DNA of 64,000 nucleotides from Bacteroidota bacterium (GTDB lineage: Bacteria > Bacteroidota > Bacteroidia > Cytophagales > Cyclobacteriaceae): the NCBI GenBank assembly GCA_018266055.1, contig JAFDYT010000005.1, positions 496,001 through 560,000 on the forward strand. The letters are read 5' to 3'. Below, in pieces: positions 1-64,000 of this stretch. The notes under the pieces are model-generated. The model saw nothing but the letters and a program-made list of their open reading frames with translations. It did not search any database and had not been told where the DNA came from. The position numbers and the translations under genes were made by a program. Within the stretch, counting starts at the first letter, position 1, and each line of letters starts with the position of its first letter.

Positions 1-1
1 C

Positions 2-2482
2 ACAGCCAACGCCTTCGCTTCTGCCTCGGCCCAAAACAATCTGGTCGTTAACCGCCTTGCCCCCGGCGGCGCTACTCTCTTTGATGATCACCACAACAAA
101 TTTTTTGAATACCGGGGAGCATATAAATTTCCGGCTCTTGCCGTGGTCAGCGCGGGCGTTGATCTTCAGAAAAATTATTGGCTGGGGTACTATTACAAAA
201 CAGGAGGAGCGCTGACTAAAATAGAATCCAGTCAGGATATTAAAACATGGACTTCGGAGAGCGGATTGCCCGGTGTATTGGCGATGACGCACTATAAAAA
301 TGAATTGTACCTCGCCACCTCCAACGGGATGTATGTGATGGATGCACAACATCGGCTTCACCGGATCCCTAACACTTCGGGATTCTATTATCGTACAGCT
401 ACAATTTGGATGAACGGGCAAGAGAAGCTTCTGGTATCGGACAATGACGGAGTAAAAGAATGGAACGGCACTTCGTTTAATCTCCTCTTTCCGGGCGTCG
501 GCGAGGGCTATGCCATTTTACAGACCAAGAGCAATCCCAACCGCTTAATCTTAAACGGAGGTACACGGACGTTGTCGCTGCTGTACCAAAACGGAAAATG
601 GAAAGAAGAATACGCATTGCCCTCTTTACAAAGGGAAGAAAAAATTCAGGAAACCCCCGGCGGTTTTATTTGGATAGATAGTGTCAGAATTGATACCAAA
701 CAAACTCCTTTCGGCATTGCAAATTTCTCATTGCGTGGGCTCCAGTCAATAGGAAGTCTTTCGGTAAGCCCGAAGGGAAATATTCTGCGAGGGAGCAGCA
801 ATGGAATATTTGAACTCGACGAGCAAAAAAAACAATTTTCGCTCTGGAAAGACCTCGGGCCGGAATTGTCGGATGGCTTTCATGATGTGTCACGCATTCT
901 TCGAATTTCCGACAGCAGTTACCTGATCAGTTCGGGCGATATACCATCCTCTGCTTCCATTGTCACGTTTTCCAAATCGGGCAAGTCGGTAGTGAGCGCA
1001 CCATTTAAAAGACTTCCGGAGAAGGGGCATATTGAATGTATGTGGGCCGACCGGGATGGTACGGTGTGGATCGGCGGCACGTTCGGGCTGATCATGTACA
1101 AGCCAGAGGGCGACACCAAAGTGTACGATCAACCTTTCAATTGCCTGATCCGAAAAATTAATATCGGCACTGACAGCACGGTGTTCATGGGCGGGTTGTT
1201 TCGTCAGTCGGTAGAAAAAATTCACCCGCGGTTAAGTTTCGAACGCAACCAGATACACTTTGAATTTGCCGCTCCATTCTTCGATAAAGAAGAAGAGACG
1301 CTTTACGCGTATCGTTTGAAAGGGCAAACCGAAACCTGGTCGGCGTGGGATAAAGTGTATTACAAAGAATTTAACAACATGGGGGAAGGTAGCTACACCT
1401 TTGAGGTAAAAGCCAAAAACATTTACGGCAAAGAAAGCCGGATCGCGTCGTGCTCGTTTGAGGTATTGCCTCCGTGGTACCGCACGTGGTGGAGTTATTC
1501 GCTCTATAGTATTGCCGGTTTTCTTTTTATGGCGGGTGTGGTTCGCTGGCGCACTGCCAGCCTTAGGAAGAAGCGCATGGAGCTGGAGAAAATTGTTTCT
1601 CAGCAAACAACTGAACTGCGTGAAAAAAATGAAAACCTCAATGGTGCCAACGAAGAATTGCGCTCTACCAATGAAGAATTAAACTCCACGATTGAAGAAT
1701 TGAACTCTACCAATGACAAATTGGTAACTACCCAAAAACAACTTGTGGCATCAGAAAAGATGGCTTCGCTTGGGCAGCTCACTGCAGGCATTGCCCACGA
1801 AATCAACAACCCCATTAACTTCATCTCCGGCGGAGTTCAGGCGCTCGACATTCTGCATAAAGAACTGTTTGATCAGGGAGCCACACTTAGTCCACAAGAA
1901 CTGGAAGAACGCAAACAGGAAATCGCCCAGCTCATGGGCAGCATGACCAACGGCGTCATGCGCACGGCTACGATCATTAAAAGCCTTCGTCAATTCTCAA
2001 GTCCTTCGGAGACAATCGGGGAAGAACCCGTTGACATCCATGAGTCTATCGAAAATGCGCTGTTGCTGCTGAGCAGCAAACTCACCGACGCACGTGTTGC
2101 CATTACTAAAGAGTGCACAGCTATTACCAAAGTGAAAGTCAACCCCGCTCAAATCAGTCAGGTGTTTATTAACCTGATTGACAACGCCATCTTTGCCTTA
2201 AGCGAAAAGAATGGAGACCGCACGATCCGCATTGGCACCTTAGAAAACGCAGGCAATATCATTATCATCATCGCCGACAACGGAGGCGGAATTCCGGAAG
2301 CTATTCAGCCCCGCATTTTTGAACCGTTTTATACCACCAAAGAAGTGGGCAAAGGAACCGGTCTAGGGCTTTTTATTTGTTATTCCATCATTCAGAAGCA
2401 TGGCGGAAACATTGCGTTTACCAGCGACCCGAACGGAACATCGTTTGAGATTTCGATTCCGACAGGGGAGCTGAAAGTGTAA
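2..2482 (+). CDS. Propeller/Y_Y_Y sensor histidine kinase, copy 1 (5' end outside window)
   Basis: The reading frame is open from base 2 and matches copy 3 (5861-9142) from its first codons, so the gene begins before the window; the GTG at 143 is only an internal codon. The visible part holds the end of a periplasmic beta-propeller (blade motif DGTVWIGG), a Y_Y_Y domain (the strand around YTFEVKAKN) and one membrane segment just before WRTASL. A heptad coiled coil at 1649-1732 follows, then the HisKA H-box (HEINNP) and a HATPase_c domain with N-box (NLIDNAIFAL), G1 (DNGGGIP), F-box (FEPFYTT) and G2 (GKGTGLGL). There is no receiver or AraC-type output domain, unlike the hybrid sensors of Bacteroides, so it must signal to a separate regulator, and none is adjacent. 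Ligand unknown; assignment to the family is firm. Confidence 0.93.
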   Translation, partial: TANAFASASAQNNLVVNRLAPGGATLFDDHHNKFFEYRGAYKFPALAVVSAGVDLQKNYWLGYYYKTGGALTKIESSQDIKTWTSESGLPGVLAMTHYKNELYLATSNGMYVMDAQHRLHRIPNTSGFYYRTATIWMNGQEKLLVSDNDGVKEWNGTSFNLLFPGVGEGYAILQTKSNPNRLILNGGTRTLSLLYQNGKWKEEYALPSLQREEKIQETPGGFIWIDSVRIDTKQTPFGIANFSLRGLQSIGSLSVSPKGNILRGSSNGIFELDEQKKQFSLWKDLGPELSDGFHDVSRILRISDSSYLISSGDIPSSASIVTFSKSGKSVVSAPFKRLPEKGHIECMWADRDGTVWIGGTFGLIMYKPEGDTKVYDQPFNCLIRKINIGTDSTVFMGGLFRQSVEKIHPRLSFERNQIHFEFAAPFFDKEEETLYAYRLKGQTETWSAWDKVYYKEFNNMGEGSYTFEVKAKNIYGKESRIASCSFEVLPPWYRTWWSYSLYSIAGFLFMAGVVRWRTASLRKKRMELEKIVSQQTTELREKNENLNGANEELRSTNEELNSTIEELNSTNDKLVTTQKQLVASEKMASLGQLTAGIAHEINNPINFISGGVQALDILHKELFDQGATLSPQELEERKQEIAQLMGSMTNGVMRTATIIKSLRQFSSPSETIGEEPVDIHESIENALLLLSSKLTDARVAITKECTAITKVKVNPAQISQVFINLIDNAIFALSEKNGDRTIRIGTLENAGNIIIIIADNGGGIPEAIQPRIFEPFYTTKEVGKGTGLGLFICYSIIQKHGGNIAFTSDPNGTSFEISIPTGELKV
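1649..1732 (+). repeat. Four 21-bp coiled-coil repeats in kinase copy 1
   Basis: Four consecutive in-frame 21-bp units encode the heptads NEELRST, NEELNST, IEELNST and NDKLVTT, between the membrane segment and the H-box. The paralogous kinases have three units (8333-8395) and two units (5036-5077) at the same place, so the signalling helix differs by exact heptad steps. Confidence 0.9.
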
Positions 2483-2578
2483 AGTAGAAAGTATATATAT
2501 ATAGTGTGCAGCGTATTCAATCAATTTAATACGTCGGAGATAAAGTGCGTGGTCGGGGTTAACACCAGAGGGTAGCAA

Positions 2579-5500
2579 ATGATAAGTAGTGATCGGTTTG
2601 AAATTAATTTTTTTTTGAAAAGTATGCGGTTGTCATTCATAGGTATTTTAGTGCTCATCAGTTCTGCGGGGTTTGCTCAAGTGGGGCTTCCACTTTTGCG
2701 CTCTTACAATAACTCTATCGGCGGCAGCAAATCTATTTTTAGTATCACACAAGACAAAAGAGGAATACTCTATTTCGCTATCGGTGAGGGATTAGTTCAG
2801 TACGACGGCGTAGAATTCACCACCTTCCCCAACATTTCGGCTTATGCTCTGGTGGCAGACGCCTCTGGGGTAATTTATATTTCGGGTACGAATGAGTTTG
2901 GCTTTCTGGAATCATCATCGGATGGTAAGATTCACTACAAAAGTCTCATGACCTTGCTGAATAGCCCAATAAAAATGGGAACAGCCAATAATATTTACGC
3001 CACCAAAGATTACGTGTACTGCATTGCCGGATCCATTGTACTCGAGTATAATAAAAAGAGTAATACGGTAATTTCATATTACGCAGGTAAGGGCTTAAAT
3101 TTTTTTAATGGATTTGTTAAAAACGATACGTTGTGGATTTCCATTTGTCATCAGGGGCTACGTTTCCTGAAAGATGGCAAAATATATAAAGCGCCAAGTG
3201 GCGATATGTTTGTGGAGTACCAATACGGTTGCATGAATTGCAGTCTTACGCTGGCCGATGACCGGCGCATACTGGCTTTTGGAAAAACATTAGTAAGGTA
3301 TTCTGATGGCAGCAAACCTCAGCAGTTCTTTCAGTTAAAGAGTAGTATCTTATCCCGTAGCCTCGTTCAGAATTCTCTCTCCGTAACTGACAATTACCAA
3401 CTTCTCACAACAGTTAATAAAGGAGCCATACTTTTTGATACGCTTGGCCAAGTACTTAACCGGTACTACGACAGCACAGGGCTTCAGGGAAATAATGTCA
3501 CCTATGCTTACGCCGATCGCACCCATAACATTTGGTTGGCTTTTGAAAACAATAAAAGACCACTCGCTAAAACTGAGCATGGACAAGACATTTGCCTGTG
3601 GGACAAAACGTCCAATTTAGATGGCGGTGTTCTTTCTATGATTCGTTTTCTTGGCGTAACGTACATTTCAACGGATGATGGTTTGTTTTACATCGACGAA
3701 GACGGTCATGTAATTCGATTTTCTGCCCCCTTGCAATTCACCAGATCGATGGAGGAATTTAAATCTGCTGACGGTGCTAAGTTGGTGACGGTAATGGACA
3801 ACAGTAGCATTTGGGTGATCGCAGGTGAGAAAGCCAGAAGAGTACACCAAGGTTTTGAGACTAACCAGATCAGCCAGTCGAAAACCAACCCGTCGCGACT
3901 TTATGTTTGTGACCAAATGAACCTTGGTTATTTACTTTTTGGCAATGGTCAATGGACTTATCATAAGATAACAAACCTCGCTGAAAATATGAGTTTGGTG
4001 GAAGCACCTGACGGATCGCTGTGGCTTAGTAGTTACAATAAATCTAAGTTGATGCACATCGTGCCGAAAGACAAGGGCAACTTGCTGGAGCCAAAAGCTA
4101 TTGTTCACTACACATCAAACGCTGGAATACCCGGCGAGTACTGTCAGCCGCTGCTGTTCAATAACCAGGTTCTGTTTGGAACCCGTACCGATATATACTT
4201 CTTCGATGAAAGGAGAAATGAGTTCATGCCGTGGCGCGAGGAAGGAAGTAAATTCCGCCAATGGCTCAGTGGCGCATCCGTTGTGGTTACAGATACGCTG
4301 AATCATGCAATCCACATGATCATCGATAAAAAATTGATAACGCTCTCAATTGATAAAAATGGCGATACAACGTTAATCGATAAACCCTACAAACGATTTC
4401 CCGACGTGGGTGGCATTTCAGACTTGTTTGTTGATGAAACGGGCGCCCTGTGGGCAACCGGGGTGGATGGTGTGATTCGGTATGATAAGACTAAAGATTT
4501 TAAAAACTACGATAAAGACTTCGAATGCATCATCCGAAAAATAGACATAGGCAAAGATAGCACTGTGTTTTGGGGAGGGCTTGATTCGAACGAACTGAGT
4601 CGGATAAAAATCGATCTTGATCGTGAGTTTGAAAAGATCGTGATCAAGTTTGCGGCACCGTTCTTCGACCGTGAAGAGGAGACTCTGTATTCGTATCAGC
4701 TCATTGGCCGCGATTCGCAATGGTCAGAGTGGAGCCGTCTTACCTCAAAAGAGTTTGACGACGATCTGTGGGAAGGTACTTACACCTTTGAGGTAAAAGC
4801 CAAAAACATTTACGGCAAAGAAAGCCGTATCGCATCGTGCTCGTTTGTCGTTTTGCCCCCGTGGTACCGCACGTGGTGGAGCTATTCGCTCTATGGCATT
4901 GGCAGTTTTCTTTTTATTGCGGGCGTGGTTCGCTGGCGCACGAACAACCTTCGAAAGAAGCGCATCGTGCTGGAGAAAATTATCTCTGAGAAGACGTCCG
5001 AACTACGCGTAAAAAATTTAGACCTTAACATGGCCATCGAAGAATTGCGCACTACCAATGAAAAACTGGTAACTACCCAAAAGCAGCTTGTTGTTTCAGA
5101 AAAGATGGCTTCGCTTGGCCAACTCACCGCAGGCATTGCCCACGAAATCAACAACCCCATTAACTTCATCTCAGGCGGAGTGCAGGCGCTTCACATTCTG
5201 CACCAGGAACTGTTTGATCAGGGTGCCCAATTTAGTCCCGAAGAATTGGAAGAACGCAAACAGGAAATCGCTCAACTTATGGGCAGCATGACCAATGGCG
5301 TGATGCGCACAGCCACGATTATTAAAACTCTGCGTCAATTCTCCAGTCCTTCCGAGACGATTGAGGAAGAACCCGTGGACATCCACGAGTCTATCGAAAA
5401 TGCACTGTTGCTGCTGGGCAGCAAACTCACCGATGCGCGGGTGGTCATTATTAAAGAGTGCACAGCTATTACCAAAGTCAAAGTCAACGCGGCTCAAATC

Positions 5501-5845
5501 AGTCAGGTATTTATTAACCTGATTGACAACGCTATCTTTGCCTTATCTGACAAGAATGGGGATCGCATTGTTCGCATCCGCACGTTCGAAAACGCCGACA
5601 ATTTAATCGTCACCATCGCCGACAATGGCGGAGGAATTCCCGAAGCTGTTCAGCCCCGCATCTTTGAACCGTTTTATACTACTAAAGTAGTAGGCAAAGG
5701 AACGGGCCTCGGGCTTTTCATTTGTTATTCCATCATTCAGAAGCACGGCGGAACAATCACGTTTACCAGCAACTCAAACGGAACGACGTTCGAGATTTCG
5801 ATTCCAATAGGCGGGAGAGCAGAAAGTTTAAAGAAGAAAGTATAA
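2579..5845 (+). CDS. Propeller/Y_Y_Y sensor histidine kinase, copy 2
   Basis: This is a full-length paralogue of its neighbours, 1088 residues from ATG 2579. A second ATG at 2624 would begin directly with a cleavable signal peptide (MRLSFIGILVLISSAGFA), so the shorter start is a real alternative. Domain order is signal peptide, periplasmic beta-propeller to about residue 690, Y_Y_Y domain (~690-760), membrane segment (~763-785), short two-heptad coiled coil, HisKA with H-box His near 855, and HATPase_c to the end. The propeller sequence is clearly diverged from copies 1 and 3, whereas the cytoplasmic half is nearly the same in all three. This fits different ligands feeding a common kinase module (inference). 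No regulator gene is adjacent. Confidence 0.93.
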   Translation: MISSDRFEINFFLKSMRLSFIGILVLISSAGFAQVGLPLLRSYNNSIGGSKSIFSITQDKRGILYFAIGEGLVQYDGVEFTTFPNISAYALVADASGVIYISGTNEFGFLESSSDGKIHYKSLMTLLNSPIKMGTANNIYATKDYVYCIAGSIVLEYNKKSNTVISYYAGKGLNFFNGFVKNDTLWISICHQGLRFLKDGKIYKAPSGDMFVEYQYGCMNCSLTLADDRRILAFGKTLVRYSDGSKPQQFFQLKSSILSRSLVQNSLSVTDNYQLLTTVNKGAILFDTLGQVLNRYYDSTGLQGNNVTYAYADRTHNIWLAFENNKRPLAKTEHGQDICLWDKTSNLDGGVLSMIRFLGVTYISTDDGLFYIDEDGHVIRFSAPLQFTRSMEEFKSADGAKLVTVMDNSSIWVIAGEKARRVHQGFETNQISQSKTNPSRLYVCDQMNLGYLLFGNGQWTYHKITNLAENMSLVEAPDGSLWLSSYNKSKLMHIVPKDKGNLLEPKAIVHYTSNAGIPGEYCQPLLFNNQVLFGTRTDIYFFDERRNEFMPWREEGSKFRQWLSGASVVVTDTLNHAIHMIIDKKLITLSIDKNGDTTLIDKPYKRFPDVGGISDLFVDETGALWATGVDGVIRYDKTKDFKNYDKDFECIIRKIDIGKDSTVFWGGLDSNELSRIKIDLDREFEKIVIKFAAPFFDREEETLYSYQLIGRDSQWSEWSRLTSKEFDDDLWEGTYTFEVKAKNIYGKESRIASCSFVVLPPWYRTWWSYSLYGIGSFLFIAGVVRWRTNNLRKKRIVLEKIISEKTSELRVKNLDLNMAIEELRTTNEKLVTTQKQLVVSEKMASLGQLTAGIAHEINNPINFISGGVQALHILHQELFDQGAQFSPEELEERKQEIAQLMGSMTNGVMRTATIIKTLRQFSSPSETIEEEPVDIHESIENALLLLGSKLTDARVVIIKECTAITKVKVNAAQISQVFINLIDNAIFALSDKNGDRIVRIRTFENADNLIVTIADNGGGIPEAVQPRIFEPFYTTKVVGKGTGLGLFICYSIIQKHGGTITFTSNSNGTTFEISIPIGGRAESLKKKV
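5036..5077 (+). repeat. Two 21-bp coiled-coil repeats in kinase copy 2
   Basis: Two heptad units (IEELRTT, NEKLVTT) sit at the position that carries four units in copy 1 and three in copy 3. Counting residues from the WRT after the membrane segment to the end of the repeats gives 48 here, against 62 and 55. Confidence 0.88.
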
Positions 5846-5860
5846 AGTATAAAGAAGGTA

Positions 5861-8800
5861 ATGTATTCAATCGCACCAGACTCCATGAATTTCCTACACC
5901 CTATGGTACACCATCTCCGGCGAATAATCGCCTTACTTATGTTCAGCGCAGGCTGCATTTCGTCACTTGCGCAAAGTGCTGATCCTGAAACAGTCGCCCA
6001 AACCATTGAGCCGTCGCCATTGCTCAGGCATTACGATATAAACCTTGACCAATTCACCTCTGTTTGGGACATCCTGCCGTCGCCCAGCGGTACGCTGCTT
6101 CTGGCCGGCGATTTTTTGCTGTGTGAATACGACGGGCACCAGTTTAGAAAGCTGATGGCACCCGCGGCATTTACCATGGCGATGGATCCGCATGACAGCA
6201 CCATTTACATTGGAATTAAAAATGCGATAGGCTTTTTAACACAGAACGAGCAGGGGCAGATTGGGCTTCATACACTAAACCATTTGCTTCCCGATTCGAT
6301 ACGAATTGAGGAGGTACGGCATGTGGTCGTGGCAAAAAACAAAGTCTTCTTCTTAGGGGGCACTCAGGTTTACACCTACGACAAGCACAATCGCACGTGT
6401 GAAGTTTACGATTTCAAGAGCTCAATCCGAAAAGGTTTTGCGGTTGGCGATTCTCTGTTTGTGGCTGACCACGTAAATGGCTTGCAAATACTTTATAACA
6501 ATACCGCCACGATGGCACCTTTTGGCGATTTTTTTAAAGGCAGCTACCTGCAGAGCGCACTGGAGCTTCCTTCGGGTCTTCATCTCCTCGGGTGGAAGGA
6601 GTTGATTCTTTACGATCATACCGGCAAAGCTGCTCCTACTCTCTACAAGCTTCACTCGGGTAATACTAATATTTCTACTAACGCCTACGCTTCTTCCTCT
6701 GCCACCGCTCAAAATCACCTGCTTGTGCATGATATTGTGCCCGGCGGAGCTACCCTTATCGATGACAACCAAAACAAACTATTTGAGTACCATGGCGCGA
6801 ATAAGTACCCCGCCGCTGATCTGATCAGTACGTGCTTTGATCAACAAAAAAATTATTGGATGGGGTACTATTTCAAAACCGGGGGAGCACTGACCAAATT
6901 CGAATCGAGCCAGGATATTAAGATATGGACAAACGATAATGGATTGCCCAGTGTAATGGGGATTACGTGGTATAAGAATGAATTGTACCTCGCTACCGCC
7001 AACGGGATGTATGCGATGGATGCACGACATCGCCTTCGCCGCATCGCTAATACTTCAGGATCGTATTATAAGATTGCAACCATTTGGGTAAACGGGCAAG
7101 AGAAACTTCTGGTGTCTGACAAAGAGGGATTGAAAGAATGGAATGGCACTTCATTTAATCTCCTCATTCCCGGCACAGACGAGGGCTTCAACATTTTTCA
7201 GACCAGAAGCAATCCCTACCGGTTAATTCTAAACGGAAATGTGCATTCATTTTCGTTGTTATACCAAAACGGAAAATGGAAGGAAGAATTTTCATTTCCT
7301 CCGATACAAAGAGATGATAATATCCAGGAAACTTCTGGTGGTATAATTTGGATAGGTGACGCCAGAATTGATACCAAGCGGATTCCGTTTAACATTACGT
7401 ATTTTACCATGCCCAAGCTTAAGTCAACTCTAATGGGAAACCTTTCGGTTAGCCCGAGGGGAACTATTCTGCGTGCAACGTACGAGGGAGTCTACGAACT
7501 AGACGAACAAAAAAAGCAATATTCGCTCTGGAAAGAGCTCGGGCCGGAGTTGTCAGATGGCTTTCATGATTTGTCACGCATTTACCGAATTTCTGATAGC
7601 AGCTACCTGATCGGTTCGGAGGGCAATGCCTCCAATACTTTAATTGTTACGTTTTCGAAATCTGGTTATTCGGTAGTCAGTGCACCGTTTAAAAGACTTC
7701 CCTCAGCCGGACATACTGAATGTGAGTGGGCTGACCAGGATGGTACCGTGTGGCTTGGCGGCTCTTTCGGACTAATCATGTACAGCCCCTTGGCTAGTAA
7801 CAAAGTGTATGACCAGCCTTTCAACTGTTTGATCCGAAAAATTAATATCGGAACTGACAGCACGGTGTTCATGGGCGGGCTGTTTCGTCAGTCGGTAGAA
7901 AAAATTCATCCGCGGCTACCTTTTGAAAGCAATCAGATTCACTTTGAATTTGCTGCCCCATTCTTTGATAAAGAAGAAGAGACACTTTATTCGTATCGCT
8001 TGAAAGGGCAAACCGAAACCTGGTCGGCGTGGGATAAAGTGTATTATAAGGAGTTTAACAGTATTGGAGAAGGCAATTACACCTTTGAGGTAAAAGCCAA
8101 AAACATTTACGGCAAGGAAAGCCGGATCGCGTCGTGCTCGTTTGAGGTATTACCCCCGTGGTACCGAAGCTGGTGGAGTTATTCGCTTTATGGCATCGCC
8201 GGTTTTGTTTTTATCGCGGGTGTGGTTCGCTGGCGCACCACCAGCCTGAGGATGAAGCGCATGGAGCTGGAGAAAATTGTCTCTGAGAAAACAACCGAAC
8301 TGCGTGTAAAAAACAAAGATCTTAATGGGGCTAACGAAGAATTACGCTCTACCATTGAGGAACTGAACGCCACCAATGAAAAACTGATCACCACTCAAAA
8401 ACAACTTGTGGTTTCAGAAAAGATGGCTTCGCTTGGGCAGCTCACCGCAGGCATTGCCCACGAAATCAACAATCCCATAAACTTCATCTCCGGCGGAGTT
8501 CAGGCGCTTGACATTCTGCATAAGGAATTGTTTGATCAGGGAGCCTCGCTTAGTCCACAGGAAATAGAGGAACGCAAACAGGAAATTGCTCAGCTCATGG
8601 GTAGCATGACCAACGGCGTGATGCGCACGGCTACGATTATTAAAAGTCTCCGTCAATTCTCAAGTCCCTCCGAGACTATTGCGGAAGAACCCGTAGACAT
8701 CCACGAGTCCATCGAAAATGCGCTGTTGCTGCTGGGTAGCAAACTCGCCGACGCTCACGTTGCCATTACTAAAGAGTGCACAGCTATTACCAAAGTCAAA

Positions 8801-9142
8801 GTCAACCCCGCTCAAATCAGTCAGGTGTTTATTAACCTGATTGACAACGCCATCTTTGCGTTAAGCGAAAAGAATCGAGAGCGCATCATCCGCATCCGCA
8901 CGTTTGAAAACGCTGACAATATCATCATCACCATCGCCGACAACGGCGGAGGAATTCCCGAAGCTGTTCAGCCCCGCATCTTTGAACCGTTTTACACCAC
9001 CAAAGAAGTGGGCAAAGGAACTGGCCTCGGACTTTTTATTAGCTATTCCATCGTTCAGAAGCATGGCGGAACAATCACCTTCACCAGTAACTCAAACGGA
9101 ACAACGTTTGAGATTACAATTCCGAAGGGGGGAGTGAGTTGA
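5861..9142 (+). CDS. Propeller/Y_Y_Y sensor histidine kinase, copy 3
   Basis: This third tandem paralogue has 1093 residues from ATG 5861 and lies 15 bp after copy 2, so the two are probably co-transcribed. Later ATGs at 5885 and 5903 could also serve, because the hydrophobic signal stretch (IIALLMFSAGCISSLAQ) starts near residue 21. It has the same order as copy 2: propeller, Y_Y_Y, membrane segment just before Trp 791, three-heptad coiled coil, H-box His near 867, and HATPase_c with GKGTGLGL. Its propeller is much closer to copy 1 than to copy 2; the blades with SSQDIK, GPELSDGFHD and NCLIRKINIGTDS are almost shared. Copies 1 and 3 therefore look like the more recent duplicates. Confidence 0.93.
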   Translation: MYSIAPDSMNFLHPMVHHLRRIIALLMFSAGCISSLAQSADPETVAQTIEPSPLLRHYDINLDQFTSVWDILPSPSGTLLLAGDFLLCEYDGHQFRKLMAPAAFTMAMDPHDSTIYIGIKNAIGFLTQNEQGQIGLHTLNHLLPDSIRIEEVRHVVVAKNKVFFLGGTQVYTYDKHNRTCEVYDFKSSIRKGFAVGDSLFVADHVNGLQILYNNTATMAPFGDFFKGSYLQSALELPSGLHLLGWKELILYDHTGKAAPTLYKLHSGNTNISTNAYASSSATAQNHLLVHDIVPGGATLIDDNQNKLFEYHGANKYPAADLISTCFDQQKNYWMGYYFKTGGALTKFESSQDIKIWTNDNGLPSVMGITWYKNELYLATANGMYAMDARHRLRRIANTSGSYYKIATIWVNGQEKLLVSDKEGLKEWNGTSFNLLIPGTDEGFNIFQTRSNPYRLILNGNVHSFSLLYQNGKWKEEFSFPPIQRDDNIQETSGGIIWIGDARIDTKRIPFNITYFTMPKLKSTLMGNLSVSPRGTILRATYEGVYELDEQKKQYSLWKELGPELSDGFHDLSRIYRISDSSYLIGSEGNASNTLIVTFSKSGYSVVSAPFKRLPSAGHTECEWADQDGTVWLGGSFGLIMYSPLASNKVYDQPFNCLIRKINIGTDSTVFMGGLFRQSVEKIHPRLPFESNQIHFEFAAPFFDKEEETLYSYRLKGQTETWSAWDKVYYKEFNSIGEGNYTFEVKAKNIYGKESRIASCSFEVLPPWYRSWWSYSLYGIAGFVFIAGVVRWRTTSLRMKRMELEKIVSEKTTELRVKNKDLNGANEELRSTIEELNATNEKLITTQKQLVVSEKMASLGQLTAGIAHEINNPINFISGGVQALDILHKELFDQGASLSPQEIEERKQEIAQLMGSMTNGVMRTATIIKSLRQFSSPSETIAEEPVDIHESIENALLLLGSKLADAHVAITKECTAITKVKVNPAQISQVFINLIDNAIFALSEKNRERIIRIRTFENADNIIITIADNGGGIPEAVQPRIFEPFYTTKEVGKGTGLGLFISYSIVQKHGGTITFTSNSNGTTFEITIPKGGVS
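8333..8395 (+). repeat. Three 21-bp coiled-coil repeats in kinase copy 3
   Basis: Three heptads (NEELRST, IEELNAT, NEKLITT) lie between the membrane segment and the HisKA domain, intermediate between copies 1 and 2. Confidence 0.88.
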
Positions 9143-9147
9143 TAGTG

Positions 9148-9168
9148 TATAGAATATAGAATATAGAA
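9148..9168 (+). repeat. Three copies of TATAGAA after kinase copy 3
   Basis: A perfect 3 x 7-bp direct repeat lies a few bases past the stop codon. Related AT-rich 7-bp patterns (AAAGTAT/TATAAAG) follow copy 2 near 5840-5852, and an AAAGTA-rich stretch follows copy 1. These short repeats may mark the duplication joints. Confidence 0.7.
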
Positions 9169-9263
9169 TAAATCTTTGCTCCATGGCTGTGAATTTCTTG
9201 AAGATCACATTTTGCATCAGCACCAACAAAAAAGACTGGCTGCCGGAATTCAATTCATTATGA

Positions 9264-9731
9264 TCAAACTCCAAACTGACGTAAATGATGATCCATGTGC
9301 TTATAGGCTGCTATGCCCCACTCACGTGTTGAAATGTTCCCAAAGGCTGGATGCGTCAGGGTCATTGGTTTTTTGTGTTGCGGAAACATTTGGATGATTT
9401 GGATGAACTCCTCGCGCAGCTCTGCAAAGTGGGTATCATCTGTTTTTCCCTTTGTAATGTTTCGTGGTTCACTCCGGATTCCTCTTTTAAAATGTGGTGC
9501 GAAGTAAAGCGCTATAATTCGCAGTAGGTATTGTTTGACCGCGGTCTTCTTCTTTCCCCTGCCTTCGGTAAGAATTTGTCGGTTGCAAATATTGCAGTGA
9601 AGCAACATCTCGGTTGCGGTCATTTCACCCCAACGTTGAAGGTGTGCGGGTGTAAGATTGTTCACACGATTAATAAGTTCATCGCCAACGGATTTTTCCA
9701 ATAAATTTCTTTTCATAAGGATGTCATTCAT
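9264..9731 (-). CDS. DUF1569 (DinB-like) protein
   Basis: A 155-residue soluble protein. The His in LLHCN near residue 45 and the C-terminal HMDHHLRQFG are the conserved metal-ligand-type positions of the DUF1569 family, a DinB/YfiT-like four-helix bundle. The family function is not established; related DinB-fold proteins include thiol-dependent metalloenzymes. The gene stands alone, facing the kinase array, with the amidohydrolase gene ending just upstream on the same strand at 9763. ATG 9731 is the first in-frame start; a second ATG lies five codons on. Confidence 0.8.
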   Translation of the reverse strand: MNDILMKRNLLEKSVGDELINRVNNLTPAHLQRWGEMTATEMLLHCNICNRQILTEGRGKKKTAVKQYLLRIIALYFAPHFKRGIRSEPRNITKGKTDDTHFAELREEFIQIIQMFPQHKKPMTLTHPAFGNISTREWGIAAYKHMDHHLRQFGV

Positions 9732-9762
9732 AATGGATGGTCTGTATTAATTGAAACAAATC

Positions 9763-12441
9763 TTAAAATGCCTCACTGAAAGTAAAGAATACTCCACGCT
9801 GATCTTTCGTCATTCCGTAGTCTAATCGGAGTTTGATATTCTGGCTCAGGGCAAAGCGAAGTCCGCCACCATAGGAATACTTCGGTTTTATGAAATCGTT
9901 GTCGGTAACATCACCTGCATCAAAGAATGCAACCCCTGAGAATCTTTTGTAGATCGGGAAGCGGGCCTCCACTTGGGCTGCATAATATTTATCGCCACGA
10001 AATCGGTTGGAATAAAATCCGCGCAAGATGTTTGCGCCGCCCAATGAATAGCGGAACAAATAACTGGGCGAATTGAATGAATAACCTGCTGCCAAGCGAG
10101 TCGCCAGCACGATGGTTGATTTACCGAGCGTACGAAAATGACGGACGTCTGCACTTAACTGCGCCACATCTCCTGATCGGTTTACATTCCATGATGAAGG
10201 AATGTAGAGTACGCCAATCTGCTTTAGTGTTCCCTTGCGCGAGCTGAATATATTATCTCGGGTGTCCTGCTGACATGTGAAACCGATCGCAACCGAATTT
10301 TCATCTGGGAATAGTGTTTTGTTTTGATCAACTCCGTTTTTGTCAGTGGCCAATGTCTCGTGCCGGCCGCGTACATCAATGAAAGAACTTAACTGATAGT
10401 GAGTATTGAATTTAAGGGTAAGCTCCGGCTTTAGTCTGTAGGTGTTGGCATATAATTTCAGGTAATTGTTTGCATCCGTGCGATTGCCTTCGCCAAAGTA
10501 GTACTGAAAGAAATCGGAATACGAGCTGCTGAAATTGAAGTTCACATTTTTGAATAGGTCATAGTGCACAACATTGATTTGTGCATTCAATTTGCCGCCT
10601 GAAATAGTTTGCAGTTGCACATCGAAATAACGCCCCGGTGTTTTCAGGGGGAACTTGAAATAGGCTCCGCCTAAAATCATTCCTACCGTTGGATCATAAC
10701 CAATCACGGGAGAGATTGCATAATCGGTCGGGCTGACTTTAATCCGTTTTGCCTGTTGTGTCAGTTCTTCACCGGATTCAAATACACGCTCCCCTTTGAT
10801 GTAGGTGGCAAAAACTTTTGTTCTGTAAAGATCAATTGCATTACCGGCAAGTATATCCTCTAGCAGCAAAACAAAATCTGCCTGATAGCTGGTTGCAATC
10901 TTGCCCAAGGTTTTTTCTTCACCGAGCACAAAGGCGCCGTTTAAAGTGAACGCATTCATGGCTTCATTGCGTGTGATCGTTTTTTCTGCCACGCCTTTGA
11001 TATCATTTCCGTCTGGAAATTTACCAGATGCATTCACCGCCATTAGTGGAAAAGGATTTAATCCATCGATCTCGGGATAGCTGACAAACAATGTATCCAT
11101 ACCATACGGGTAATCGCTGGTGAGTGCGCCACGAGCCACCTGATATTTCACCCGTGCATTCAGCAATTCATTTTCATTGAATTGAAATTCAGCTGGTGAA
11201 TGGCTCTTGTACAAGGAAACAATGCCCGGATAATCAAAGAGCTGACCGGCAATGATCGTCACTCCCAGCCCAAGATTAGAAGCCTCTTGCATCTGCTTTG
11301 CCGACACATAACCTGCGTGATCTAAAATATGACGCCTCTGCGAGGGATGTTGACGAACAGCATCTAAAATACGCTGAACACCTTCTTTGCCTTGCACGTG
11401 GAAAGCAAATGTGCTTTGCGGATTGTTTTCGAATATTTCAGCCAACTGATTTTCATCCAGGAATACTTTTCCTCCGGGTATTGCACGATCATCCGCGTGT
11501 GCCGCCATCGACAGCGACTGGTCTTCAAAGAATTTCATGGCATGATACTTCACCTGGGCAGGATTGACACCACCGCCAATGAATCCCAGATGTTTTTTAC
11601 CAACGCCAAGCATCAGGCTCTCAGTCAGCGGCATTCGTCCATAGCTTCTGGCACGCACACGTATTTTCAGTTGTTCACTTTTCTGCAGCTCCTGGTATAT
11701 TTTAAAATGATAGGGATTAAAAGTATTGTCTCCGATAGTCGTGATGCCATAACTCAAGGCACGCGCCTGAATTTTTAAAATTGCATTTTGAATAGTTTCA
11801 TTAGAATAAGACGAACTGATGAGGCGGCTCGCTTCCATAGCAGCACCTTCCAATAGTAAACCGGTACACTCTCCGTTCTTCACTTGAATAGTCCCATCGG
11901 GAATTTTGGTGGCCTTGGTGAATCCCATTTTTTTCATCGCGGCATGATTGACGAGGGCTGCGTGTCCACTTTTCAAAAAGAGAATCGCGGGCGTGTTGGG
12001 CAAAAGTGAATCCAGCAAATGGATGGGTATCGGCACCTCTCTCAATGGCTCATTTCCCAGATCACGGCCAATGTACATACCGTCGATCAATTGATTTTTT
12101 GTGGCATGGATTGTCGCCAGTAATTCCTTTTTAGTTTGCACCCGAAAGAAACTGGTTTGCAGTAAACCCAAACCACCGTCAATGAAATGAATGTGGCTGT
12201 CGATGATTCCGGGAAGAACGGTTTTACCCTGCAGATCGATCTTATTTGTAAACCGGCTCATATCCACGGTGCTCACGTCATTTCCTGTTTGCGTGAAAAC
12301 ACCCTGCTCCACTACAAAAAAACTAATTTGCGGTGAAGCCGGATCACTGGTATAGATTTTTCCATTGTAGTATAAAGTGCATTGTGCAGAAGCGGCAAGA
12401 TTAATCAAGATGCCAAGTGAAAAAAAAAGTACTTTGTTCAT
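9763..12441 (-). CDS. Signal-peptide amidohydrolase fused to a C-terminal outer-membrane beta-barrel
   Basis: 892 residues. Residues 1-19 are a signal peptide. Residues ~22-560 are a YtcJ-like amidohydrolase (Amidohydro_3 family) with its metal set visible: HxH at 83/85 (DSHIHF), His in AAHADD, His in LDHAGY and Asp in TSDYPYG. From about 575 to the end the protein changes to alternating beta-strands typical of the Omp85/'surface antigen' barrel, with the loop motif LRGF and a terminal aromatic strand ending in EAF; no POTRA domain is evident. The barrel should anchor the hydrolase at the outer membrane, as in patatin-barrel (type Vd) proteins. The substrate is unknown. One continuous frame with no stop argues against an artefact. 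It follows a small membrane-protein gene by 11 bp. Confidence 0.85.
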   Translation of the reverse strand: MNKVLFFSLGILINLAASAQCTLYYNGKIYTSDPASPQISFFVVEQGVFTQTGNDVSTVDMSRFTNKIDLQGKTVLPGIIDSHIHFIDGGLGLLQTSFFRVQTKKELLATIHATKNQLIDGMYIGRDLGNEPLREVPIPIHLLDSLLPNTPAILFLKSGHAALVNHAAMKKMGFTKATKIPDGTIQVKNGECTGLLLEGAAMEASRLISSSYSNETIQNAILKIQARALSYGITTIGDNTFNPYHFKIYQELQKSEQLKIRVRARSYGRMPLTESLMLGVGKKHLGFIGGGVNPAQVKYHAMKFFEDQSLSMAAHADDRAIPGGKVFLDENQLAEIFENNPQSTFAFHVQGKEGVQRILDAVRQHPSQRRHILDHAGYVSAKQMQEASNLGLGVTIIAGQLFDYPGIVSLYKSHSPAEFQFNENELLNARVKYQVARGALTSDYPYGMDTLFVSYPEIDGLNPFPLMAVNASGKFPDGNDIKGVAEKTITRNEAMNAFTLNGAFVLGEEKTLGKIATSYQADFVLLLEDILAGNAIDLYRTKVFATYIKGERVFESGEELTQQAKRIKVSPTDYAISPVIGYDPTVGMILGGAYFKFPLKTPGRYFDVQLQTISGGKLNAQINVVHYDLFKNVNFNFSSSYSDFFQYYFGEGNRTDANNYLKLYANTYRLKPELTLKFNTHYQLSSFIDVRGRHETLATDKNGVDQNKTLFPDENSVAIGFTCQQDTRDNIFSSRKGTLKQIGVLYIPSSWNVNRSGDVAQLSADVRHFRTLGKSTIVLATRLAAGYSFNSPSYLFRYSLGGANILRGFYSNRFRGDKYYAAQVEARFPIYKRFSGVAFFDAGDVTDNDFIKPKYSYGGGLRFALSQNIKLRLDYGMTKDQRGVFFTFSEAF

Positions 12442-12452
12442 AGCTGTTGAGT

Positions 12453-12794
12453 TTAATTGGTTAGGTGACTGAGTAATGTGAATAGAAATGACAGAACCAG
12501 CAGGATCATGAGAATCAGTTGCTGTGGTTCGAAAATTATTTTGGTGAATAAATTCCAGAGCCTTTCAATTGAAAACAGCCCCAACATACCGGATGCAGTG
12601 AGCATCAGAATCCGGTGCTCAAGCCGGAAAGCCAGTAACGTGAAAAGGCAAATCACACCACTGACCAGAGATTCCCACATCCGGAGTCTGCGTGAAATAC
12701 TTTCAATGTTGTTAAAAGGAAAAAAATCGAAATGGAGCACCAATTGGTGATAGACAAAGAGTAGCATTGTGAAAATGAGGGCGAGTGTGGTCAT
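12453..12794 (-). CDS. Small three-helix membrane protein
   Basis: 113 residues from ATG 12794. The frame is open upstream, but the extra residues are polar and the first membrane helix starts directly at MTTLALIFTMLLF, so this start is preferred. Three hydrophobic helices are visible. It lies 11 bp upstream of the amidohydrolase-barrel gene on the same strand and is probably co-transcribed with it. No family recognised. Confidence 0.6.
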   Translation of the reverse strand: MTTLALIFTMLLFVYHQLVLHFDFFPFNNIESISRRLRMWESLVSGVICLFTLLAFRLEHRILMLTASGMLGLFSIERLWNLFTKIIFEPQQLILMILLVLSFLFTLLSHLTN

Positions 12795-12932
12795 ATTTGT
12801 TTTGTCTGAATGACAACGCAAACGTAAAAGATGAGAAGCCCCCGATTTTTGTAAAGGGTTGAACGACAACTGCTTTGGGATGAATTGCCTTCGGCGGGAC
12901 GAATGGTAAAACGCCAGGGACGAAGAGCCTGG

Positions 12933-13808
12933 CTAGGATTGGGCCCGTTCGTGAATCAGGTCTTTCAGGGATCTATTTTTTGATCGCGCAACAGGAATCT
13001 CTCCGCTGTCTTCGTCCATCTGCAGCCGGTAGCCCTGGGAATTTCCCTGCACTGACTTTATTTTATCGAGATTGACGATGAATGCGCGGTGGCATCGAAA
13101 AAAATTCGGATAACTCGAAAGAGTGCTTTCGACCTTACCCAGGGTAGATCGCAACAATTCCTTTCGAACTTTGCCTTCGTTCACAAAAGCAAACTCGACA
13201 TAATTATCCTGGGATTGGATCCAGAGAATCGCGTGGGGATCGCTTTCAAAAAAGTCTTTATTGTTCTCTGCCTGAAACATGATCCTGCTCGAAGATGAGT
13301 TCGCAGCGGTATTCAATTTCCGCTCCCGAATATCCTGCGAAATGGTTTCGGCACCATCACTATTCTTTCGTAGCAAATAGTTTTGACGCGCCAGGGTGAT
13401 CAGGGTAATCGGAATGATCGCACAGGCAATCACATACAATTCCAATTTAAAAAAAGACAACCAGGTAATCGGAAACGCTCCCACAGCAAACCCAAAGGCA
13501 AGATTCGTCATGCCTAAAATCAACAGGTGTAAAAACGCCCATGTAATTTGGTGACTGACTTTCCAACTGGCTTCATTAAACAAGCCGCTGAAAAGATGAT
13601 ATCCGATTACATCGTTCATCACAATGGTGACCGTAAAGACAAGGCCGTACCCTGCAATGATATGAATCCGTTCATAAGCAAATACTTCCAGACCAAAAGG
13701 CGTAAATACCAACAGAAAGACGGTCAGAAACAAGCCGAAGAAAAGGTCTCTTTTCATCGCCTCGGAAAAAGTAGCCAGCGGATAGGGTTGCTTCAGTTTC
13801 TGCAGCAT
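12933..13808 (-). CDS. Membrane-anchored LytTR DNA-binding regulator
   Basis: 291 residues from ATG 13808. The N-terminal half has about four membrane helices. The C-terminal ~100 residues form a LytTR domain, recognised by QSQDNYVEF, the conserved FFRCHRAFIVNL stretch and KSVQGNSQGYRL, ending in VARSKNRSLKDL. Unlike classical LytR-type response regulators it has no receiver domain, so it probably senses a signal in the membrane and binds DNA directly. It is divergent from the CPBP protease gene, with a palindrome in the shared 107-bp region that could be its operator. Confidence 0.87.
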   Translation of the reverse strand: MLQKLKQPYPLATFSEAMKRDLFFGLFLTVFLLVFTPFGLEVFAYERIHIIAGYGLVFTVTIVMNDVIGYHLFSGLFNEASWKVSHQITWAFLHLLILGMTNLAFGFAVGAFPITWLSFFKLELYVIACAIIPITLITLARQNYLLRKNSDGAETISQDIRERKLNTAANSSSSRIMFQAENNKDFFESDPHAILWIQSQDNYVEFAFVNEGKVRKELLRSTLGKVESTLSSYPNFFRCHRAFIVNLDKIKSVQGNSQGYRLQMDEDSGEIPVARSKNRSLKDLIHERAQS

Positions 13809-13851
13809 CAAAAAGACTATCTGAAACGAATGGCTAATATAATATGCGACT

Positions 13852-13864
13852 CACAAAATTTGTG
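13852..13864. promoter_or_regulatory. Palindrome CACAAAATTTGTG in a divergent promoter region
   Basis: A perfect 13-bp palindrome centred between the divergent LytTR-regulator and CPBP-protease genes, 44 bp before the regulator start and 52 bp before the protease start. It is a candidate binding site; a role for the adjacent regulator is only inferred from position. Confidence 0.35.
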
Positions 13865-13915
13865 TGGCATCTCAAAAAGTTCAGAATTTTTTTTCAGATT
13901 TGAATTGTATTCTCT

Positions 13916-14677
13916 ATGCAAAGAAGCCTGAATAGTAAAGCAATTCTATCTTTCTTACTGCTTTTTTTGTTATATCACCTGGCCGAGTATTGGATTCTTT
14001 TTCAAAACAATGCGTTAGGGTTTCTTGGGTGTCAATTCCTTTTTTTTATCGCAGCATTTTTTTTGGGTCAATGGTACAATGGGAAGGGACTTGGCTCATG
14101 GGGGCTGCTTCTTAATGCAAGAAAATATTTCTTCCCAGGACTCGCAGGTGGTATCTCTCTTTATGGTATTACCTTTTTGATTGCTCTGCAACTCGGAATC
14201 GAGAAAATTACTTATGTGCCGGATTTAACAACAATGCTCAAGGGTTCCTTGCCCTTTGCTTTTGGTGTTTTCTTTTCCTCCTTTTCGGAAGATGTGTTTA
14301 CCCGCGGTTTGATCTACATGCATCTTAGGGATAAGATCTCGCCGCATCTTCTTATGTTATTTTCTGCCACTGTTTATTTATTGAACCATATTTACCGATT
14401 GAACGATGGGCCCGATACGCTAATCTACATTTTCCTGTTAGGTATAGTTCTTTACATTCCGCTTCTATTCACGAAAAACCTTTGGCTTACAGGTTTTATT
14501 CATTGGAGTGGCAATACCTTCTTCTTCGTCACTCATCAATTGGTAAAAACAGAAAGCGAAAATGCTTTCCTGTCGGGCAATTACCTCTTTGTAATTTGCC
14601 TTATCATTTTCATTCCAATCGAGTGGGTTTTACTCAAAAGATTTTTCCCAAAAAGGGATCGATTAAGCGCTGAGTAA
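13916..14677 (+). CDS. CPBP-family intramembrane metalloprotease
   Basis: 253 residues with about seven to eight membrane helices. The CPBP (CaaX protease/bacteriocin-processing, Abi) motifs are recognisable: motif 1 is E125-D-x-x-x-R130 (SEDVFTRG, Asp in place of the usual second Glu), motif 2 is the His of LLNHIY at 158, and motif 3 is HWSGN at 196-200. Family members process prenylated or other membrane proteins or give self-immunity; the substrate here is unknown. The gene stands alone, divergent from a LytTR regulator, and is about 6 kb from the RiPP-like cluster, so a role there is not indicated. Confidence 0.8.
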   Translation: MQRSLNSKAILSFLLLFLLYHLAEYWILFQNNALGFLGCQFLFFIAAFFLGQWYNGKGLGSWGLLLNARKYFFPGLAGGISLYGITFLIALQLGIEKITYVPDLTTMLKGSLPFAFGVFFSSFSEDVFTRGLIYMHLRDKISPHLLMLFSATVYLLNHIYRLNDGPDTLIYIFLLGIVLYIPLLFTKNLWLTGFIHWSGNTFFFVTHQLVKTESENAFLSGNYLFVICLIIFIPIEWVLLKRFFPKRDRLSAE

Positions 14678-14767
14678 AATCAGAATGTGATTTAAGGATG
14701 GAATGATACCTTGTGATGAGACACTCATCGATACTCATTCCCATTTTTTACATTCCGTGTTTCCAAT

Positions 14768-14833
14768 GATCCCGCTAGGATCAAACCTTTGTTGAGAAAA
14801 TAGAGATAAACAAATCGGCCCAGTAGGGTCCGA
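14768..14833. repeat. Dispersed repeat copy 1 with palindromic ends
   Basis: A ~66-bp element that starts with the short palindrome GATCC...GGATC, contains AGATAAACAAATCGG and ends with an imperfect palindrome around CCCAGTAGGG. It aligns with 19135-19203. It lies between the CPBP and GT39 genes in a ~290-bp gap with no gene; a 70-codon frame across it is not credible. Confidence 0.65.
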
Positions 14834-14970
14834 GAGTAATTATCTCTGCAGTAGTCGGTGTTATAGTACAACTTCCGTTTCTTATTTCCGTTTGCATGTG
14901 TCGGCGACGGCGGTAAGGTTTTCATCCGGCTGCCCACTATAATGAGTAGCCCTTTTAACCAACTTCATTC

Positions 14971-16494
14971 ATGACAAAGAAGCCTATCGTGCTGTGGGCG
15001 TTCATCGCGCTGAAATTCATTTTGCAGGTGGTGGTATTAAGTCCTGCCTACGACCTGCAGCGAGACGAATACCTGCACCTCGATCAGGCCAACCACCTCG
15101 CGTGGGGCTATCTTTCGGTGCCACCATTTACCTCCTGGACTTCCAGCATCATTCTGTTGTTGGGCAATTCCGTTTTCTGGGTTAAATTTTTCCCCGCCCT
15201 CTACGGTGCGTTGACACTTTACCTGGTATGGAAAGCCATTGAAGAATTGAATGGAAATTTCTTTGCTTTGGTGCTGGGCGCTACGTGCGTTTTGTTTTCT
15301 ACTCTTTTACGACTGAATACCTTGTACCAACCCAATTCGTTCGATGTGCTAAGCTGGACAGCGCTCTATTTTGTGTTGATTAAATTTTGTAAGACTCAGG
15401 ATACAAAATGGTTCTTTGTCGCGGCCGTTGTCTTCGCGGTTGGGTTTTTGAACAAGTACAACCTGGTATTTCTACTTATCGGTCTTGTTCCCGCCTTGCT
15501 CCTCACCGAACAACGAAAGATTTTTGCGCAACCCAAATTTTATCTGGCGCTAGCTGCAGGGTTTCTTCTCATTTTGCCTAACCTCTGGTGGCAATATCAA
15601 AATGACTTCCCCGTTTTTCATCACTTAAAGGTATTGTCCGAAAGACAACTGGTGAATGTAAACCGAATGGATTTTCTGAGGGGTCAGATTCTGTTTTTCA
15701 TCGGTTCGCTGGTTGTCATCATCTCGTCTTTATATGCGCTGCTGCGGTACGAGCCGTTTAAACCATATCGCTTTTATTTTTGGGCGTTGTTTTTCACGTT
15801 AGCAGCATTCACGTATTTCAAAGCGAAAAACTATTACGCCATCGGCATCTACCCGATCTATATTGCCTTTGGAGCAGTTTATCTAGGCGACGTCCTTCAA
15901 CATGGCTGGAAAAGATACCTGCGTCCTGTGCTGGTGGCTATCCCTGTACTTTTCTTTATCCCGATGTTTGATATTGCCTTTCCGAATAAAAGCCCGGACT
16001 ATATTATCCGTCATGCGGAAAGTTATAAGTCGTTAGGATTACTGCGCTGGGAAGATGGCAAAGATCATTTGCTTCCGCAGGATTACGCCGATATGCTCGG
16101 GTGGAAAGAGTTGGCTAGTAAGGTAGATAGCCTTTATTCGGCATTACCAAAAGGAACAACTACCCTTGTGCTTTGCGATAACTACGGACAAGCTGGCGCG
16201 ATAAATTATTACACTAACTATGGAGTAAGGGCAGTATCGTTTAATGCAGACTATATTAACTGGTTTGACTTGACGAAGAAATTCGACAACCTGATCCGGA
16301 TAAAAGAAAAAGCCGATCCACAGGAAGAACTTCAGGAAACCTCGCCGATTTTTGAACACGCTTCCGTGGCCGCGTCAATCACCAATCCTTACGCCAGGGA
16401 ATTCGGAACTACCATATTTCTTTTCACGGGCGCAAAGATTGATGTAAGGGATAAAATAAAAGCGGAAATTGCCGAGGAGAAGAACTTTCAGTAA
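14971..16494 (+). CDS. Glycosyltransferase family 39 (ArnT/PMT-like) membrane protein
   Basis: 507 residues. Roughly the first 330 form a multi-helix membrane domain and the last 170 a soluble, probably periplasmic, domain. The first periplasmic loop carries the acidic motif DLQRDEYLHLDQ, matching the catalytic Asp-Glu region of GT-C fold PMT_2/ArnT enzymes, which move a sugar from a polyprenyl-phosphate donor to lipid or protein. Acceptor and sugar cannot be told from the sequence. The gene stands alone; an EthD-like lipoprotein gene follows after 30 bp. Confidence 0.83.
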   Translation: MTKKPIVLWAFIALKFILQVVVLSPAYDLQRDEYLHLDQANHLAWGYLSVPPFTSWTSSIILLLGNSVFWVKFFPALYGALTLYLVWKAIEELNGNFFALVLGATCVLFSTLLRLNTLYQPNSFDVLSWTALYFVLIKFCKTQDTKWFFVAAVVFAVGFLNKYNLVFLLIGLVPALLLTEQRKIFAQPKFYLALAAGFLLILPNLWWQYQNDFPVFHHLKVLSERQLVNVNRMDFLRGQILFFIGSLVVIISSLYALLRYEPFKPYRFYFWALFFTLAAFTYFKAKNYYAIGIYPIYIAFGAVYLGDVLQHGWKRYLRPVLVAIPVLFFIPMFDIAFPNKSPDYIIRHAESYKSLGLLRWEDGKDHLLPQDYADMLGWKELASKVDSLYSALPKGTTTLVLCDNYGQAGAINYYTNYGVRAVSFNADYINWFDLTKKFDNLIRIKEKADPQEELQETSPIFEHASVAASITNPYAREFGTTIFLFTGAKIDVRDKIKAEIAEEKNFQ

Positions 16495-16524
16495 GGCCAT
16501 TATCTAAATTTATTAATAGATTGA

Positions 16525-16977
16525 ATGATGAAAAATTTACACCACATGATGAGATATAAATTAATGTGCATAGCCCTTGCCATATTGGGGTTGACCGGAT
16601 GCCAGACGAGTCAGTTGAAACAATCGGCTACACCAGAAACCGGCATGATCAAGGTGTCAATACTTTATCCGGGTGGGGAAGGAAAAACTTTCGACATGGA
16701 GTATTACGAGAAAAACCACATGCCGATGATGGCCGGACTGCTCGGCAAGAATTTAAAGTTTTATGAAATAGATAAAGGAATAGCGGGCCGAACTCCTGCC
16801 GATAAAGTTCCTTTTGTGGCGGTAGGTTATTTCTACTGCTACGACGTGGCCGAGTACAACAAAGTGATCGGGCAGCACATCAATGAGATTCTTGCGGACA
16901 TCAAGAAATACACCAACATTCAGCCGACTATCCAAATCAGCGAGATCCGACAGTTGAAGTACAATAAGGTGAAATAG
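16525..16977 (+). CDS. Lipoprotein with EthD-type domain
   Basis: 150 residues. The N-terminus is a lipoprotein signal with lipobox LTGC, followed by a ~100-residue ferredoxin-like EthD domain (ILYPGGEGKTFDMEYY, HMPMM, VGYFYC). EthD-domain proteins are normally short cytoplasmic dimeric alpha/beta-barrel proteins, so a lipid-anchored copy is unusual. Several ATGs near the start (16525, 16528, 16546, 16549) leave the exact N-terminus open. It may be co-transcribed with the glycosyltransferase 30 bp upstream. Confidence 0.8.
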   Translation: MMKNLHHMMRYKLMCIALAILGLTGCQTSQLKQSATPETGMIKVSILYPGGEGKTFDMEYYEKNHMPMMAGLLGKNLKFYEIDKGIAGRTPADKVPFVAVGYFYCYDVAEYNKVIGQHINEILADIKKYTNIQPTIQISEIRQLKYNKVK

Positions 16978-17027
16978 AACAAAGCTCAACGGTGAGTTGC
17001 CTGCGCTATAAGAATTCCAGCCTTCGC

Positions 17028-17183
17028 TTACTTTCGGGTTTTCAGGTAGTTTTTGAAATCATCACTTTCAATGATGATTTTAATTTTTTCAAATTCGTCA
17101 AGCCTTTCTTTTAAGCGTGTTAATTCTTTTTTAAGAACGATCACCTCCTCTTTTAACTCATTGATTGTTTTTCCGTCTACCAT
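17028..17183 (-). CDS. 51-residue coiled-coil protein
   Basis: A small frame with ATG 17183 and stop 17028. The product is almost entirely charged heptads (INELKEEVIVLKKELTRLKE) with an acidic-aromatic tail. Similar tiny coiled-coil genes occur in Bacteroidota, but no family is recognised. It stands alone, convergent with the EthD lipoprotein gene. Regular hydrophobic spacing and balanced codons support it as real, while short length keeps the confidence moderate. Confidence 0.55.
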   Translation of the reverse strand: MVDGKTINELKEEVIVLKKELTRLKERLDEFEKIKIIIESDDFKNYLKTRK

Positions 17184-17328
17184 CGCCTTATTTTTAGAGT
17201 AAGGTAATGGAATATTGTGGCATCATCGAATCAAAAGGAGAAACTTTGTTAACGTTGGTAGTCCATCGATCTTATTTTAAATTAGCGTGTAGCCTCGCAG
17301 CACTTCACGGCGAGTAAACCTCAATAGC

Positions 17329-17661
17329 ATGGATGAAAAGATCGTGCGTAAAATTCCAATCCAGGAGATTTATGCACAAAATGGCGACGTGATCAAAGAC
17401 CGGGTAAGGCAGGTGACGTTTCAGGAAATTGAAGCCTACCTGAAGAACAAGCAGGAAACTACCTATGTAGTTATCGGCGGTTTCCTTACTCCCTTTGTGT
17501 GGGATACGTCGCTGACGTTTTGGAAGAAGGCCAAACCAACGACCTCAAAGTCTGTTCGGGTGGAAAAGAAAATCTATTATACCACCGAATGGATTTGGCG
17601 ACGGAACGGAAACGCCAGAATTATTTTGCTGGAAGAAGAGTGGGAACCAGATCGGTACTAG
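17329..17661 (+). CDS. Conserved-looking hypothetical protein, 110 residues
   Basis: A small soluble protein, basic and rich in Trp, Thr and Lys, without signal peptide or membrane helix. It starts MDEKIVRKIPIQEIYAQNG and carries a central VVIGGFLTPFVWDTSL stretch. No family is recognised. ATG 17329 is the first start of the frame. It lies upstream of a lipoprotein gene with a 134-bp gap, so it is probably a separate transcript. Confidence 0.6.
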   Translation: MDEKIVRKIPIQEIYAQNGDVIKDRVRQVTFQEIEAYLKNKQETTYVVIGGFLTPFVWDTSLTFWKKAKPTTSKSVRVEKKIYYTTEWIWRRNGNARIILLEEEWEPDRY

Positions 17662-17795
17662 CGAAGAGAATATTGAGTATGAAATATGAAGCAAAACCAT
17701 TCTGAAAGATAGTATTGATTTTCTTCCCCAAGCATACTATTTTATTACTGTAAAAAATTAAAAAGACAAAATAGTTAACAATAAAAACGTCAAAA

Positions 17796-18293
17796 ATGAA
17801 CAAACTCAATTTAGTTGTAATCAGTATCATGCTCTGCACACTGATGTCTTGTGCTTCCATTGTCAGTAAATCAAAATGGCCACTGTCGATAAACAGCAAT
17901 CCGTCAGGCGCTTTCATTACAATAACGAATCGTATGGGGGTTGAAGTTTATAAAGGTTCAACACCGGCTACCGTTATGCTTGCATCAGGTTCAACCTATT
18001 TTAAAAAAGAGCTTTACAAAATACATTTTAAAATGGCCGGCTACGATGATCATGATGCAATAGTTGAATGCCATGTGAATGGCTGGTACTGGGGTAATCT
18101 GATTTTTGGCGGCGCAATCGGCATGCTTATCGTTGACCCGGCCACAGGTGCCATGTATGCACTGGATAGGGAGGTGATCATTGAAACCATGTCGAAATCC
18201 ACGGCAAGCACTACGTCCGAGCGAAAATTAAATGTGTATAGCCTGAACGATTTACCACAAGAGTTTAGAACTCACTTGATAAAAATTAATTAA
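17796..18293 (+). CDS. PEGA-like lipoprotein
   Basis: 165 residues. Lipoprotein signal with lipobox LMSC. The segment INSNPSGAFITITN...TPATVMLASG...YKIHFKMAGYDDHD follows the PEGA pattern, a short beta domain common in surface proteins. After it comes a Gly-rich hydrophobic stretch (GNLIFGGAIGMLIVDPATGAMY), also seen in many such lipoproteins. It is 13 bp before the next envelope gene, with which it is probably co-transcribed. Exact role unknown. Confidence 0.75.
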   Translation: MNKLNLVVISIMLCTLMSCASIVSKSKWPLSINSNPSGAFITITNRMGVEVYKGSTPATVMLASGSTYFKKELYKIHFKMAGYDDHDAIVECHVNGWYWGNLIFGGAIGMLIVDPATGAMYALDREVIIETMSKSTASTTSERKLNVYSLNDLPQEFRTHLIKIN

Positions 18294-18306
18294 CCAACTA
18301 ATTAAC

Positions 18307-19122
18307 ATGCATTTTAGTTTTTTCCTTCCGGCAAAGGCAACCCGCTGCCTGTTGTTCGTACTAGTATTTTTGGGTTTACATTCATCCTCGCTTTTTGCAC
18401 AGGATTCTTTAGCTACGGTCTATTTTTATTGGCCAACTAAATCGGCAGGACCCGCGAATTACTTTGATATATCCTGCGGCAGCAATCTGGTTGGCCAAAT
18501 CCAGCGCGGTAAAGTGCTTGAATATCGGTGTAAGCCCGGGTTTCAGATTTTTAAAGCTACTACGCAAAGCGAATCTTCTTTTAAGATTACACTTAAAGGA
18601 CATGAAGACTATTTTATTGAATGTGGAAATGCCGTTGGAACAACGGTGGAAAGACCTTCTTTTCGGGAAGCTACCAGGCAAAGTGCGCTAGTAGTCATTT
18701 CTGCTCTTGATAAAGAGTTAGTGAACTTCAATCCCAGGCTGGCACTACCGGTGAGGAATGCCAGTGACACCGCGATGGCGGTGGCTCATCTTTTTAAGCG
18801 GAAACGCGGTGGCGGTACCGCACGCGGAGTTGTATTCGGACTTTTTGCTCTCACGGCAGTGGTCAATACAATCAATTATTCTCCGACCGTAGTGACGATC
18901 AATCAAGGTCCAAGCGGAACTCAAACCATACCGATAGATTCATCTCCTCCCACTGGCAATTACATTGGCATTGGTCTGTTTTTTGTATCATCCATTTCAG
19001 GCTTTCATCAGAATTCCGCGTATAGTATAAAACGTCAGGACGCCCTTCTGAAAAGTTACAATGCGGGAAACCACTTACCCGAAAAAATCATTGCTAAGCT
19101 GAAAGAAAAAGACTTTAAATGA
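18307..19122 (+). CDS. Secreted DUF2846-like envelope protein
   Basis: 271 residues. N-terminal signal peptide ending around SLFAQ. Residues ~30-120 follow the DUF2846 pattern: a beta strand with YFYWP, ligand-like SNLVGQIQRGKVLEYRCKPGFQIFKA, then ITLKGHEDYFIECG. The C-terminal half has a hydrophobic segment (GVVFGLFALTAVVNTI) and a variable loop. Probably partner of the preceding PEGA-like lipoprotein. Function unknown. Confidence 0.65.
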   Translation: MHFSFFLPAKATRCLLFVLVFLGLHSSSLFAQDSLATVYFYWPTKSAGPANYFDISCGSNLVGQIQRGKVLEYRCKPGFQIFKATTQSESSFKITLKGHEDYFIECGNAVGTTVERPSFREATRQSALVVISALDKELVNFNPRLALPVRNASDTAMAVAHLFKRKRGGGTARGVVFGLFALTAVVNTINYSPTVVTINQGPSGTQTIPIDSSPPTGNYIGIGLFFVSSISGFHQNSAYSIKRQDALLKSYNAGNHLPEKIIAKLKEKDFK

Positions 19123-19134
19123 TTTTACGCACCA

Positions 19135-19203
19135 ATCCCGTAGGGATTGAAGCTTTGTAGAAAACAATTAGAGTAAACAAATCGACCCCGTAGGGGTCGG
19201 TCA
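19135..19203. repeat. Dispersed repeat copy 2 with palindromic ends
   Basis: A 69-bp element: ATCCCGTAGGGAT at one end, a central AT-rich part with TTGTAGAAAA and GTAAACAAATCG, and the perfect palindrome CGACCCCGTAGGGGTCG at the other. It matches copy 1 at 14768-14833. Each end can fold into a hairpin. Repeats of this form, with a CCGTAGGG end, are widespread in Bacteroidota intergenic regions (recollection). Confidence 0.75.
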
Positions 19204-19272
19204 AGGATTGTTTACGGCCTGATCAATCTTGGTGTCCTTTTTATAAGGATAACTTCTTATTTTCGCATCCCC

Positions 19273-20073
19273 ATGTGGCCAATCGGTTTACTTATCATTC
19301 TATTCTGTTCGCTTTGTGTTGCCGTTGTTTTCATACTACGGCTTACTAAAGAGAAGGGAAATTTGAGTAAAGAAAATAAAAAGTTTTCTGCCCAGGTGCA
19401 GGAAAGAGATGCTCTTTTAGAAAAACTAAAGGAGCATCGGGAGAGTTCGTTGCGCCTTGTGCAACAGACCATTCTCAATGAAAGAACAAGGATTGCTCAT
19501 GAGCTTCATGACGACACCATTCAGCGGTTAATAGCCATTCGGTTTCGACTCGAAAAGATTACCTGGTATCCATTGCGGTCAGAAGTGGAACGAGAGATTA
19601 ATCAACTGCGGCAGGAGATTACGGACATTGTGAAAGAGACTCGGCTGTTGATTTACAATGAAGTGCAGACCCACTTTGAAAACGACAGCTTTTCTACACT
19701 CCTTGAAGCACTGGTGGGGAAATTCAGCCCGATGGTGTTGCCAAAACTTTCCTTCACCCAAATTCAAGCAGAAAAGGAGTTTTCTCTTCCTCCGGCAATT
19801 AAGAAAGACCTCTATTATATAGTGCAGGAGACTGTTCACAATTCAATCAAGCACTCCGCAGCCACCGAGTTGCTCCTTGAAACCTCATGGGACGATGCGC
19901 TGACCATCCGTATCACCGACAATGGGATTGGCTTTTTGCCTTCCGATAAAGGAGGAGTAGGGAATCGCACGATTCAGTTTCGTGCAGAGAACATTGGAGC
20001 TACGATTGAACGAATCAAAAAAATTGGTGGCGCTCAGGTACAAATCAGGCTCCCCCGTAAGCAGTATTTTTAA
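19273..20073 (+). CDS. NarL-type sensor histidine kinase
   Basis: 266 residues: one N-terminal membrane helix, a coiled coil, a HisKA_3 domain with H-box (RIAHELHDDTIQRL) and a HATPase domain (DNGIGF). There is no periplasmic sensing domain. The gene is convergent with the LuxR-type response regulator gene and the stop codons overlap by about four bases. HisKA_3 kinases normally pair with LuxR-type regulators, so the two probably form a two-component system controlling the neighbouring RiPP-like cluster (inference). A TAnnTTTG-like box (TATTTTCG) lies just before the start. Confidence 0.88.
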   Translation: MWPIGLLIILFCSLCVAVVFILRLTKEKGNLSKENKKFSAQVQERDALLEKLKEHRESSLRLVQQTILNERTRIAHELHDDTIQRLIAIRFRLEKITWYPLRSEVEREINQLRQEITDIVKETRLLIYNEVQTHFENDSFSTLLEALVGKFSPMVLPKLSFTQIQAEKEFSLPPAIKKDLYYIVQETVHNSIKHSAATELLLETSWDDALTIRITDNGIGFLPSDKGGVGNRTIQFRAENIGATIERIKKIGGAQVQIRLPRKQYF

Positions 20074-20729
20074 AGCAGCCCGTTGCGGTGCATGTAGGCA
20101 ATGAGTTCAGGAGAATTCCTGGTTTCCGTTTTTCGCAAAAGCTCCTTCCGGTAATCTTCTACAGTAGCTGGACTCAACTTCAATTCTTCAGCGATTTCTT
20201 TGGTGACCTTCCCTTTGCTCAGTAATTGCATGATTTCTTTTTCCCGTTTGCTGAATGCCACCGAGGAGAACTGTAGTAGGTCGATTTTTCTCAGGTCTAT
20301 TAAAATGTCTTCAGAGTAAAAAGTCTCTCCACCAAGTATTGTTTGAACACAAACGCGAATATCGTCTGCACCTGTGGTCTGCTTTAATAATATCCCGTTA
20401 GGTTTTATGCTTAGAAGCTCTTTTAATGTAGCGGTTTCATGAAAGCTGGTCATGGCTACAATTTTTAAGGCAGGATAATTTTTCCTTAATGCCTGCATTA
20501 AGACCACACCGCTAATGCCGGGCATGCGCGCGTCAACGAGGGCAATTTGAACTGAATTTGATTTTATTTTGTCAATCGCAACTTCTCCAGAGTAGGCGGA
20601 GAATACTTTGCTTACAAGGTTTGTTTTTTCGATTAAGGCTGCTATGCTATCACAAATTAATTTGTGATCGTCCACAACCAAAACATTACTTTTTTGCTGC
20701 ACAAAATAATTTTTACAAATAACCCCCAT
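20070..20729 (-). CDS. LuxR-type response regulator
   Basis: 219 residues from ATG 20729; a TTG four codons earlier is possible but less likely. The receiver domain shows VLVVDDH, the phospho-acceptor Asp in ALVDARMPG and the conserved MTSF, and the C-terminus a GerE/LuxR helix-turn-helix (LSKGKVTKEIAEELKLSPATVE). It is divergent from the precursor peptide genes and has a GC-rich palindrome within 15-45 bp upstream of its start. The same palindrome recurs upstream of the pseudo-radical SAM operon, so this is the best candidate for the cluster's regulator. Confidence 0.9.
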   Translation of the reverse strand: MGVICKNYFVQQKSNVLVVDDHKLICDSIAALIEKTNLVSKVFSAYSGEVAIDKIKSNSVQIALVDARMPGISGVVLMQALRKNYPALKIVAMTSFHETATLKELLSIKPNGILLKQTTGADDIRVCVQTILGGETFYSEDILIDLRKIDLLQFSSVAFSKREKEIMQLLSKGKVTKEIAEELKLSPATVEDYRKELLRKTETRNSPELIAYMHRNGLL

Positions 20730-20739
20730 TTTCAGGGTC
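20721..20739. promoter_or_regulatory. Weaker third copy of the cluster palindrome
   Basis: AACCCCCATTTTCAGGGTC resembles the reverse complement of the two stronger sites (ACCCCCATAAAC.GGGG), with only a three-base right arm. It covers the start codon of the response regulator, a position suited to autoregulation. Confidence 0.35.
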
Positions 20740-20743
20740 AAAG

Positions 20744-20771
20744 CAACCCCCTGTTTATGGGGGTTTGATTG
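20744..20771. promoter_or_regulatory. GC-rich palindromic operator, site 1
   Basis: Arms AACCCCC and GGGGGTT around the spacer TGTTTAT, followed by TTGATTG. It lies between the response regulator (start 20729, minus) and precursor gene 1 (start 20833, plus). The same sequence with few changes lies upstream of the pseudo-radical SAM operon at 28786-28815. On the plus strand the spacer supplies a possible -33 box (TTTA) 19 bp before ATACTTTG at 20777-20784, an imperfect TAnnTTTG box, so a bound regulator would sit on the promoter. It could also act as an RNA hairpin. Confidence 0.65.
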
Positions 20772-20832
20772 ACAGGATACTTTGGTATTGTCATCTTTAA
20801 GAAAGTAAGCAAAACTTAAAAATTTAAATCCT

Positions 20833-21000
20833 ATGGAAAAAACAAATCAAAAAAACGTTCCTCAGACGGAGTTGGAAAACTCAAATGAAGATCAAAAACT
20901 CGAATTATTTCAAGTGGAAGAACTTGAAGAAAGATTTGAGTTGGCTACTTGGATCGGCACATTAAATGGTGGTTGCAACTCTAGCTGTGGAGCAAGTTAA
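20833..21000 (+). CDS. RiPP precursor peptide 1
   Basis: A 55-residue peptide. The N-terminal ~38 residues are acidic and contain LELFQVEELEERFELA, which precursor 2 shares almost residue for residue, as expected for a leader recognised by a common RRE/PqqD-like domain. The C-terminal 17 residues (TWIGTLNGGCNSSCGAS) form the probable core, with Trp, two Cys, Gly-Gly and several Ser. It is the first gene of the cluster, 11 bp before precursor 2 and upstream of a protease with a PqqD-like domain and a radical SAM/SPASM enzyme. It is missing from gene calls with a 60-codon cut-off. Confidence 0.85.
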   Translation: MEKTNQKNVPQTELENSNEDQKLELFQVEELEERFELATWIGTLNGGCNSSCGAS

Positions 21001-21011
21001 AGGTTTGACAC

Positions 21012-21155
21012 ATGGAAACATTTGAAAAAGAGTCCAATGATCAGATTCTCGAGCAAGAGAAGTTTGATCTTTTTCAGATTGACGAGCTCGAAGACCGTTT
21101 TGAGCTGGCGTCACATGCCTGGGTTAATGTTGACATTCAATGCAATATTAGCTGA
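21012..21155 (+). CDS. RiPP precursor peptide 2
   Basis: A 47-residue peptide. It shares the leader motif with precursor 1 (here FDLFQIDELEDRFELA) and ends in a different core, SHAWVNVDIQCNIS. Common points of the two cores are a Trp soon after the leader and Cys-Asn-x-Ser near the C-terminus, while precursor 1 has an extra Cys. Conserved leader with variable core is the hallmark of RiPP precursors. It is followed by a hairpin and then the modification genes, so precursors may be made in excess over enzymes. Confidence 0.85.
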   Translation: METFEKESNDQILEQEKFDLFQIDELEDRFELASHAWVNVDIQCNIS

Positions 21156-21177
21156 TTTCTAGACGTAGTAGCGTTTA

Positions 21178-21215
21178 TAAAAATCCACTTTTAAAAGGTG
21201 GATTTTTATTTTTTG
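21178..21215 (+). terminator. Hairpin with T-tract between precursors and enzymes
   Basis: A 10-bp stem AAAAATCCAC/GTGGATTTTT with a TTTTAAAAG loop, followed by ATTTTTT. It lies 23 bp after precursor 2 and ends 21 bp before the next gene. It looks like a partial terminator that lets some transcripts continue into the modification genes. Confidence 0.75.
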
Positions 21216-21235
21216 ATAAATAAAGCAGCAGTGGT

Positions 21236-23224
21236 ATGAAAGATTTGTTTTCGAAGCGAAAAAAAGAGTTCCAATTCTACATTAAAAAACTGCCTTTAAG
21301 TCCAAAGTATAAGGACTATTTGATTGACAATGACTTTATTGAAAATAATCTTCATATCTATCTTTTTTATCCTGAAGTCTTTTCCGGTGTTTTTATTTCT
21401 AAAAAGAACAAACAACTAATCCAGCGCGTAAAACATTTGAACATTTCCGGCTACCTTTTTTACCGGTCAATGCTTGAAATTGATAAATCGGTAGATCAGA
21501 TGAATACGGGCAAAAGAAAAAAAATTGAGAGTCATTATTTGCCGATTTTGAGTAGCCTTTGTCAGGAAGAGAGTATAAAACTGTTAACCACTGTTTTTCC
21601 TATTAAGTCGGCTTTTTGGAATTTTTGGGCTAAGCGTCGGGAAGAATATCTGACTGCGTTATCAATTGATAAAGGAAAATCGACAATCCAATTGCTTTCA
21701 GATTATGAAACGTACGCGGATTACAAATCGGCTTTTGGAAAAATCGCTATCGATTCTGTATTCGTCTTATCGGGCAGGAAAAGCAAGCGTTCCTATCAGG
21801 CACTATTACAATCGCACAAATATTTTTCTACTGCGTTACAGCTTCTTGACGATCTATTGGATTTTCGTGAGGACTTGATTCATCCTCAATTTAATTTTGG
21901 GCTGTTCTTACTTCGTCAACGGCTGAGTGAAAAAGCAATCGATGCCAGCTCGCTCGACAACGATACGTTATCAAAGCACCTCTACCTTCAGGGTGTGGCA
22001 GAAGAGATGATTCTGCTCGCGCTGAATTATTTTAAAAAATCCATGGATGCTGTTACCGGTTTTGATCTTGCGTTTTGGAACGAAGCTCACGTACAAAAAA
22101 TAAGATCTGCGGACACAATCCTCACGCACATCCGATCCTATAATGCTACTATTCATGCGAAGGTGGTTCTTTCTAAGCGCCTGTTTAGTGATGCCGGTAA
22201 AACTGGTGACATGTCCGAGCAATTAAAACTTTCTCTTGGGTTTATTCAAAAAAATCAAAACGAAGATGGAAGCTGGAATGATTTTCAAAATCGCGCCGGC
22301 ATTAGCAATGTATGGTCAACGGGGTTCATCCTTAGCAATCTTTTAAACGTCGCCGCCGTTTCGCCAGACGCTATTAACCGCAGTGTGGGCTTTCTTAAAC
22401 AAAACAAGAAGGATGGAATGTGGGGATACAATTCAGGTTGGATTCCTGACATTGACTCCAGCACATTCGTTTTATTAGCGCTTTCTATGGCCCAGCACTC
22501 TTTGCCTAAGGAACTACCGCAATGGGAAGGCTATCAAAAAAGAAACGGTGGCTTCAGTACCTATATGGACAAAAAAGCACTGGTGGAAGCACTTGACTTT
22601 CAATATAAGGATGTTACCGGATGGACACAGAGTCATTCCTGCGTAAGTAGTGCAGCCTTTTATTTTTTGTCAAAGTGCGGTTTGACGGGCAATACCTCTC
22701 ATAAGAAGGCACTTAAATATATTTTATCAATTCAGTCGGCAAATCACCTTTGGCCAAGTTACTGGTGGACCTCGCCGGTCTACTCTACTTCATATGCCTT
22801 ACGAGGTTTGATTCACTCTGGATATTCAGCAGATACGGATATTGTTTTTGGTTCCTTAAATGCGTTGGCCCATCGTCAGAATGAAGATGGTAGTTTTTCC
22901 ACCGAGCTTAATGAGAAGAGCGCATTTTTTACGGCATTGGCGCTGAGTGCATTTACTTCGTCTAAGCAGATAGCGAATCTCTTTAAGGAAAGTGCAAAAT
23001 CTGCCGCGAGCTGGCTCCTGCATTCGCAATATGATGACGGGTCTTTTCCGTCAAGCTACTGCCTGCAAATTCCTGACGCCAGCATATGTGATACCGGGCA
23101 GGTGCAACGCTGGGAAAAATCAACCGCTCAATCTACCAACATCGTTATTGATGACTTTATGCGTTTGTTTTCAACCTCTGTCGCCATCCAGGCTTTATCC
23201 TCCTACCGATCACTTCATAATTAA
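21236..23224 (+). CDS. Two-domain class I isoprenoid synthase-like / squalene-cyclase-like protein
   Basis: 662 residues. The N-terminal ~300 are all-helical and show Asp-rich motifs in the style of class I prenyl/terpene synthases: D83-KSV-D87 and, more clearly, LQLLDDLLDFRED with DDLLD at 205-209. Residues ~325-660 are an alpha/alpha barrel of squalene-hopene cyclase/prenyltransferase type with QW-like repeats QNEDGSW (341), KKDGMWG (391), QNEDGSF (548) and QYDDGSF (598). At the class II DxDDTA position it has D405-I-D407-S-S-T, so the central acid is kept but the last Asp is Ser. It follows the precursors and overlaps the protease gene by one base (TAATG). It may make or attach a terpenoid group or act as a LanC-like toroid; function unproven. 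Confidence 0.7.
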   Translation: MKDLFSKRKKEFQFYIKKLPLSPKYKDYLIDNDFIENNLHIYLFYPEVFSGVFISKKNKQLIQRVKHLNISGYLFYRSMLEIDKSVDQMNTGKRKKIESHYLPILSSLCQEESIKLLTTVFPIKSAFWNFWAKRREEYLTALSIDKGKSTIQLLSDYETYADYKSAFGKIAIDSVFVLSGRKSKRSYQALLQSHKYFSTALQLLDDLLDFREDLIHPQFNFGLFLLRQRLSEKAIDASSLDNDTLSKHLYLQGVAEEMILLALNYFKKSMDAVTGFDLAFWNEAHVQKIRSADTILTHIRSYNATIHAKVVLSKRLFSDAGKTGDMSEQLKLSLGFIQKNQNEDGSWNDFQNRAGISNVWSTGFILSNLLNVAAVSPDAINRSVGFLKQNKKDGMWGYNSGWIPDIDSSTFVLLALSMAQHSLPKELPQWEGYQKRNGGFSTYMDKKALVEALDFQYKDVTGWTQSHSCVSSAAFYFLSKCGLTGNTSHKKALKYILSIQSANHLWPSYWWTSPVYSTSYALRGLIHSGYSADTDIVFGSLNALAHRQNEDGSFSTELNEKSAFFTALALSAFTSSKQIANLFKESAKSAASWLLHSQYDDGSFPSSYCLQIPDASICDTGQVQRWEKSTAQSTNIVIDDFMRLFSTSVAIQALSSYRSLHN

Positions 23225-24453
23225 TGAGCAGAACAATGAGTGAAGTAGCGTTTAATACCATTGTTCCTAGCCTGCCTACTTCGATTGAGTTACTCCCGTT
23301 CGATAAAGATTCATTTTTAATGGTCGATTCTGCCATAGATCGAAAATTGCTTATCAACGAGCTTACAAAAGAGTTGATCATTTTGATTGATGGAAAAAAA
23401 AATATCAAGGATATAACGTCCCAATTAATTAAACAGGGCAGACAGATCGATGAAATTCAAGTCTTTAATACAGTAAAAAACCTGGAGAGTTTTGGCCTGA
23501 CGAATGGGGAGGGCGTACAGAAGAAAAATAAGCCAAAGTACCTCACGCTTAGTACGGTGTTGATCAAAGAAAAATATGTTTCGCTTGTAAGCGGCTGGCT
23601 GAAATTTCTTTTTCACCCGAAAGTATTTTGGAGCGTACTCCTTGCTGCAATCTTATTACTTGCCTTTCTTTTCGTACGGGATTTAACCTGGAGCGGAATT
23701 TATGATTCAATTCAGCCGGAGTTGTTCTTGCCCCTGGCTATCACTTTTTTCATTTCATTGCTGCTGCATGAACTTGGTCATGCCACAGCCTGCCGCTATC
23801 ATGGCTCAAAGCATGGCGCTATTGGTTTTGGCTTTTACTTGTTTACACCGGTTTTCTATGCCGATGTCAGTGACGCATGGAAGCTAAAATCTCATCAACG
23901 GGTGATTATTGACCTCGCAGGAATTTTTATGGAGACATTGTTTAGCCTGATGCTTGCCATTGCAAGCTATATACTTTCCGAACCGACTTTGCTTTTGATT
24001 GGTTTCATGATTATCCTCAACACGCTTAAGAACCTCAATCCCTTTTTGCGATTTGACGCCTACTGGGTGCTCTCCGACTTATTAAATATCCCTAACCTAC
24101 GACAGAAGTCGAACTCAAAGTTGATTGACACAATGAAGTGGTTAGTGGCCCGAGCCTCAAATCCATTAAAAACTTCAAAAGACTATTTTCTTGCAGGCTA
24201 CGCATTCGTGAGTTTTTCGTTGATGATCGCCTTTCTCGTAGCGATTTTACTCTTTAACCCGAATTCGGTACTGCATTTTCCATCCAACTTCGCATTGTTC
24301 GTTTCTGAAATTTATAACCATGGAAAGAGCTTGTCATTCGTATGGTATAAAAACAGTATCCTCACGATGCTCATGCCTATTTCATTTTATGTTTTGCTGC
24401 TCACCATTTTAATTAAAAACCGGACTGCTTTGGCAAAGATGCTTAATTACTAA
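23224..24453 (+). CDS. PqqD-like domain fused to M50 membrane protease
   Basis: 409 residues. The first ~95 resemble a PqqD/RRE domain (DRKLLINELTKELIILIDGKKNIKDI), the fold that binds RiPP leaders. The rest is a site-2-protease-type M50 domain with the zinc motif H182-E-L-G-H186 and the third ligand Asp278 in NPFLRFDAYWVLSDLL, plus about six membrane helices. The layout resembles the YydH-type 'peptide zinc metalloprotease' of epipeptide clusters. Likely role: capture the leader, cut the modified peptide within the membrane and aid its release (inference). The start overlaps the previous stop (TAATG), indicating translational coupling; an alternative ATG lies four codons later. Confidence 0.82.
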   Translation: MSRTMSEVAFNTIVPSLPTSIELLPFDKDSFLMVDSAIDRKLLINELTKELIILIDGKKNIKDITSQLIKQGRQIDEIQVFNTVKNLESFGLTNGEGVQKKNKPKYLTLSTVLIKEKYVSLVSGWLKFLFHPKVFWSVLLAAILLLAFLFVRDLTWSGIYDSIQPELFLPLAITFFISLLLHELGHATACRYHGSKHGAIGFGFYLFTPVFYADVSDAWKLKSHQRVIIDLAGIFMETLFSLMLAIASYILSEPTLLLIGFMIILNTLKNLNPFLRFDAYWVLSDLLNIPNLRQKSNSKLIDTMKWLVARASNPLKTSKDYFLAGYAFVSFSLMIAFLVAILLFNPNSVLHFPSNFALFVSEIYNHGKSLSFVWYKNSILTMLMPISFYVLLLTILIKNRTALAKMLNY

Positions 24454-24462
24454 AATCATAAT

Positions 24463-25812
24463 ATGAAATATAAATTATCTCGCTACACCGTCACTGCGCC
24501 TTGTCCAGATAACAATAATAAATCAATTCTCTATTCCACACGATCGGGGAAAATGCTTGTGGTCACGAATAACTGCATTGATTTTATTCATGAATCAAAA
24601 ATTCACTTAATGCCGCCTTCGATCGTCGAACGACTGGTCACAATTAAAGCCCTTGTGCCTGTCGATGAAGACGAGATTTCACTCGTGATTGCGGAAAACA
24701 ATGAGGAAATAGAAAGAGAGGATACGCTATACGAAGTCATACAGCCTTCCTCCAACTGTCAATTGGGGTGTTATTATTGTGGACAAAAACATGAAAAAGG
24801 AGAGATTTCTTCTGAGCAATATGAAAAAATTTTGGCTCGGATTCGCGAAAAAGCAAAAGCCAGAAACTATAGCCGAATGAAAATTGGTTGGTTTGGAGCC
24901 GAGCCACTTATGGCGGTGAAAACAATGCGAGACCTCACTGTAGGACTCAAAAAGATTGCAGCGGAATGTAACATTCCATATAGTGCCAAAATAGTAACTA
25001 ACGGACTTAGCCTCAAGCCCTCGATCTTCAAAGAATTAATTGAGACCCTGAGTGTTAAATCCGTAGAAATAACTCTTGATGGAACGCAGGAATTTCACGA
25101 TCAACACAGGTATACCAAACAAAATGAGCGATCCTTTGACTTAATATTCTCTAATCTAACCTCTATTCTCAATGCCCCGGATTATGATCCCTCGAAGTGC
25201 GCTGTATCGATCCGATGCAATGTTGATAACAAAAATCACGAGGGGGTAATACCTCTACTACAGCTATTGGCGGACAACAACCTGCAAAAGAAAATTACAT
25301 TTTATACCATTGGAATATATTCTTGGGGAAACGATGCGCACAAAGGTTCACTGACAAAAGAGGAGTTTGCAAAAAAAGAAATCACGTGGTTGTCGGAAAT
25401 GTTACGCCTTGGCTTTGAGCCAAGAATTATTCCCAAACGAGTGAAGCAAGTATGTTTGGCAGTATCTAAGACTTCGGAGATGTATGATGCTAAAGGGAAT
25501 ATCTTTAATTGCACAGAGGTTTCCTATGTGCCCGCTTATCAGGATTCACCATATGCATTGGGAAATGTGTCGCAGGATGAACCTAGCCCTATAAAAGAGC
25601 GCCCATTATCTAAATGGAACGAAGAAGTTTTAAATAACAAGTTCCCTTGCCACGATTGCAGAATGCTTCCGGTATGCGGTGGCGCCTGTCCAAAATCCTG
25701 GCACGAAGACATGAGAGCATGCCCGAGTGCGAAATTTAATATTGAGGATAGATTAAAGCTTACTTATATTTCAGCAAAAAAAGAGCCTGTGCTTGTTCAA
25801 AATCATAACTGA
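24463..25812 (+). CDS. Radical SAM/SPASM peptide maturase
   Basis: 449 residues. An ~85-residue N-terminal extension precedes the radical SAM motif C99-x3-C103-x2-C106 (CQLGCYYC); GWFGAEPL is the GGEP-like SAM site. The C-terminus is a Cys-rich SPASM domain (CLAVSK, FNCTEV, CHDCRMLPVCGGACP, ACPSAK) for two auxiliary 4Fe-4S clusters. Such enzymes make thioether, C-C or epimer modifications on RiPP cores. The N-terminal extension aligns with that of the pseudo-radical SAM protein at 27652-28737 (ILYSTRSGKMLVV against LLFSTRTGKGLIV). The gene starts 9 bp after the protease gene. Exact chemistry cannot be read from the sequence. Confidence 0.88.
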   Translation: MKYKLSRYTVTAPCPDNNNKSILYSTRSGKMLVVTNNCIDFIHESKIHLMPPSIVERLVTIKALVPVDEDEISLVIAENNEEIEREDTLYEVIQPSSNCQLGCYYCGQKHEKGEISSEQYEKILARIREKAKARNYSRMKIGWFGAEPLMAVKTMRDLTVGLKKIAAECNIPYSAKIVTNGLSLKPSIFKELIETLSVKSVEITLDGTQEFHDQHRYTKQNERSFDLIFSNLTSILNAPDYDPSKCAVSIRCNVDNKNHEGVIPLLQLLADNNLQKKITFYTIGIYSWGNDAHKGSLTKEEFAKKEITWLSEMLRLGFEPRIIPKRVKQVCLAVSKTSEMYDAKGNIFNCTEVSYVPAYQDSPYALGNVSQDEPSPIKERPLSKWNEEVLNNKFPCHDCRMLPVCGGACPKSWHEDMRACPSAKFNIEDRLKLTYISAKKEPVLVQNHN

Positions 25813-25815
25813 CTT

Positions 25816-26661
25816 ATGCGTATTTATTTCACCTTGGCTGCAGTTTATCTCTTCCAATCGGGCTTGTGGGCTCAGTTGTTAACTGGAAAAATAATGGATG
25901 CCGAGACGCATAAGCCTTTGAGCTATGTGAACATTGGAATTCCAGGAAAAGACAAGGGCACGGTAGCCAATCCAGACGGAACATTTCGTTTGTATATCCC
26001 TGCTGAAAACAGTTCAGATTCATTGCGATTTTCCCTCATTGGCTACGCCAGTTATTCGGTAATGATTAATAGTCTTCTGGCGAAAACAGGGCCTTCGGAT
26101 AAAATCATTTACATGAAACCCAAGGTCACTGAATTAAAGGAAGTGACAGTAACTCCAGGTAACTACGATAAAGAAACCATCGGTAGCACCAAGCGATCGC
26201 TGTTGCTCAGGATGGGAATAGGTCCCGACAGTATTGGCTCTGAGATGGGTACAGTAATAAGAGTAAAGCACAAGCCAAGTCTTATAGAATCGGCAACTTT
26301 TAACATCCAGACGAATAACTACACGAAGAAAATTAAGCTCAGATTAAACTTTTATCAATTGAATAAGGATGTCCCTGGGGCCAGCCTTTTGCAGCGACCG
26401 ATTTATATAGAGACTTCGTTAAAAAAGGGTTCCTGGAAAGTGGATTTGACAGAATACAACATAGAGGTAAACGATGATTTTTTTATGGCGCTTGAATATG
26501 TAGAAAACCTGGGGTATCAGGGATTGTACTTTCATTGTGGCTATAATAAAGTGCCCACGTATTTCAAAACTACAAGTCAGTCCACATGGAAATTGTTCAC
26601 TAATGGGGGCAAATACATTTCTCCCAACTTCACGGCTGAAGTATCGTTTGCTAAGCAGTAA
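25816..26661 (+). CDS. CarboxypepD_reg-domain envelope protein at the end of the RiPP operon
   Basis: 281 residues with a signal peptide (to about LWAQ) and an N-terminal CarboxypepD_reg-like beta domain (GKIMDAETHKPLSYVNIGI, GTVANPDGTFRLYI), as found at the front of TonB-dependent receptors. The remainder is a beta-rich domain of unknown family, and no barrel follows. It starts 3 bp after the radical SAM stop, so it belongs to the operon. It may be a periplasmic or surface protein for export, immunity or sensing (inference). Its 3' end overlaps the convergent helical-repeat gene by 11 bp. Confidence 0.75.
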   Translation: MRIYFTLAAVYLFQSGLWAQLLTGKIMDAETHKPLSYVNIGIPGKDKGTVANPDGTFRLYIPAENSSDSLRFSLIGYASYSVMINSLLAKTGPSDKIIYMKPKVTELKEVTVTPGNYDKETIGSTKRSLLLRMGIGPDSIGSEMGTVIRVKHKPSLIESATFNIQTNNYTKKIKLRLNFYQLNKDVPGASLLQRPIYIETSLKKGSWKVDLTEYNIEVNDDFFMALEYVENLGYQGLYFHCGYNKVPTYFKTTSQSTWKLFTNGGKYISPNFTAEVSFAKQ

Positions 26662-27628
26662 TAGTCGGTATCGGATTAGAAATACGTGTAAGCTTAGTGG
26701 AGGAATATACGTTTAGGGCCTCTTCAATTTGGTGATCCTTTATTGCATTTACGATATCGTTAACAAGGCTTTGCTTAAAAAAATCAAAGTACTTGGGTTC
26801 TTGTTTTAGAAAAAGCAAGGCTTCATCACAAAACGAATTGTAATTGTTTTTGTAATAAAACCGCTTAATCAGTAACCACCTGTGAATGCTATGTTCATCG
26901 CGTGTATATGGAGTGAAGTTGTCTATAAGCCCCCCAAAAATAGCTTCGAAGTTATTTTTTCTATCCGGTTCAGTGTTTGATAACCTATCCCAAATTAAAT
27001 GTACTTCATGAATCACCTGCATGATCATGGCCGACTTCAATTCCCGCGGGACAATGTCTAAAAGTTCATCGTTCCATCGGCCAGGAAAAGAGTTCGGTTG
27101 ATCTTTAATCATTATATATCGTAAGGTCTCGTTCGATGCAGTCATCGCTTCCGCTAATTCGTTTCGCCGAAACAGAACTCTGCATACGTTGTGCATTTGT
27201 TGAATTCGGTGATAATGAAAAATAGAATAGCCATACCCTTCAAGCTTTTCTCCAACAGTCAAAGCCTCACGTGTGGTCAGAAGCGCCTTTTCGTAGAGTA
27301 ATTCTTTGTAGTACAAATAAGCTTTAGCGGGTAAGGCAAAGGCTATTACAAGTAGTCCTTCTTCATCATTTAATCCTGAGACCATTCGGTCAGCCTCTGT
27401 GGCAAGTTGCCATGCAAGATGGATTCTTCCTTTCCTTGCTTCGGCTACAATATTCTGATATTTGCCAATCAAGAATTTTATCCATCGTACCTTCTCAGCA
27501 TTGTTCCTTTCGTTCATTTGATCCGTGAGGATCTTGCTCCAAATACCCTCTGCGCTGACCAAATCAATATTTGGAGAAGTATCTAAGTCTACTATTGATT
27601 TATATAACTGAGCGATATCCATATTCAT
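26651..27628 (-). CDS. Helical-repeat (TPR-like) protein of the RiPP cluster
   Basis: 325 residues, soluble, almost all alpha-helical, with paired-helix stretches (GLLVIAFALPAKAYLYYKEL, NVCRVLFRRNELAEAMTASN) that look like diverged tetratricopeptide repeats. No catalytic motif is visible. It lies 23 bp downstream of the pseudo-radical SAM gene in the same operon and converges on the main operon. A scaffold or partner role in the modification complex is a guess from position. Confidence 0.65.
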   Translation of the reverse strand: MNMDIAQLYKSIVDLDTSPNIDLVSAEGIWSKILTDQMNERNNAEKVRWIKFLIGKYQNIVAEARKGRIHLAWQLATEADRMVSGLNDEEGLLVIAFALPAKAYLYYKELLYEKALLTTREALTVGEKLEGYGYSIFHYHRIQQMHNVCRVLFRRNELAEAMTASNETLRYIMIKDQPNSFPGRWNDELLDIVPRELKSAMIMQVIHEVHLIWDRLSNTEPDRKNNFEAIFGGLIDNFTPYTRDEHSIHRWLLIKRFYYKNNYNSFCDEALLFLKQEPKYFDFFKQSLVNDIVNAIKDHQIEEALNVYSSTKLTRISNPIPTITA

Positions 27629-27651
27629 TCGCCATTGATTCGTTGATTGAT

Positions 27652-28737
27652 TCAGTTTTTATTATAGGCCAAAGCGACTCGATCTCCCAAATTGTGTCGA
27701 AATGAAGGGCAAAGGCTGTCCCCAAATGCTGCCCATAGTTCCGTTCTAACTCCACAAAGTGGAAAAACGGAACAAGAAGCGCATGGCACATTTAGTTTAT
27801 ACAATTGAGACTCATCAGAAAATTCATACATGAATAGAGACTTGATGGGGTAGCCTGTGGCTATTCCGCATCCGATATTGGATGTTCCTTGAATGCCAGG
27901 TAATAGGTTGGGTATTGAAGTGTTGTCAAAACCAAGTTTTTTTAGATGAAGTAGTAATTGTAGTTCCAAATTGGCATAGACTGATTTATTAAGTTTTTTC
28001 CCTGACGAAAACGTAATGGAGTACTTTGCTTTATTTTTTTTTGACAGATCGGTTAAAAAATCAAACACATTCTCTGATTGAAGTTCGTCAAGAATGATGT
28101 TCAACAGCACATGTTTACCCAAACTCAAAAAAGAATTTAGATCATCAATGCTCTCCCTGACCTTGTCCAGATTGTTACTTTTTGCATTGATCCGAAGTTT
28201 AACAATATTTTCTGTTGCCCATTGTGTAATATCACTCAGATATTGAATACTACATTCAAGTGAAAATGAGCATTTCATTTTTTTTATACTGGCGCTTTCT
28301 TTCAGAATTTTTTGGATGAGGTCAAGATCAATTATTCGGGGTGAAGACTCGTTGCAATCAAAGTTGACATGCGCTGACTTGTACGACTCTGCCCGTAAAA
28401 GTTCATCAAATTCTCCCTGTACATCATAAGGTTTAATCTGATTCATGTTTACGCTTAAGTTGAGATCGGCTTGATCTTTATAAAGCGCTTTTTTTCTACC
28501 TAATACAATATCAAATTCATCTTCATCATCATGGACAATGATTTCATAACTGGAAAGTTTTAAAAAAACATTCATAGGAATTTCTGAGAAATCCTTGTTT
28601 GTAATCTTTTGGATTAGAAAATTACTGACAATTAAACCCTTGCCTGTTCTAGTGGAGAAGAGCAGCCTTTTGTCACTTGGTGCAGACTCATTTTTGGCGC
28701 TAGATGAAACAACATACGCTGACATTTTGTAATTCAT
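27652..28737 (-). CDS. Pseudo-radical SAM protein with SPASM-like C-terminus
   Basis: 361 residues from ATG 28737. The N-terminus (MNYKMSAYVV, LLFSTRTGKGLIVSN) and C-terminus (CASCSVFPLCG, SLCPSFRHN, DRVALAYNKN) align with those of the maturase at 24463-25812. The middle lacks any CxxxCxxC: where the maturase has CQLGCYYC this protein reads through NMNQIKPYDV with no cysteine. It is therefore a radical SAM homologue that kept the SPASM part but cannot bind the SAM-linked cluster. Comparable pseudo-rSAM partners are known in Bacteroidota GG-type peptide systems (recollection). Possible role: substrate binding or auxiliary-cluster partner of the active enzyme. Confidence 0.8.
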   Translation of the reverse strand: MNYKMSAYVVSSSAKNESAPSDKRLLFSTRTGKGLIVSNFLIQKITNKDFSEIPMNVFLKLSSYEIIVHDDEDEFDIVLGRKKALYKDQADLNLSVNMNQIKPYDVQGEFDELLRAESYKSAHVNFDCNESSPRIIDLDLIQKILKESASIKKMKCSFSLECSIQYLSDITQWATENIVKLRINAKSNNLDKVRESIDDLNSFLSLGKHVLLNIILDELQSENVFDFLTDLSKKNKAKYSITFSSGKKLNKSVYANLELQLLLHLKKLGFDNTSIPNLLPGIQGTSNIGCGIATGYPIKSLFMYEFSDESQLYKLNVPCASCSVFPLCGVRTELWAAFGDSLCPSFRHNLGDRVALAYNKN

Positions 28738-28785
28738 AGATAACGACAATAATTATAGCAATGAACTCTCATTTTTCGAGTAAAT

Positions 28786-28815
28786 CAATCCCCAGTTTAT
28801 GGGGGTGGTGATTGG
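28786..28815. promoter_or_regulatory. GC-rich palindromic operator, site 2
   Basis: CAATCCCCAGTTTATGGGGG followed by TGGTGATTGG, 48 bp upstream of the pseudo-radical SAM start. It matches site 1 (20744-20771) over arms, spacer GTTTATGGGGG and the trailing TGATTG. Two such similar sites flanking both operons suggest one regulon. Confidence 0.65.
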
Positions 28816-28872
28816 AATTAGCAACTGAATCAAATCTGATTTTTAGGTAAGCGGGCAGTCGCCCAGGTTACC

Positions 28873-30012
28873 TTATGCGGAGATAAACCGTTTCTTTAGA
28901 TTCAAAAAAGGCAACTCCAGGTACTGATAGCTGAGGCGGGCTAGCCCGTAGGTGAGAGGGATGGTCATTAATGCGAAAGCTGCGAGCGGAAGTAAGGTGT
29001 GACGGTCAAGTAGCGCTACTTTGAACAATACAATTTCTGAAATGTACATCGCCAATGGATGCAGAAGGTAAAACCCATAGGTGTATTTTCCCAGGCGGGT
29101 AAGGGCGGGATAATTGGCGAGCTTGCCCACCGCCGACGCAGCAAAACTCTGATCGAGGATGATAAAACTTAAGAACACGGTTTCAAGTACCTGGTAGAAA
29201 ATGGTGAAGTAAGGTAACTTGATCAGGTGTAACCACCAGTCAAAGAAGAGGAGCATAAACCCGACGGCATATAGGACAAGCCGTTTATTGTCTTTTAAGG
29301 TTGTAAAGAAATGCCAGACTGCTGGTTGTTTTGCGACAAGATATGCTGCAACGCCACCGATGGCCAGGTCGCCGATATTACTTATCGTATGGTAGTAGAT
29401 AATGATTTCGTCAGTAGCGTGCAGTAAGCGAAATAATACTGAACCAATAAAAACGCTGAACAGTGCAAACAATAGGAAGCGACCTTTGAAGAAAATGAAT
29501 AGCAAAGGCCAGAAGAGATAAAACTGCTCTTCTATAGCTACAGACCAGGTAATTGTAAGTGGATCAAATCCCTGCAGTTTCGCCTTAACCAAATGAATTA
29601 CGTCGAAGTTGCCAAGAAAGAGAAGATAGAATAAAGGATTCGAGTCGTGGTTCTCGGATGCAAGCCCGATGGTCGTTCTGAGGATAGGGAAGACAACAAT
29701 GTAGAGGACAACAAGTAAATAATAAAGTGGCCATATCCTTAATATCCTGCGCAGGTAAAAATTTGCGACGTGGATGGATGAAGTTTCTTCTTTTTCTTTG
29801 ATCAGCAAATAGGTGATCAGGAATCCACTCAGCACAAAGAAGAGAGAAACAGCGCGCTCTCCATTCGAGAGGAAATGAAAAAACGCGTTGACGAATTCGC
29901 TGCTGACAGGCATTAGCTTGAGCAGTGGCGCGCACACATGCATGACGAAAACAGAGAGGAAAGCAAAAAAACGAACTCCGTCGAGGCTTGTAAAATAAAT
30001 TGGTTTATTCAT
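28873..30012 (-). CDS. Acyltransferase family 3 membrane protein
   Basis: 379 residues with about ten membrane helices. The N-terminus (SLDGVRFFAFLSVFVMHV) carries the family's conserved Arg and the active-site-type His, and FYLRRILRIWPLYYL and WSVAIEEQFYLFWPLLF are further signature stretches of the OafA/NolL (acyltransferase 3) family. These enzymes transfer acetyl or similar groups to sugars or other exported molecules. The gene lies upstream of operator site 2 on the same strand, so it is probably a separate unit, though a tailoring role for the RiPP product cannot be excluded. Confidence 0.87.
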   Translation of the reverse strand: MNKPIYFTSLDGVRFFAFLSVFVMHVCAPLLKLMPVSSEFVNAFFHFLSNGERAVSLFFVLSGFLITYLLIKEKEETSSIHVANFYLRRILRIWPLYYLLVVLYIVVFPILRTTIGLASENHDSNPLFYLLFLGNFDVIHLVKAKLQGFDPLTITWSVAIEEQFYLFWPLLFIFFKGRFLLFALFSVFIGSVLFRLLHATDEIIIYYHTISNIGDLAIGGVAAYLVAKQPAVWHFFTTLKDNKRLVLYAVGFMLLFFDWWLHLIKLPYFTIFYQVLETVFLSFIILDQSFAASAVGKLANYPALTRLGKYTYGFYLLHPLAMYISEIVLFKVALLDRHTLLPLAAFALMTIPLTYGLARLSYQYLELPFLNLKKRFISA

Positions 30013-30184
30013 CCGACGTTCACCGATTCTCTGGATTAAACAAGGCTGGTAAAGGTAGTGAAACAGATTAATCAGCTAGCCTTTTTATATCATGTTGTTT
30101 ATTTTCTTCTGTTCACTGCAATCTTTCTGAGCATGACAAACTATTCGAGCCGGCACGAGAATTGAATTTTTGGGGTAAGTAATT

Positions 30185-31858
30185 TTACTCCACAGTAAGG
30201 AGTATTTCTTTGCGGGTTGGAATGGTACGGTTTTTTAATCCTTCCACGATTACCCGGTATTTTCCTGGCCGATCGGCTGTGTAAAAGGAGATTTCCATCG
30301 TGGGCCTGTTGACGTTCAAAGTAATTTTGGGATTCCAATAAATGGTAGCGCGTAAATCTGGCTGGCTTGTGTCAGTGGTGGGGGTGCTGTAATTAGGTGA
30401 CTCAAACCGAATTGGGGAGTCAAAGCCCCTAAGTTTCAGCAATGGATTAGTAGTGCCAGTGGCAAGGCTCTGCTTTCTGGTGCTAACATAAATCAGACCA
30501 TTGACTCCGTTGGCACCCAATCCGGAATTGATCATTGAGCTGACTTCAATATGATCGATCATAGCCGGATTCATTTGATCGAGTCTGTCGCCTACTGTTT
30601 CTCCACTGCCGGTTATCACCTGGGCCTGATCGATATAAACAACGGGTTCGCCGGCGCCCGCGATGAACATACCTCGCACCCACATCAGGAGAAGATGTCC
30701 GTTGGATGAAACTAAAGTAAACTGTGGGACTTTTGCTACGATGGCAGCGGCTAAACTACTGTACCCATTCATCTGCTCCCCTGCGAGGACTACATCAGGA
30801 GTACCGTACGGACTATCATATTGTTTTGCGCGTCGTGTGGTGGTTACGACCACTTCATTTAACATCTCCGATTTAAGGTTTGGGTCAACCGAACGATGCA
30901 CGGAATCAGTACGCATCAAATGCAAATGATGGCCAGGTAGTTCCTTAGGAAGTGCGGGATAATCCTGCGGGAGTAAAAATACTTTTCCACGATTTCCATT
31001 GACAATGAATTTAGTGGTGTCGTAAATCATCAGGTCCTTCAAAATAAAAACGCCTGTGTCGTTGGCTTCTACCTTAAATAAGCCGGCTAACTTATCCTGC
31101 ACAACGGTCAGTGTTCTTTTTTCTCCACGATTCTTTCTGGAAAGATGAACCCCCTTCATCCATATCCCTGACTCGACGGGATACTTAAAATGGGGGAGCA
31201 TGTCCGGAGGTAGCCCGTCGGACAATTGATAATCATTCATTATTGTCTGGCTTCCACCCACCGGCACAACCTGATCTTCATCCGTAACAGAAACCGAAAA
31301 ACTCGCGCTTTTTAAATTTCCTTTTCGTTCATTGTCCAGAAGAATCAAGAGCTTTACTTTTTCACGGGTTTTATAGACTCGCTTATCGGAGAATATTTTT
31401 AAGTGATCGTCCACTTCAGGTACCTGTGGTGTTTTTTCAGATACAGTATAGTACGGATCAAGCACCGGAATTGGCTTGTAGAAAAAATGACTAACTCCAT
31501 AGTTTCGCATCCAGCTCGTGTAGGCACGGATGATGTAGTTGCCAGGGGGAAGACTGCTTTCCAAATTCAAAACACCAGACCCTCTGCCGCTGTCCAGTTT
31601 CACCAGAGCAGATTTTGCAATTTCACGCGCGGGATTAATCAATTCTACATAAAGTACACGACTCAATGTATCCGCCATGCCCGGTGAGCGATAACTCATG
31701 TAGGCACTGAACCAGATGGTTTCTCCCGGGTAGTAATAGTGTTTGTCGGTGTGTAGATAAGCCCCTTCTTGAAAGTGATCGGCAGAGAGATTGGGGCTCC
31801 GTTGAGCCAGCAACGTGGCAGAGACGAAGAAAATCAAAGTGAAGAAAACGAGCTTCAT
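30185..31858 (-). CDS. MG2-domain and TonB-plug-like envelope protein
   Basis: 557 residues with a signal peptide (to LLAQ). The N-terminal part (TDKHYYYPGETIWFSAYM) is a macroglobulin MG2-type domain and the middle a second beta domain (KRVYKTREKVKLLI). Residues ~340-480 resemble a TonB-receptor plug (LNEVVV, PYGTPDVVLAGEQM, VVYIDQAQV, IDHIEVSS, VNGLIYVST). No barrel follows. Proteins of this kind are common in Bacteroidota; the function is unknown. It is divergent from the glycine-rich-domain gene pair. Confidence 0.82.
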   Translation of the reverse strand: MKLVFFTLIFFVSATLLAQRSPNLSADHFQEGAYLHTDKHYYYPGETIWFSAYMSYRSPGMADTLSRVLYVELINPAREIAKSALVKLDSGRGSGVLNLESSLPPGNYIIRAYTSWMRNYGVSHFFYKPIPVLDPYYTVSEKTPQVPEVDDHLKIFSDKRVYKTREKVKLLILLDNERKGNLKSASFSVSVTDEDQVVPVGGSQTIMNDYQLSDGLPPDMLPHFKYPVESGIWMKGVHLSRKNRGEKRTLTVVQDKLAGLFKVEANDTGVFILKDLMIYDTTKFIVNGNRGKVFLLPQDYPALPKELPGHHLHLMRTDSVHRSVDPNLKSEMLNEVVVTTTRRAKQYDSPYGTPDVVLAGEQMNGYSSLAAAIVAKVPQFTLVSSNGHLLLMWVRGMFIAGAGEPVVYIDQAQVITGSGETVGDRLDQMNPAMIDHIEVSSMINSGLGANGVNGLIYVSTRKQSLATGTTNPLLKLRGFDSPIRFESPNYSTPTTDTSQPDLRATIYWNPKITLNVNRPTMEISFYTADRPGKYRVIVEGLKNRTIPTRKEILLTVE

Positions 31859-31968
31859 GGTGAGCGTACCGTAACGAATTTATAATCCTTGATTGTTCAT
31901 TTGCGTAATCAAAATAGTAAAAAATTAACTCTTTGCAGCCCAACCATTTTCCTGATATCTTGGCCTTC

Positions 31969-32460
31969 ATGAACAAAAAGGTTCAACCGCTGTGGAAAGA
32001 CATTCTGGACTTTGAGCTGGACGACTCCAACGCCCCATTGACATTTACCGATCGTCTGGCGCGCGAGAATGGATGGACTCATGAATTTGCTGTTCGTGCC
32101 GTTATAGAATACAAGAAATTTATTTTTCTGATCTGCTTGTCGGATCGGCCCCTGACACCTTCCGATCAGGTTGATCAGGTGTGGCACCTGCACCTGCTTT
32201 ATACTCGCTCGTATTGGGACGAGATGTGCGCCGGTATTTTAAAAAAGAAAATACACCATGGCCCAACCAAAGGAGGGCAACGCGAAGGCGAGAAATTCAC
32301 CGACTGGTATTTAAAAACGCTTGCCTTTTACCGGGAAACTTTTGAGGAAGAACCACCCCGCGACCTCTGGCCTGATGCTAAACAACGGTTTAGCGAGATT
32401 AATTTTCAGCGCGTGAACAGAGACCGGTTTTGGTTGGTGAGAAAATTTTTTAATTCATGA
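31969..32460 (+). CDS. Glycine-rich-domain (GRDP-like) protein
   Basis: 163 residues from ATG 31969; the frame is open further upstream only through a TTG. The signature PSDQVDQVWHLHLLYTRSYW matches the glycine-rich-domain-containing family best known from plants and fungi, where it precedes Gly-rich tails. Here the tail is absent and is supplied by the next gene, whose ATG overlaps this stop (ATGA). Function unknown. Confidence 0.75.
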   Translation: MNKKVQPLWKDILDFELDDSNAPLTFTDRLARENGWTHEFAVRAVIEYKKFIFLICLSDRPLTPSDQVDQVWHLHLLYTRSYWDEMCAGILKKKIHHGPTKGGQREGEKFTDWYLKTLAFYRETFEEEPPRDLWPDAKQRFSEINFQRVNRDRFWLVRKFFNS

Positions 32461-33245
32461 ACCTGACAAAATTCACTCCGGCAGAGACGTGGGTTATCCT
32501 TCACGGCAAGGATGTTCTTCTTCGCGATCTTTTAAAATTCACGTTGCTTGATTTACTTCTTAAACAAGTACTCGTCACCGAAGAGGTGCAGCGACAGCCC
32601 AGCAAGAAAGATCCGGTGATGGTGTACAAATACCTTCGCGCGGGAAAAAATTTTGCGACGTACAAAAGCAAAGCCCACGAAGATGTTTTTCTTAGCATAT
32701 TTAAAAAAAATCCGGCGACTTCGGTGCTGTTCAGAAACATGGTGAAGATTGGATTTGAAAAATCGTCGTCCACTCGCCGGTACCTCTATCGGGTGATCAC
32801 TTCCGAGAATGCAAGGGATAATTTCAAATTTCATTTTTTCACTTCCATGTTTGGAGGGGTCAGGTATTCCGATAAGGGCATAGAAATTAGGTTTGAGTTG
32901 CAGAAAGAAGTGAAGGCGTTGGAGGCCACACTCCCGAAGTGGATGACTAACGATAAAAAACGTGCGCTTGAAATGCTGACTCAGATTGGCGGAAATGTTT
33001 TTCTGCTCAAGGGGCTGGACTTTGAGATGGCCCGATTGATTCAGGATGAGTTGCTGAAAGAGATGACACAACAGCAACCAACAACAGCGTGGGGTAGCGG
33101 GTGTTGGTCTACGTTCGATACGTTCGACTCTTCCTTTAACAGTTCGTGTTCATCCGATAGTGGCGGTTGGGATTGGGGCGGTGACAGCGGATGCTCAAGT
33201 TGTGGCGGTGATAGTGGATGCGGCGGCTGTGGCGGCGGCGATTAA
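32457..33245 (+). CDS. Protein with Gly/Ser/Cys-rich tail (TIGR04222-like)
   Basis: 262 residues. Residues 1-210 are a soluble, mainly helical domain without membrane segments; the last ~50 are Ser/Gly/Cys-rich, ending with repeated Gly-Cys pairs (DSGCSSCGGDSGCGGCGGGD). This resembles TIGR04222-type proteins, in which such tails are frequent, but the usual membrane part is not seen. Translationally coupled to the GRDP-like gene by a 4-bp overlap. The tail could bind metal or be a modification substrate; both ideas are speculative. Confidence 0.7.
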   Translation: MNLTKFTPAETWVILHGKDVLLRDLLKFTLLDLLLKQVLVTEEVQRQPSKKDPVMVYKYLRAGKNFATYKSKAHEDVFLSIFKKNPATSVLFRNMVKIGFEKSSSTRRYLYRVITSENARDNFKFHFFTSMFGGVRYSDKGIEIRFELQKEVKALEATLPKWMTNDKKRALEMLTQIGGNVFLLKGLDFEMARLIQDELLKEMTQQQPTTAWGSGCWSTFDTFDSSFNSSCSSDSGGWDWGGDSGCSSCGGDSGCGGCGGGD

Positions 33246-33251
33246 GTCTTA

Positions 33252-33629
33252 CTAATGCCCTGAAGGGCACGAAGAGTACGAAAACCCAGTGTTTACAAAG
33301 ATGGGAACGTCCATACCGATAGCAACCAGACAGTAACATTGAATCGGAGGGAAAAGCCCCTGATCTTTAGATGGATCGTAGGGCCGAAGATTAATATAGA
33401 TGGTGCCGTTACTCAGATATCCCGGCACTTGAATTACGTTGGCATATTCCTTTCCGTTAAGCGTAGTTTTTTTTCCAAGTGGCACTGTCGAATCAATGTC
33501 AATGAACGATGATCCGGTGCAGCAACTGCTCATGATCACAGTGCCGTGATAACATTCAATGCCGCGGTTGTTGTACTCACAACTTGCAGTGATGATAAAA
33601 AGTAAGAATAGCCCGATTCTTTTGGTCAT
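33252..33629 (-). CDS. Small Cys-containing lipoprotein
   Basis: 125 residues from ATG 33629, chosen because it starts a lipoprotein signal (KRIGLFLLFIITASC). The mature part has several cysteines (CYHG, SSCCTG, QCYCLV, SSCPSG) and ends close to the convergent Gly/Cys-tail gene (6 bp gap). No family recognised; probably exported and disulfide-bonded. Confidence 0.65.
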   Translation of the reverse strand: MTKRIGLFLLFIITASCEYNNRGIECYHGTVIMSSCCTGSSFIDIDSTVPLGKKTTLNGKEYANVIQVPGYLSNGTIYINLRPYDPSKDQGLFPPIQCYCLVAIGMDVPIFVNTGFSYSSCPSGH

Positions 33630-33750
33630 AATTCTTAGACACACAAAAGTGAAAAAAAGTTGGTCGGTGTGAGAGTGAAACCTTACTCCATTCACATCAT
33701 CATGTGATGAAATTACTGACCAACCTCATGGTAAGCAATACAAAGGATTG

Positions 33751-33758
33751 TACTTTTG
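33751..33758 (+). promoter_or_regulatory. Promoter -7 box TACTTTTG
   Basis: A perfect match to the Bacteroidota TAnnTTTG box in the 321-bp gap between the lipoprotein and Rieske genes. The -33 region is weak. A hairpin with a T-tract follows 28 bp later, so transcripts from here may end early or read into the Rieske gene. Confidence 0.5.
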
Positions 33759-33785
33759 CATCTGAGTATTTGGTAAAGTTTAGGC

Positions 33786-33820
33786 AAAACCGTCTGGGTG
33801 GTTCCGGGCGGTTTTTTTTT
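33786..33820 (+). terminator. Strong hairpin with nine-T tract upstream of the Rieske gene
   Basis: A 12-pair stem (AAAACCGTCTGG/CCGGGCGGTTTT, two G-T pairs) with loop GTGGTT and a run of T. With the -7 box at 33751 it defines a possible ~60-nt RNA or an attenuator for the downstream gene. The rest of the gap holds nothing recognisable. Confidence 0.7.
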
Positions 33821-33950
33821 ATTGGAAATATTTTTCTAGTAGCAAGGTTCTTTCAAAATTGGTTTTTGGAAGCGGGCGATGTCGTTGAAATATGATAAAA
33901 ATCAGAGGGGCGGATTTTGGATTTCTGTTAACTTTGAGAAACTCTACCCT

Positions 33951-34997
33951 ATGGCCGACGCATCGTTATTTCTCAAAAACCTTTGGTATCTGGCGTTTCA
34001 CAGTTCCTTTCTTAAAAAGGGAAAATTGGTAGGCAAAGAAATGTTGGGAGAGAAAATAGTGATCGGACGCGATTCAAAAGGAAAAGTCTTTGCGCTACGC
34101 GACAACTGTCCTCACCGTGGTGTGCCGCTCTCCGGCGGATGGTATAAAGACGATATTATTCAATGCTGTTATCACGGCTGGACGTTCAATTCGCAAGGCA
34201 CCTGCACCAGCATTCCGGCCATGGCTCCGGATGGAAACTTTGATGTGTCGAAGATAAAGGTGTTTCAATATCCGGTGGCAGAAATTAACGATACGGTGTG
34301 GGTGTATATTCCTGAAAAGAAATTGCCCAACACGGTGCCCAACGAACCGCCGCCAAATCTGATCTTATCGCCCGATCTGAAGTTCAGGCACGTGGAGACA
34401 GTGACGATGCCCGCCGATATTGATCACTCGGTCATCGGACTGATCGATCCGGCGCACGTTACGTTTGTGCATCAGTCGTGGTATTGGCGATCAGCGAAAA
34501 AGCTGAAGCTTAAAGAAAAGAAATTCGAACCTACGGCTCGCGGTTTTAAAATGGTGCGTCATGCGCCTTCTTCCAATACCAAAGGATACGGCGTACTCAA
34601 AGGAGGCACAAGCACGGAAATCGTTTTTGAAATTCCCGGCATCCGCACCGAGCATATCCTGGTAGGTGACAAACAGATTGTGTCCATCACGGCGCTTACT
34701 CCCATCAACGACAAGCAAACCGAGCTCACGCATATTTTCTATACGGACATCGCGCTGGCCAACTGGCTGTGGTTTCCGCTCAGGCGATTGGGTAAGCAGT
34801 TTATCGGCCAGGACCTTGGCGTCTTTCAAAAGCTCAACGAAGGTCTTCAATCCAAGCCTACGCTTTCCCTGATCGGCGAACCTGACTTACAGGCTCGCTG
34901 GTATTACGAAATCAAACGGCTGTGGGCACTATCGCAACAAAACAATGAGCCGTTTGTAAATCCGGTCACACCCCAAACGCTGCATTGGGTAACTTGA
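33951..34997 (+). CDS. Rieske [2Fe-2S] ring-hydroxylating-type oxygenase
   Basis: 348 residues from ATG 33951; an upstream ATG at 33879 would add 24 residues without similarity to the usual start. The Rieske motif is CPHRG (C53, H55) and QCCYHGW (C72, H75). The catalytic half has IDHSVIGLIDPAHVTFVH, which holds the expected mononuclear iron ligands. It resembles the oxygenase subunits that act on aromatic or pigment-like substrates. No reductase or ferredoxin gene is nearby, so it must use a shared electron donor. Substrate unknown. Confidence 0.87.
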   Translation: MADASLFLKNLWYLAFHSSFLKKGKLVGKEMLGEKIVIGRDSKGKVFALRDNCPHRGVPLSGGWYKDDIIQCCYHGWTFNSQGTCTSIPAMAPDGNFDVSKIKVFQYPVAEINDTVWVYIPEKKLPNTVPNEPPPNLILSPDLKFRHVETVTMPADIDHSVIGLIDPAHVTFVHQSWYWRSAKKLKLKEKKFEPTARGFKMVRHAPSSNTKGYGVLKGGTSTEIVFEIPGIRTEHILVGDKQIVSITALTPINDKQTELTHIFYTDIALANWLWFPLRRLGKQFIGQDLGVFQKLNEGLQSKPTLSLIGEPDLQARWYYEIKRLWALSQQNNEPFVNPVTPQTLHWVT

Positions 34998-35113
34998 TCG
35001 GGTAGCCTCTCTCCATTCGCTTCCGCTGGTATAATTTCAAAGGGCATTATGCAACCTTTCGGAATTTCGTGAGTATATCTTGAGATTCCGTCCACTCCTT
35101 AATTTTTTGTTGC

Positions 35114-37501
35114 ATGATCAAAAGCTATTTGAAAGTCGCCCTGCGCAATCTCCTGGGCCACAAAGGATATTCCTTCATTAATATTTTCGGTCTTGCCATC
35201 GGCATGGCCGTTTCAATTTTGATCGGCTTATGGATTTGGGACGAACTCTCATACAATAAATACTACGAAAACTATTCGCACATTGCGCAGGTGTGGCAAA
35301 ACCAGTTTTTTAATGGCCACTTTGAATCGCAGGTATCCAACCCTCACCTGATGGGGGAAGAGATTCGTAACACCTTCGGAAGTGATTTCAAATATGTACT
35401 TCAATCGTCGTGGACGTCCACCCACATTCTGGCGCACGGCGAAAAGAAAATAAACAGAGACGGCAATTATTTTGAACCGGGCGTGACTGAAATGTTGTCG
35501 CTCCGAATGCTGAAGGGAACCCGCGACGGACTGAAAGACCCGCACTCGATTTTGTTATCGGCCTCCACGGCGAAAGCAATCTTTGGCGATGCCGACCCGA
35601 TGAATCAATTGATGCGCATCGACAATAAAGAAGATGTGAAAGTCACCGGCGTGTACGAAGACTTTCCCTACAACACCACGTTCCGGTCGGTGGGCTATCT
35701 CTTGCTGTGGGAATTGTATCTTATCAGCAACCCGTGGATAAAAAAAATGCAGGAGCCATGGGGCAGTAATTTCACACAAACCTTTGTGCAGTTGGCAGAC
35801 AACGCTTCGATGGAAGTAGTGTCAGCAAAAATAAAAAATGTAAAACTCAACAAGCTGACTGACGAGCACGAGCGACGCTATAAACCGGAAGTGTTTCTGC
35901 TCGGCATGTCCAAATGGCACTTGTATTCAGAGTTTAAGGAAGGCAAAAATGTAGGCGGACGGATTGAGTTTGTGTGGCTCTTTGGTATTATTGGCATTTT
36001 CGTGTTGCTGCTGGCGTGCATCAACTTTATGAACCTCAGCACGGCACGTTCAGAAAAGCGGGCCAAGGAAGTGGGCATCCGCAAGTCGATAGGATCGATG
36101 CGTTCGCAATTGATCGGTCAGTTTTTCAGCGAATCGTTGGTAGTAGCGCTGCTCGCTTTTTTTGTAGCCTTATTGCTGGTTTACCTGGCCTTGCCCGCCT
36201 TCAATGAAGTGGCCGACAAAAAGCTAAGCTTACTAATAGACAACCTCTGGTTTTGGGGTGCGGGCATTGGCTTCAGCATACTCACCGGCGTGATTGCCGG
36301 AAGTTATCCTGCCCTTTATCTCTCTTCATTTCAGCCGGTGAAAGTGTTGAAAGGAACATTTCGTGTGGGCAGGTTTGCCTCGCTGCCGCGCAAAGTACTG
36401 GTTGTTCTTCAATTCACCGTTTCAGTTATCCTGATCATCGGCACCATCATCGTGTTTCGGCAAGTGCAGTTTGCCAAAGATCGCCCGATCGGCTACGACC
36501 GCAATGGACTGATCAATATGTTTATGAGCACCAATGACATTCACGATCATTTTGATGCCGTGCGTGCCGAATTAAAAAACTCCGGCGCAGTGACGGAGAT
36601 TACCAAATCAGGAAGTCCCACAACCTCGGTGTGGAATAGCAACGGAGGTTTTGACTGGAAAGGTAAAGACCCGGAGTTGGCGGTTGATTTTCCCAACAAC
36701 GGTATTACGTTTGAATACGGCAAAACCGTAGGATGGGAATTTGTTGATGGCCGGGATTTTTCGCGCGATCACGCGACCGACTCATCGGCTTTTGTGATCA
36801 ACGAAGCAGCCGTACGCTTTCTTGGCTTCAAAAATCCGGTGGGAGAAATTCTGGTGTGGGAGAAAAAGCCGTACACGATCATCGGCGTAATCAAAGACAT
36901 GGTGGTAGAGTCACCGTATGAACCGGTGCGCGCTTCACTTTTTCACATCGACAAAGGCGCGGGAAATGTGATCATCGCAAAAATAAATCCAGAGATCAGT
37001 TCGCGCCAGGCTCTGGCTCAGGTGGAAAGTGTCTTTAAAAAATACAACCCGGCGGCGCCATTTGAATATAAATTTGTAGATCAGGATTACGCAGCCAAGT
37101 TTGGCGACGAAGAGCGCATTGGTAAACTGGCCAGCTACTTTGCAGGCCTGGCTGTATTCATCAGCTGCCTTGGTATTTTCGGACTGGCTTCTTTTGTGGC
37201 GGAGCAACGCACCAAGGAAATCGGCGTGCGTAAAGTGATGGGCGCCTCCGTTTTAAATTTATGGCAAATGCTGTCCAAAGATTTTGTGGTGCTGGTAGTG
37301 ATCTCCCTTATTCTTGCAATGCCCATGGCCTATCTGTTCATGAACAACTGGCTGAAGAAATACGAATACCGCACAGACATTGCCTGGTGGGTATTTGCTA
37401 TCTCGGGTGCAGGTGCTTTGGTGATTACCTTACTCACCGTAAGCTATCAATCTATCCGTGCGGCCACCGCTAATCCGGTAAATAGCCTTCGTACAGAATA
37501 A
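35114..37501 (+). CDS. FtsX/MacB-type ABC permease, lone copy
   Basis: 795 residues. One N-terminal membrane helix (YSFINIFGLAIGMAVSILIG), a large MacB_PCD periplasmic domain, three helices around CINFMNLSTARSEKRAKEVG, then a repeat of the same plan: second periplasmic domain and three C-terminal helices. It ends in NPVNSLRTE, a motif shared by all six such permeases in the window. No ATP-binding protein is encoded nearby, so a shared LolD/MacB-type ATPase must serve it. Typical substrates of the class are peptides or lipoproteins, or mechanical signals are transmitted. It is about 11.5 kb from the five-gene array. Confidence 0.88.
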   Translation: MIKSYLKVALRNLLGHKGYSFINIFGLAIGMAVSILIGLWIWDELSYNKYYENYSHIAQVWQNQFFNGHFESQVSNPHLMGEEIRNTFGSDFKYVLQSSWTSTHILAHGEKKINRDGNYFEPGVTEMLSLRMLKGTRDGLKDPHSILLSASTAKAIFGDADPMNQLMRIDNKEDVKVTGVYEDFPYNTTFRSVGYLLLWELYLISNPWIKKMQEPWGSNFTQTFVQLADNASMEVVSAKIKNVKLNKLTDEHERRYKPEVFLLGMSKWHLYSEFKEGKNVGGRIEFVWLFGIIGIFVLLLACINFMNLSTARSEKRAKEVGIRKSIGSMRSQLIGQFFSESLVVALLAFFVALLLVYLALPAFNEVADKKLSLLIDNLWFWGAGIGFSILTGVIAGSYPALYLSSFQPVKVLKGTFRVGRFASLPRKVLVVLQFTVSVILIIGTIIVFRQVQFAKDRPIGYDRNGLINMFMSTNDIHDHFDAVRAELKNSGAVTEITKSGSPTTSVWNSNGGFDWKGKDPELAVDFPNNGITFEYGKTVGWEFVDGRDFSRDHATDSSAFVINEAAVRFLGFKNPVGEILVWEKKPYTIIGVIKDMVVESPYEPVRASLFHIDKGAGNVIIAKINPEISSRQALAQVESVFKKYNPAAPFEYKFVDQDYAAKFGDEERIGKLASYFAGLAVFISCLGIFGLASFVAEQRTKEIGVRKVMGASVLNLWQMLSKDFVVLVVISLILAMPMAYLFMNNWLKKYEYRTDIAWWVFAISGAGALVITLLTVSYQSIRAATANPVNSLRTE

Positions 37502-37507
37502 TGGTTT

Positions 37508-38332
37508 TTAGCGGTATCTCGAACGGTAAACCTTTTTGTTGGCTTTGTTGTGAATGAGCCCGATGCTCACACCCACATCGACTGACATCTGACTGAGCAT
37601 GCTGGTATTCAGCAACGCCTGCGTGGTGGCATTGGTGCCAAGCGCCATCCCGTATTTTGCTTCACTGAATAAGTTCAGGAAACTTGTTCCTCTTCTCAAA
37701 TGCACTTTAAGGCCAACACCCACGGTGGCGCGCGCCGTAGTTATTTTTCCGGAGTAAGGTGTAGGGCTGCTGTTCACGAAAGTAGGCGCTGACGAAGCCT
37801 GGTCAGGATCGGCAGGAATGCTCGGTGAGTTTGGGCATTTGCAACTGCAGGAGTTTGACGAAGAGGAAGAAGCCAACGTAGGAGGAGGAGTGTAAATGCC
37901 TGATGATTTCACTGCTGCCTGATCGAACGCGATTGATAAGTAAGGCTCAACGATTCTGCTTTTGTTGTTGAACAATTGCATTGGAGAAAAATTGGTGCCG
38001 ATCTCCAGTGCGTCTGATTTGATGGTGCTCGCTTCACTGCCGCTGCTGCTGTATTTTCCAATTCTGATTTTTCCCATGATCAGCCGGCTCCCGAAAATAA
38101 TACCGTAGGATTGCCCGCTTTGGTTGACATGCAAACCTTGCAAAGTAGAAAGGTCACTTTTCATCTGAAAGGAGCGTGTGCCGTTAGTCGCTTCTACACC
38201 AAAGTAGAAGTCCTGAGGTTCAACAGGCATGCGTTGCGCGCAAGCCTTTCCGGAAACCATCAGTGAAATGATGAGTAAAATAAACAAGAACCACGAAGCT
38301 CCATTTATTTTCGTTTTGGTAGTTGTTTTCAT
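37508..38332 (-). CDS. Outer-membrane beta-barrel protein 2
   Basis: 274 residues with a signal peptide (to about KACAQ) and alternating beta-strands typical of a small outer-membrane barrel. It is paralogous to 39088-39870: both have a strand with EPYL and similar C-terminal strands. A Ser/Cys-rich insertion (SSSSNSCSCKCPNSP) lies in a probable surface loop. Third gene of a likely operon with the histidine kinase (36 bp upstream) and the first barrel gene. Confidence 0.72.
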   Translation of the reverse strand: MKTTTKTKINGASWFLFILLIISLMVSGKACAQRMPVEPQDFYFGVEATNGTRSFQMKSDLSTLQGLHVNQSGQSYGIIFGSRLIMGKIRIGKYSSSGSEASTIKSDALEIGTNFSPMQLFNNKSRIVEPYLSIAFDQAAVKSSGIYTPPPTLASSSSSNSCSCKCPNSPSIPADPDQASSAPTFVNSSPTPYSGKITTARATVGVGLKVHLRRGTSFLNLFSEAKYGMALGTNATTQALLNTSMLSQMSVDVGVSIGLIHNKANKKVYRSRYR

Positions 38333-38368
38333 AATGTTTTGTTTTTTTAAGTGATGGAACTGTGATAA

Positions 38369-39085
38369 CTAATTATTGGGAATGCTAAGAAACACGGAGG
38401 TGCCAACGTGATCCACCGAATCGATGAGCATAGTGGCTTTGATTTTGTCGAGAAGACCTTTCACGAGAAACAAACCAAGCCCGCCGCCTTTGGATTGAAT
38501 TGATCCGCGATGAAATGGCTTGAAGAGTTTTCGTTGTTCTGCTTCAGAAATTCCAATTCCGTTATCTGAAATTTCTACGCTTACGCTACCCCGGGTGACA
38601 TCCACCTGTACATCCACCTTTTTGATCTTTTTGTCAGGGTCACTAAAGAGAATGGAATTTTGAATCAGGTTTTTTAAGATCAGGTAGTGCAAGTGCCTGT
38701 CGCCAAACCATTTCATGTGTTCCGAAATTTTTATGGATACAGAGATTGGCTTTGATTCGATTACTTCGTTGTACTCTTCAAAAATTTGGGCAAGAAGTTG
38801 GTCAGGTTTGATCTCTTCGTCGGCCAATTCACGGCGCAGGTTGACGGTATAGTCTTCCAGCTTTTGTATCATCTCTACCATATTGCTTGCGCAGTTGTGA
38901 ATAAGATCGAGGCATCGTCTGGTTTCCTCCTTGGTCATGCTGTAGTTCGCAATACTCACCAGGCCTTCAATGGAAGTGAGCGGGCTTTTGAGATTGTGCG
39001 AGCAACTGTTGATGAACTGATCGATAATCGATTTGGCTTTGTCCAGTTCCTGAGTGGCTACTTCGGCAGTCGTTTTCATACACAT
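38369..39085 (-). CDS. Soluble histidine kinase between two barrel genes
   Basis: 238 residues from ATG 39085 (or ATG 39079). HisKA motif CSHNLKSPLTSIEG and HATPase_c motifs (LKNLIQNSILFSD, DNGIGI, GGGLGLFL); there is no membrane helix, PAS or other sensing domain, so the input must come from a partner protein. It starts 2 bp after the stop of the first barrel gene and ends 36 bp before the second, which suggests one transcript. Confidence 0.88.
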   Translation of the reverse strand: MCMKTTAEVATQELDKAKSIIDQFINSCSHNLKSPLTSIEGLVSIANYSMTKEETRRCLDLIHNCASNMVEMIQKLEDYTVNLRRELADEEIKPDQLLAQIFEEYNEVIESKPISVSIKISEHMKWFGDRHLHYLILKNLIQNSILFSDPDKKIKKVDVQVDVTRGSVSVEISDNGIGISEAEQRKLFKPFHRGSIQSKGGGLGLFLVKGLLDKIKATMLIDSVDHVGTSVFLSIPNN

Positions 39086-39087
39086 GG

Positions 39088-39870
39088 TTATTTGATGATC
39101 CCAAAATTGATACCCACTGATACCCACATCGGGTTGGCCACTGTGGTGCCTGCGAAGTTTCGGTTCGATGTGGTGGCATTAATGCCTGCACCATATCCTA
39201 CTTCGGCAAACAGATGGATGAATACGTCGTTGTTGTTTTCCAGTTGATACTCCACGCCAGCAGCCATGTTCATCTGGGTATACCCTGTTCTGCCCAGCAG
39301 CGGTTGTTCGGTAGTGCTGTAGTTGTACGGAGTAGCTTGTGCGCCTTGGTCAGACAATAAATACGTACCGAAATATTTGGTTTGCTGATACGACACGCCC
39401 GCCTGCAGATAAGGCTCAAAGCGATGATAGGTTCTGTTCTTCAACCGGAGCGGATACACACTGGCTGAAAGGCCGCCTTGCAGCATGGTCATTGTATAGG
39501 GCACTGAAGGTTCTGAATAATAGAGTCCGGCTTGTGCTTTCAGTTTGCCAATGGCGTTGCCCATCACACCGGCCAGGTTGGTACCGATGTAGCTCATGCG
39601 AAGTCCGTTGAGCTGACTGATTTTACTCTTCAGGTCAGATTGAGGAAAAGCGAGGGAAAGCTCACCGCCAAGATAGACTGGCTTTTGATGAGGCTTCGCC
39701 TTCTTCACGCTATCTTCCCAGGCTCTCACGCGCTGGTATATCTTGCGGTCGATGGCTTCTCTTGAAAATGATTGTGCGCGGAGCATGCATGACTTTAAGC
39801 TCAGCACGATAAACATGGCGAGAATGATCATTCCTTTGATCCCGTTCTCATTCATTCTTGCTTGTGACAT
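39088..39870 (-). CDS. Outer-membrane beta-barrel protein 1
   Basis: 260 residues from ATG 39870 (ATG 39855 also possible). A signal peptide ends near LRAQS. The rest alternates beta-strands with aromatic ends (GLRMSYIGTNLAG, FEPYLQAGVSYQQ, VFIHLFAEVGYGAG). First gene of the barrel-kinase-barrel unit. The 425-bp stretch between this start and the first channel gene holds no gene that can be supported, only a weak hairpin near 40018. Confidence 0.72.
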   Translation of the reverse strand: MSQARMNENGIKGMIILAMFIVLSLKSCMLRAQSFSREAIDRKIYQRVRAWEDSVKKAKPHQKPVYLGGELSLAFPQSDLKSKISQLNGLRMSYIGTNLAGVMGNAIGKLKAQAGLYYSEPSVPYTMTMLQGGLSASVYPLRLKNRTYHRFEPYLQAGVSYQQTKYFGTYLLSDQGAQATPYNYSTTEQPLLGRTGYTQMNMAAGVEYQLENNNDVFIHLFAEVGYGAGINATTSNRNFAGTTVANPMWVSVGINFGIIK

Positions 39871-40267
39871 AATTCTTTGGTTTTGTTGATTCAAACATGC
39901 ACCAAAGAATGCCTTCAGCAATCAGAATAGGAGGATTCCAAAAAATCAGAATTATCGCTTCAAAAGATGCGAATTTGGCCGTTTTGGCAATGTTTCAGCG
40001 AGTTGCGACGCGGATTACTCCGTGGGAGGGAGTATCACAGTAAGGAGGTTTCCTGAATGATGGGTCAGGTTTTTTCTGATGGAAACAGGGTTTTTTAGTA
40101 GCGAAATTGAACTTGAGACAATGCAGACGAAATGGGTTAGCCCAAAATTCCCGACTTCTTTTATGTGATAAAATGGTTTTTGGGGATTACTAACTCTTGA
40201 ATTTCTTGATGGTAAAATCAACTCAAGACTCGAGCTCCCGACGGTTCCTTCATAAGGATAATTTAGT

Positions 40268-40275
40268 ATTTTTGA
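40268..40275 (+). promoter_or_regulatory. Promoter -7 box of channel gene 1 (TATTTTTG)
   Basis: Matches TAnnTTTG and lies 20 bp before ATG 40296. It supports that start over earlier in-frame ATGs, which would precede the promoter. Confidence 0.6.
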
Positions 40276-40295
40276 AATACCTCAACCTAACCGCT

Positions 40296-41249
40296 ATGCT
40301 AATCAAAGCCCTTCGGCTCTTGCCTCTTATTTTTCTTTTGTGCTCGGTAAGTACGTTCGCCAAGTCAAAACCTGACACGGTAAAGGTTGGCGTGTACATC
40401 ATCAGTATCCACGACATTAATTTTCACGATAAGGAATATACTGCCCGTTTCTGGCTTTGGTTCACCTATGATTATAACAAGGACTTGGATTTTTCGAAAG
40501 AACTGGACATTCCCAATGCCAAGGATATTGAAATCAACCAGGTATTATCAGACACCATTGATGGGAAGATTTGGGTCCAGCTAAAGATGAAATGCACCAT
40601 GAAGGAAGATTGGCGGGTGCATAATTTCCCCTTTGATCAACAGCACCTCAAGATCATCATCGAAGATTCGAACCGGGATGTAAACAACTTGATTTTTGTA
40701 GCTGATGCAGAAGACAGCCGACTGAACCCTAACGAGGGACTTATTGGTTGGGTAGTTGAGAATTTTAAAGTTGTTGCAAACCAGAGCCCTTACGATACGC
40801 CTTTCGGAGACCCTCGCCCGGAGGTGAAAGGGCAGACGTACTCTTCGGTGGTCATTTCAATGGATATTGATCGCGAAGCACGCGGATTGTTTCTCAAGAT
40901 TTTTTTAGGAATGTATTTCGCCTTCCTCATCGCTGCCGTGAGTTTTCTCTCAGAAACCAACGAAGTAGAATCGAGGTTTGGACTGCCGGTGGGTGGTTTG
41001 TTTGCTGCCGTGGGTAACAAGTACATCATCGACTCGGTGTTGCCGGAGTCGTCGCAGTTCAGTCTGGTGGACATTCTTCACAGCCTCACCTTCTTCAGTA
41101 TTTTTGCGATTTTGATGGTGTCGGCTATCGCCCTGAAGCTGCACAACTATAACAAGATCGACAAGGCACACCGCATCAATAAGATCGGGTCGATCATGAT
41201 TATTATTGGCTATATCATCGCTAACATTTATTACGTCGCCAGTGCGTGA
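40296..41249 (+). CDS. Pentameric ligand-gated ion channel subunit 1
   Basis: 317 residues: signal peptide (to about TFAKS), extracellular beta-sandwich with the family pattern VKVGVYIISIHDINF, a tryptophan-rich WLWF strand, and HNFPFDQQHLKI, the prokaryotic equivalent of the Cys-loop without the cysteines. Four membrane helices follow (IFLGMYFAFLIAAVSFL, DILHSLTFFSIFAILMV, GSIMIIIGYIIANIYYV and the M2-like FGLPVGGLFAAVGNKYI stretch). Prokaryotic members include GLIC and ELIC; gating stimulus and ion selectivity are not determinable here. A close paralogue lies just after rnpB. Confidence 0.88.
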   Translation: MLIKALRLLPLIFLLCSVSTFAKSKPDTVKVGVYIISIHDINFHDKEYTARFWLWFTYDYNKDLDFSKELDIPNAKDIEINQVLSDTIDGKIWVQLKMKCTMKEDWRVHNFPFDQQHLKIIIEDSNRDVNNLIFVADAEDSRLNPNEGLIGWVVENFKVVANQSPYDTPFGDPRPEVKGQTYSSVVISMDIDREARGLFLKIFLGMYFAFLIAAVSFLSETNEVESRFGLPVGGLFAAVGNKYIIDSVLPESSQFSLVDILHSLTFFSIFAILMVSAIALKLHNYNKIDKAHRINKIGSIMIIIGYIIANIYYVASA

Positions 41250-41276
41250 CTGCACGGCGGATAGAAAGGAAAAATA

Positions 41277-41671
41277 AAAGCAAACCTGTAAGCCGGGTTC
41301 TGTCACCTGACGAAACCGCCAGGGAGCTTATCATTTATCTGGCCATACAGTCACCTGTATGATCGAGCAGTCTACCCAATCGCACCAGCGTGAACTCATA
41401 ACGAGCCGCTATGTCTTTCGAAGTGCGACCTATTTGACCTTTCAACCCGTAAGGTTTGCCATGCTGCTGACGTCGCCGCCAGCACGGTGGGCTCTTACCC
41501 CGCCTTTTCACCTTTTCCCAGGCGTTGCCGCCAGGGTAGTTTGTTTTCTGTGGCGCTATCTGTCGCTGACCTTGCGGTCAGCTCCTTCCCGTTAGGAAGT
41601 ACGGTGCCCTGTGTTGCCCGGACTTTCCTTACCGACGGTTGCCCGCCAGCACGATAAGCCGGTTTGCTTTG
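41277..41671 (-). ncRNA. rnpB: RNase P RNA
   Basis: On the minus strand the 5' part contains GAAAGTCCGGGC and the 3' end ACAGAACCCGGCTTACAGG, the two most conserved bacterial RNase P RNA segments. The P1 helix is visible as AAAGCAAACC near 41663-41670 pairing with GGTTTGCTTT at 41277-41286. The length of about 395 nt fits type A RNA. It is processed with RnpA to mature tRNA 5' ends. It lies between two paralogous channel genes transcribed on the other strand. Confidence 0.95.
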
Positions 41672-41674
41672 CGG

Positions 41675-41682
41675 CAAAGGTA
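41675..41682 (-). promoter_or_regulatory. Promoter -7 box of rnpB (TACCTTTG)
   Basis: A perfect TAnnTTTG box on the minus strand ending a few bases before the first nucleotide of the P1 helix, as expected for the RNase P RNA promoter. Confidence 0.65.
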
Positions 41683-41715
41683 CGACGCCTCAAGCCAAAA
41701 ATTCTATGTTATTTG

Positions 41716-41723
41716 TAAATTTG
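41716..41723 (+). promoter_or_regulatory. Promoter -7 box of channel gene 2 (TAAATTTG)
   Basis: A perfect TAnnTTTG match 24 bp before ATG 41748. With the rnpB box at 41675-41682 it makes a compact divergent promoter region and supports the chosen start. Confidence 0.65.
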
Positions 41724-41747
41724 ACTACCACCTTAAATCAACTGAAA

Positions 41748-42692
41748 ATGAAAGCCACGCATTTTCTTGTTTTCGCCTTGCTTACTGTGTCTTTGAGTTT
41801 GTCCGCTCAAAAGAAGGCTGATACCGTTAAAGTTGGTGCGTACATTATTAGTATTCACGACATCAATTTTCACGACAAGGAGTACACGGCGCGTTTCTGG
41901 CTTTGGTTTGTGTACAAAAACCCGAAGCTCAATTTTGCGCAGCAGATCGATATTCCTAATGCTAAAGAAGTTGAGATTTCGTCCGAGAGTCTTGATACAG
42001 TTAATGGGCAATACTGGGCGCAGATGCGGGTGAAGTGTACCATGAAAGAGAACTGGCGCGTGCATGATTTTCCGTTTGATGAGCAGCACCTGAAGATTGT
42101 GCTGGAAGACGAAGCGCTCGACATTGGCGATCTTGTGTTTGTGGCTGACACTGCCGAAAGCCGCTTTGACAATGTAGAAGCGCTGAGTGGTTGGAAAGTA
42201 GATTCGTTTAAAGTCAGCACAGGTATAGCCCACTACAACTCCTCGTTTGGAAACCCGGAGCAGGGAAGTCTGAAACAGAATTTTTCAAAGTTTACGATTG
42301 AAATGGACATCGACCGGAAAGCTGTCGGATTGTTTCTGAAGATTTTTCTGGGAATGTATTTCGCCTTTATGATCGCGCTCGTCAGCTTCCTGTCGGATAC
42401 GAATGAACTGGAGCCTCGCTTCGGGTTACCCGTGGGTGGATTGTTTGCAGCCGTGGGTAACAAATACATTATCGATTCGCTGTTGCCCGAGTCGTCGCAG
42501 TTTAGTCTTGTGGATATTCTTCACAGCCTTACTTTCCTGGGGATATTCTGCATACTTACGGTGTCAGCCATTGCGCTGAAGCTACACAACGGCGACCGCA
42601 TCGATACCGCTCACCGGATCAATAAAATTGGCGCGATCATTACCATTGTGGGGTACATCATCGCCAACATATATTATATTCTTAGTGCGTGA
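41748..42692 (+). CDS. Pentameric ligand-gated ion channel subunit 2
   Basis: 314 residues from ATG 41748, which starts a signal peptide (KATHFLVFALLTVSLSLSAQ). Same architecture and many identical stretches as subunit 1 (IISIHDINFHDKEYTARFW, KYIIDS.LPESSQFSLVDIL), so a tandem duplication with rnpB in between. The largest differences are in ligand-facing loops (NYNKDLDF against NPKLNFAQQ). The two could form a mixed pentamer or respond to different ligands (inference). Confidence 0.88.
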   Translation: MKATHFLVFALLTVSLSLSAQKKADTVKVGAYIISIHDINFHDKEYTARFWLWFVYKNPKLNFAQQIDIPNAKEVEISSESLDTVNGQYWAQMRVKCTMKENWRVHDFPFDEQHLKIVLEDEALDIGDLVFVADTAESRFDNVEALSGWKVDSFKVSTGIAHYNSSFGNPEQGSLKQNFSKFTIEMDIDRKAVGLFLKIFLGMYFAFMIALVSFLSDTNELEPRFGLPVGGLFAAVGNKYIIDSLLPESSQFSLVDILHSLTFLGIFCILTVSAIALKLHNGDRIDTAHRINKIGAIITIVGYIIANIYYILSA

Positions 42693-42701
42693 TTGAAACG
42701 G

Positions 42702-44711
42702 CTAGCGCAGGTTGGCCGGACCTTCGTGGTACCGGATTTCCTTTTCGCGTTCTGCGTCTTCTTTTTCGCGTTTGATCCTGACCTTGGCGGGCGGGCCTAC
42801 CATGATCGGCACGTTTTCAACTTCAACGTTGGCCAGTTCAAGCCCATACATTTCTTCGGTGCTGAGGCTGTGTTTCTTAATGAAGCGGTAGCCTTGAATC
42901 ACCAAATTATCGAACGTAGATATTTCACTGTCCACCGAAGCAAGCGAGTGTAGAATAACAAACTTAAAGTCCGAAGGCATGCTGTGCTTTTGCAGCGAAT
43001 CGTAGTGGCTGATCAAATCAATCTCCGACGACTCGGCCATGTCGTGCAAAATTTTATTGAACAACAAATTCACCCGATGGTCGGCTTTGAATCCTAATTT
43101 AATGCGAACAAAGAAACACCTTTTCGGAATGATCGTGTCCACCGAATACTTGGAAGTAAATGGACTATCCACGGTATCTACGTGTACAAACCAATACACG
43201 TCGGCGCGCTTGGGCCGCTTCTTGAAAATGGAGTAAATAATATTCGAGTCGATGTACCGCTTGCTGTCGGCCACAGCCATATACACGAGGTTGGTCGCTT
43301 CGCGGGGAATGGATGTGTCGGCCTGTAAATCCTGAATCAACGGCACATAATGTTTCAGATCGACAAACTCTGTATGACGATCGCGCAGATGTCGCGCCTT
43401 AAGCAGCACGAACATCAACATGAAGAATACCACCGCGATGGAATACGTGAACCAACCGCCCTGTTCAAACTTATGAAAGTTGGAAATCAGGAAGAGCATT
43501 TCAAGCGTGAAGAAGATGACTGCAATGAAGAAAGTGCGAACCCGTGAATGCTTGGCCGTGCTGAAATAAAACACAAGCAGCGTAGTAGTCATCAGCATGT
43601 TCAGGGTGATCGCCAATCCGTACGCGCCTTCCATGGCCGACGATTCTTTGAAGATCCACACCACCGCGATGGTACCAAACATCAGAATCCAGTTGATGGC
43701 CGGTACATAAATCTGGCCTTTGATCTGACTGGGGTAGCGTACTTTGGTGCTGGGCCACAGTTTCAATTTCATGGCTTCGTTCACCAACGTGAATGTACCC
43801 GAGATCAAAGCCTGACTGGCAATCACTGCCGCCATGGTAGCCACAATGATGCTGAATATAAGAATGAGGAAATTATCGGGAACCAAAGAATAGAAAGGAA
43901 TGCGGCCATTGAGTGTAGCTCCATTTTGAGTGAGCAACCACGCCGCCTGGCCGAAGTAGTTAAGCAGCAACGCGATTTTTACCAATCCCCAACCGACGCG
44001 AATGTTGCTTTTTCCGCAGTGTCCTAAATCAGAATACAAGGCTTCTGCTCCGGTAGTACAAAGAAACACTTCGCCCAGCAACCAGAACCCTTCCGGGTAA
44101 TGAACGAGTAAATTCCAGGCATACATTGGGTTGATGGCACGCAGCACTGAAAGGTTAGACATTACGTAAACAAGCCCCAGTGTGCCGATCATGAAGAACC
44201 AGATCATCATGATCGGGCCAAAGGTTTTACCAATAATGTTGGTACCGAATTGCTGGAAGAAGAAAAGCAAAACGAGAATGGCTATTACAATCGGCACGGT
44301 TGGAATGTCGGGATAGCTGATCTTCAATCCTTCCACGGCCGAGGAAATACTGATGGCTGGCGTGATGAATCCATCCGCGATAAGCGTGGCGCACCCGATC
44401 ATCGCTGGGAAAATTACCCACGCTGCTTTGTATCTCCGAACCAACGCATACAATGCAAAAATTCCACCCTCCCCTTTGTTGTCGGCGTTTAGCGCCAGGT
44501 ACACATATTTAAAGGTGGTGATAAGCGTAAGTGTCCAGAATACACAACTCATGCCACCCAATACCAGTTCTTCAGAAATAGCCCGCGTTCCGATGATGGC
44601 TTTAAACACATACAAGGGCGACGTACCGATGTCACCGTAAATGATGCCGAGCGAAACCAACACACCGGCAGTGGTCAGCGGGTGGTTTCTTGAATCGTGT
44701 AAATTTCCCAT
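42702..44711 (-). CDS. kup: Kup-type potassium uptake transporter
   Basis: 669 residues: about twelve membrane helices followed by a ~200-residue soluble C-terminal domain. Signature stretches are LVSLGIIYGDIGTSPLYVFK, ADNKGEGGIFALYALVRR and IADGFITPAISISSAVEGL, typical of the KUP/HAK/KT family, which carries K+ with protons. The C-terminus ends in a charged tail (KREKEDAEREKE). Single gene; the ~270-bp region before its start also holds the front of the divergent lipoprotein gene. Confidence 0.93.
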   Translation of the reverse strand: MGNLHDSRNHPLTTAGVLVSLGIIYGDIGTSPLYVFKAIIGTRAISEELVLGGMSCVFWTLTLITTFKYVYLALNADNKGEGGIFALYALVRRYKAAWVIFPAMIGCATLIADGFITPAISISSAVEGLKISYPDIPTVPIVIAILVLLFFFQQFGTNIIGKTFGPIMMIWFFMIGTLGLVYVMSNLSVLRAINPMYAWNLLVHYPEGFWLLGEVFLCTTGAEALYSDLGHCGKSNIRVGWGLVKIALLLNYFGQAAWLLTQNGATLNGRIPFYSLVPDNFLILIFSIIVATMAAVIASQALISGTFTLVNEAMKLKLWPSTKVRYPSQIKGQIYVPAINWILMFGTIAVVWIFKESSAMEGAYGLAITLNMLMTTTLLVFYFSTAKHSRVRTFFIAVIFFTLEMLFLISNFHKFEQGGWFTYSIAVVFFMLMFVLLKARHLRDRHTEFVDLKHYVPLIQDLQADTSIPREATNLVYMAVADSKRYIDSNIIYSIFKKRPKRADVYWFVHVDTVDSPFTSKYSVDTIIPKRCFFVRIKLGFKADHRVNLLFNKILHDMAESSEIDLISHYDSLQKHSMPSDFKFVILHSLASVDSEISTFDNLVIQGYRFIKKHSLSTEEMYGLELANVEVENVPIMVGPPAKVRIKREKEDAEREKEIRYHEGPANLR

Positions 44712-44985
44712 GTGTTATTTCACCTAACTTCTTAGGAGGTTTATTATAAACTAAATCAAGTGATTCGATTTAAATCGGATATTCTCAGCTATAATGAAGC
44801 GGGTGGTAATTGCGCTACAGCGGTTCAAGAAGGGCATTTTGGGCATTAATAGCAGCCTTTTGAGCAAACGGTCGCAAATTTAAGGTAACTCACAGAATAT
44901 ATCGACAGGTTAAAAAAATAATTTGTTTGGGCATTTTTTAAGCCCTGATAAGCAACGTATTTTTACAAAAACAACATTTAAAAGT

Positions 44986-45729
44986 ATGGTCAAAAACCTC
45001 GTAATCATGACCGCAGCGGCATTTATCTTTGTCAGCTGCGACAATAAATCTGAAAAACTACAAACTCAGCTTGATTCGCTTAAAACCGAACTTCAAGCCA
45101 ACCAGAAGTTTGTTCAAACTTTACAGGAAGTCGGCACTCTGATGGATTCCATCGATGCCAACCGTCAGCTTCTTCGCGTAAACATGGTAGAAGGCACCAC
45201 CTATACCGACTACACTTCGCGCATGAAGGACATCAATAATTATGTGAAAGACACGCACAACAAAATTGAAGACCTGGAGAAAGCCTTGAAAAAATCAAAA
45301 GGCAATGCCAATGCGTATGCAGCTACCATTAAGAAATTGAAAGCTGACCTGGAAGCAAAAAATCAGGAGATCACCAAACTGCAGGAGCAAGTGGCGAGCC
45401 TGGGCACAGAAAATAAAAACCTGATCACCACCATCGATTTGCAAACTGCGGAACTCAACGACAAAGCCGCTCAGATCGAAGCTAAGAAGCAAGAGCTTGA
45501 ATTGCTGAATGAAAAAATTCAGCAGGTGCAAATGCAAAGTAAGGTGAGTGAAGCAGATTCGTATTATGCCCGTGGTCAGGCTGTAGAAGAAGCCGCTAAC
45601 CGTACCAAACTCGCACCCCGCAAAAAGAAAGATACTTACAAAGAAGCCATTGAGTTGTACAAGAAAGCACTCAGCTTAGGCAAGACCGAAGCGCAGGCTA
45701 AGATTGATGCACTCAGCAAGAAGATCTAA
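44986..45729 (+). CDS. Coiled-coil lipoprotein
   Basis: 247 residues from ATG 44986, chosen because it gives a lipoprotein signal (AAAFIFVSC). Nearly all of the mature part is a long charged coiled coil (residues ~25-200) and the C-terminus has one TPR-like helical pair (YKEAIELYKKALSLGKTEAQ). Reminiscent of envelope-spanning coiled-coil lipoproteins; the role is unknown. A bidirectional terminator follows at 45751. Confidence 0.8.
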   Translation: MVKNLVIMTAAAFIFVSCDNKSEKLQTQLDSLKTELQANQKFVQTLQEVGTLMDSIDANRQLLRVNMVEGTTYTDYTSRMKDINNYVKDTHNKIEDLEKALKKSKGNANAYAATIKKLKADLEAKNQEITKLQEQVASLGTENKNLITTIDLQTAELNDKAAQIEAKKQELELLNEKIQQVQMQSKVSEADSYYARGQAVEEAANRTKLAPRKKKDTYKEAIELYKKALSLGKTEAQAKIDALSKKI

Positions 45730-45750
45730 CAGATAGAAATTGTTATAGAG

Positions 45751-45785
45751 AAGGTTACTTCAGTAATGGAGTAACCTTTTTTATT
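45751..45785. terminator. Hairpin terminator between convergent genes
   Basis: Stem AAGGTTACT/AGTAACCTT with T-rich flank on the plus strand; it can end the coiled-coil lipoprotein transcript from the left and the membrane-protein transcript from the right. Confidence 0.75.
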
Positions 45786-46416
45786 TTCCTTTCACTAGTG
45801 GAATCAATGTCTTGCCGGTAGTCCATCCGAGGATAACACCACCACTCAGAACCATGATCGTGTTTAGCGCCTTGCCCGCCGGGTAATGGTGAAAATGAAA
45901 ATTGCCTGCTAGCGTCAAATACACTGTGATGCACGTGCTGCATAAAAACCAACCCAGACAATTGGCCCACATCCACCGCCTGGAGTTAGGCGTGTATTGG
46001 TGCAAAATAAACCGTTGCTGAAGCCAACCCGTAAGAAAGCCTCCAACTGTTGAAGCAAGGGGTATGATAAACTCCATGCCCGCTTCGCTTTTCAATTTAC
46101 CGAAAGCAGGTATTGAGATCAGCCCTAAATACAGCAGATTAAAAAACAGGTACGCACTGCCCGTACCCAGAATGGTAAACCAGAACCAGCGGAGCGTAAC
46201 GTGAGCATATTTTCGAAGGGCAAGCCACTGCATGAAACCAAGGCCTGCTGCCATGGAAGTTCCGATCCAGGAAATATCAAGTTTAAAGTTGCTGGCGAAA
46301 TCTGCAAATATAAGCATCACCACAAGCCCTATGAGCCAGCCGGCGAATGAAAACCAAATCCATCGCCGTAAGGTAACAGGGTTAGTTGTTGTGGTTTGCA
46401 TAACACCCATGCGCAT
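45781..46416 (-). CDS. Five- to six-helix membrane protein
   Basis: 211 residues with about five or six hydrophobic helices, among them GWLIGLVVMLIFA, GTGSAYLFFNLLYLGL and ALNTIMVLSGGVILGW, with Trp/Arg-rich loops. No catalytic motif and no recognised family. ATG 46416 is the first start (46410 and 46401 also possible). It stands between two terminators, so it is transcribed alone. Confidence 0.65.
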   Translation of the reverse strand: MRMGVMQTTTTNPVTLRRWIWFSFAGWLIGLVVMLIFADFASNFKLDISWIGTSMAAGLGFMQWLALRKYAHVTLRWFWFTILGTGSAYLFFNLLYLGLISIPAFGKLKSEAGMEFIIPLASTVGGFLTGWLQQRFILHQYTPNSRRWMWANCLGWFLCSTCITVYLTLAGNFHFHHYPAGKALNTIMVLSGGVILGWTTGKTLIPLVKGK

Positions 46417-46496
46417 TGGCTATCAACCAATGTAATTGGATGCGATCGCAATTACTATGACCGATGTTACCCCGTAAGTGAAATTTGATGGCACAA

Positions 46497-46525
46497 AAAA
46501 AACTGCCTCACGAGGAGGCAGTTTT
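46497..46525 (-). terminator. Terminator of the pyrophosphatase gene
   Basis: Perfect stem AAAACTGCCTC/GAGGCAGTTTT with a five-base loop, 24 bp past the stop codon; on the minus strand it runs into a T-tract. Confidence 0.85.
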
Positions 46526-46548
46526 CGAATAAATCAAGTTGTTCGATT

Positions 46549-48720
46549 TTATTTAATGTGCGCTACTGGCGTCACTTTTTCGATTTTCATCTTGGGTTCT
46601 TTTTTCGCTTCCATGGTTTTCATGGTAGAAATGTGCGGCGCGATAATCAACGCCACAATCGAAGAAAGTTTAATCAAAATGTTCATGGAAGGACCGGAAG
46701 TATCTTTGAAAGGATCGCCTACCGTATCGCCAGTCACAGATGCTTTGTGCGGCTCTGATTTTTTGTAATACATCTTGCCGTTGATGTCCACACCTTTCTC
46801 AAAAGATTTCTTCGCGTTGTCCCATGCACCACCGGCGTTGGATTGGAAGATACCCATCAACACTCCGCTTACAGTGATACCGGCCAAAAATCCACCCAAT
46901 ACTTCAGGGCCGAAAGTAAATCCGATGATTACCGGCATTAACAGAGCGATGGCGCCTGGCGCAATCATTTCGCGCAATGAAGCGCGGGTAGAAATAGCAA
47001 CGCATTTTTCATACTCAGGCTGTGCCTTGTATTCCATAATGCCCGGAATCTCATGAAACTGACGACGAACTTCGTTCACCATGTCCATCGCGGCGCGGCC
47101 TACGGCTGCAATGGCCAGCGATGAGAAAATGTAGGGGATCATACCTCCCACAAAAAGTCCAGCCAACACCGGCGCTTTGAAGATGTCGATGGCAGCAATG
47201 CCGGTTACACCCACAAAAGCTGCGAACAAAGCGAGTGAGGTAAGCGCTGCGGAAGCAATGGCAAATCCTTTTCCGGTAGCGGCTGTCGTGTTACCTACGG
47301 CGTCAAGATTATCGGTGCGGTGACGAACTTCTTCAGGAAGCTGGCTCATTTCGGCGATACCACCGGCATTGTCGGCGATAGGTCCGAAGGCGTCAATTGC
47401 CAATTGCATAGCCGTAGTGGCCATCATACCGGCAGCGGCAATGGCTACACCATAAAGTCCGGCGAAATAATGCGATCCGAAAATTCCGGCTGCCAATATA
47501 AAAATAGGGAGTGCGGTTGATTCCATACCGATCGACAAACCACCGATGATGTTGGTAGCGTGGCCGGTGCCTGATTTTTGTACAATTGAGTTTACAGGGC
47601 GCTTTCCCATCGCGGTGTAGTATTCAGTAATGATACTCATGAGTGTACCTACTACTAATCCAATGACGATAGCGATGAATACATCCAATGAAGTAAATTC
47701 AAATTCGCGGATCACCATTTTCTCAGGCAACAAATACATTACTGCGAAGTACGACGCGATGGCGGTTAAGATAATCGACGACCAGTTTCCGATATTCAGC
47801 GCATGCTGTACGCTGTCGGTTTCTTTTTTAATATGAACAAAGAAGGTTGCCACAATAGAGAAGATCAAACCAAGTCCGGCAGTGACCATCGGGAGCAGGA
47901 TCGGAGAGAGACCACCGAAGTTGTCGTTAGAAACAATTTCTTGTCCAAGTACCATCGTGGCAAGAATGGTAGCCACATACGATCCGAACAAGTCGGCACC
48001 CATACCGGCTACGTCACCTACGTTATCACCTACGTTGTCGGCGATGGTAGCAGGGTTGCGAACGTCGTCTTCGGGGATACCCGCTTCTACTTTACCTACT
48101 AAGTCAGCACCTACATCGGCTGCTTTGGTGTAAATTCCACCGCCTACGCGGGCAAACAATGCAATAGATTCAGCACCAAGTGAAAATCCGGCTAACACTT
48201 CGATCGCCTTTTTCATTTCGATACCTGTAGCAAGTGCGCCTTCGGGCACAAAATATTTAAAGAATACAATGAACAGTCCGCCCAATCCTAAGATCGCAAG
48301 TCCGGCTACGCCGATACCCATTACCGAACCACCGGTAAACGATACGTCAAGCGCTTTGGCCAGCGAGGTGCGAGCAGCTTGTGTAGTGCGTACGTTGGCT
48401 CTGGTGGCGATCTTCATACCGATATACCCTGCCAGTGCCGATAAGAATGCTCCCAACAGGAATGAAATGGCAATGATCGGGTTAGACTCTTCAATCAACG
48501 TGCCGGACCATCCTAACAAAATAGAGGTGATGAGCGCAAAAACGCCCAAAATCCGCCATTCGGCTTTTAAGAAGGCCATCGCGCCTTTGGCGATAAAGCC
48601 GGCGAGCTCTTGCATTTTAGGGTCACCTGCATCCTGGCGGTTTACCCAGGCAGATTTGAAAGCAGTGACGATTAAGCCGATTAGGCCAATGAGTGGGATA
48701 AGAATTAGGACTATGTTCAC
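46549..48720 (-). CDS. hppA: Ion-pumping membrane pyrophosphatase (K+-dependent type)
   Basis: 723 residues with about sixteen membrane helices. The pyrophosphate-binding signature [20 protein letters not shown] and the [20 protein letters not shown] stretch are intact. In [11 protein letters not shown] the residue after GNTT is Ala; K+-independent enzymes have Lys there, so this is the K+-dependent class (family knowledge). Whether Na+ or H+ is pumped cannot be settled by eye; Na+ pumps are common among K+-dependent forms in this phylum. It starts at GTG 48720, the only start that keeps the first helix. The ~320 bp to the next gene hold no recognisable feature. Confidence 0.93.
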
Positions 48721-49041
48721 AGTTTTATGGATTTAGTATTCAAATTCAACTCTTTCGCCAAGGTTGGCAAAAGAGGCTGCAAAACTAACCAAAATCGCGA
48801 AATGACGAGGTTGAAATGAAGAAAATTCAACCCTATTAATCGTTTTTTAATTCGACCGGAATCGGACGCCTTCGTTCACAACCGTTCGAGCGAATCGGCG
48901 CTAGTCCCTTTATTTTCAACAATTTGAAGGATTTTATCATGGCATCAAATTAGTCAAAGGAGATACCAGGTGGCCCTGAGTACTCATTTGCTATTTGAGT
49001 GGGCACACGAAATAATTGGTAATAACCCAGAATTGACAATT

Positions 49042-51459
49042 ATGATCCGTAACTATCTCAAAATCGCTTTCCGCAACCTCATCCGAAACAAAAGTTATTC
49101 AGCCATCAATATTCTTGGCCTGGCATTGGGCGTAGGCTGCTGTTTGTTGCTTACCCTCTACATCCTTGACGAGGTAAGTTACGATAAGCACCACCACCGG
49201 CTCAACGACCTCTATCGGATCACCTCTCATTTTCAGTCCGAACGAGGTCTTGACAACCTTGGAACTACATCGCCTCCCATTGCCGGAACATTGAAAGATG
49301 AAATTCCTGAAATTGAAACTTTTGCCCGCGTGATTAACCCCCCCGGTGTGGCTCAGAATCTGATCAAATACGAAGGGAATATATTTTACGAGACCAACGG
49401 GTTTGTCGCTGACTCTACGGTGTTTGATGTTTTCAACTACCAGTTCAAGGAAGGAAATCCCGGCAAGGCACTGACGCAAGCCAACACCGTAGTTATCACA
49501 GAAACGCTTGCCAAAAAACTCTTTGGCAACGAACCTGCGCTTGACAAAATGATTTCGATAAGTCAGGGCGGCGCGCCTACGGAGTTTAAGATCACCGGAG
49601 TGTTTATTGAAAATCACAAGAGCTTCATTGATGCCAGTTTTTTTGTGTCGATGATGAGCGCCGGCTGGGGCGAATACATTCGCAATGAAAAAGAATGGGC
49701 CGGCCAGAATTTTGTGCCGGCATTTGTGCGATTGGTGCCTGGTCATGATGAAGCCACGGTAGAAAAGAAAATGAACGAGGTGTTACTTAAACATGGAGAG
49801 CAGGCGATGAAAGCGTTGGGCATTCATAAGACATTGGCGCTGGAGCCGGTAAAAGATGTGTATTTGAAATCGGATATAGGTCAAAGTCCTCGCATACGCT
49901 ACCTGTACGTGATCGCTTCCATAGCTATTTTTATTTTGCTGATCGCGTGCATCAACTTCATGAACCTGTCGACGGCCAAAGCAACGAAGCGTGCTGCAGA
50001 GATTGGCATCCGCAAAACGATGGGCGCCTTCCGGTCGTCGCTGGTGAAGCAAATTCTTGGCGAAGCTATGTTGATTGTAGTGATCGCCATTGTCATTGGT
50101 ATTGTATTCGTGCAGCTGATCCTTCCTTCGTTTAATGAAGTAACAGGAAAAACCATTTCAATCAATCCGGATAATCTTCCTTCTATTCTCCTGGCTTCGC
50201 TTATTCTTATTGTGATCACCGGACTTGTTGCGGGAAGCTACCCGGCCTTTTACTTGTCTTCGTTTCAACCGGCGCAAGTGCTGAAAGGAAAACTAAACAT
50301 GGGCAACTCGTCAGGGCTACTTCGTCAGTCGCTGGTGGTGGTTCAGTTTGTCATCGCCATCGCACTCACGTGTGGTATTTTTATCATCTCCGATCAGCTC
50401 ACCTTCATGCAGGAAAAGAATTTGGGCTTTGATGCCCATGCCAAAATTGTGTTGCCGCTTCGAACCAAAAACGCCCAGCGCCAATACGACGCATTGAAAA
50501 AAGAATTGTTGCAAAACAGCAACGTCAAAGCGGTGTCGGCATGCGATTACACGCCCGGCTCGCGAATCTGGAGCGACATGATGTTTTATCCCGACGGCGG
50601 CAACATGGACAAAGCGATTTTGAATCAGCGTAACAATGTGGACGTAGGCTTTGTAGAAATGCTTGGAATAAAATTACTCGCTGGTAGATCATTTACCGAC
50701 AATCGGGCTATGGACAGCCAGTTTAAAGTAATGGTCAATCAAAAGTCGGCAGAGAAACTTGGCTTCACGCCCGAAAAAGCGATCGGAGAGAAAGTGCATT
50801 TTGATTGGCGTGGAAAAAAGTATGACTTTGAAATTATCGGCGTGATGGAAAATTTCCATCAGACCTCCCTGCACGACGAGATTACTCCCATCATGTTTGA
50901 ATTGACGGATAGTACTACCCGGTACGGCTACATGATCGCTTCGGTGGCCAGCACCAAGTTTGAAGAAACAGTAAAGTCTATCGAAAAGACATGGAAGGCG
51001 CAGGTGACCGACACACCTTTTGAATATTCATTCCTCGACAAAAACATTCAAAAGCAATACGAGGAAGACAAGAAGATTTCGAAAATCATTACGAGCTTCG
51101 GTGTGATGGCGATGATCATTTGTTCGCTGGGGCTTTATGGTTTGTCGTCGTACATGGCAGAGCGGCGGTTCAAAGAAATTGGCATACGCAAAGTGATGGG
51201 CGCGAGTGTGAATCAGATCGTGACGATGATGTCGGCGGAGTTTGTGAAGCTGGTGTTGATCGCTTTTGTCATTGCACTTCCGCTGGCGTGGTATGGCATG
51301 ACGCGGTGGCTCGAGGGCTTTGCCTATCGGGTACCTGTGAGTTGGATGGTGTTTGTACTTGCAGGTTTGGCTGCGCTCTCCATTGCGTTGATCACCGTAA
51401 GCTTCGAGTCGGTAAAATCGGCAATGAGCAATCCGGTGGATAGCTTGCGGAGCGAATGA
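49042..51459 (+). CDS. FtsX/MacB-type ABC permease, array gene 1
   Basis: 805 residues from ATG 49042 (MIRNYLKIAFRNLIRNKSYS, the usual N-terminus); an upstream GTG at 48970 would add 24 atypical residues. Two half-permease units, each with a MacB_PCD periplasmic domain and FtsX helices (first cluster around CINFMNLSTAKATKRAAEIG), ending NPVDSLRSE. The first of five consecutive same-strand permease genes. No ATPase is included. Confidence 0.88.
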   Translation: MIRNYLKIAFRNLIRNKSYSAINILGLALGVGCCLLLTLYILDEVSYDKHHHRLNDLYRITSHFQSERGLDNLGTTSPPIAGTLKDEIPEIETFARVINPPGVAQNLIKYEGNIFYETNGFVADSTVFDVFNYQFKEGNPGKALTQANTVVITETLAKKLFGNEPALDKMISISQGGAPTEFKITGVFIENHKSFIDASFFVSMMSAGWGEYIRNEKEWAGQNFVPAFVRLVPGHDEATVEKKMNEVLLKHGEQAMKALGIHKTLALEPVKDVYLKSDIGQSPRIRYLYVIASIAIFILLIACINFMNLSTAKATKRAAEIGIRKTMGAFRSSLVKQILGEAMLIVVIAIVIGIVFVQLILPSFNEVTGKTISINPDNLPSILLASLILIVITGLVAGSYPAFYLSSFQPAQVLKGKLNMGNSSGLLRQSLVVVQFVIAIALTCGIFIISDQLTFMQEKNLGFDAHAKIVLPLRTKNAQRQYDALKKELLQNSNVKAVSACDYTPGSRIWSDMMFYPDGGNMDKAILNQRNNVDVGFVEMLGIKLLAGRSFTDNRAMDSQFKVMVNQKSAEKLGFTPEKAIGEKVHFDWRGKKYDFEIIGVMENFHQTSLHDEITPIMFELTDSTTRYGYMIASVASTKFEETVKSIEKTWKAQVTDTPFEYSFLDKNIQKQYEEDKKISKIITSFGVMAMIICSLGLYGLSSYMAERRFKEIGIRKVMGASVNQIVTMMSAEFVKLVLIAFVIALPLAWYGMTRWLEGFAYRVPVSWMVFVLAGLAALSIALITVSFESVKSAMSNPVDSLRSE

Positions 51460-51509
51460 GGTGATGGTTTATTCAATAGTTCAGTAAGATCATTTTCAAA
51501 ATAAATACT

Positions 51510-53936
51510 ATGTGGCGTCATCATTTCCTGCTGGCTATTCGCACACTGTGGCGAAATAAATTTCACACCGCCATCAATGTGGCCGGATTGAGTATTGGTG
51601 TGGGCGCATGCCTTGTCATTTATCTGATTGTAAGTTTTGAATTAAGTTACAACAAGGAGATACCCGGTTATGACCGCATCTACCGTGTGCACTCCAAATT
51701 CAACGGCAACTTTGTTGGGTTAAATCGCGGAGCACCCACGGCGGTAGCGCCCTACCTTGCCGAACATTTCAAAGGAGTAGAGAACGCTGCTCTTTTCTTT
51801 ACGTATTCCGCTGACGTGCAGATTCCTTCTGCTTCTGTAAAGAAATTTCAAAACGAAGAACGCATCGCGATAGCCGATGAAAACTATTTCCGGATTTTCG
51901 AAATGTACTCCTGGATTTGGGGATCAGAAGCCACGTTGGCCAAGCCGCATCAGGTGGTACTAACGCAACGTCAGGCCATTAAATATTTTGGAACGGATCA
52001 GGCGGAACAACTTCAGGGAAAGCAAATAATTTATCACGACTCGCTTACGGTTTATGTTGCTGGGGTAGTTCGTGAGCCAGCCATTCGCACAGACTTTGAA
52101 TTCACCCAGTTCATCAGCATGCCCACGGTGAAAGCAACTTGGCTGAAAAACAATTTTCAGCTTGACGATTGGGAAAGCACCAACAGCTCTAGTCAGGTGT
52201 TTGTAAAAGTCACTCCGGAAACTTTGCTGAAACAACTTCAGGATCAGTTGCCGGAGATATCTAAAATCTATAATGCAAAAAATAATTTCGCGAAAAATGA
52301 TTTCAACGTGCAGCCGCTCCGGGATCTCCATTTCGATGTGGAGACTGGCATTTTTGATTTCAGCCGCGATGCCGCTCACCTCCCCACATTGCTGGCGCTT
52401 ATTGGTGTAGCCATTATGCTTCTGGTCATCGGTGCGATTAACTTCATCAACCTGGAAACGGCGCAGGCCATGCGCAGAGCAAAGGAAGTTGGTGTGCGAA
52501 AAGTGTTGGGAAGTTCACGCTCACGTTTGGTGATCCAGTTTCTCTGCGAAAGTCTTTTGCTTACGCTGGTAGCTATCGCACTGGCATTGCCACTGGCTGA
52601 GCTTGGGCTAACTTATTTTTCTGAATTTATTCCAGAAGGAGTGAAGGTGAGCATTACTGCGCTGGCACCTTTCCTGCTCTTCGTGATTTTCTTCATTGGT
52701 ATTTTGGCAAGTTCATATCCTGCCTTTTTCTTATCCTCTTTTTTGCCGGTGATGGCGCTAAAAAATCAGGCTGCCATTTATTCATCGCAACCTCAGATTT
52801 CTTTGCTGCGGAAGTCGCTAATTATTTTTCAATTCACTTTTGCGCAGGTGTTGATCATCGGTACGCTGATGGTGGGCCGGCAGATTCAATACATGCTTTC
52901 GAAAGATCTCGGCTTTCGCAAGGAGGCGGTAATTTATTTTCATACGCCCTGGTGGCAAGACAAGTCGAAAATGGCGCAGCTTAAAACAAAGTTGGAATCG
53001 CTGCCGGAAATAAAAGAGATATCGTTGAGCACGTCGCCACCGTCGGCCAACGGATGGTCTTCCTCGTCGGCAGAGTATGACAATGGAAAAGAAAAATTCA
53101 GAGTCAATGCGTTTCGCAAATTCGGCGATGTAAACTACCTGAAGTTTTATGGCATAGAATTACTCGCTGGCCGCAACGTGATGCGAAGTGACACTTTGCG
53201 CGAACTGATTATCAACGAAACGATGCGCAAGCAACTCGGCTTTCAAAGCCCGGAGGCAGCCATTGATGCGATGATCAGTTTTGGTGGACGTAAATATCCG
53301 GTAGTAGGTGTAGTGAAAGATTTTCATATCCAGTCGCTGCGCCAGAAACTTGAACCGGTAGTCCTTGCCGATCAGGAAGAAAATTTCAGTTGCTTCAACC
53401 TTCGGCTGGAAGGAACGAACCAGAGTGGGGAAGCCCTGAAATCAAGCCTCGCTAAAATTGAATCGCAGTGGAAATCGGTTTATCCTGACGATGCGTTTTC
53501 CTACCAGTTTCTGGATGACACAATCAAAAATTTTTACAAAGCCGAGCAGCGGATGATAAAACTTTCCGGCACAGCAATGGGTCTGGCCATTTTTATTTCC
53601 TGCCTTGGCTTGTTTGGGCTGGCGTCGTATTCCGCCACACAACGCACCAAAGAGATTGGTGTGCGCAAAGTACTCGGCGCTTCTGTACAACAGATTGTGA
53701 TGTTACTTTCGAGGGACTTTCTGATTCTCGTGGTGGTTGCTTTTGTGTTGGCTAGCCCCATGGCGTGGTTTGGAATAAATCAATGGCTCGCCGGATTTTC
53801 TTACCATACCGAATTTAGCCTCTGGATTTTTGCAGGTGCTATGGTCAGTGCGGTGGTCATCGCTTTTGTTACGATTAGTTTTCAAACCATCAAAGCGGCC
53901 ACAAGCAATCCGGTGGATAGTTTGCGCAGTGAATAA
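51510..53936 (+). CDS. FtsX/MacB-type ABC permease, array gene 2
   Basis: 808 residues, starting MWRHHFLLAIRTLWRNKFHT, 50 bp after gene 1. It is the most divergent of the array: the first helix cluster reads AINFINLETAQAMRRAKEVG where the others have CINFMNL. Same two-unit plan and end NPVDSLRSE. The periplasmic domains have little detail in common with the neighbours, suggesting different partners or ligands. Confidence 0.88.
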   Translation: MWRHHFLLAIRTLWRNKFHTAINVAGLSIGVGACLVIYLIVSFELSYNKEIPGYDRIYRVHSKFNGNFVGLNRGAPTAVAPYLAEHFKGVENAALFFTYSADVQIPSASVKKFQNEERIAIADENYFRIFEMYSWIWGSEATLAKPHQVVLTQRQAIKYFGTDQAEQLQGKQIIYHDSLTVYVAGVVREPAIRTDFEFTQFISMPTVKATWLKNNFQLDDWESTNSSSQVFVKVTPETLLKQLQDQLPEISKIYNAKNNFAKNDFNVQPLRDLHFDVETGIFDFSRDAAHLPTLLALIGVAIMLLVIGAINFINLETAQAMRRAKEVGVRKVLGSSRSRLVIQFLCESLLLTLVAIALALPLAELGLTYFSEFIPEGVKVSITALAPFLLFVIFFIGILASSYPAFFLSSFLPVMALKNQAAIYSSQPQISLLRKSLIIFQFTFAQVLIIGTLMVGRQIQYMLSKDLGFRKEAVIYFHTPWWQDKSKMAQLKTKLESLPEIKEISLSTSPPSANGWSSSSAEYDNGKEKFRVNAFRKFGDVNYLKFYGIELLAGRNVMRSDTLRELIINETMRKQLGFQSPEAAIDAMISFGGRKYPVVGVVKDFHIQSLRQKLEPVVLADQEENFSCFNLRLEGTNQSGEALKSSLAKIESQWKSVYPDDAFSYQFLDDTIKNFYKAEQRMIKLSGTAMGLAIFISCLGLFGLASYSATQRTKEIGVRKVLGASVQQIVMLLSRDFLILVVVAFVLASPMAWFGINQWLAGFSYHTEFSLWIFAGAMVSAVVIAFVTISFQTIKAATSNPVDSLRSE

Positions 53937-53969
53937 ATACAATTTTTCAAAACTTCAACTCAAGCCTCT

Positions 53970-56324
53970 ATGGTTCTCAATTATTTAAAAATCGCCTTCC
54001 GGAATTTTTCCCGACACCTGGGTTACAGTTCGATTACCATTTTTGGTTTGTCGATCGGGCTCGCTACGTCACTCATGATTTTTGTTTGGGTGCTTGACGA
54101 ACTGCGGTTTGACACCGGCTATGATGATCACGAAAGGATTTATCAAGTGCTCACGAATGCGGTCTACACCAACGGCGATATTAAAACGAGCGAATCGACG
54201 ACGGGAGCGTTGGCGGAAGCCATAGCCAATGAGATCCCCGAAGTAGAGGAGGCAGGACGCGCCGGCGATGAGCCGAACATGTTATTGCGCCATGAAAATA
54301 ATTCGGTGCTGCAAGATGCCATGTGGGCCGATCCATCGATGTTAAAAATTTTCTCTGTCCACGTGTTGCAGGGAAACCCGGCTAATCTGTTGGTTGACCC
54401 TAACTCTTTTATTCTTACCAAAAAGACAGCCGATAAATTTTTCCCTGGTCAAGATGCCATCGGCAAGTCCTTTACGATCAATGAAAAATATAAGATGACG
54501 GTATCGGCGGTGGTGGAAGACCCGTTACCAAACTCGTCGTTTAGGTTTGCTTTTTTATTACCATACGATGTGCATTACAAGGAAAATCCGTGGATGGCCC
54601 AATGGGGAAATTACAATGACATGACCTTTATAAAGGTGAAGCCCGGCGTCAACGTAAGCGATGTAAACGTCAAGTTAAAAAAGCTGATGAAATCGAAATG
54701 CCCCGATTGCCATCACCAACCATTTGCACAGCAATTTGCGGAGCGGCATTTGTACAACCACTATGAAAATGGAAAAGCGGATGGAGGAAGAATTGAATAC
54801 ATCCGGATTTTTACCCTCGCGGCAATTTTTATTCTGGTGATTGCCTGCATCAATTATATGAATCTGGCCACGGCACGCTCTGCGGGTCGCAGTCGCGAAG
54901 TAGGTGTGCGCAAAGCTATCGGCTCTCACCGCAGTCAGTTGATTGGTCAGTTCATCGGCGAGTCGCTTCTCATCACCACCCTCAGTACACTTCTTGCCGT
55001 AGTGATGGTGCAACTGATGACTCCGCTTTTCAATACCGTGATGAACAAACAAATGACCGTTGACTTTACCGATCCAAAATTATTGATCGCACTGGTGAGC
55101 CTGACGGTGGTTACCAGTTTGATCGCGGGAAGTTACCCTGCATTTTTCCTTTCGTCGTTTCGCCCGGCTTCGGTGCTGAAAGGGCAACTGCAGTCCACTC
55201 TTGCAGGCGCCACATTGCGCAAAGGTTTAGTAGTCTTCCAGTTTGCCTTGTCGGCGATGCTCATCATCGCGAGTCTTGCCACGTACAAGCAGACGCAATT
55301 CATTCTTTCAAAGAACCTAGGATTCAACCGGGAGAATGTTCTTGTGTTCGATATGCACGCCGGCGTATCAAGCAATCAGGCTACGTTTAAAAACGAAGCA
55401 CTTAAATTCCCCGGCATTCATGCTATCTCTTTTGCAGGACAAAATCCTTTTTCTATCGGCATGATGACTACCGGTGTGAAGTGGCCAGGCAAAGATGAAA
55501 AAGACATCGTTCCTTTTAAGCTGGTGTTTACCGACAAGGATTTTTTGCCCACACTGAAAATGGAGTTGATCGAAGGCTCCAACTTCACCGATGAAAAAGC
55601 GGACTCCACGCATTATATCATTAACGAAGCAGCCGTAAAGCGAATCGGGTTGAAGAACGCCATCGGCGCATCGTTGAATGTGTGGAATAGCCCGTCGGGA
55701 AAAGTGATCGGCGTGGTGAAAGATTTTCATAATGTGAACCTCCACAACGCCATTGAGCCACTCATCATCATGTGCCGCACCGACAATACGTGGCGAGGGT
55801 TTGTGAAAGTAGAGGCCAACGCCACACAGCAAGCGATTAAGCATCTTGAATCGGTACAGAAAAAATTCGATCCTAATTATCCGTTTCAGTATGAATTTCT
55901 CGATAAGAGTTTTGAAAAAGAATACACAAGCGAGACAACCATCGAGAAACTTTCTATTGTGTTCACGGCGATTGCGATCTTCATCTCCAGCCTTGGTCTC
56001 TTTGGGTTGGCTTCGTTTATGACCGAGCGCCGGACGAAGGAAATTGGCATTCGAAAAGTGATGGGTGCGAGTGCCCGGCAAATTACCGTTCTCCTTTCTT
56101 CCGATTTTTTGAAGCTGTTGCTGATTTCATTTGTGGTTGCCGTACCCATTGCCTGGTATGGTGTGAGTCAGTGGCTGATTACGTTCGCGTATCACGCTGA
56201 CTTGAATTTCAGTTTGCCGCTCATCGCGGCCGGAGTGTTGTTTATGACAGCAGTGCTTTCTGTAGGGTACCAATCGGTGAAGGCGGCCCTTGGCAATCCT
56301 GTCAACAGTTTGAAGAATGAATAA
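53970..56324 (+). CDS. FtsX/MacB-type ABC permease, array gene 3
   Basis: 784 residues, 33 bp after gene 2. Standard architecture with CINYMNLATARSAGRSREVG in the first helix cluster, a second FtsX unit (FGLASFMTERRTKEIG) and end NPVNSLKNE. The periplasmic loop has a short Cys pair (KCPDC) near residue 245 that the other permeases lack. Confidence 0.88.
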   Translation: MVLNYLKIAFRNFSRHLGYSSITIFGLSIGLATSLMIFVWVLDELRFDTGYDDHERIYQVLTNAVYTNGDIKTSESTTGALAEAIANEIPEVEEAGRAGDEPNMLLRHENNSVLQDAMWADPSMLKIFSVHVLQGNPANLLVDPNSFILTKKTADKFFPGQDAIGKSFTINEKYKMTVSAVVEDPLPNSSFRFAFLLPYDVHYKENPWMAQWGNYNDMTFIKVKPGVNVSDVNVKLKKLMKSKCPDCHHQPFAQQFAERHLYNHYENGKADGGRIEYIRIFTLAAIFILVIACINYMNLATARSAGRSREVGVRKAIGSHRSQLIGQFIGESLLITTLSTLLAVVMVQLMTPLFNTVMNKQMTVDFTDPKLLIALVSLTVVTSLIAGSYPAFFLSSFRPASVLKGQLQSTLAGATLRKGLVVFQFALSAMLIIASLATYKQTQFILSKNLGFNRENVLVFDMHAGVSSNQATFKNEALKFPGIHAISFAGQNPFSIGMMTTGVKWPGKDEKDIVPFKLVFTDKDFLPTLKMELIEGSNFTDEKADSTHYIINEAAVKRIGLKNAIGASLNVWNSPSGKVIGVVKDFHNVNLHNAIEPLIIMCRTDNTWRGFVKVEANATQQAIKHLESVQKKFDPNYPFQYEFLDKSFEKEYTSETTIEKLSIVFTAIAIFISSLGLFGLASFMTERRTKEIGIRKVMGASARQITVLLSSDFLKLLLISFVVAVPIAWYGVSQWLITFAYHADLNFSLPLIAAGVLFMTAVLSVGYQSVKAALGNPVNSLKNE

Positions 56325-56365
56325 AGTCAACTCAGAAAGAAGTAAACTCAAAATCAAATTTTTTT

Positions 56366-58801
56366 ATGATCCGCAATTATTTGACAACCGCTTTTCGCAT
56401 CATGCTTCGGCAGCGTGTGTACTCGGCCATTAATATTTTTGGCCTTACCCTTGGCATCGCCAGTTGTTTGGTGTTGGTGTTGTACATCGGCGACGAGCTA
56501 AGTTATGATCAGTTTCATCATGACGCCGACCGACTTTACCGTGTTGACTTTCACGCGCGGCTCAACGGGCAGGATATTCACTCGGCGCGCACGGGTGTGC
56601 CTATGGCCGAAGGGCTGATGAACGAAGTGCCGCAGGTGGAGTCTGTAGTTCGTGTCAATAAGTGGAATACAATTCCGGTTCGCTACGAAGAAAAGATATT
56701 TACTGAAAAAAGATTTCTCTTAGCCGATTCTAATTTTTTTGAATTCTTCAACTTCAAGCTGATCGCGGGTAATCCGAAGGAAGCGTTGAAAGGTCCCCAT
56801 AAAGTGGTGATCTCTACCACAGCGGCTAGGAAATATTTTGGGTACAAGGGCCCCGGCGACATGAGCCCTATCGGGAAAGTATTTGCCTTCGGAAGTATGG
56901 GCGAAACTACCGCCGAAGTGACCGGCATTGCCGAAGATGGCCCCTCCAATTCGCACCTGCATTTCGATTTTGTTTTGTCGCTTCAAACCTGGGATGACCT
57001 ATGGAAGCAGACGGTCTGGCTGAACAACTCGCTGATCACTTATTTCAAAATTAAACCCAATGCCGACATTAAAGACGTGGATGCGAAGTATTCTTACTTC
57101 ATTGAAAAATATTGTGTTCAGGAATTAGAGCGATTTCTGCAAATGAACTGGAAACAATTTAAAGAACACGACAACGATCTTTATTTCACGAGCACACCGG
57201 TGATGAGCATTCATTTACACTCGCAAATAAGTGAGGAACTTGAAGCAAACGGAAATATTCAATACCTGTATTTGTTCGGCGCTATTGCTTTGTTCATCAT
57301 CGTGCTGGCGTGTATCAATTTTATGAATCTAAGCACGGCTCGTTCTTCAAACCGAGCGAAGGAAGTAGGCGTTCGCAAATCTATTGGAGCGTTGCGCTCC
57401 CGACTGGTGGGCCAGTTTTTGATGGAGTCGTATCTCTACGCAATAATCTCCGTGATATTGGCCATGGTGCTGATTTCGCTTTCACTCAACTTCTTTAATC
57501 AGATCGCATCCAAAGAAATTCAATTCACGCAGTTAATACAACCTCAGTTCATTGGCGGGCTACTGCTTTTCATTTTGATCATTGGTTTGCTGGCGGGAAG
57601 TTACCCTGCGTTTTATCTCACGTCGTTCAGGCCGGTAGAGGTATTGAAAGGAAAGGTACGGGCCGGCATGAAGAGTTCAGGTATTCGCAACGGACTTGTA
57701 GTGTTTCAATTTGTGATTTCTATAGGCCTGATCATTTCTACGCTGATGGTGTACCGGCAATTGAACTATGTACAAAGCAAAAACCTTGGCTTTGATAAGG
57801 AGAATGTGATGAACTTACTACATACCCTGAACCTTGGCAAGAATGCTGTGCCGTTCAAGAATGAATTGATGCAACATCCCGAAGTGGTCGCGGCCAGTTA
57901 TGCTAACCGGCTACCGCCTTCCATCGATTGGAATTCAGTAATCAAAACAGCTGATACAAAACAGGAACATTACGTGTCATTTTATCTGATGGATTACGAT
58001 CATCTGAAGGCATTGGGCTATACTATGGCGAGCGGTCGTTTTTTCTCGCGCGATTTTCCGACGGATTCATCGGCGATTCTTATCAACGAAACGGCCGCCC
58101 GACAAATGGGTCTCGAAAATTTTGAAGGAAAGTCGCTGCTTGCCTCTGTGAATTCGCCATCCGAAAGGAGCTACCACATCATCGGAATTCTGAAAGATTT
58201 TAATTTTGAATCGCTTAAAACGAACATTCGCCCGATGGCCGTCATGCTTGGCACCGAGCCCAACTACGAAATGGCGATTCGTCTCACTTCTGGAAATACG
58301 GCAGCAAAAGTGAAACTGGTGGAGCGCATCTGGAAAAAATATGCACCTCAGGCACCGTTCGAATTTTCTTTTCTTGATCAGAATTTCGATGCGCAGTTTC
58401 GCGCCGAGCAGCGCATGGGTGAAGTGTTTATCTTTTTCACCGGCCTGGCGATTGTAATAGCGTGCCTTGGTTTGCTGGGGTTGGCCACCTTCGCGGCAGA
58501 GCAGCGCGCCAAAGAAATCAGCATCCGTAAGATCATGGGCTCAAGTATTTCAGGCATCGTGTTTTTGTTGACCAAAGATTTTGCACGATTGATTCTGATC
58601 GCGTTTGTCCTGGCGTTGCCCATCACCTGGTATGCGCTTGAGAAATGGTGGCTCGAAGGATTCGCCTATCGCGTGGGATTTGATGTCACGGTGATGGCTG
58701 TAGCCGGAGTCGTGGCCGTCGTAGTGGGACTTCTCACGATTGGTTATCAATCTGTGAAGGCCGCGATGGGAAATCCGGTGGATAGTTTGAAGAACGAGTA
58801 G
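56366..58801 (+). CDS. FtsX/MacB-type ABC permease, array gene 4
   Basis: 811 residues, 41 bp after gene 3. Same plan, with CINFMNLSTARSSNRAKEVG and, in the second unit, FAAEQRAKEISIRKIMGSS; ends NPVDSLKNE. About 200 bp without a gene separate it from gene 5, so a promoter may lie there (an AT-rich stretch with TTATTTTTTG near 58940 is a weak candidate). Confidence 0.88.
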   Translation: MIRNYLTTAFRIMLRQRVYSAINIFGLTLGIASCLVLVLYIGDELSYDQFHHDADRLYRVDFHARLNGQDIHSARTGVPMAEGLMNEVPQVESVVRVNKWNTIPVRYEEKIFTEKRFLLADSNFFEFFNFKLIAGNPKEALKGPHKVVISTTAARKYFGYKGPGDMSPIGKVFAFGSMGETTAEVTGIAEDGPSNSHLHFDFVLSLQTWDDLWKQTVWLNNSLITYFKIKPNADIKDVDAKYSYFIEKYCVQELERFLQMNWKQFKEHDNDLYFTSTPVMSIHLHSQISEELEANGNIQYLYLFGAIALFIIVLACINFMNLSTARSSNRAKEVGVRKSIGALRSRLVGQFLMESYLYAIISVILAMVLISLSLNFFNQIASKEIQFTQLIQPQFIGGLLLFILIIGLLAGSYPAFYLTSFRPVEVLKGKVRAGMKSSGIRNGLVVFQFVISIGLIISTLMVYRQLNYVQSKNLGFDKENVMNLLHTLNLGKNAVPFKNELMQHPEVVAASYANRLPPSIDWNSVIKTADTKQEHYVSFYLMDYDHLKALGYTMASGRFFSRDFPTDSSAILINETAARQMGLENFEGKSLLASVNSPSERSYHIIGILKDFNFESLKTNIRPMAVMLGTEPNYEMAIRLTSGNTAAKVKLVERIWKKYAPQAPFEFSFLDQNFDAQFRAEQRMGEVFIFFTGLAIVIACLGLLGLATFAAEQRAKEISIRKIMGSSISGIVFLLTKDFARLILIAFVLALPITWYALEKWWLEGFAYRVGFDVTVMAVAGVVAVVVGLLTIGYQSVKAAMGNPVDSLKNE

Positions 58802-59000
58802 GGTGTTGATCATCCGGCCGTGGAAGGCGACCTTTTTCGGTGATATAAAAAAACAAGATCAAATCCTGTTAAAAATCTGCGAAACGAATAAGGGAATCAG
58901 GAAATGCCCGTTGGGATTTATTTTGCCAAAGGGTTTTATTTTTTGAATTCAATTCTCCAATTTGAGAACTTGACTTTTTTATCCTTAACGGAAAATTGAT

Positions 59001-61358
59001 ATGATCAGAAACTATCTGGTGATTGCCTTCCGCAATCTGATGCGTAATTCGTTTTACTCTTTCATTAATATCGGTGGCCTGGCGATTGGGTTGGCGTGCA
59101 GTATTTTGATCATGCTTTGGGTTTGGGATGAAATATCCTACGACCGGTTTCATAAAAACGGAGATCGTCTTGGGCAGCTGTATATTCACAACCGGTTTTC
59201 GGATAACATATCTACTTCGGAGGCAGTCCCACTCGGTCCCTATGAGTTTCTGAAAACCTACGATGCGCGTATCAAGAACACGTGCGTAGCCTATTGGCCG
59301 TACAATCCATTACTCACCGCGGGTGAAAATAAAGTAAGACAGTTGGGGCGCCTGGCCAGTCCGGAATTTCTGGAGATGTTTCAATTTCCTTTAGTCAAAG
59401 GAGAGGCGACAAAAGTATTGGACGACCCTAAGTCGATTGTTATTACAGAGTCGCTGGCTATGGCATTGTTTAGTAGCAAAGATCCTATGGGTCAGTTTAT
59501 TAAACTCGACAACGACCTGGAATTGAAGGTAACAGGAATTCTGAAAGACTTGCCAAAAAATTCTTCCTTCGATTTCAAGTTTCTCGCTTCATGGGCAATT
59601 TATGGAGAAGGCTGGGCAAAGAACAGAAAGGATGACTGGGATGATGAGTCGTTTCCTGTGTTTGTTGAACTTCAGCCAGGCGCCACGTTCGACGGAGTAA
59701 ATGAGGCTTTAAAAAACCTGTCAAACGAAAAAAGGAAAAGTGATGCCAGCCAGTTGTTTATTCTTCCCCTTGCCGACTGGCGGCTGAATTCGCATTTTAA
59801 AAACGGCATCCAAACCGGAGGAATGAACGAGTGGGTAAGTTCCTTTTCAATTATTGCAGCGTTTATCTTGGTGATAGCCTGTATAAACTTTATGAACCTG
59901 GCTACGGCCCGCAGTCAGCATCGCGCGCGTGAAGTGGGTGTGCGCAAAACTGTGGGCTCCGGTAGAAAAGAATTGATCTTACAATTTCTGGGCGAATCTG
60001 TCATTATCGCTACGCTGGCGTTTATTGTGTCGATACTTCTTGTCGAGCTTAGTTTGCCGCTGTACAATCACTTGATCGGCAAACACCTCTCTATTCCTTA
60101 CAAATGGCCTGGTGCTTGGCTACTCGCTCTGGTTATCATTCTGGTTACAGGAACCCTTGCCGGAAGTTATCCTGCATTTTTCCTGTCGTCGTTTAATCCT
60201 GTGAATGTATTGAAAGGAAAAATAATCACCGGGCGAGGCGCAACAACGCCGCGGAAAGTCCTGGTCTCACTTCAATTCTTTTTTTCGATCTGCCTGATAT
60301 TTGGCACACTGGTAGTGTACCGGCAGATTCAGCACGTAAAAGAACGTGCTACCGGATATGATCGGGAGAACCTGATGGTAGTACAAAGCAATGACGAACT
60401 CAATAAAAATTTTGATGCGGTGAAGCAGGAGTTGATTGCTTCAGGCATAGCAACTCAAGTCACGAGCTCCTCCAGCCCGATCACAGATATCTACGGCAAC
60501 AATACGCTCGACTGGCCAGGTAAACCGAATGACTTCAGTATCCTTTTTTCGCGCGTGCACACCGGATATGATTACGCCAAGACCATGGGCATTAAAGTGG
60601 CGGAAGGACGAGACTTTTCCGAAGCGTTTAAAACCGATAGCAGCGCCATGCTACTGAATCAGGCTGCGGTGAACGTGATGGGTGTACAAAACCCGATTGG
60701 CTTACCGATCAATTTGTGGGGGCGAAAATGGCATGTGGTCGGTGTACTTAATGACGTGGTCATGGCTTCTCCATTTCGCGAAGTGCAGCCGGGTTTCTTC
60801 ATTCTGGATAACGCCGACCGAAGTATTATCACGTTGCGACTGGCAAAAACCGAAGACGTGAATGCGTCGATTAAGAAAATGGAGAGTGTCTTCAAAAAGC
60901 TTAACCCTTCTTATCCCTTCGAGTATCAGTTTGTAGACGATCAGTTTGCTAAAAAATTTGAGGCGATTAATTTTATCGGAACTCTTGGATCGGTATTTTC
61001 TTTTCTGGCTATTCTCATCACCTGCCTAGGTCTTTTTGGATTAGCTACTTTTTCAGCCGCACAACGCACCAAAGAAATCGGCATTCGTAAAGTAATGGGT
61101 GCTACCACCTATAGCATCGTGCGTTTGCTTTCAGCAGAATTCACACGCCTCGTATTGATCGGTTTTTTGTTTGCTGCACCGCTAGCCTGGTGGGCTATGG
61201 ACAACTATTTGACGCGGTACACTTATCGCACTACCATTGCGTGGTGGACCATGCCGTTTACCGGTTTGATCGCTTTGCTGCTCACGTTGGCCATCGTAAG
61301 CACTCAGGCCTGGCGCGCAGCGTCGGCAAATCCTTCACAAAATTTGCGAAGCGAATAA
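59001..61358 (+). CDS. FtsX/MacB-type ABC permease, array gene 5
   Basis: 785 residues. Same architecture (CINFMNLATARSQHRAREVG; second unit FGLATFSAAQRTKEIGIRKV). The C-terminal motif is changed to NPSQNLRSE, against NPVxSL in the other five. It is followed after 46 bp by the SlyD-like gene. Confidence 0.88.
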   Translation: MIRNYLVIAFRNLMRNSFYSFINIGGLAIGLACSILIMLWVWDEISYDRFHKNGDRLGQLYIHNRFSDNISTSEAVPLGPYEFLKTYDARIKNTCVAYWPYNPLLTAGENKVRQLGRLASPEFLEMFQFPLVKGEATKVLDDPKSIVITESLAMALFSSKDPMGQFIKLDNDLELKVTGILKDLPKNSSFDFKFLASWAIYGEGWAKNRKDDWDDESFPVFVELQPGATFDGVNEALKNLSNEKRKSDASQLFILPLADWRLNSHFKNGIQTGGMNEWVSSFSIIAAFILVIACINFMNLATARSQHRAREVGVRKTVGSGRKELILQFLGESVIIATLAFIVSILLVELSLPLYNHLIGKHLSIPYKWPGAWLLALVIILVTGTLAGSYPAFFLSSFNPVNVLKGKIITGRGATTPRKVLVSLQFFFSICLIFGTLVVYRQIQHVKERATGYDRENLMVVQSNDELNKNFDAVKQELIASGIATQVTSSSSPITDIYGNNTLDWPGKPNDFSILFSRVHTGYDYAKTMGIKVAEGRDFSEAFKTDSSAMLLNQAAVNVMGVQNPIGLPINLWGRKWHVVGVLNDVVMASPFREVQPGFFILDNADRSIITLRLAKTEDVNASIKKMESVFKKLNPSYPFEYQFVDDQFAKKFEAINFIGTLGSVFSFLAILITCLGLFGLATFSAAQRTKEIGIRKVMGATTYSIVRLLSAEFTRLVLIGFLFAAPLAWWAMDNYLTRYTYRTTIAWWTMPFTGLIALLLTLAIVSTQAWRAASANPSQNLRSE

Positions 61359-61404
61359 AAACGAATTTGAATAAATCCATAGCTTTGACTGAAAATACAA
61401 TTCC

Positions 61405-61878
61405 ATGCAAATCTCAAAACACAAAGTAGCGGCTATTCATTATACGCTTACCGACAACGAAGGCAAAGTGATCGATTCAAGCGCTGGCCGTGAACCTTTA
61501 CTATTTATTCAGGGCATTGGTAATCTGATTCCCGGCATGGAAGAAGGCCTGGAAGGTAGAAAGACAGGCGACAAGTTTTCGTTGAAAGTGAGTCCTGAAA
61601 AAGGCTATGGCGTAAAAAGCGAGGATCTGGTGCAGCGTGTGCCCCGTTCGGCATTTGGCGATCAGAAAATTGAAAAGGGAATGCAGTTTCAGACCAATCA
61701 CGGCCATGTAGTCACCGTTACCAACGTAGGTCTAAGTGAAATTACTGTCGATGGAAATCATCCTCTGGCCGGTGTTGAACTCAACTTTGATGTAGAAGTC
61801 ATGAGCATCCGCGAAGCCAGCGAAGAAGAGATCGCACATGGCCACGTGCATGGCCCGGGCGGACATCATCACCATTAA
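61405..61878 (+). CDS. slyD: SlyD-like FKBP peptidyl-prolyl isomerase
   Basis: 157 residues. The FKBP half-barrel (YTLTDNEGKVIDSS, FIQGIGNLIPGMEEGLEGRK) is interrupted by an IF chaperone insert (PEKGYGVKSEDLVQRVPRSA), and it closes with GVELNFDVEVMSIREAS. The His-rich tail (HGHVHGPGGHHHH) is typical of SlyD and binds nickel and other metals. It is a cytoplasmic folding helper and metallochaperone. The 3' end lies 4 bp from the convergent T9SS protein gene. Confidence 0.92.
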   Translation: MQISKHKVAAIHYTLTDNEGKVIDSSAGREPLLFIQGIGNLIPGMEEGLEGRKTGDKFSLKVSPEKGYGVKSEDLVQRVPRSAFGDQKIEKGMQFQTNHGHVVTVTNVGLSEITVDGNHPLAGVELNFDVEVMSIREASEEEIAHGHVHGPGGHHHH

Positions 61879-61882
61879 TCGA

Positions 61883-64000
61883 TTAGCGCGCAAAAATCAG
61901 TTTACCGTGTTGTTCCGCCTTCTTTCCGTTGGTGGTCACTTGTAGTTTGTAGAGAAGCATTCCTTCTTTTATTCCTGAATTCACAGCGCTCCAGGGCAAT
62001 TGGTTGTGACCAATAATGAATTGGCCAATGTCCTTGGATTCGAACTGTTCTACCAGGCGGCCGTCCAGCGCATAAATCTGAAGTAAGAAATTGTCCGGAA
62101 GAACATTTCCGGAAAGTACAAAGTTGAACGTGAATACATCCGTCGACGGATTGGGATAAACTGACGAAAGAGTGATGGATGTTTCGTTCTTCACCGTAAA
62201 CGAAACCTCATAAGGTTGAGTGCCTGCCTTGTTGCCCACCGCGTCTGTTCCTGTTACCTGTAAGGTATAAGTCCCTTCCGGAAGATTTGCCGGCGTGAAG
62301 GTAACTGTAAAGTCTGATGTCGCCGTGGCGCTTGTCCATACCACATCCTTACGACTAAAGTTAATGCGCTTGAAACTGCATGGTGCGGAACTGCATGGGT
62401 AGCTCAACAACAGGGTGACGTGTGTGGTATCGGTGACAAACAAAAACGGATTGTCGTCGTGCAATTTTACTTTGATCACTGGGTTGGGCGAAATGTAGTC
62501 GCCGTTTTCAACATAACGACCATCGATGGAAACGTCTAACACCGGCGCCGACAAATCGGGAATTACATTCAGGTATGAGGTAAGGTTCACCAGGTTATTC
62601 TCGTAATACTGTTCGGGTTGGATTTTCGGATTTACATATACCGAAATGGTGTTGAGACCGCGCTTTCCTTGTGTGGCGATGGTGGTGCTGAACTTAGTGG
62701 TGTCGCCAGGCGCGGGCGCTTTTATTTTAAATGACGAAGATTCATTCACAGCATTGGCCATTGTAACGGTTTGATTCACGACCAACGAATCAGTAAATGT
62801 TTTGGAAGAGATGTTGACAAACCCAAACCTGCTGGTGAAGGGCTCACCTTCCGGCACGGATTGAGTGGTAGTTGGGCCTTGAAAATAAATCAGACCGTCG
62901 GCTACCGATTCAAACATAACAAACCAGTTCTTCAGTTGCGCTGCATTTTGAGAAACATTATCGCTCATTAGAAAGACGATTTTTAACTGAGGGTAGGTGG
63001 TAGGATCGATGTAACTGAGATCGTGGTTGTTTCCGGTAAGATTCAGCTCAAGCAAGGTTTCGGTTCCTTTCAGGTCCACTCCGTAAATCGAGTAACTGAT
63101 TTTATCGTTGCCATCAGAAAGTTTTGCTTTTGCAGAGAATTTAATCCACTTCTTGGCCGGGCCAATTAATGTAGAAGCAACTGCCCCTGACGGATTGATG
63201 CCGGTGATAGTGCTGGTGGTGCTTGCGTCCTGTGCGGTTACTGGCGTGGTGCTGGTACTAATAAGTTTGGCACTTCCCGCCGTCGCTCCTTTTTTTCCAA
63301 AGATGATCATGGGTTGGCCATCTGTAAGCGAGGTGATCTGCGAGTTGCTGATGCCGAGAAGGCCAAGTTTGTCCAACACGTTTTGTGACCATGTGGAGAA
63401 CTGAGGATTTCCCACGGAGTACAACACCACTGAATCACTGAGCTGGATATTGTCAATGTACGTTAGCAGGTCGTCGGCATTTCCTGTTTCTACTTCTGAG
63501 CCAAGAAAACTATTGATGACCGAGGGCTGTAATCCGCAGCCGCGGGAATCATTGTTGTAAAAACTGATGCCAGGATAAGGAGCGGCTGTTGTTTTGTTGA
63601 ACGCCACCAGATTGATCGTGTTATTTCTGCAAGGTACCTGAGCCGTCACGTTATACTCTGTGCCGTCTATTTTCATCGAGGCCGCCGTAAAACCCGAAGG
63701 GCTGCTCGCTCCAACCGATTTCACAGCTATGCTAGTAGTAGTTCGTGTGAAATTTATTTTTTTCTGCGCAAGGTTTACATCCAGATTGGTAAACGAATTT
63801 TTTAGTTGTTGTTCAAACCTGGATTGTGCCCAGCCTTCGGGACTGCCATTAATAAATACAAACGACGAAGTGGACCACTGAGAGCTGTCGCTGGTGCTTT
63901 GTTTAGCCGGTCGCGAACGCCAATAATACACTACTGAATCTTTCGTCAAGAGATTTACGGGTTGCTTCACCAGTACATTTCCCGTCGGCGTAAATTTGGT
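61883..64000 (-). CDS. T9SS-sorted protein with ILEI/FAM3-like domain (N-terminus outside window)
   Basis: The frame stays open to the window edge (the upstream codons read TKFTPTGNVLV), so the start lies outside; the GTG at 63970 is internal. The visible ~705 residues begin with a domain around VFINGSPEGWAQS. A segment near ISFYNNDSRG...DDLLTYIDNIQ...DGQPMIIFGKKGA follows, which closely follows the ILEI/FAM3 fold pattern. Beta-sandwich (CARDB/Ig-like) repeats come next, ending in an ~80-residue T9SS type A sorting domain (SVYPNPSTDVFTFNF...GMLLYKLQVTTNGK). It should be exported through the type IX system and fixed to the cell surface. A PorU2/C25-type peptidase could be the missing front part (not visible). 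Confidence 0.82.
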   Translation of the reverse strand, partial: TKFTPTGNVLVKQPVNLLTKDSVVYYWRSRPAKQSTSDSSQWSTSSFVFINGSPEGWAQSRFEQQLKNSFTNLDVNLAQKKINFTRTTTSIAVKSVGASSPSGFTAASMKIDGTEYNVTAQVPCRNNTINLVAFNKTTAAPYPGISFYNNDSRGCGLQPSVINSFLGSEVETGNADDLLTYIDNIQLSDSVVLYSVGNPQFSTWSQNVLDKLGLLGISNSQITSLTDGQPMIIFGKKGATAGSAKLISTSTTPVTAQDASTTSTITGINPSGAVASTLIGPAKKWIKFSAKAKLSDGNDKISYSIYGVDLKGTETLLELNLTGNNHDLSYIDPTTYPQLKIVFLMSDNVSQNAAQLKNWFVMFESVADGLIYFQGPTTTQSVPEGEPFTSRFGFVNISSKTFTDSLVVNQTVTMANAVNESSSFKIKAPAPGDTTKFSTTIATQGKRGLNTISVYVNPKIQPEQYYENNLVNLTSYLNVIPDLSAPVLDVSIDGRYVENGDYISPNPVIKVKLHDDNPFLFVTDTTHVTLLLSYPCSSAPCSFKRINFSRKDVVWTSATATSDFTVTFTPANLPEGTYTLQVTGTDAVGNKAGTQPYEVSFTVKNETSITLSSVYPNPSTDVFTFNFVLSGNVLPDNFLLQIYALDGRLVEQFESKDIGQFIIGHNQLPWSAVNSGIKEGMLLYKLQVTTNGKKAEQHGKLIFAR

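Follow-up and report, generated by a model that had tools for sequence, protein, structure and literature searches.

Two described maturases of ribosomally synthesized peptides (RiPPs) unite in one protein the prenylation of a peptide tryptophan and the cyclisation of the attached chain. In ChrPC (Hubrich et al. 2024, as cited in a 2026 review, PMC13290415), a prenyltransferase resembling trans-isoprenyl diphosphate synthases (trans-IDS) is fused to a terpene cyclase domain, and according to section 9 of that review the P domain uses C10-C20 donors to prenylate an internal Trp, and cyclisation is the task of the C domain. NctPC, presented in section 8, consists of an alpha-beta-beta-alpha prenyltransferase fused to an MstE-like cyclase. 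In this line, the trans-IDS-like enzymes of the ComQ-ComX system of Bacillus and PalQ of Paenibacillus also act on a peptide Trp, and section 9 describes no fused cyclase domain for them. On the other hand, M50-type intramembrane proteases take part in the maturation of epipeptides (YydF/EpeX) and daptides, and one of them, EpeP, is thought to cleave and export according to PMC10885120. A literature search for a cluster of the same make-up as the one reported below returned only the review PMC13290415, prenyltransferase papers and unrelated work.

The window is a 64,000-nt stretch of a Bacteroidota bacterium (Cyclobacteriaceae; GCA_018266055.1, contig JAFDYT010000005.1, positions 496,001-560,000 of the forward strand), and all coordinates are positions within it; the locus analysed covers approximately 20721-28815 (Table 1). 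Every ORF named in an earlier note on this DNA was found at its position in the ORF listing of the window, and Pfam and NCBIfam profile searches were concordant in the enzyme assignments. As that note had described, two leader-sharing peptides, a terpenoid-enzyme-like protein (hereafter TC), an M50 protease, a radical SAM/SPASM protein and a CarboxypepD_reg protein are encoded in one direction, faced by a pseudo-radical-SAM protein and a helical-repeat protein on the minus strand (26651-28737). The two precursors, the helical protein and the pseudo-radical-SAM protein had no Pfam match up to E 0.1.

Table 1. Features of the locus, in window coordinates
Feature	Position	Strand	Remarks
Operator-like site 1	20721..20765	none	Upstream of precursor operon; inverted repeat I15, direct repeat D2
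Precursor peptide 1, 55 aa	20833..21000	+	Core ends ...ATWIGTLNGGCNSSCGAS
Precursor peptide 2, 47 aa	21012..21155	+	Core ends ...ASHAWVNVDIQCNIS
Stem-loop-forming inverted repeat	21177..21209	+	I10, 16-nt arms, 94% complementary; separates precursors from enzymes; probably an attenuator or partial terminator
TC, putative prenyltransferase (N) and class II terpene cyclase (C), 662 aa	21236..23224	+	Pfam, MstE profile, model, Foldseek, invariant Asp
RRE-fused M50 site-2-type protease, 409 aa	23224..24453	+	Pfam M50, model, Foldseek
Radical SAM/SPASM maturase, 449 aa	24463..25812	+	Pfam Radical_SAM, TIGR04463 below cut-off, alignment
CarboxypepD_reg-domain protein, 281 aa	25816..26661	+	Pfam
Helical protein of radical-SAM module, 325 aa	26651..27628	-	Homologues adjoin pseudo-enzyme in other loci
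Pseudo-radical-SAM protein, 361 aa from ATG	27652..28737 (or 28749 from TTG)	-	5-member alignment, weak radical SAM profile matches
Operator-like site 2	28790..28806	none	Upstream of pseudo-radical-SAM operon; near copy of site 1

The two window precursors have the common leader LFQ(V/I)(E/D)ELE(E/D)RFELA. A profile built from seven of the peptides matched only these two in their own genome and gave 69 real matches at E<1e-4 (the 7 seed peptides and duplicates included), whereas 4895 short ORFs with shuffled residues gave none at E<1, so that the signal lies beyond chance. A Trp occurs in all 57 distinct cores, within 5 residues in 50 of them, and in 59/59 when loci L112 and L113 are added; the 57 exclude two precursors off the strict motif (one of the L050 pair and the L069 peptide), both of which also carry a Trp after the leader. 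In four loci encoding the radical SAM protein (L037, L041, L048 and L071) the Trp lies 18-36 residues from the leader, and the site geometry therefore differs there. A ribosomal precursor with a candidate Trp acceptor, as in RiPPs of the prenyltransferase-cyclase (PC) type, is thus present.

The TC had been regarded in the earlier note as a class I/class II terpenoid-type enzyme, an assignment upheld by the MstE match, the isoprenyl-synthase-like N-terminal domain and the invariant aspartates of both sites. Its C-terminal part is, by profile (1.8e-50, positions 311-642), an MstE-like class II cyclase as expected for a PC-type enzyme, and a Foldseek search with the structural model (pLDDT 84.9, pTM 0.55) placed MstE and similar short cyclases at ranks 1-12, with SHC-type cyclases also matching the C part. 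Evidence for the N-terminal trans-IDS-like domain of such enzymes is weak but consistent, comprising profile matches to trans-isoprenyl synthases at positions 131-208 (E 0.0014, 0.0038 and 0.0098) the prenyl diphosphate synthase 3aq0 at rank 50 of the Foldseek list (E 1.5e-4), and the D83xxxD87 and DDxxD motifs, unchanged in 37/37 TCs. Residues D83, D87, K164, D205, D206, D209, D213, D405, D407, W463, W510 and Y516 are invariant in all 37 TCs of at least 600 aa, the window included; these counts do not cover the shorter sequences, namely L026, L049, L069, L074 and the two halves of the first L035 copy. The class II motif is DxDS rather than DxDD, its last position being S in 30, D in 6 and T in 1 of the 37. 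Residue Q202, upstream of the DDxxD, is present in 33/37 and was dropped as a sign of Trp recognition, as ordinary trans-IDS carry FQxxDD at the equivalent place. With ChrPC, compared by its description in the review and not by sequence, the TC shares the two-domain order and the Trp-bearing precursor; with NctPC, as described there, it shares peptide-Trp prenylation followed by cyclisation, as proposed here, and an MstE-like C domain, the prenyltransferase of NctPC being of another fold. The likeness to ComQ and PalQ, again at the level of the description of ComQ and not of its sequence, is that of a trans-IDS-like enzyme acting on a peptide Trp.

The RRE-fused M50 protein scored 67.8 bits with the NCBIfam YydH/LiaK model (cut-off 225) and 137.3 bits with the daptide_HExxH model (cut-off 300), below the curated threshold in both cases. 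Foldseek matched its model to the TbiB1 RRE-leader complex (top match) and to S2P, with E values of only 4.5e-3 and 7.1e-3, and recognition and cleavage of the leader is its probable function. Epipeptide clusters have a radical SAM enzyme, as this one does; to our knowledge neither they nor daptide clusters contain a terpenoid enzyme, and we know of no RRE-M50 protease or radical SAM enzyme in the ComQ-ComX and PalQ systems. The CarboxypepD_reg protein, with profile relatives in 19 of 38 loci plus L112, is probably exported, judging from its signal-like N terminus.

The check proposed in the earlier note, a search of genome neighbourhoods, showed that the genes co-occur in many genomes and that the locus is of RiPP type, with real precursors and an M50 protease beside the TC. 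Altogether 40 TC loci were found in Bacteroidota/Balneolota, with a leader-bearing precursor in 37 and an RRE-fused M50 protein in 37; they comprise 38 loci (35 with M50, 35 with precursor) together with L112 and L113, each having both. Among the 38, the precursor was missing in L043, L054 and L074 and the M50 gene in L049, L069 and L074, mostly on short contigs or beside partial TCs, with 9 kb upstream lacking M50 in L069. Rows repeating a genome (L021 as L041, L022 as L030, L028 as L031, L029 as L054, L073 as L051, L114 as L043), L027 (no TC) and L057 (a 69-aa fragment) were dropped, and the counts leave out G344, G516, G671 and five further matches, all N-terminal only. A plasmid collection held no TC match. 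The common core is thus TC, M50 protease and precursor, and the peptide plus radical SAM logic stressed in the earlier note has to be reversed: the radical SAM gene is an optional part, found in 6/40 loci. A homologous locus without the terpenoid gene, which the same note had counted against the cluster, does exist (L105, with radical SAM, M50 and precursors of similar, weakly scoring leader), but it fits a modular reading and does not refute the cluster. In this single locus two of three otherwise similar cores have F for W and keep the cysteines, which agrees with Trp as the site of the terpenoid.

In the radical SAM protein, the C99xxxC103xxC106 motif and the SPASM cysteines are invariant in five aligned members, the window included, as in thioether-RiPP maturases. 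Its profile matches are diverse, led by Cys-rich, CefB and Clo7bot maturases, with the ranthipeptide maturase PapB ranking lower, and those shown lie below cut-off except for the general SPASM domain (TIGR04463: 189.4 bits, cut-off 525); it thus shares the radical SAM plus SPASM architecture of the TIGR04463, CefB, Clo7bot and PapB-type maturases, but falls below all family cut-offs and has other partner enzymes. Five of the six radical-SAM loci also encode the pseudo-radical-SAM and helical proteins, the latter adjoining the pseudo-enzyme in L041, L037, L048 and L071; in L113 neither was found. CxxxCxxC is absent from the pseudo-enzyme, whose CxxCxxxxxCG...CP tail is kept in three of five members (window, L041 and L037), the N-terminal part alone remaining in L048 and L071. 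In L105 and in L027 (a stretch that begins at the contig start) the radical SAM protein is found apart from a TC, and in Balneolaceae the TC is paired with a different radical SAM protein of 534-541 aa. A single clade of the six loci in the TC tree was rejected (p-AU 2.8e-73), and the pairing, seen in two distant TC lineages, was therefore recruited more than once or is old and often lost. Before L113 was added, five of the loci lay on one side of an unsupported branch (67/23). The TC tree needs three changes for the radical SAM gene, which one gain plus losses may account for, so that rejection of the clade alone does not prove separate gains; in the radical SAM tree, most of which is unresolved, one clade of five was not rejected (p-AU 0.217).

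The palindrome that had been noted as bracketing the cluster is indeed present at both ends (20745-20765 and 28790-28806), and it brackets the cluster because two operons converge, each with one copy upstream. The first copy, AACCCCC-N7-GGGGGTT, contains at 20748-20764 the 17-mer CCCCNGTTTATGGGGGT, which with up to 2 mismatches has exactly two copies in its own genome, one before each operon (control pattern, 0). The palindromes were also considered as mobile-element ends, a reading rejected on this distribution. A single regulator acting at the common palindrome may switch both operons.

The sequences show directly that the genes co-occur, which domains they encode, that the active sites are intact, that each counted core has a Trp and that the two operons share an element; substrates, order of steps, chemistry, export and biological role we infer. 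The reading we consider fairly probable is a RiPP pathway that places a polycyclic terpenoid on a peptide Trp and, in this variant, adds a second modification by the radical SAM enzyme. In each precursor a short core would follow the N-terminal leader (FxVEELExRxE). This leader is probably held by the winged-helix RRE that the M50 protease carries, and the radical SAM and pseudo-radical-SAM proteins may contribute through their N-terminal domains. In the N-terminal domain of the TC, of trans-IDS fold, D83xxxD87 would bind a C10-C20 allylic diphosphate for transfer to the core Trp, with the D205-D206-xx-D209 region facing the indole and not IPP, by analogy to ChrPC/ComQ; D405xD407 of the MstE-like domain would then protonate the chain, followed by cyclisation. 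The radical SAM/SPASM protein would modify the Cys-containing part, most likely forming a Cys thioether, with the pseudo-radical-SAM and helical proteins as a putative substrate adaptor or scaffold. Finally, the M50 intramembrane protease would cut off the leader and perhaps release the peptide as well, so that the cluster could do without a dedicated exporter.

That the TC instead makes a free terpenoid, such as a diterpenoid diphosphate product, with the peptide genes as mere neighbours or serving another purpose, agrees with its two intact active sites and with the existence of bifunctional class I plus class II terpene synthases. This is improbable given the leader-sharing precursor near the TC in 37/40 loci and the Trp in 59/59 distinct cores; moreover, a search that had no positive control detected no GKxxRP-like motif, which binds IPP, within the N-terminal 120 aa of the 37 TCs. 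The enzyme class of the same architecture described in PMC13290415 acts, in addition, on a peptide Trp. Somewhat less remote, although still unlikely, is a ComQXPA-like pheromone, a prenylated Trp peptide sensed by the adjoining histidine kinase and NarL/LuxR-type regulator. A HisKA_3 kinase (19273-20073) and a GerE/LuxR-domain response regulator (20070-20741) do lie directly upstream of the precursors, ComQ too prenylates a peptide Trp (PMC13290415, section 9), and relatives of the regulator occur near the TC in L041 (28% identical), L113 (24%, directly upstream of the TC), L042 and L047, making 3/6 radical-SAM loci and five loci overall. Single-sequence blastp, however, found no relative of the kinase in the other loci and none of the regulator in most of them, and regulators of this type are common, being present at E 1e-30 in 18/58 congeners (own genome counted; best other 51% identity). 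The pair was accordingly not retained as a fixed part of the cluster, and a signalling role would in any case be compatible with the proposed chemistry.

A more serious contender, if on the doubtful side, concerns the second modification: the radical SAM enzyme may act on another residue (by epimerisation, or by a carbon-carbon bond at Trp), the cysteines being kept for some other purpose, for example as disulfides. Of the cores from loci in which no radical SAM gene turned up, half (25/50) also contain Cys, as in L047, whose WIC...C core lies in an examined stretch without one; the additional C-terminal segment of the long L023 M50 protein carries a CPHC motif, and the matching models are the diverse, mostly sub-threshold ones given above. 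Against it stand the best matches to Cys-rich, CefB and Clo7bot maturases, the Cys in 7/7 cores accompanied by the enzyme and the eight Cys of the L113 core, although the link between Cys and radical SAM is statistically weak (6/6 vs 24/49, Fisher p 0.027, kinship uncorrected). Scarcely credible, by comparison, is a degenerate or inactive locus whose pseudo-radical-SAM protein signals decay of the pathway: this protein has lost the cluster motif, and three of its relatives are shorter, but it has been kept beside the helical protein in 5/6 radical-SAM loci, which belong to several families, and in the window all remaining cluster genes are intact ORFs.

The terpenoid-modified peptide that the earlier note had ventured thus remains the best reading, from the domains, the co-occurrence and the Trp of all counted cores. 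The match to the prenyltransferase-cyclase maturases ChrPC and NctPC supports it, but also means that the cluster is not undescribed as a whole, as had been thought, since trans-IDS-like prenyltransferase plus terpene cyclase maturases of RiPPs are on record (ChrPC; PMC13290415). The apparent novelty lies in the additional radical SAM/SPASM enzyme, mostly with the pseudo-radical-SAM and helical proteins, which would set the window cluster apart from the ChrPC maturase described in PMC13290415. We tentatively propose, at not quite an even chance, a RiPP class with double modification, a single short peptide bearing a polycyclic terpenoid on Trp as well as a radical-SAM Cys crosslink, the latter guided by a conserved pseudo-radical-SAM/helical adaptor pair.

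As a class, peptides with polycyclic isoprenoids are very young: the paper that the review (PMC13290415) cites for them dates from 2024. The 40 loci, which offer a recognisable leader and Trp throughout the counted cores, make the reach of this chemistry directly testable. If true, two structure-changing chemistries would meet on a single short peptide in the radical-SAM variant, and this variant would offer a clean case for asking what role a retained pseudo-radical-SAM protein plays.

The 662-residue protein of the cluster (TC) combines two terpenoid enzymes in one chain. Its C-terminal half matches the class II cyclase MstE at 1.8e-50 in profile comparison, and MstE and similar single-domain cyclases occupy ranks 1–12 of the Foldseek search with the TC model. 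For the N-terminal half, weak profile matches to prenyl synthases (4lob, 0.0014; 4jxy, 0.0038; 5h9d, 0.0098) were accompanied by a weak fold match to the prenyl synthase 3aq0 (Foldseek E 1.5e-4, rank 50). An alignment of 37 TCs of at least 600 aa, that of the window among them, revealed that the active-site Asp of both domains is invariant; the first Asp motif reads DxxxD, not DDxxD, in most of them, and for the class II acid motif 30 have DxDS, six DxDD and one DxDT. Proteins matching the N-terminal prenyltransferase domain only (frames of 303–505 aa) were seen in five genomes (L013, L014, L015, L016 and L017), and are possible stand-alone peptide prenyltransferases.

Tryptophan was found in all 57 distinct cores, the parts following the leader, of 63 precursors from 34 loci, at no more than five residues from the leader motif in 50 of them, and the cores of L112 and L113 also carry it. 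As described in a 2026 review (PMC13290415), the P domain of the RiPP maturase ChrPC prenylates an internal Trp with C10–C20 donors and its C domain cyclises the chain, while NctPC, which has an MstE-like cyclase domain, carries out Trp prenylation and cyclisation with geranylgeranyl. The Trp of the present cores is the acceptor expected for PC enzymes, ChrPC being compared by that review's description only. The earlier note had proposed a probable undescribed RiPP cluster, perhaps with a terpenoid-modified peptide; the terpenoid-modified peptide is supported, but the word undescribed is not, the PC kind having recently been described according to the same review. Our guess is that 'Chr' in ChrPC refers to Chryseobacterium, a genus represented in the TC family by L048.

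The N-terminal domain of the M50 protease, modelled as three strands and three helices, has as its best structural match the leader-bound RRE of TbiB1 (Foldseek E 4.5e-3, probability 1.0), and the second match of the protein is a site-2 protease (E 7.1e-3, probability 1.0). Scores of the daptide and YydH/LiaK models against it both fell under the model cut-offs. According to a review (PMC10885120), the epipeptide M50 protease EpeP probably serves both to cleave its peptide and to export it, and a similar action would offer, by analogy, a possible exit route from the cell without an ABC exporter. Longer M50 proteins, of about 690 aa, occur at three loci, and a CPHC motif within the extra C-terminal part of that of L023 suggests thiol handling of Cys-containing cores.

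Searches with TC found relatives in 14 of the 295 genomes from its own taxonomic family (nine matching over both domains, five in the N-terminal part only), in 11 of 395 phylum-wide and in 4 of 58 of the genus, own genome counted in each case; the plasmid collection searched held no copies. Named genome contigs yielded 28 TC loci on scanning, with hosts including Flavobacterium, Tenacibaculum, Aquimarina, Mucilaginibacter, Pedobacter, Hymenobacter, Chryseobacterium, Gracilimonas and Parachryseolinea, whose species P. silvisoli belongs to the window's own family, among others. Once duplicates were taken out 38 loci were scored, L112 and L113, each with an M50 protein and a precursor beside TC, being added afterwards (total 40). 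The co-occurrence across genomes that the earlier note had named as support for a family was indeed found, with M50 and precursor each in 35 of the 38 scored loci and a CarboxypepD_reg relative in 19; where M50 or precursor is missing, the contig is in most cases short or the TC incomplete. Two Flavobacterium species carry tandem pairs of TC/M50 sets with separate precursor groups, the first TC of L035 being broken into two ORFs. Tandem precursor copies, three near-identical ones in L039 and five related ones in L036, are as in peptide-gene amplification.

Coordinates of features in the window and in related loci
Locus	Feature	Coordinates	Strand
Window	Histidine kinase (HisKA_3) with response regulator of LuxR/NarL type, immediately 5' of precursors	19273-20741	
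Window	TC	21236-23224	+
Window	Radical SAM/SPASM protein	24463-25812	+
L041	Cytochrome P450 between radical SAM and pseudo-radical-SAM genes	17004-18224	
L048	Same	14550-15743	
L071	Same	5108-6301	
L105	Three precursors with radical SAM and M50 proteins, 327-aa protein instead of TC	9282-13670	
L106	Radical SAM protein (53% identical to window's) adjoining C39-peptidase ABC exporter	7051-10821	
L023	M50 protein	11396-13480	
L036	M50 protein	11899-13968	
L039	M50 protein	11922-13991	
L039	Tandem precursors	9276-9841	
L033	Tandem TC/M50 sets	8406-18195	
L035	Tandem TC/M50 sets	8412-18165	

Six of the 40 loci (window, L041, L037, L048, L071 and L113) have beside TC a radical SAM protein related to that of the window (53% identical in L113). 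All except L113 also carry the pseudo-radical-SAM and helical proteins, and three of these five have a cytochrome P450, of which the window cluster has none. The TC tree rejects the six as one clade (p-AU 2.8e-73), the TC of L113 grouping with the Hymenobacter/Pedobacter type and the other five lying elsewhere, and therefore the pairing either arose repeatedly or is ancient with frequent losses. Under either history, these sequences argue that it is not a chance adjacency in one lineage. Most branching in the tree of the radical SAM proteins themselves lacks resolution.

Cysteine occurs in all seven distinct cores of these six loci, with eight in the L113 core, in both cores of L051 and L075, where a different radical SAM protein (534–541 aa) lies 5' of the precursor, and in 25 of 50 cores from loci with no radical SAM gene found in the stretch examined. 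In L037, L041, L048 and L071 the Trp is distant from the leader, with a Cys ahead of it (CW or CSW). A profile of this radical SAM protein matched 4 genomes among 395 of the class, and a search with the single protein matched 3 among 295 of the family, each count including the own genome. At L105, where the radical SAM protein is 40% identical to the window's and no TC is nearby, three precursors have a similar leader with weak profile E-values (5e-4, 0.017, 0.022), and their cores keep the cysteines with Phe replacing Trp in two of three, which suggests, from this one locus, that Trp may accompany TC and Cys the radical SAM protein. The 327-aa protein there, which had no Pfam match, perhaps performs a different type of modification. 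No precursor was seen at L106 because the contig ends next to the radical SAM gene, and L027, another radical SAM locus with TC not nearby, has a Cys-containing peptide of another kind.

The earlier note's gene inventory was borne out gene by gene: two leader-sharing peptides, TC, M50 protease, radical SAM/SPASM protein and CarboxypepD_reg protein follow one another on one strand, with the pseudo-radical-SAM and helical proteins on the opposite one. Were the leader cut after FEL, the masses of the unmodified cores would be 1697.71 Da for peptide 1 and 1655.77 Da for peptide 2. The bracketing palindrome also proved a real shared element, its 17-mer core having two copies, and no further ones, in the 4,792,828-base own genome at up to two mismatches. 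One copy sits 5' of each of the two convergent operons, and the pair is therefore best read as a single putative operator employed twice. An inverted repeat with 16-nt arms between precursors and TC would favour expression of the precursors over the enzymes. Relatives of the window regulator lie near TC in L041, L113, L042 and L047, while the kinase had no blastp relatives in the other loci. We take the kinase/regulator pair to be reminiscent of ComP/ComA and a candidate for a signalling role.

No additional precursors beyond the two leader-sharing peptides were found in the own genome, and the GC content of the cluster (39.5% versus 44.8% for the window), with its patchy presence in the genus, is compatible with horizontal gain. 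Altogether, the cluster is, as judged from its sequences, a terpenoid–tryptophan RiPP cluster of the PC kind in a radical-SAM-bearing variant, for which a predicted first step, placing the terpenoid on Trp, is well supported by comparison, and a predicted second one, radical SAM modification at Cys, is plausible.
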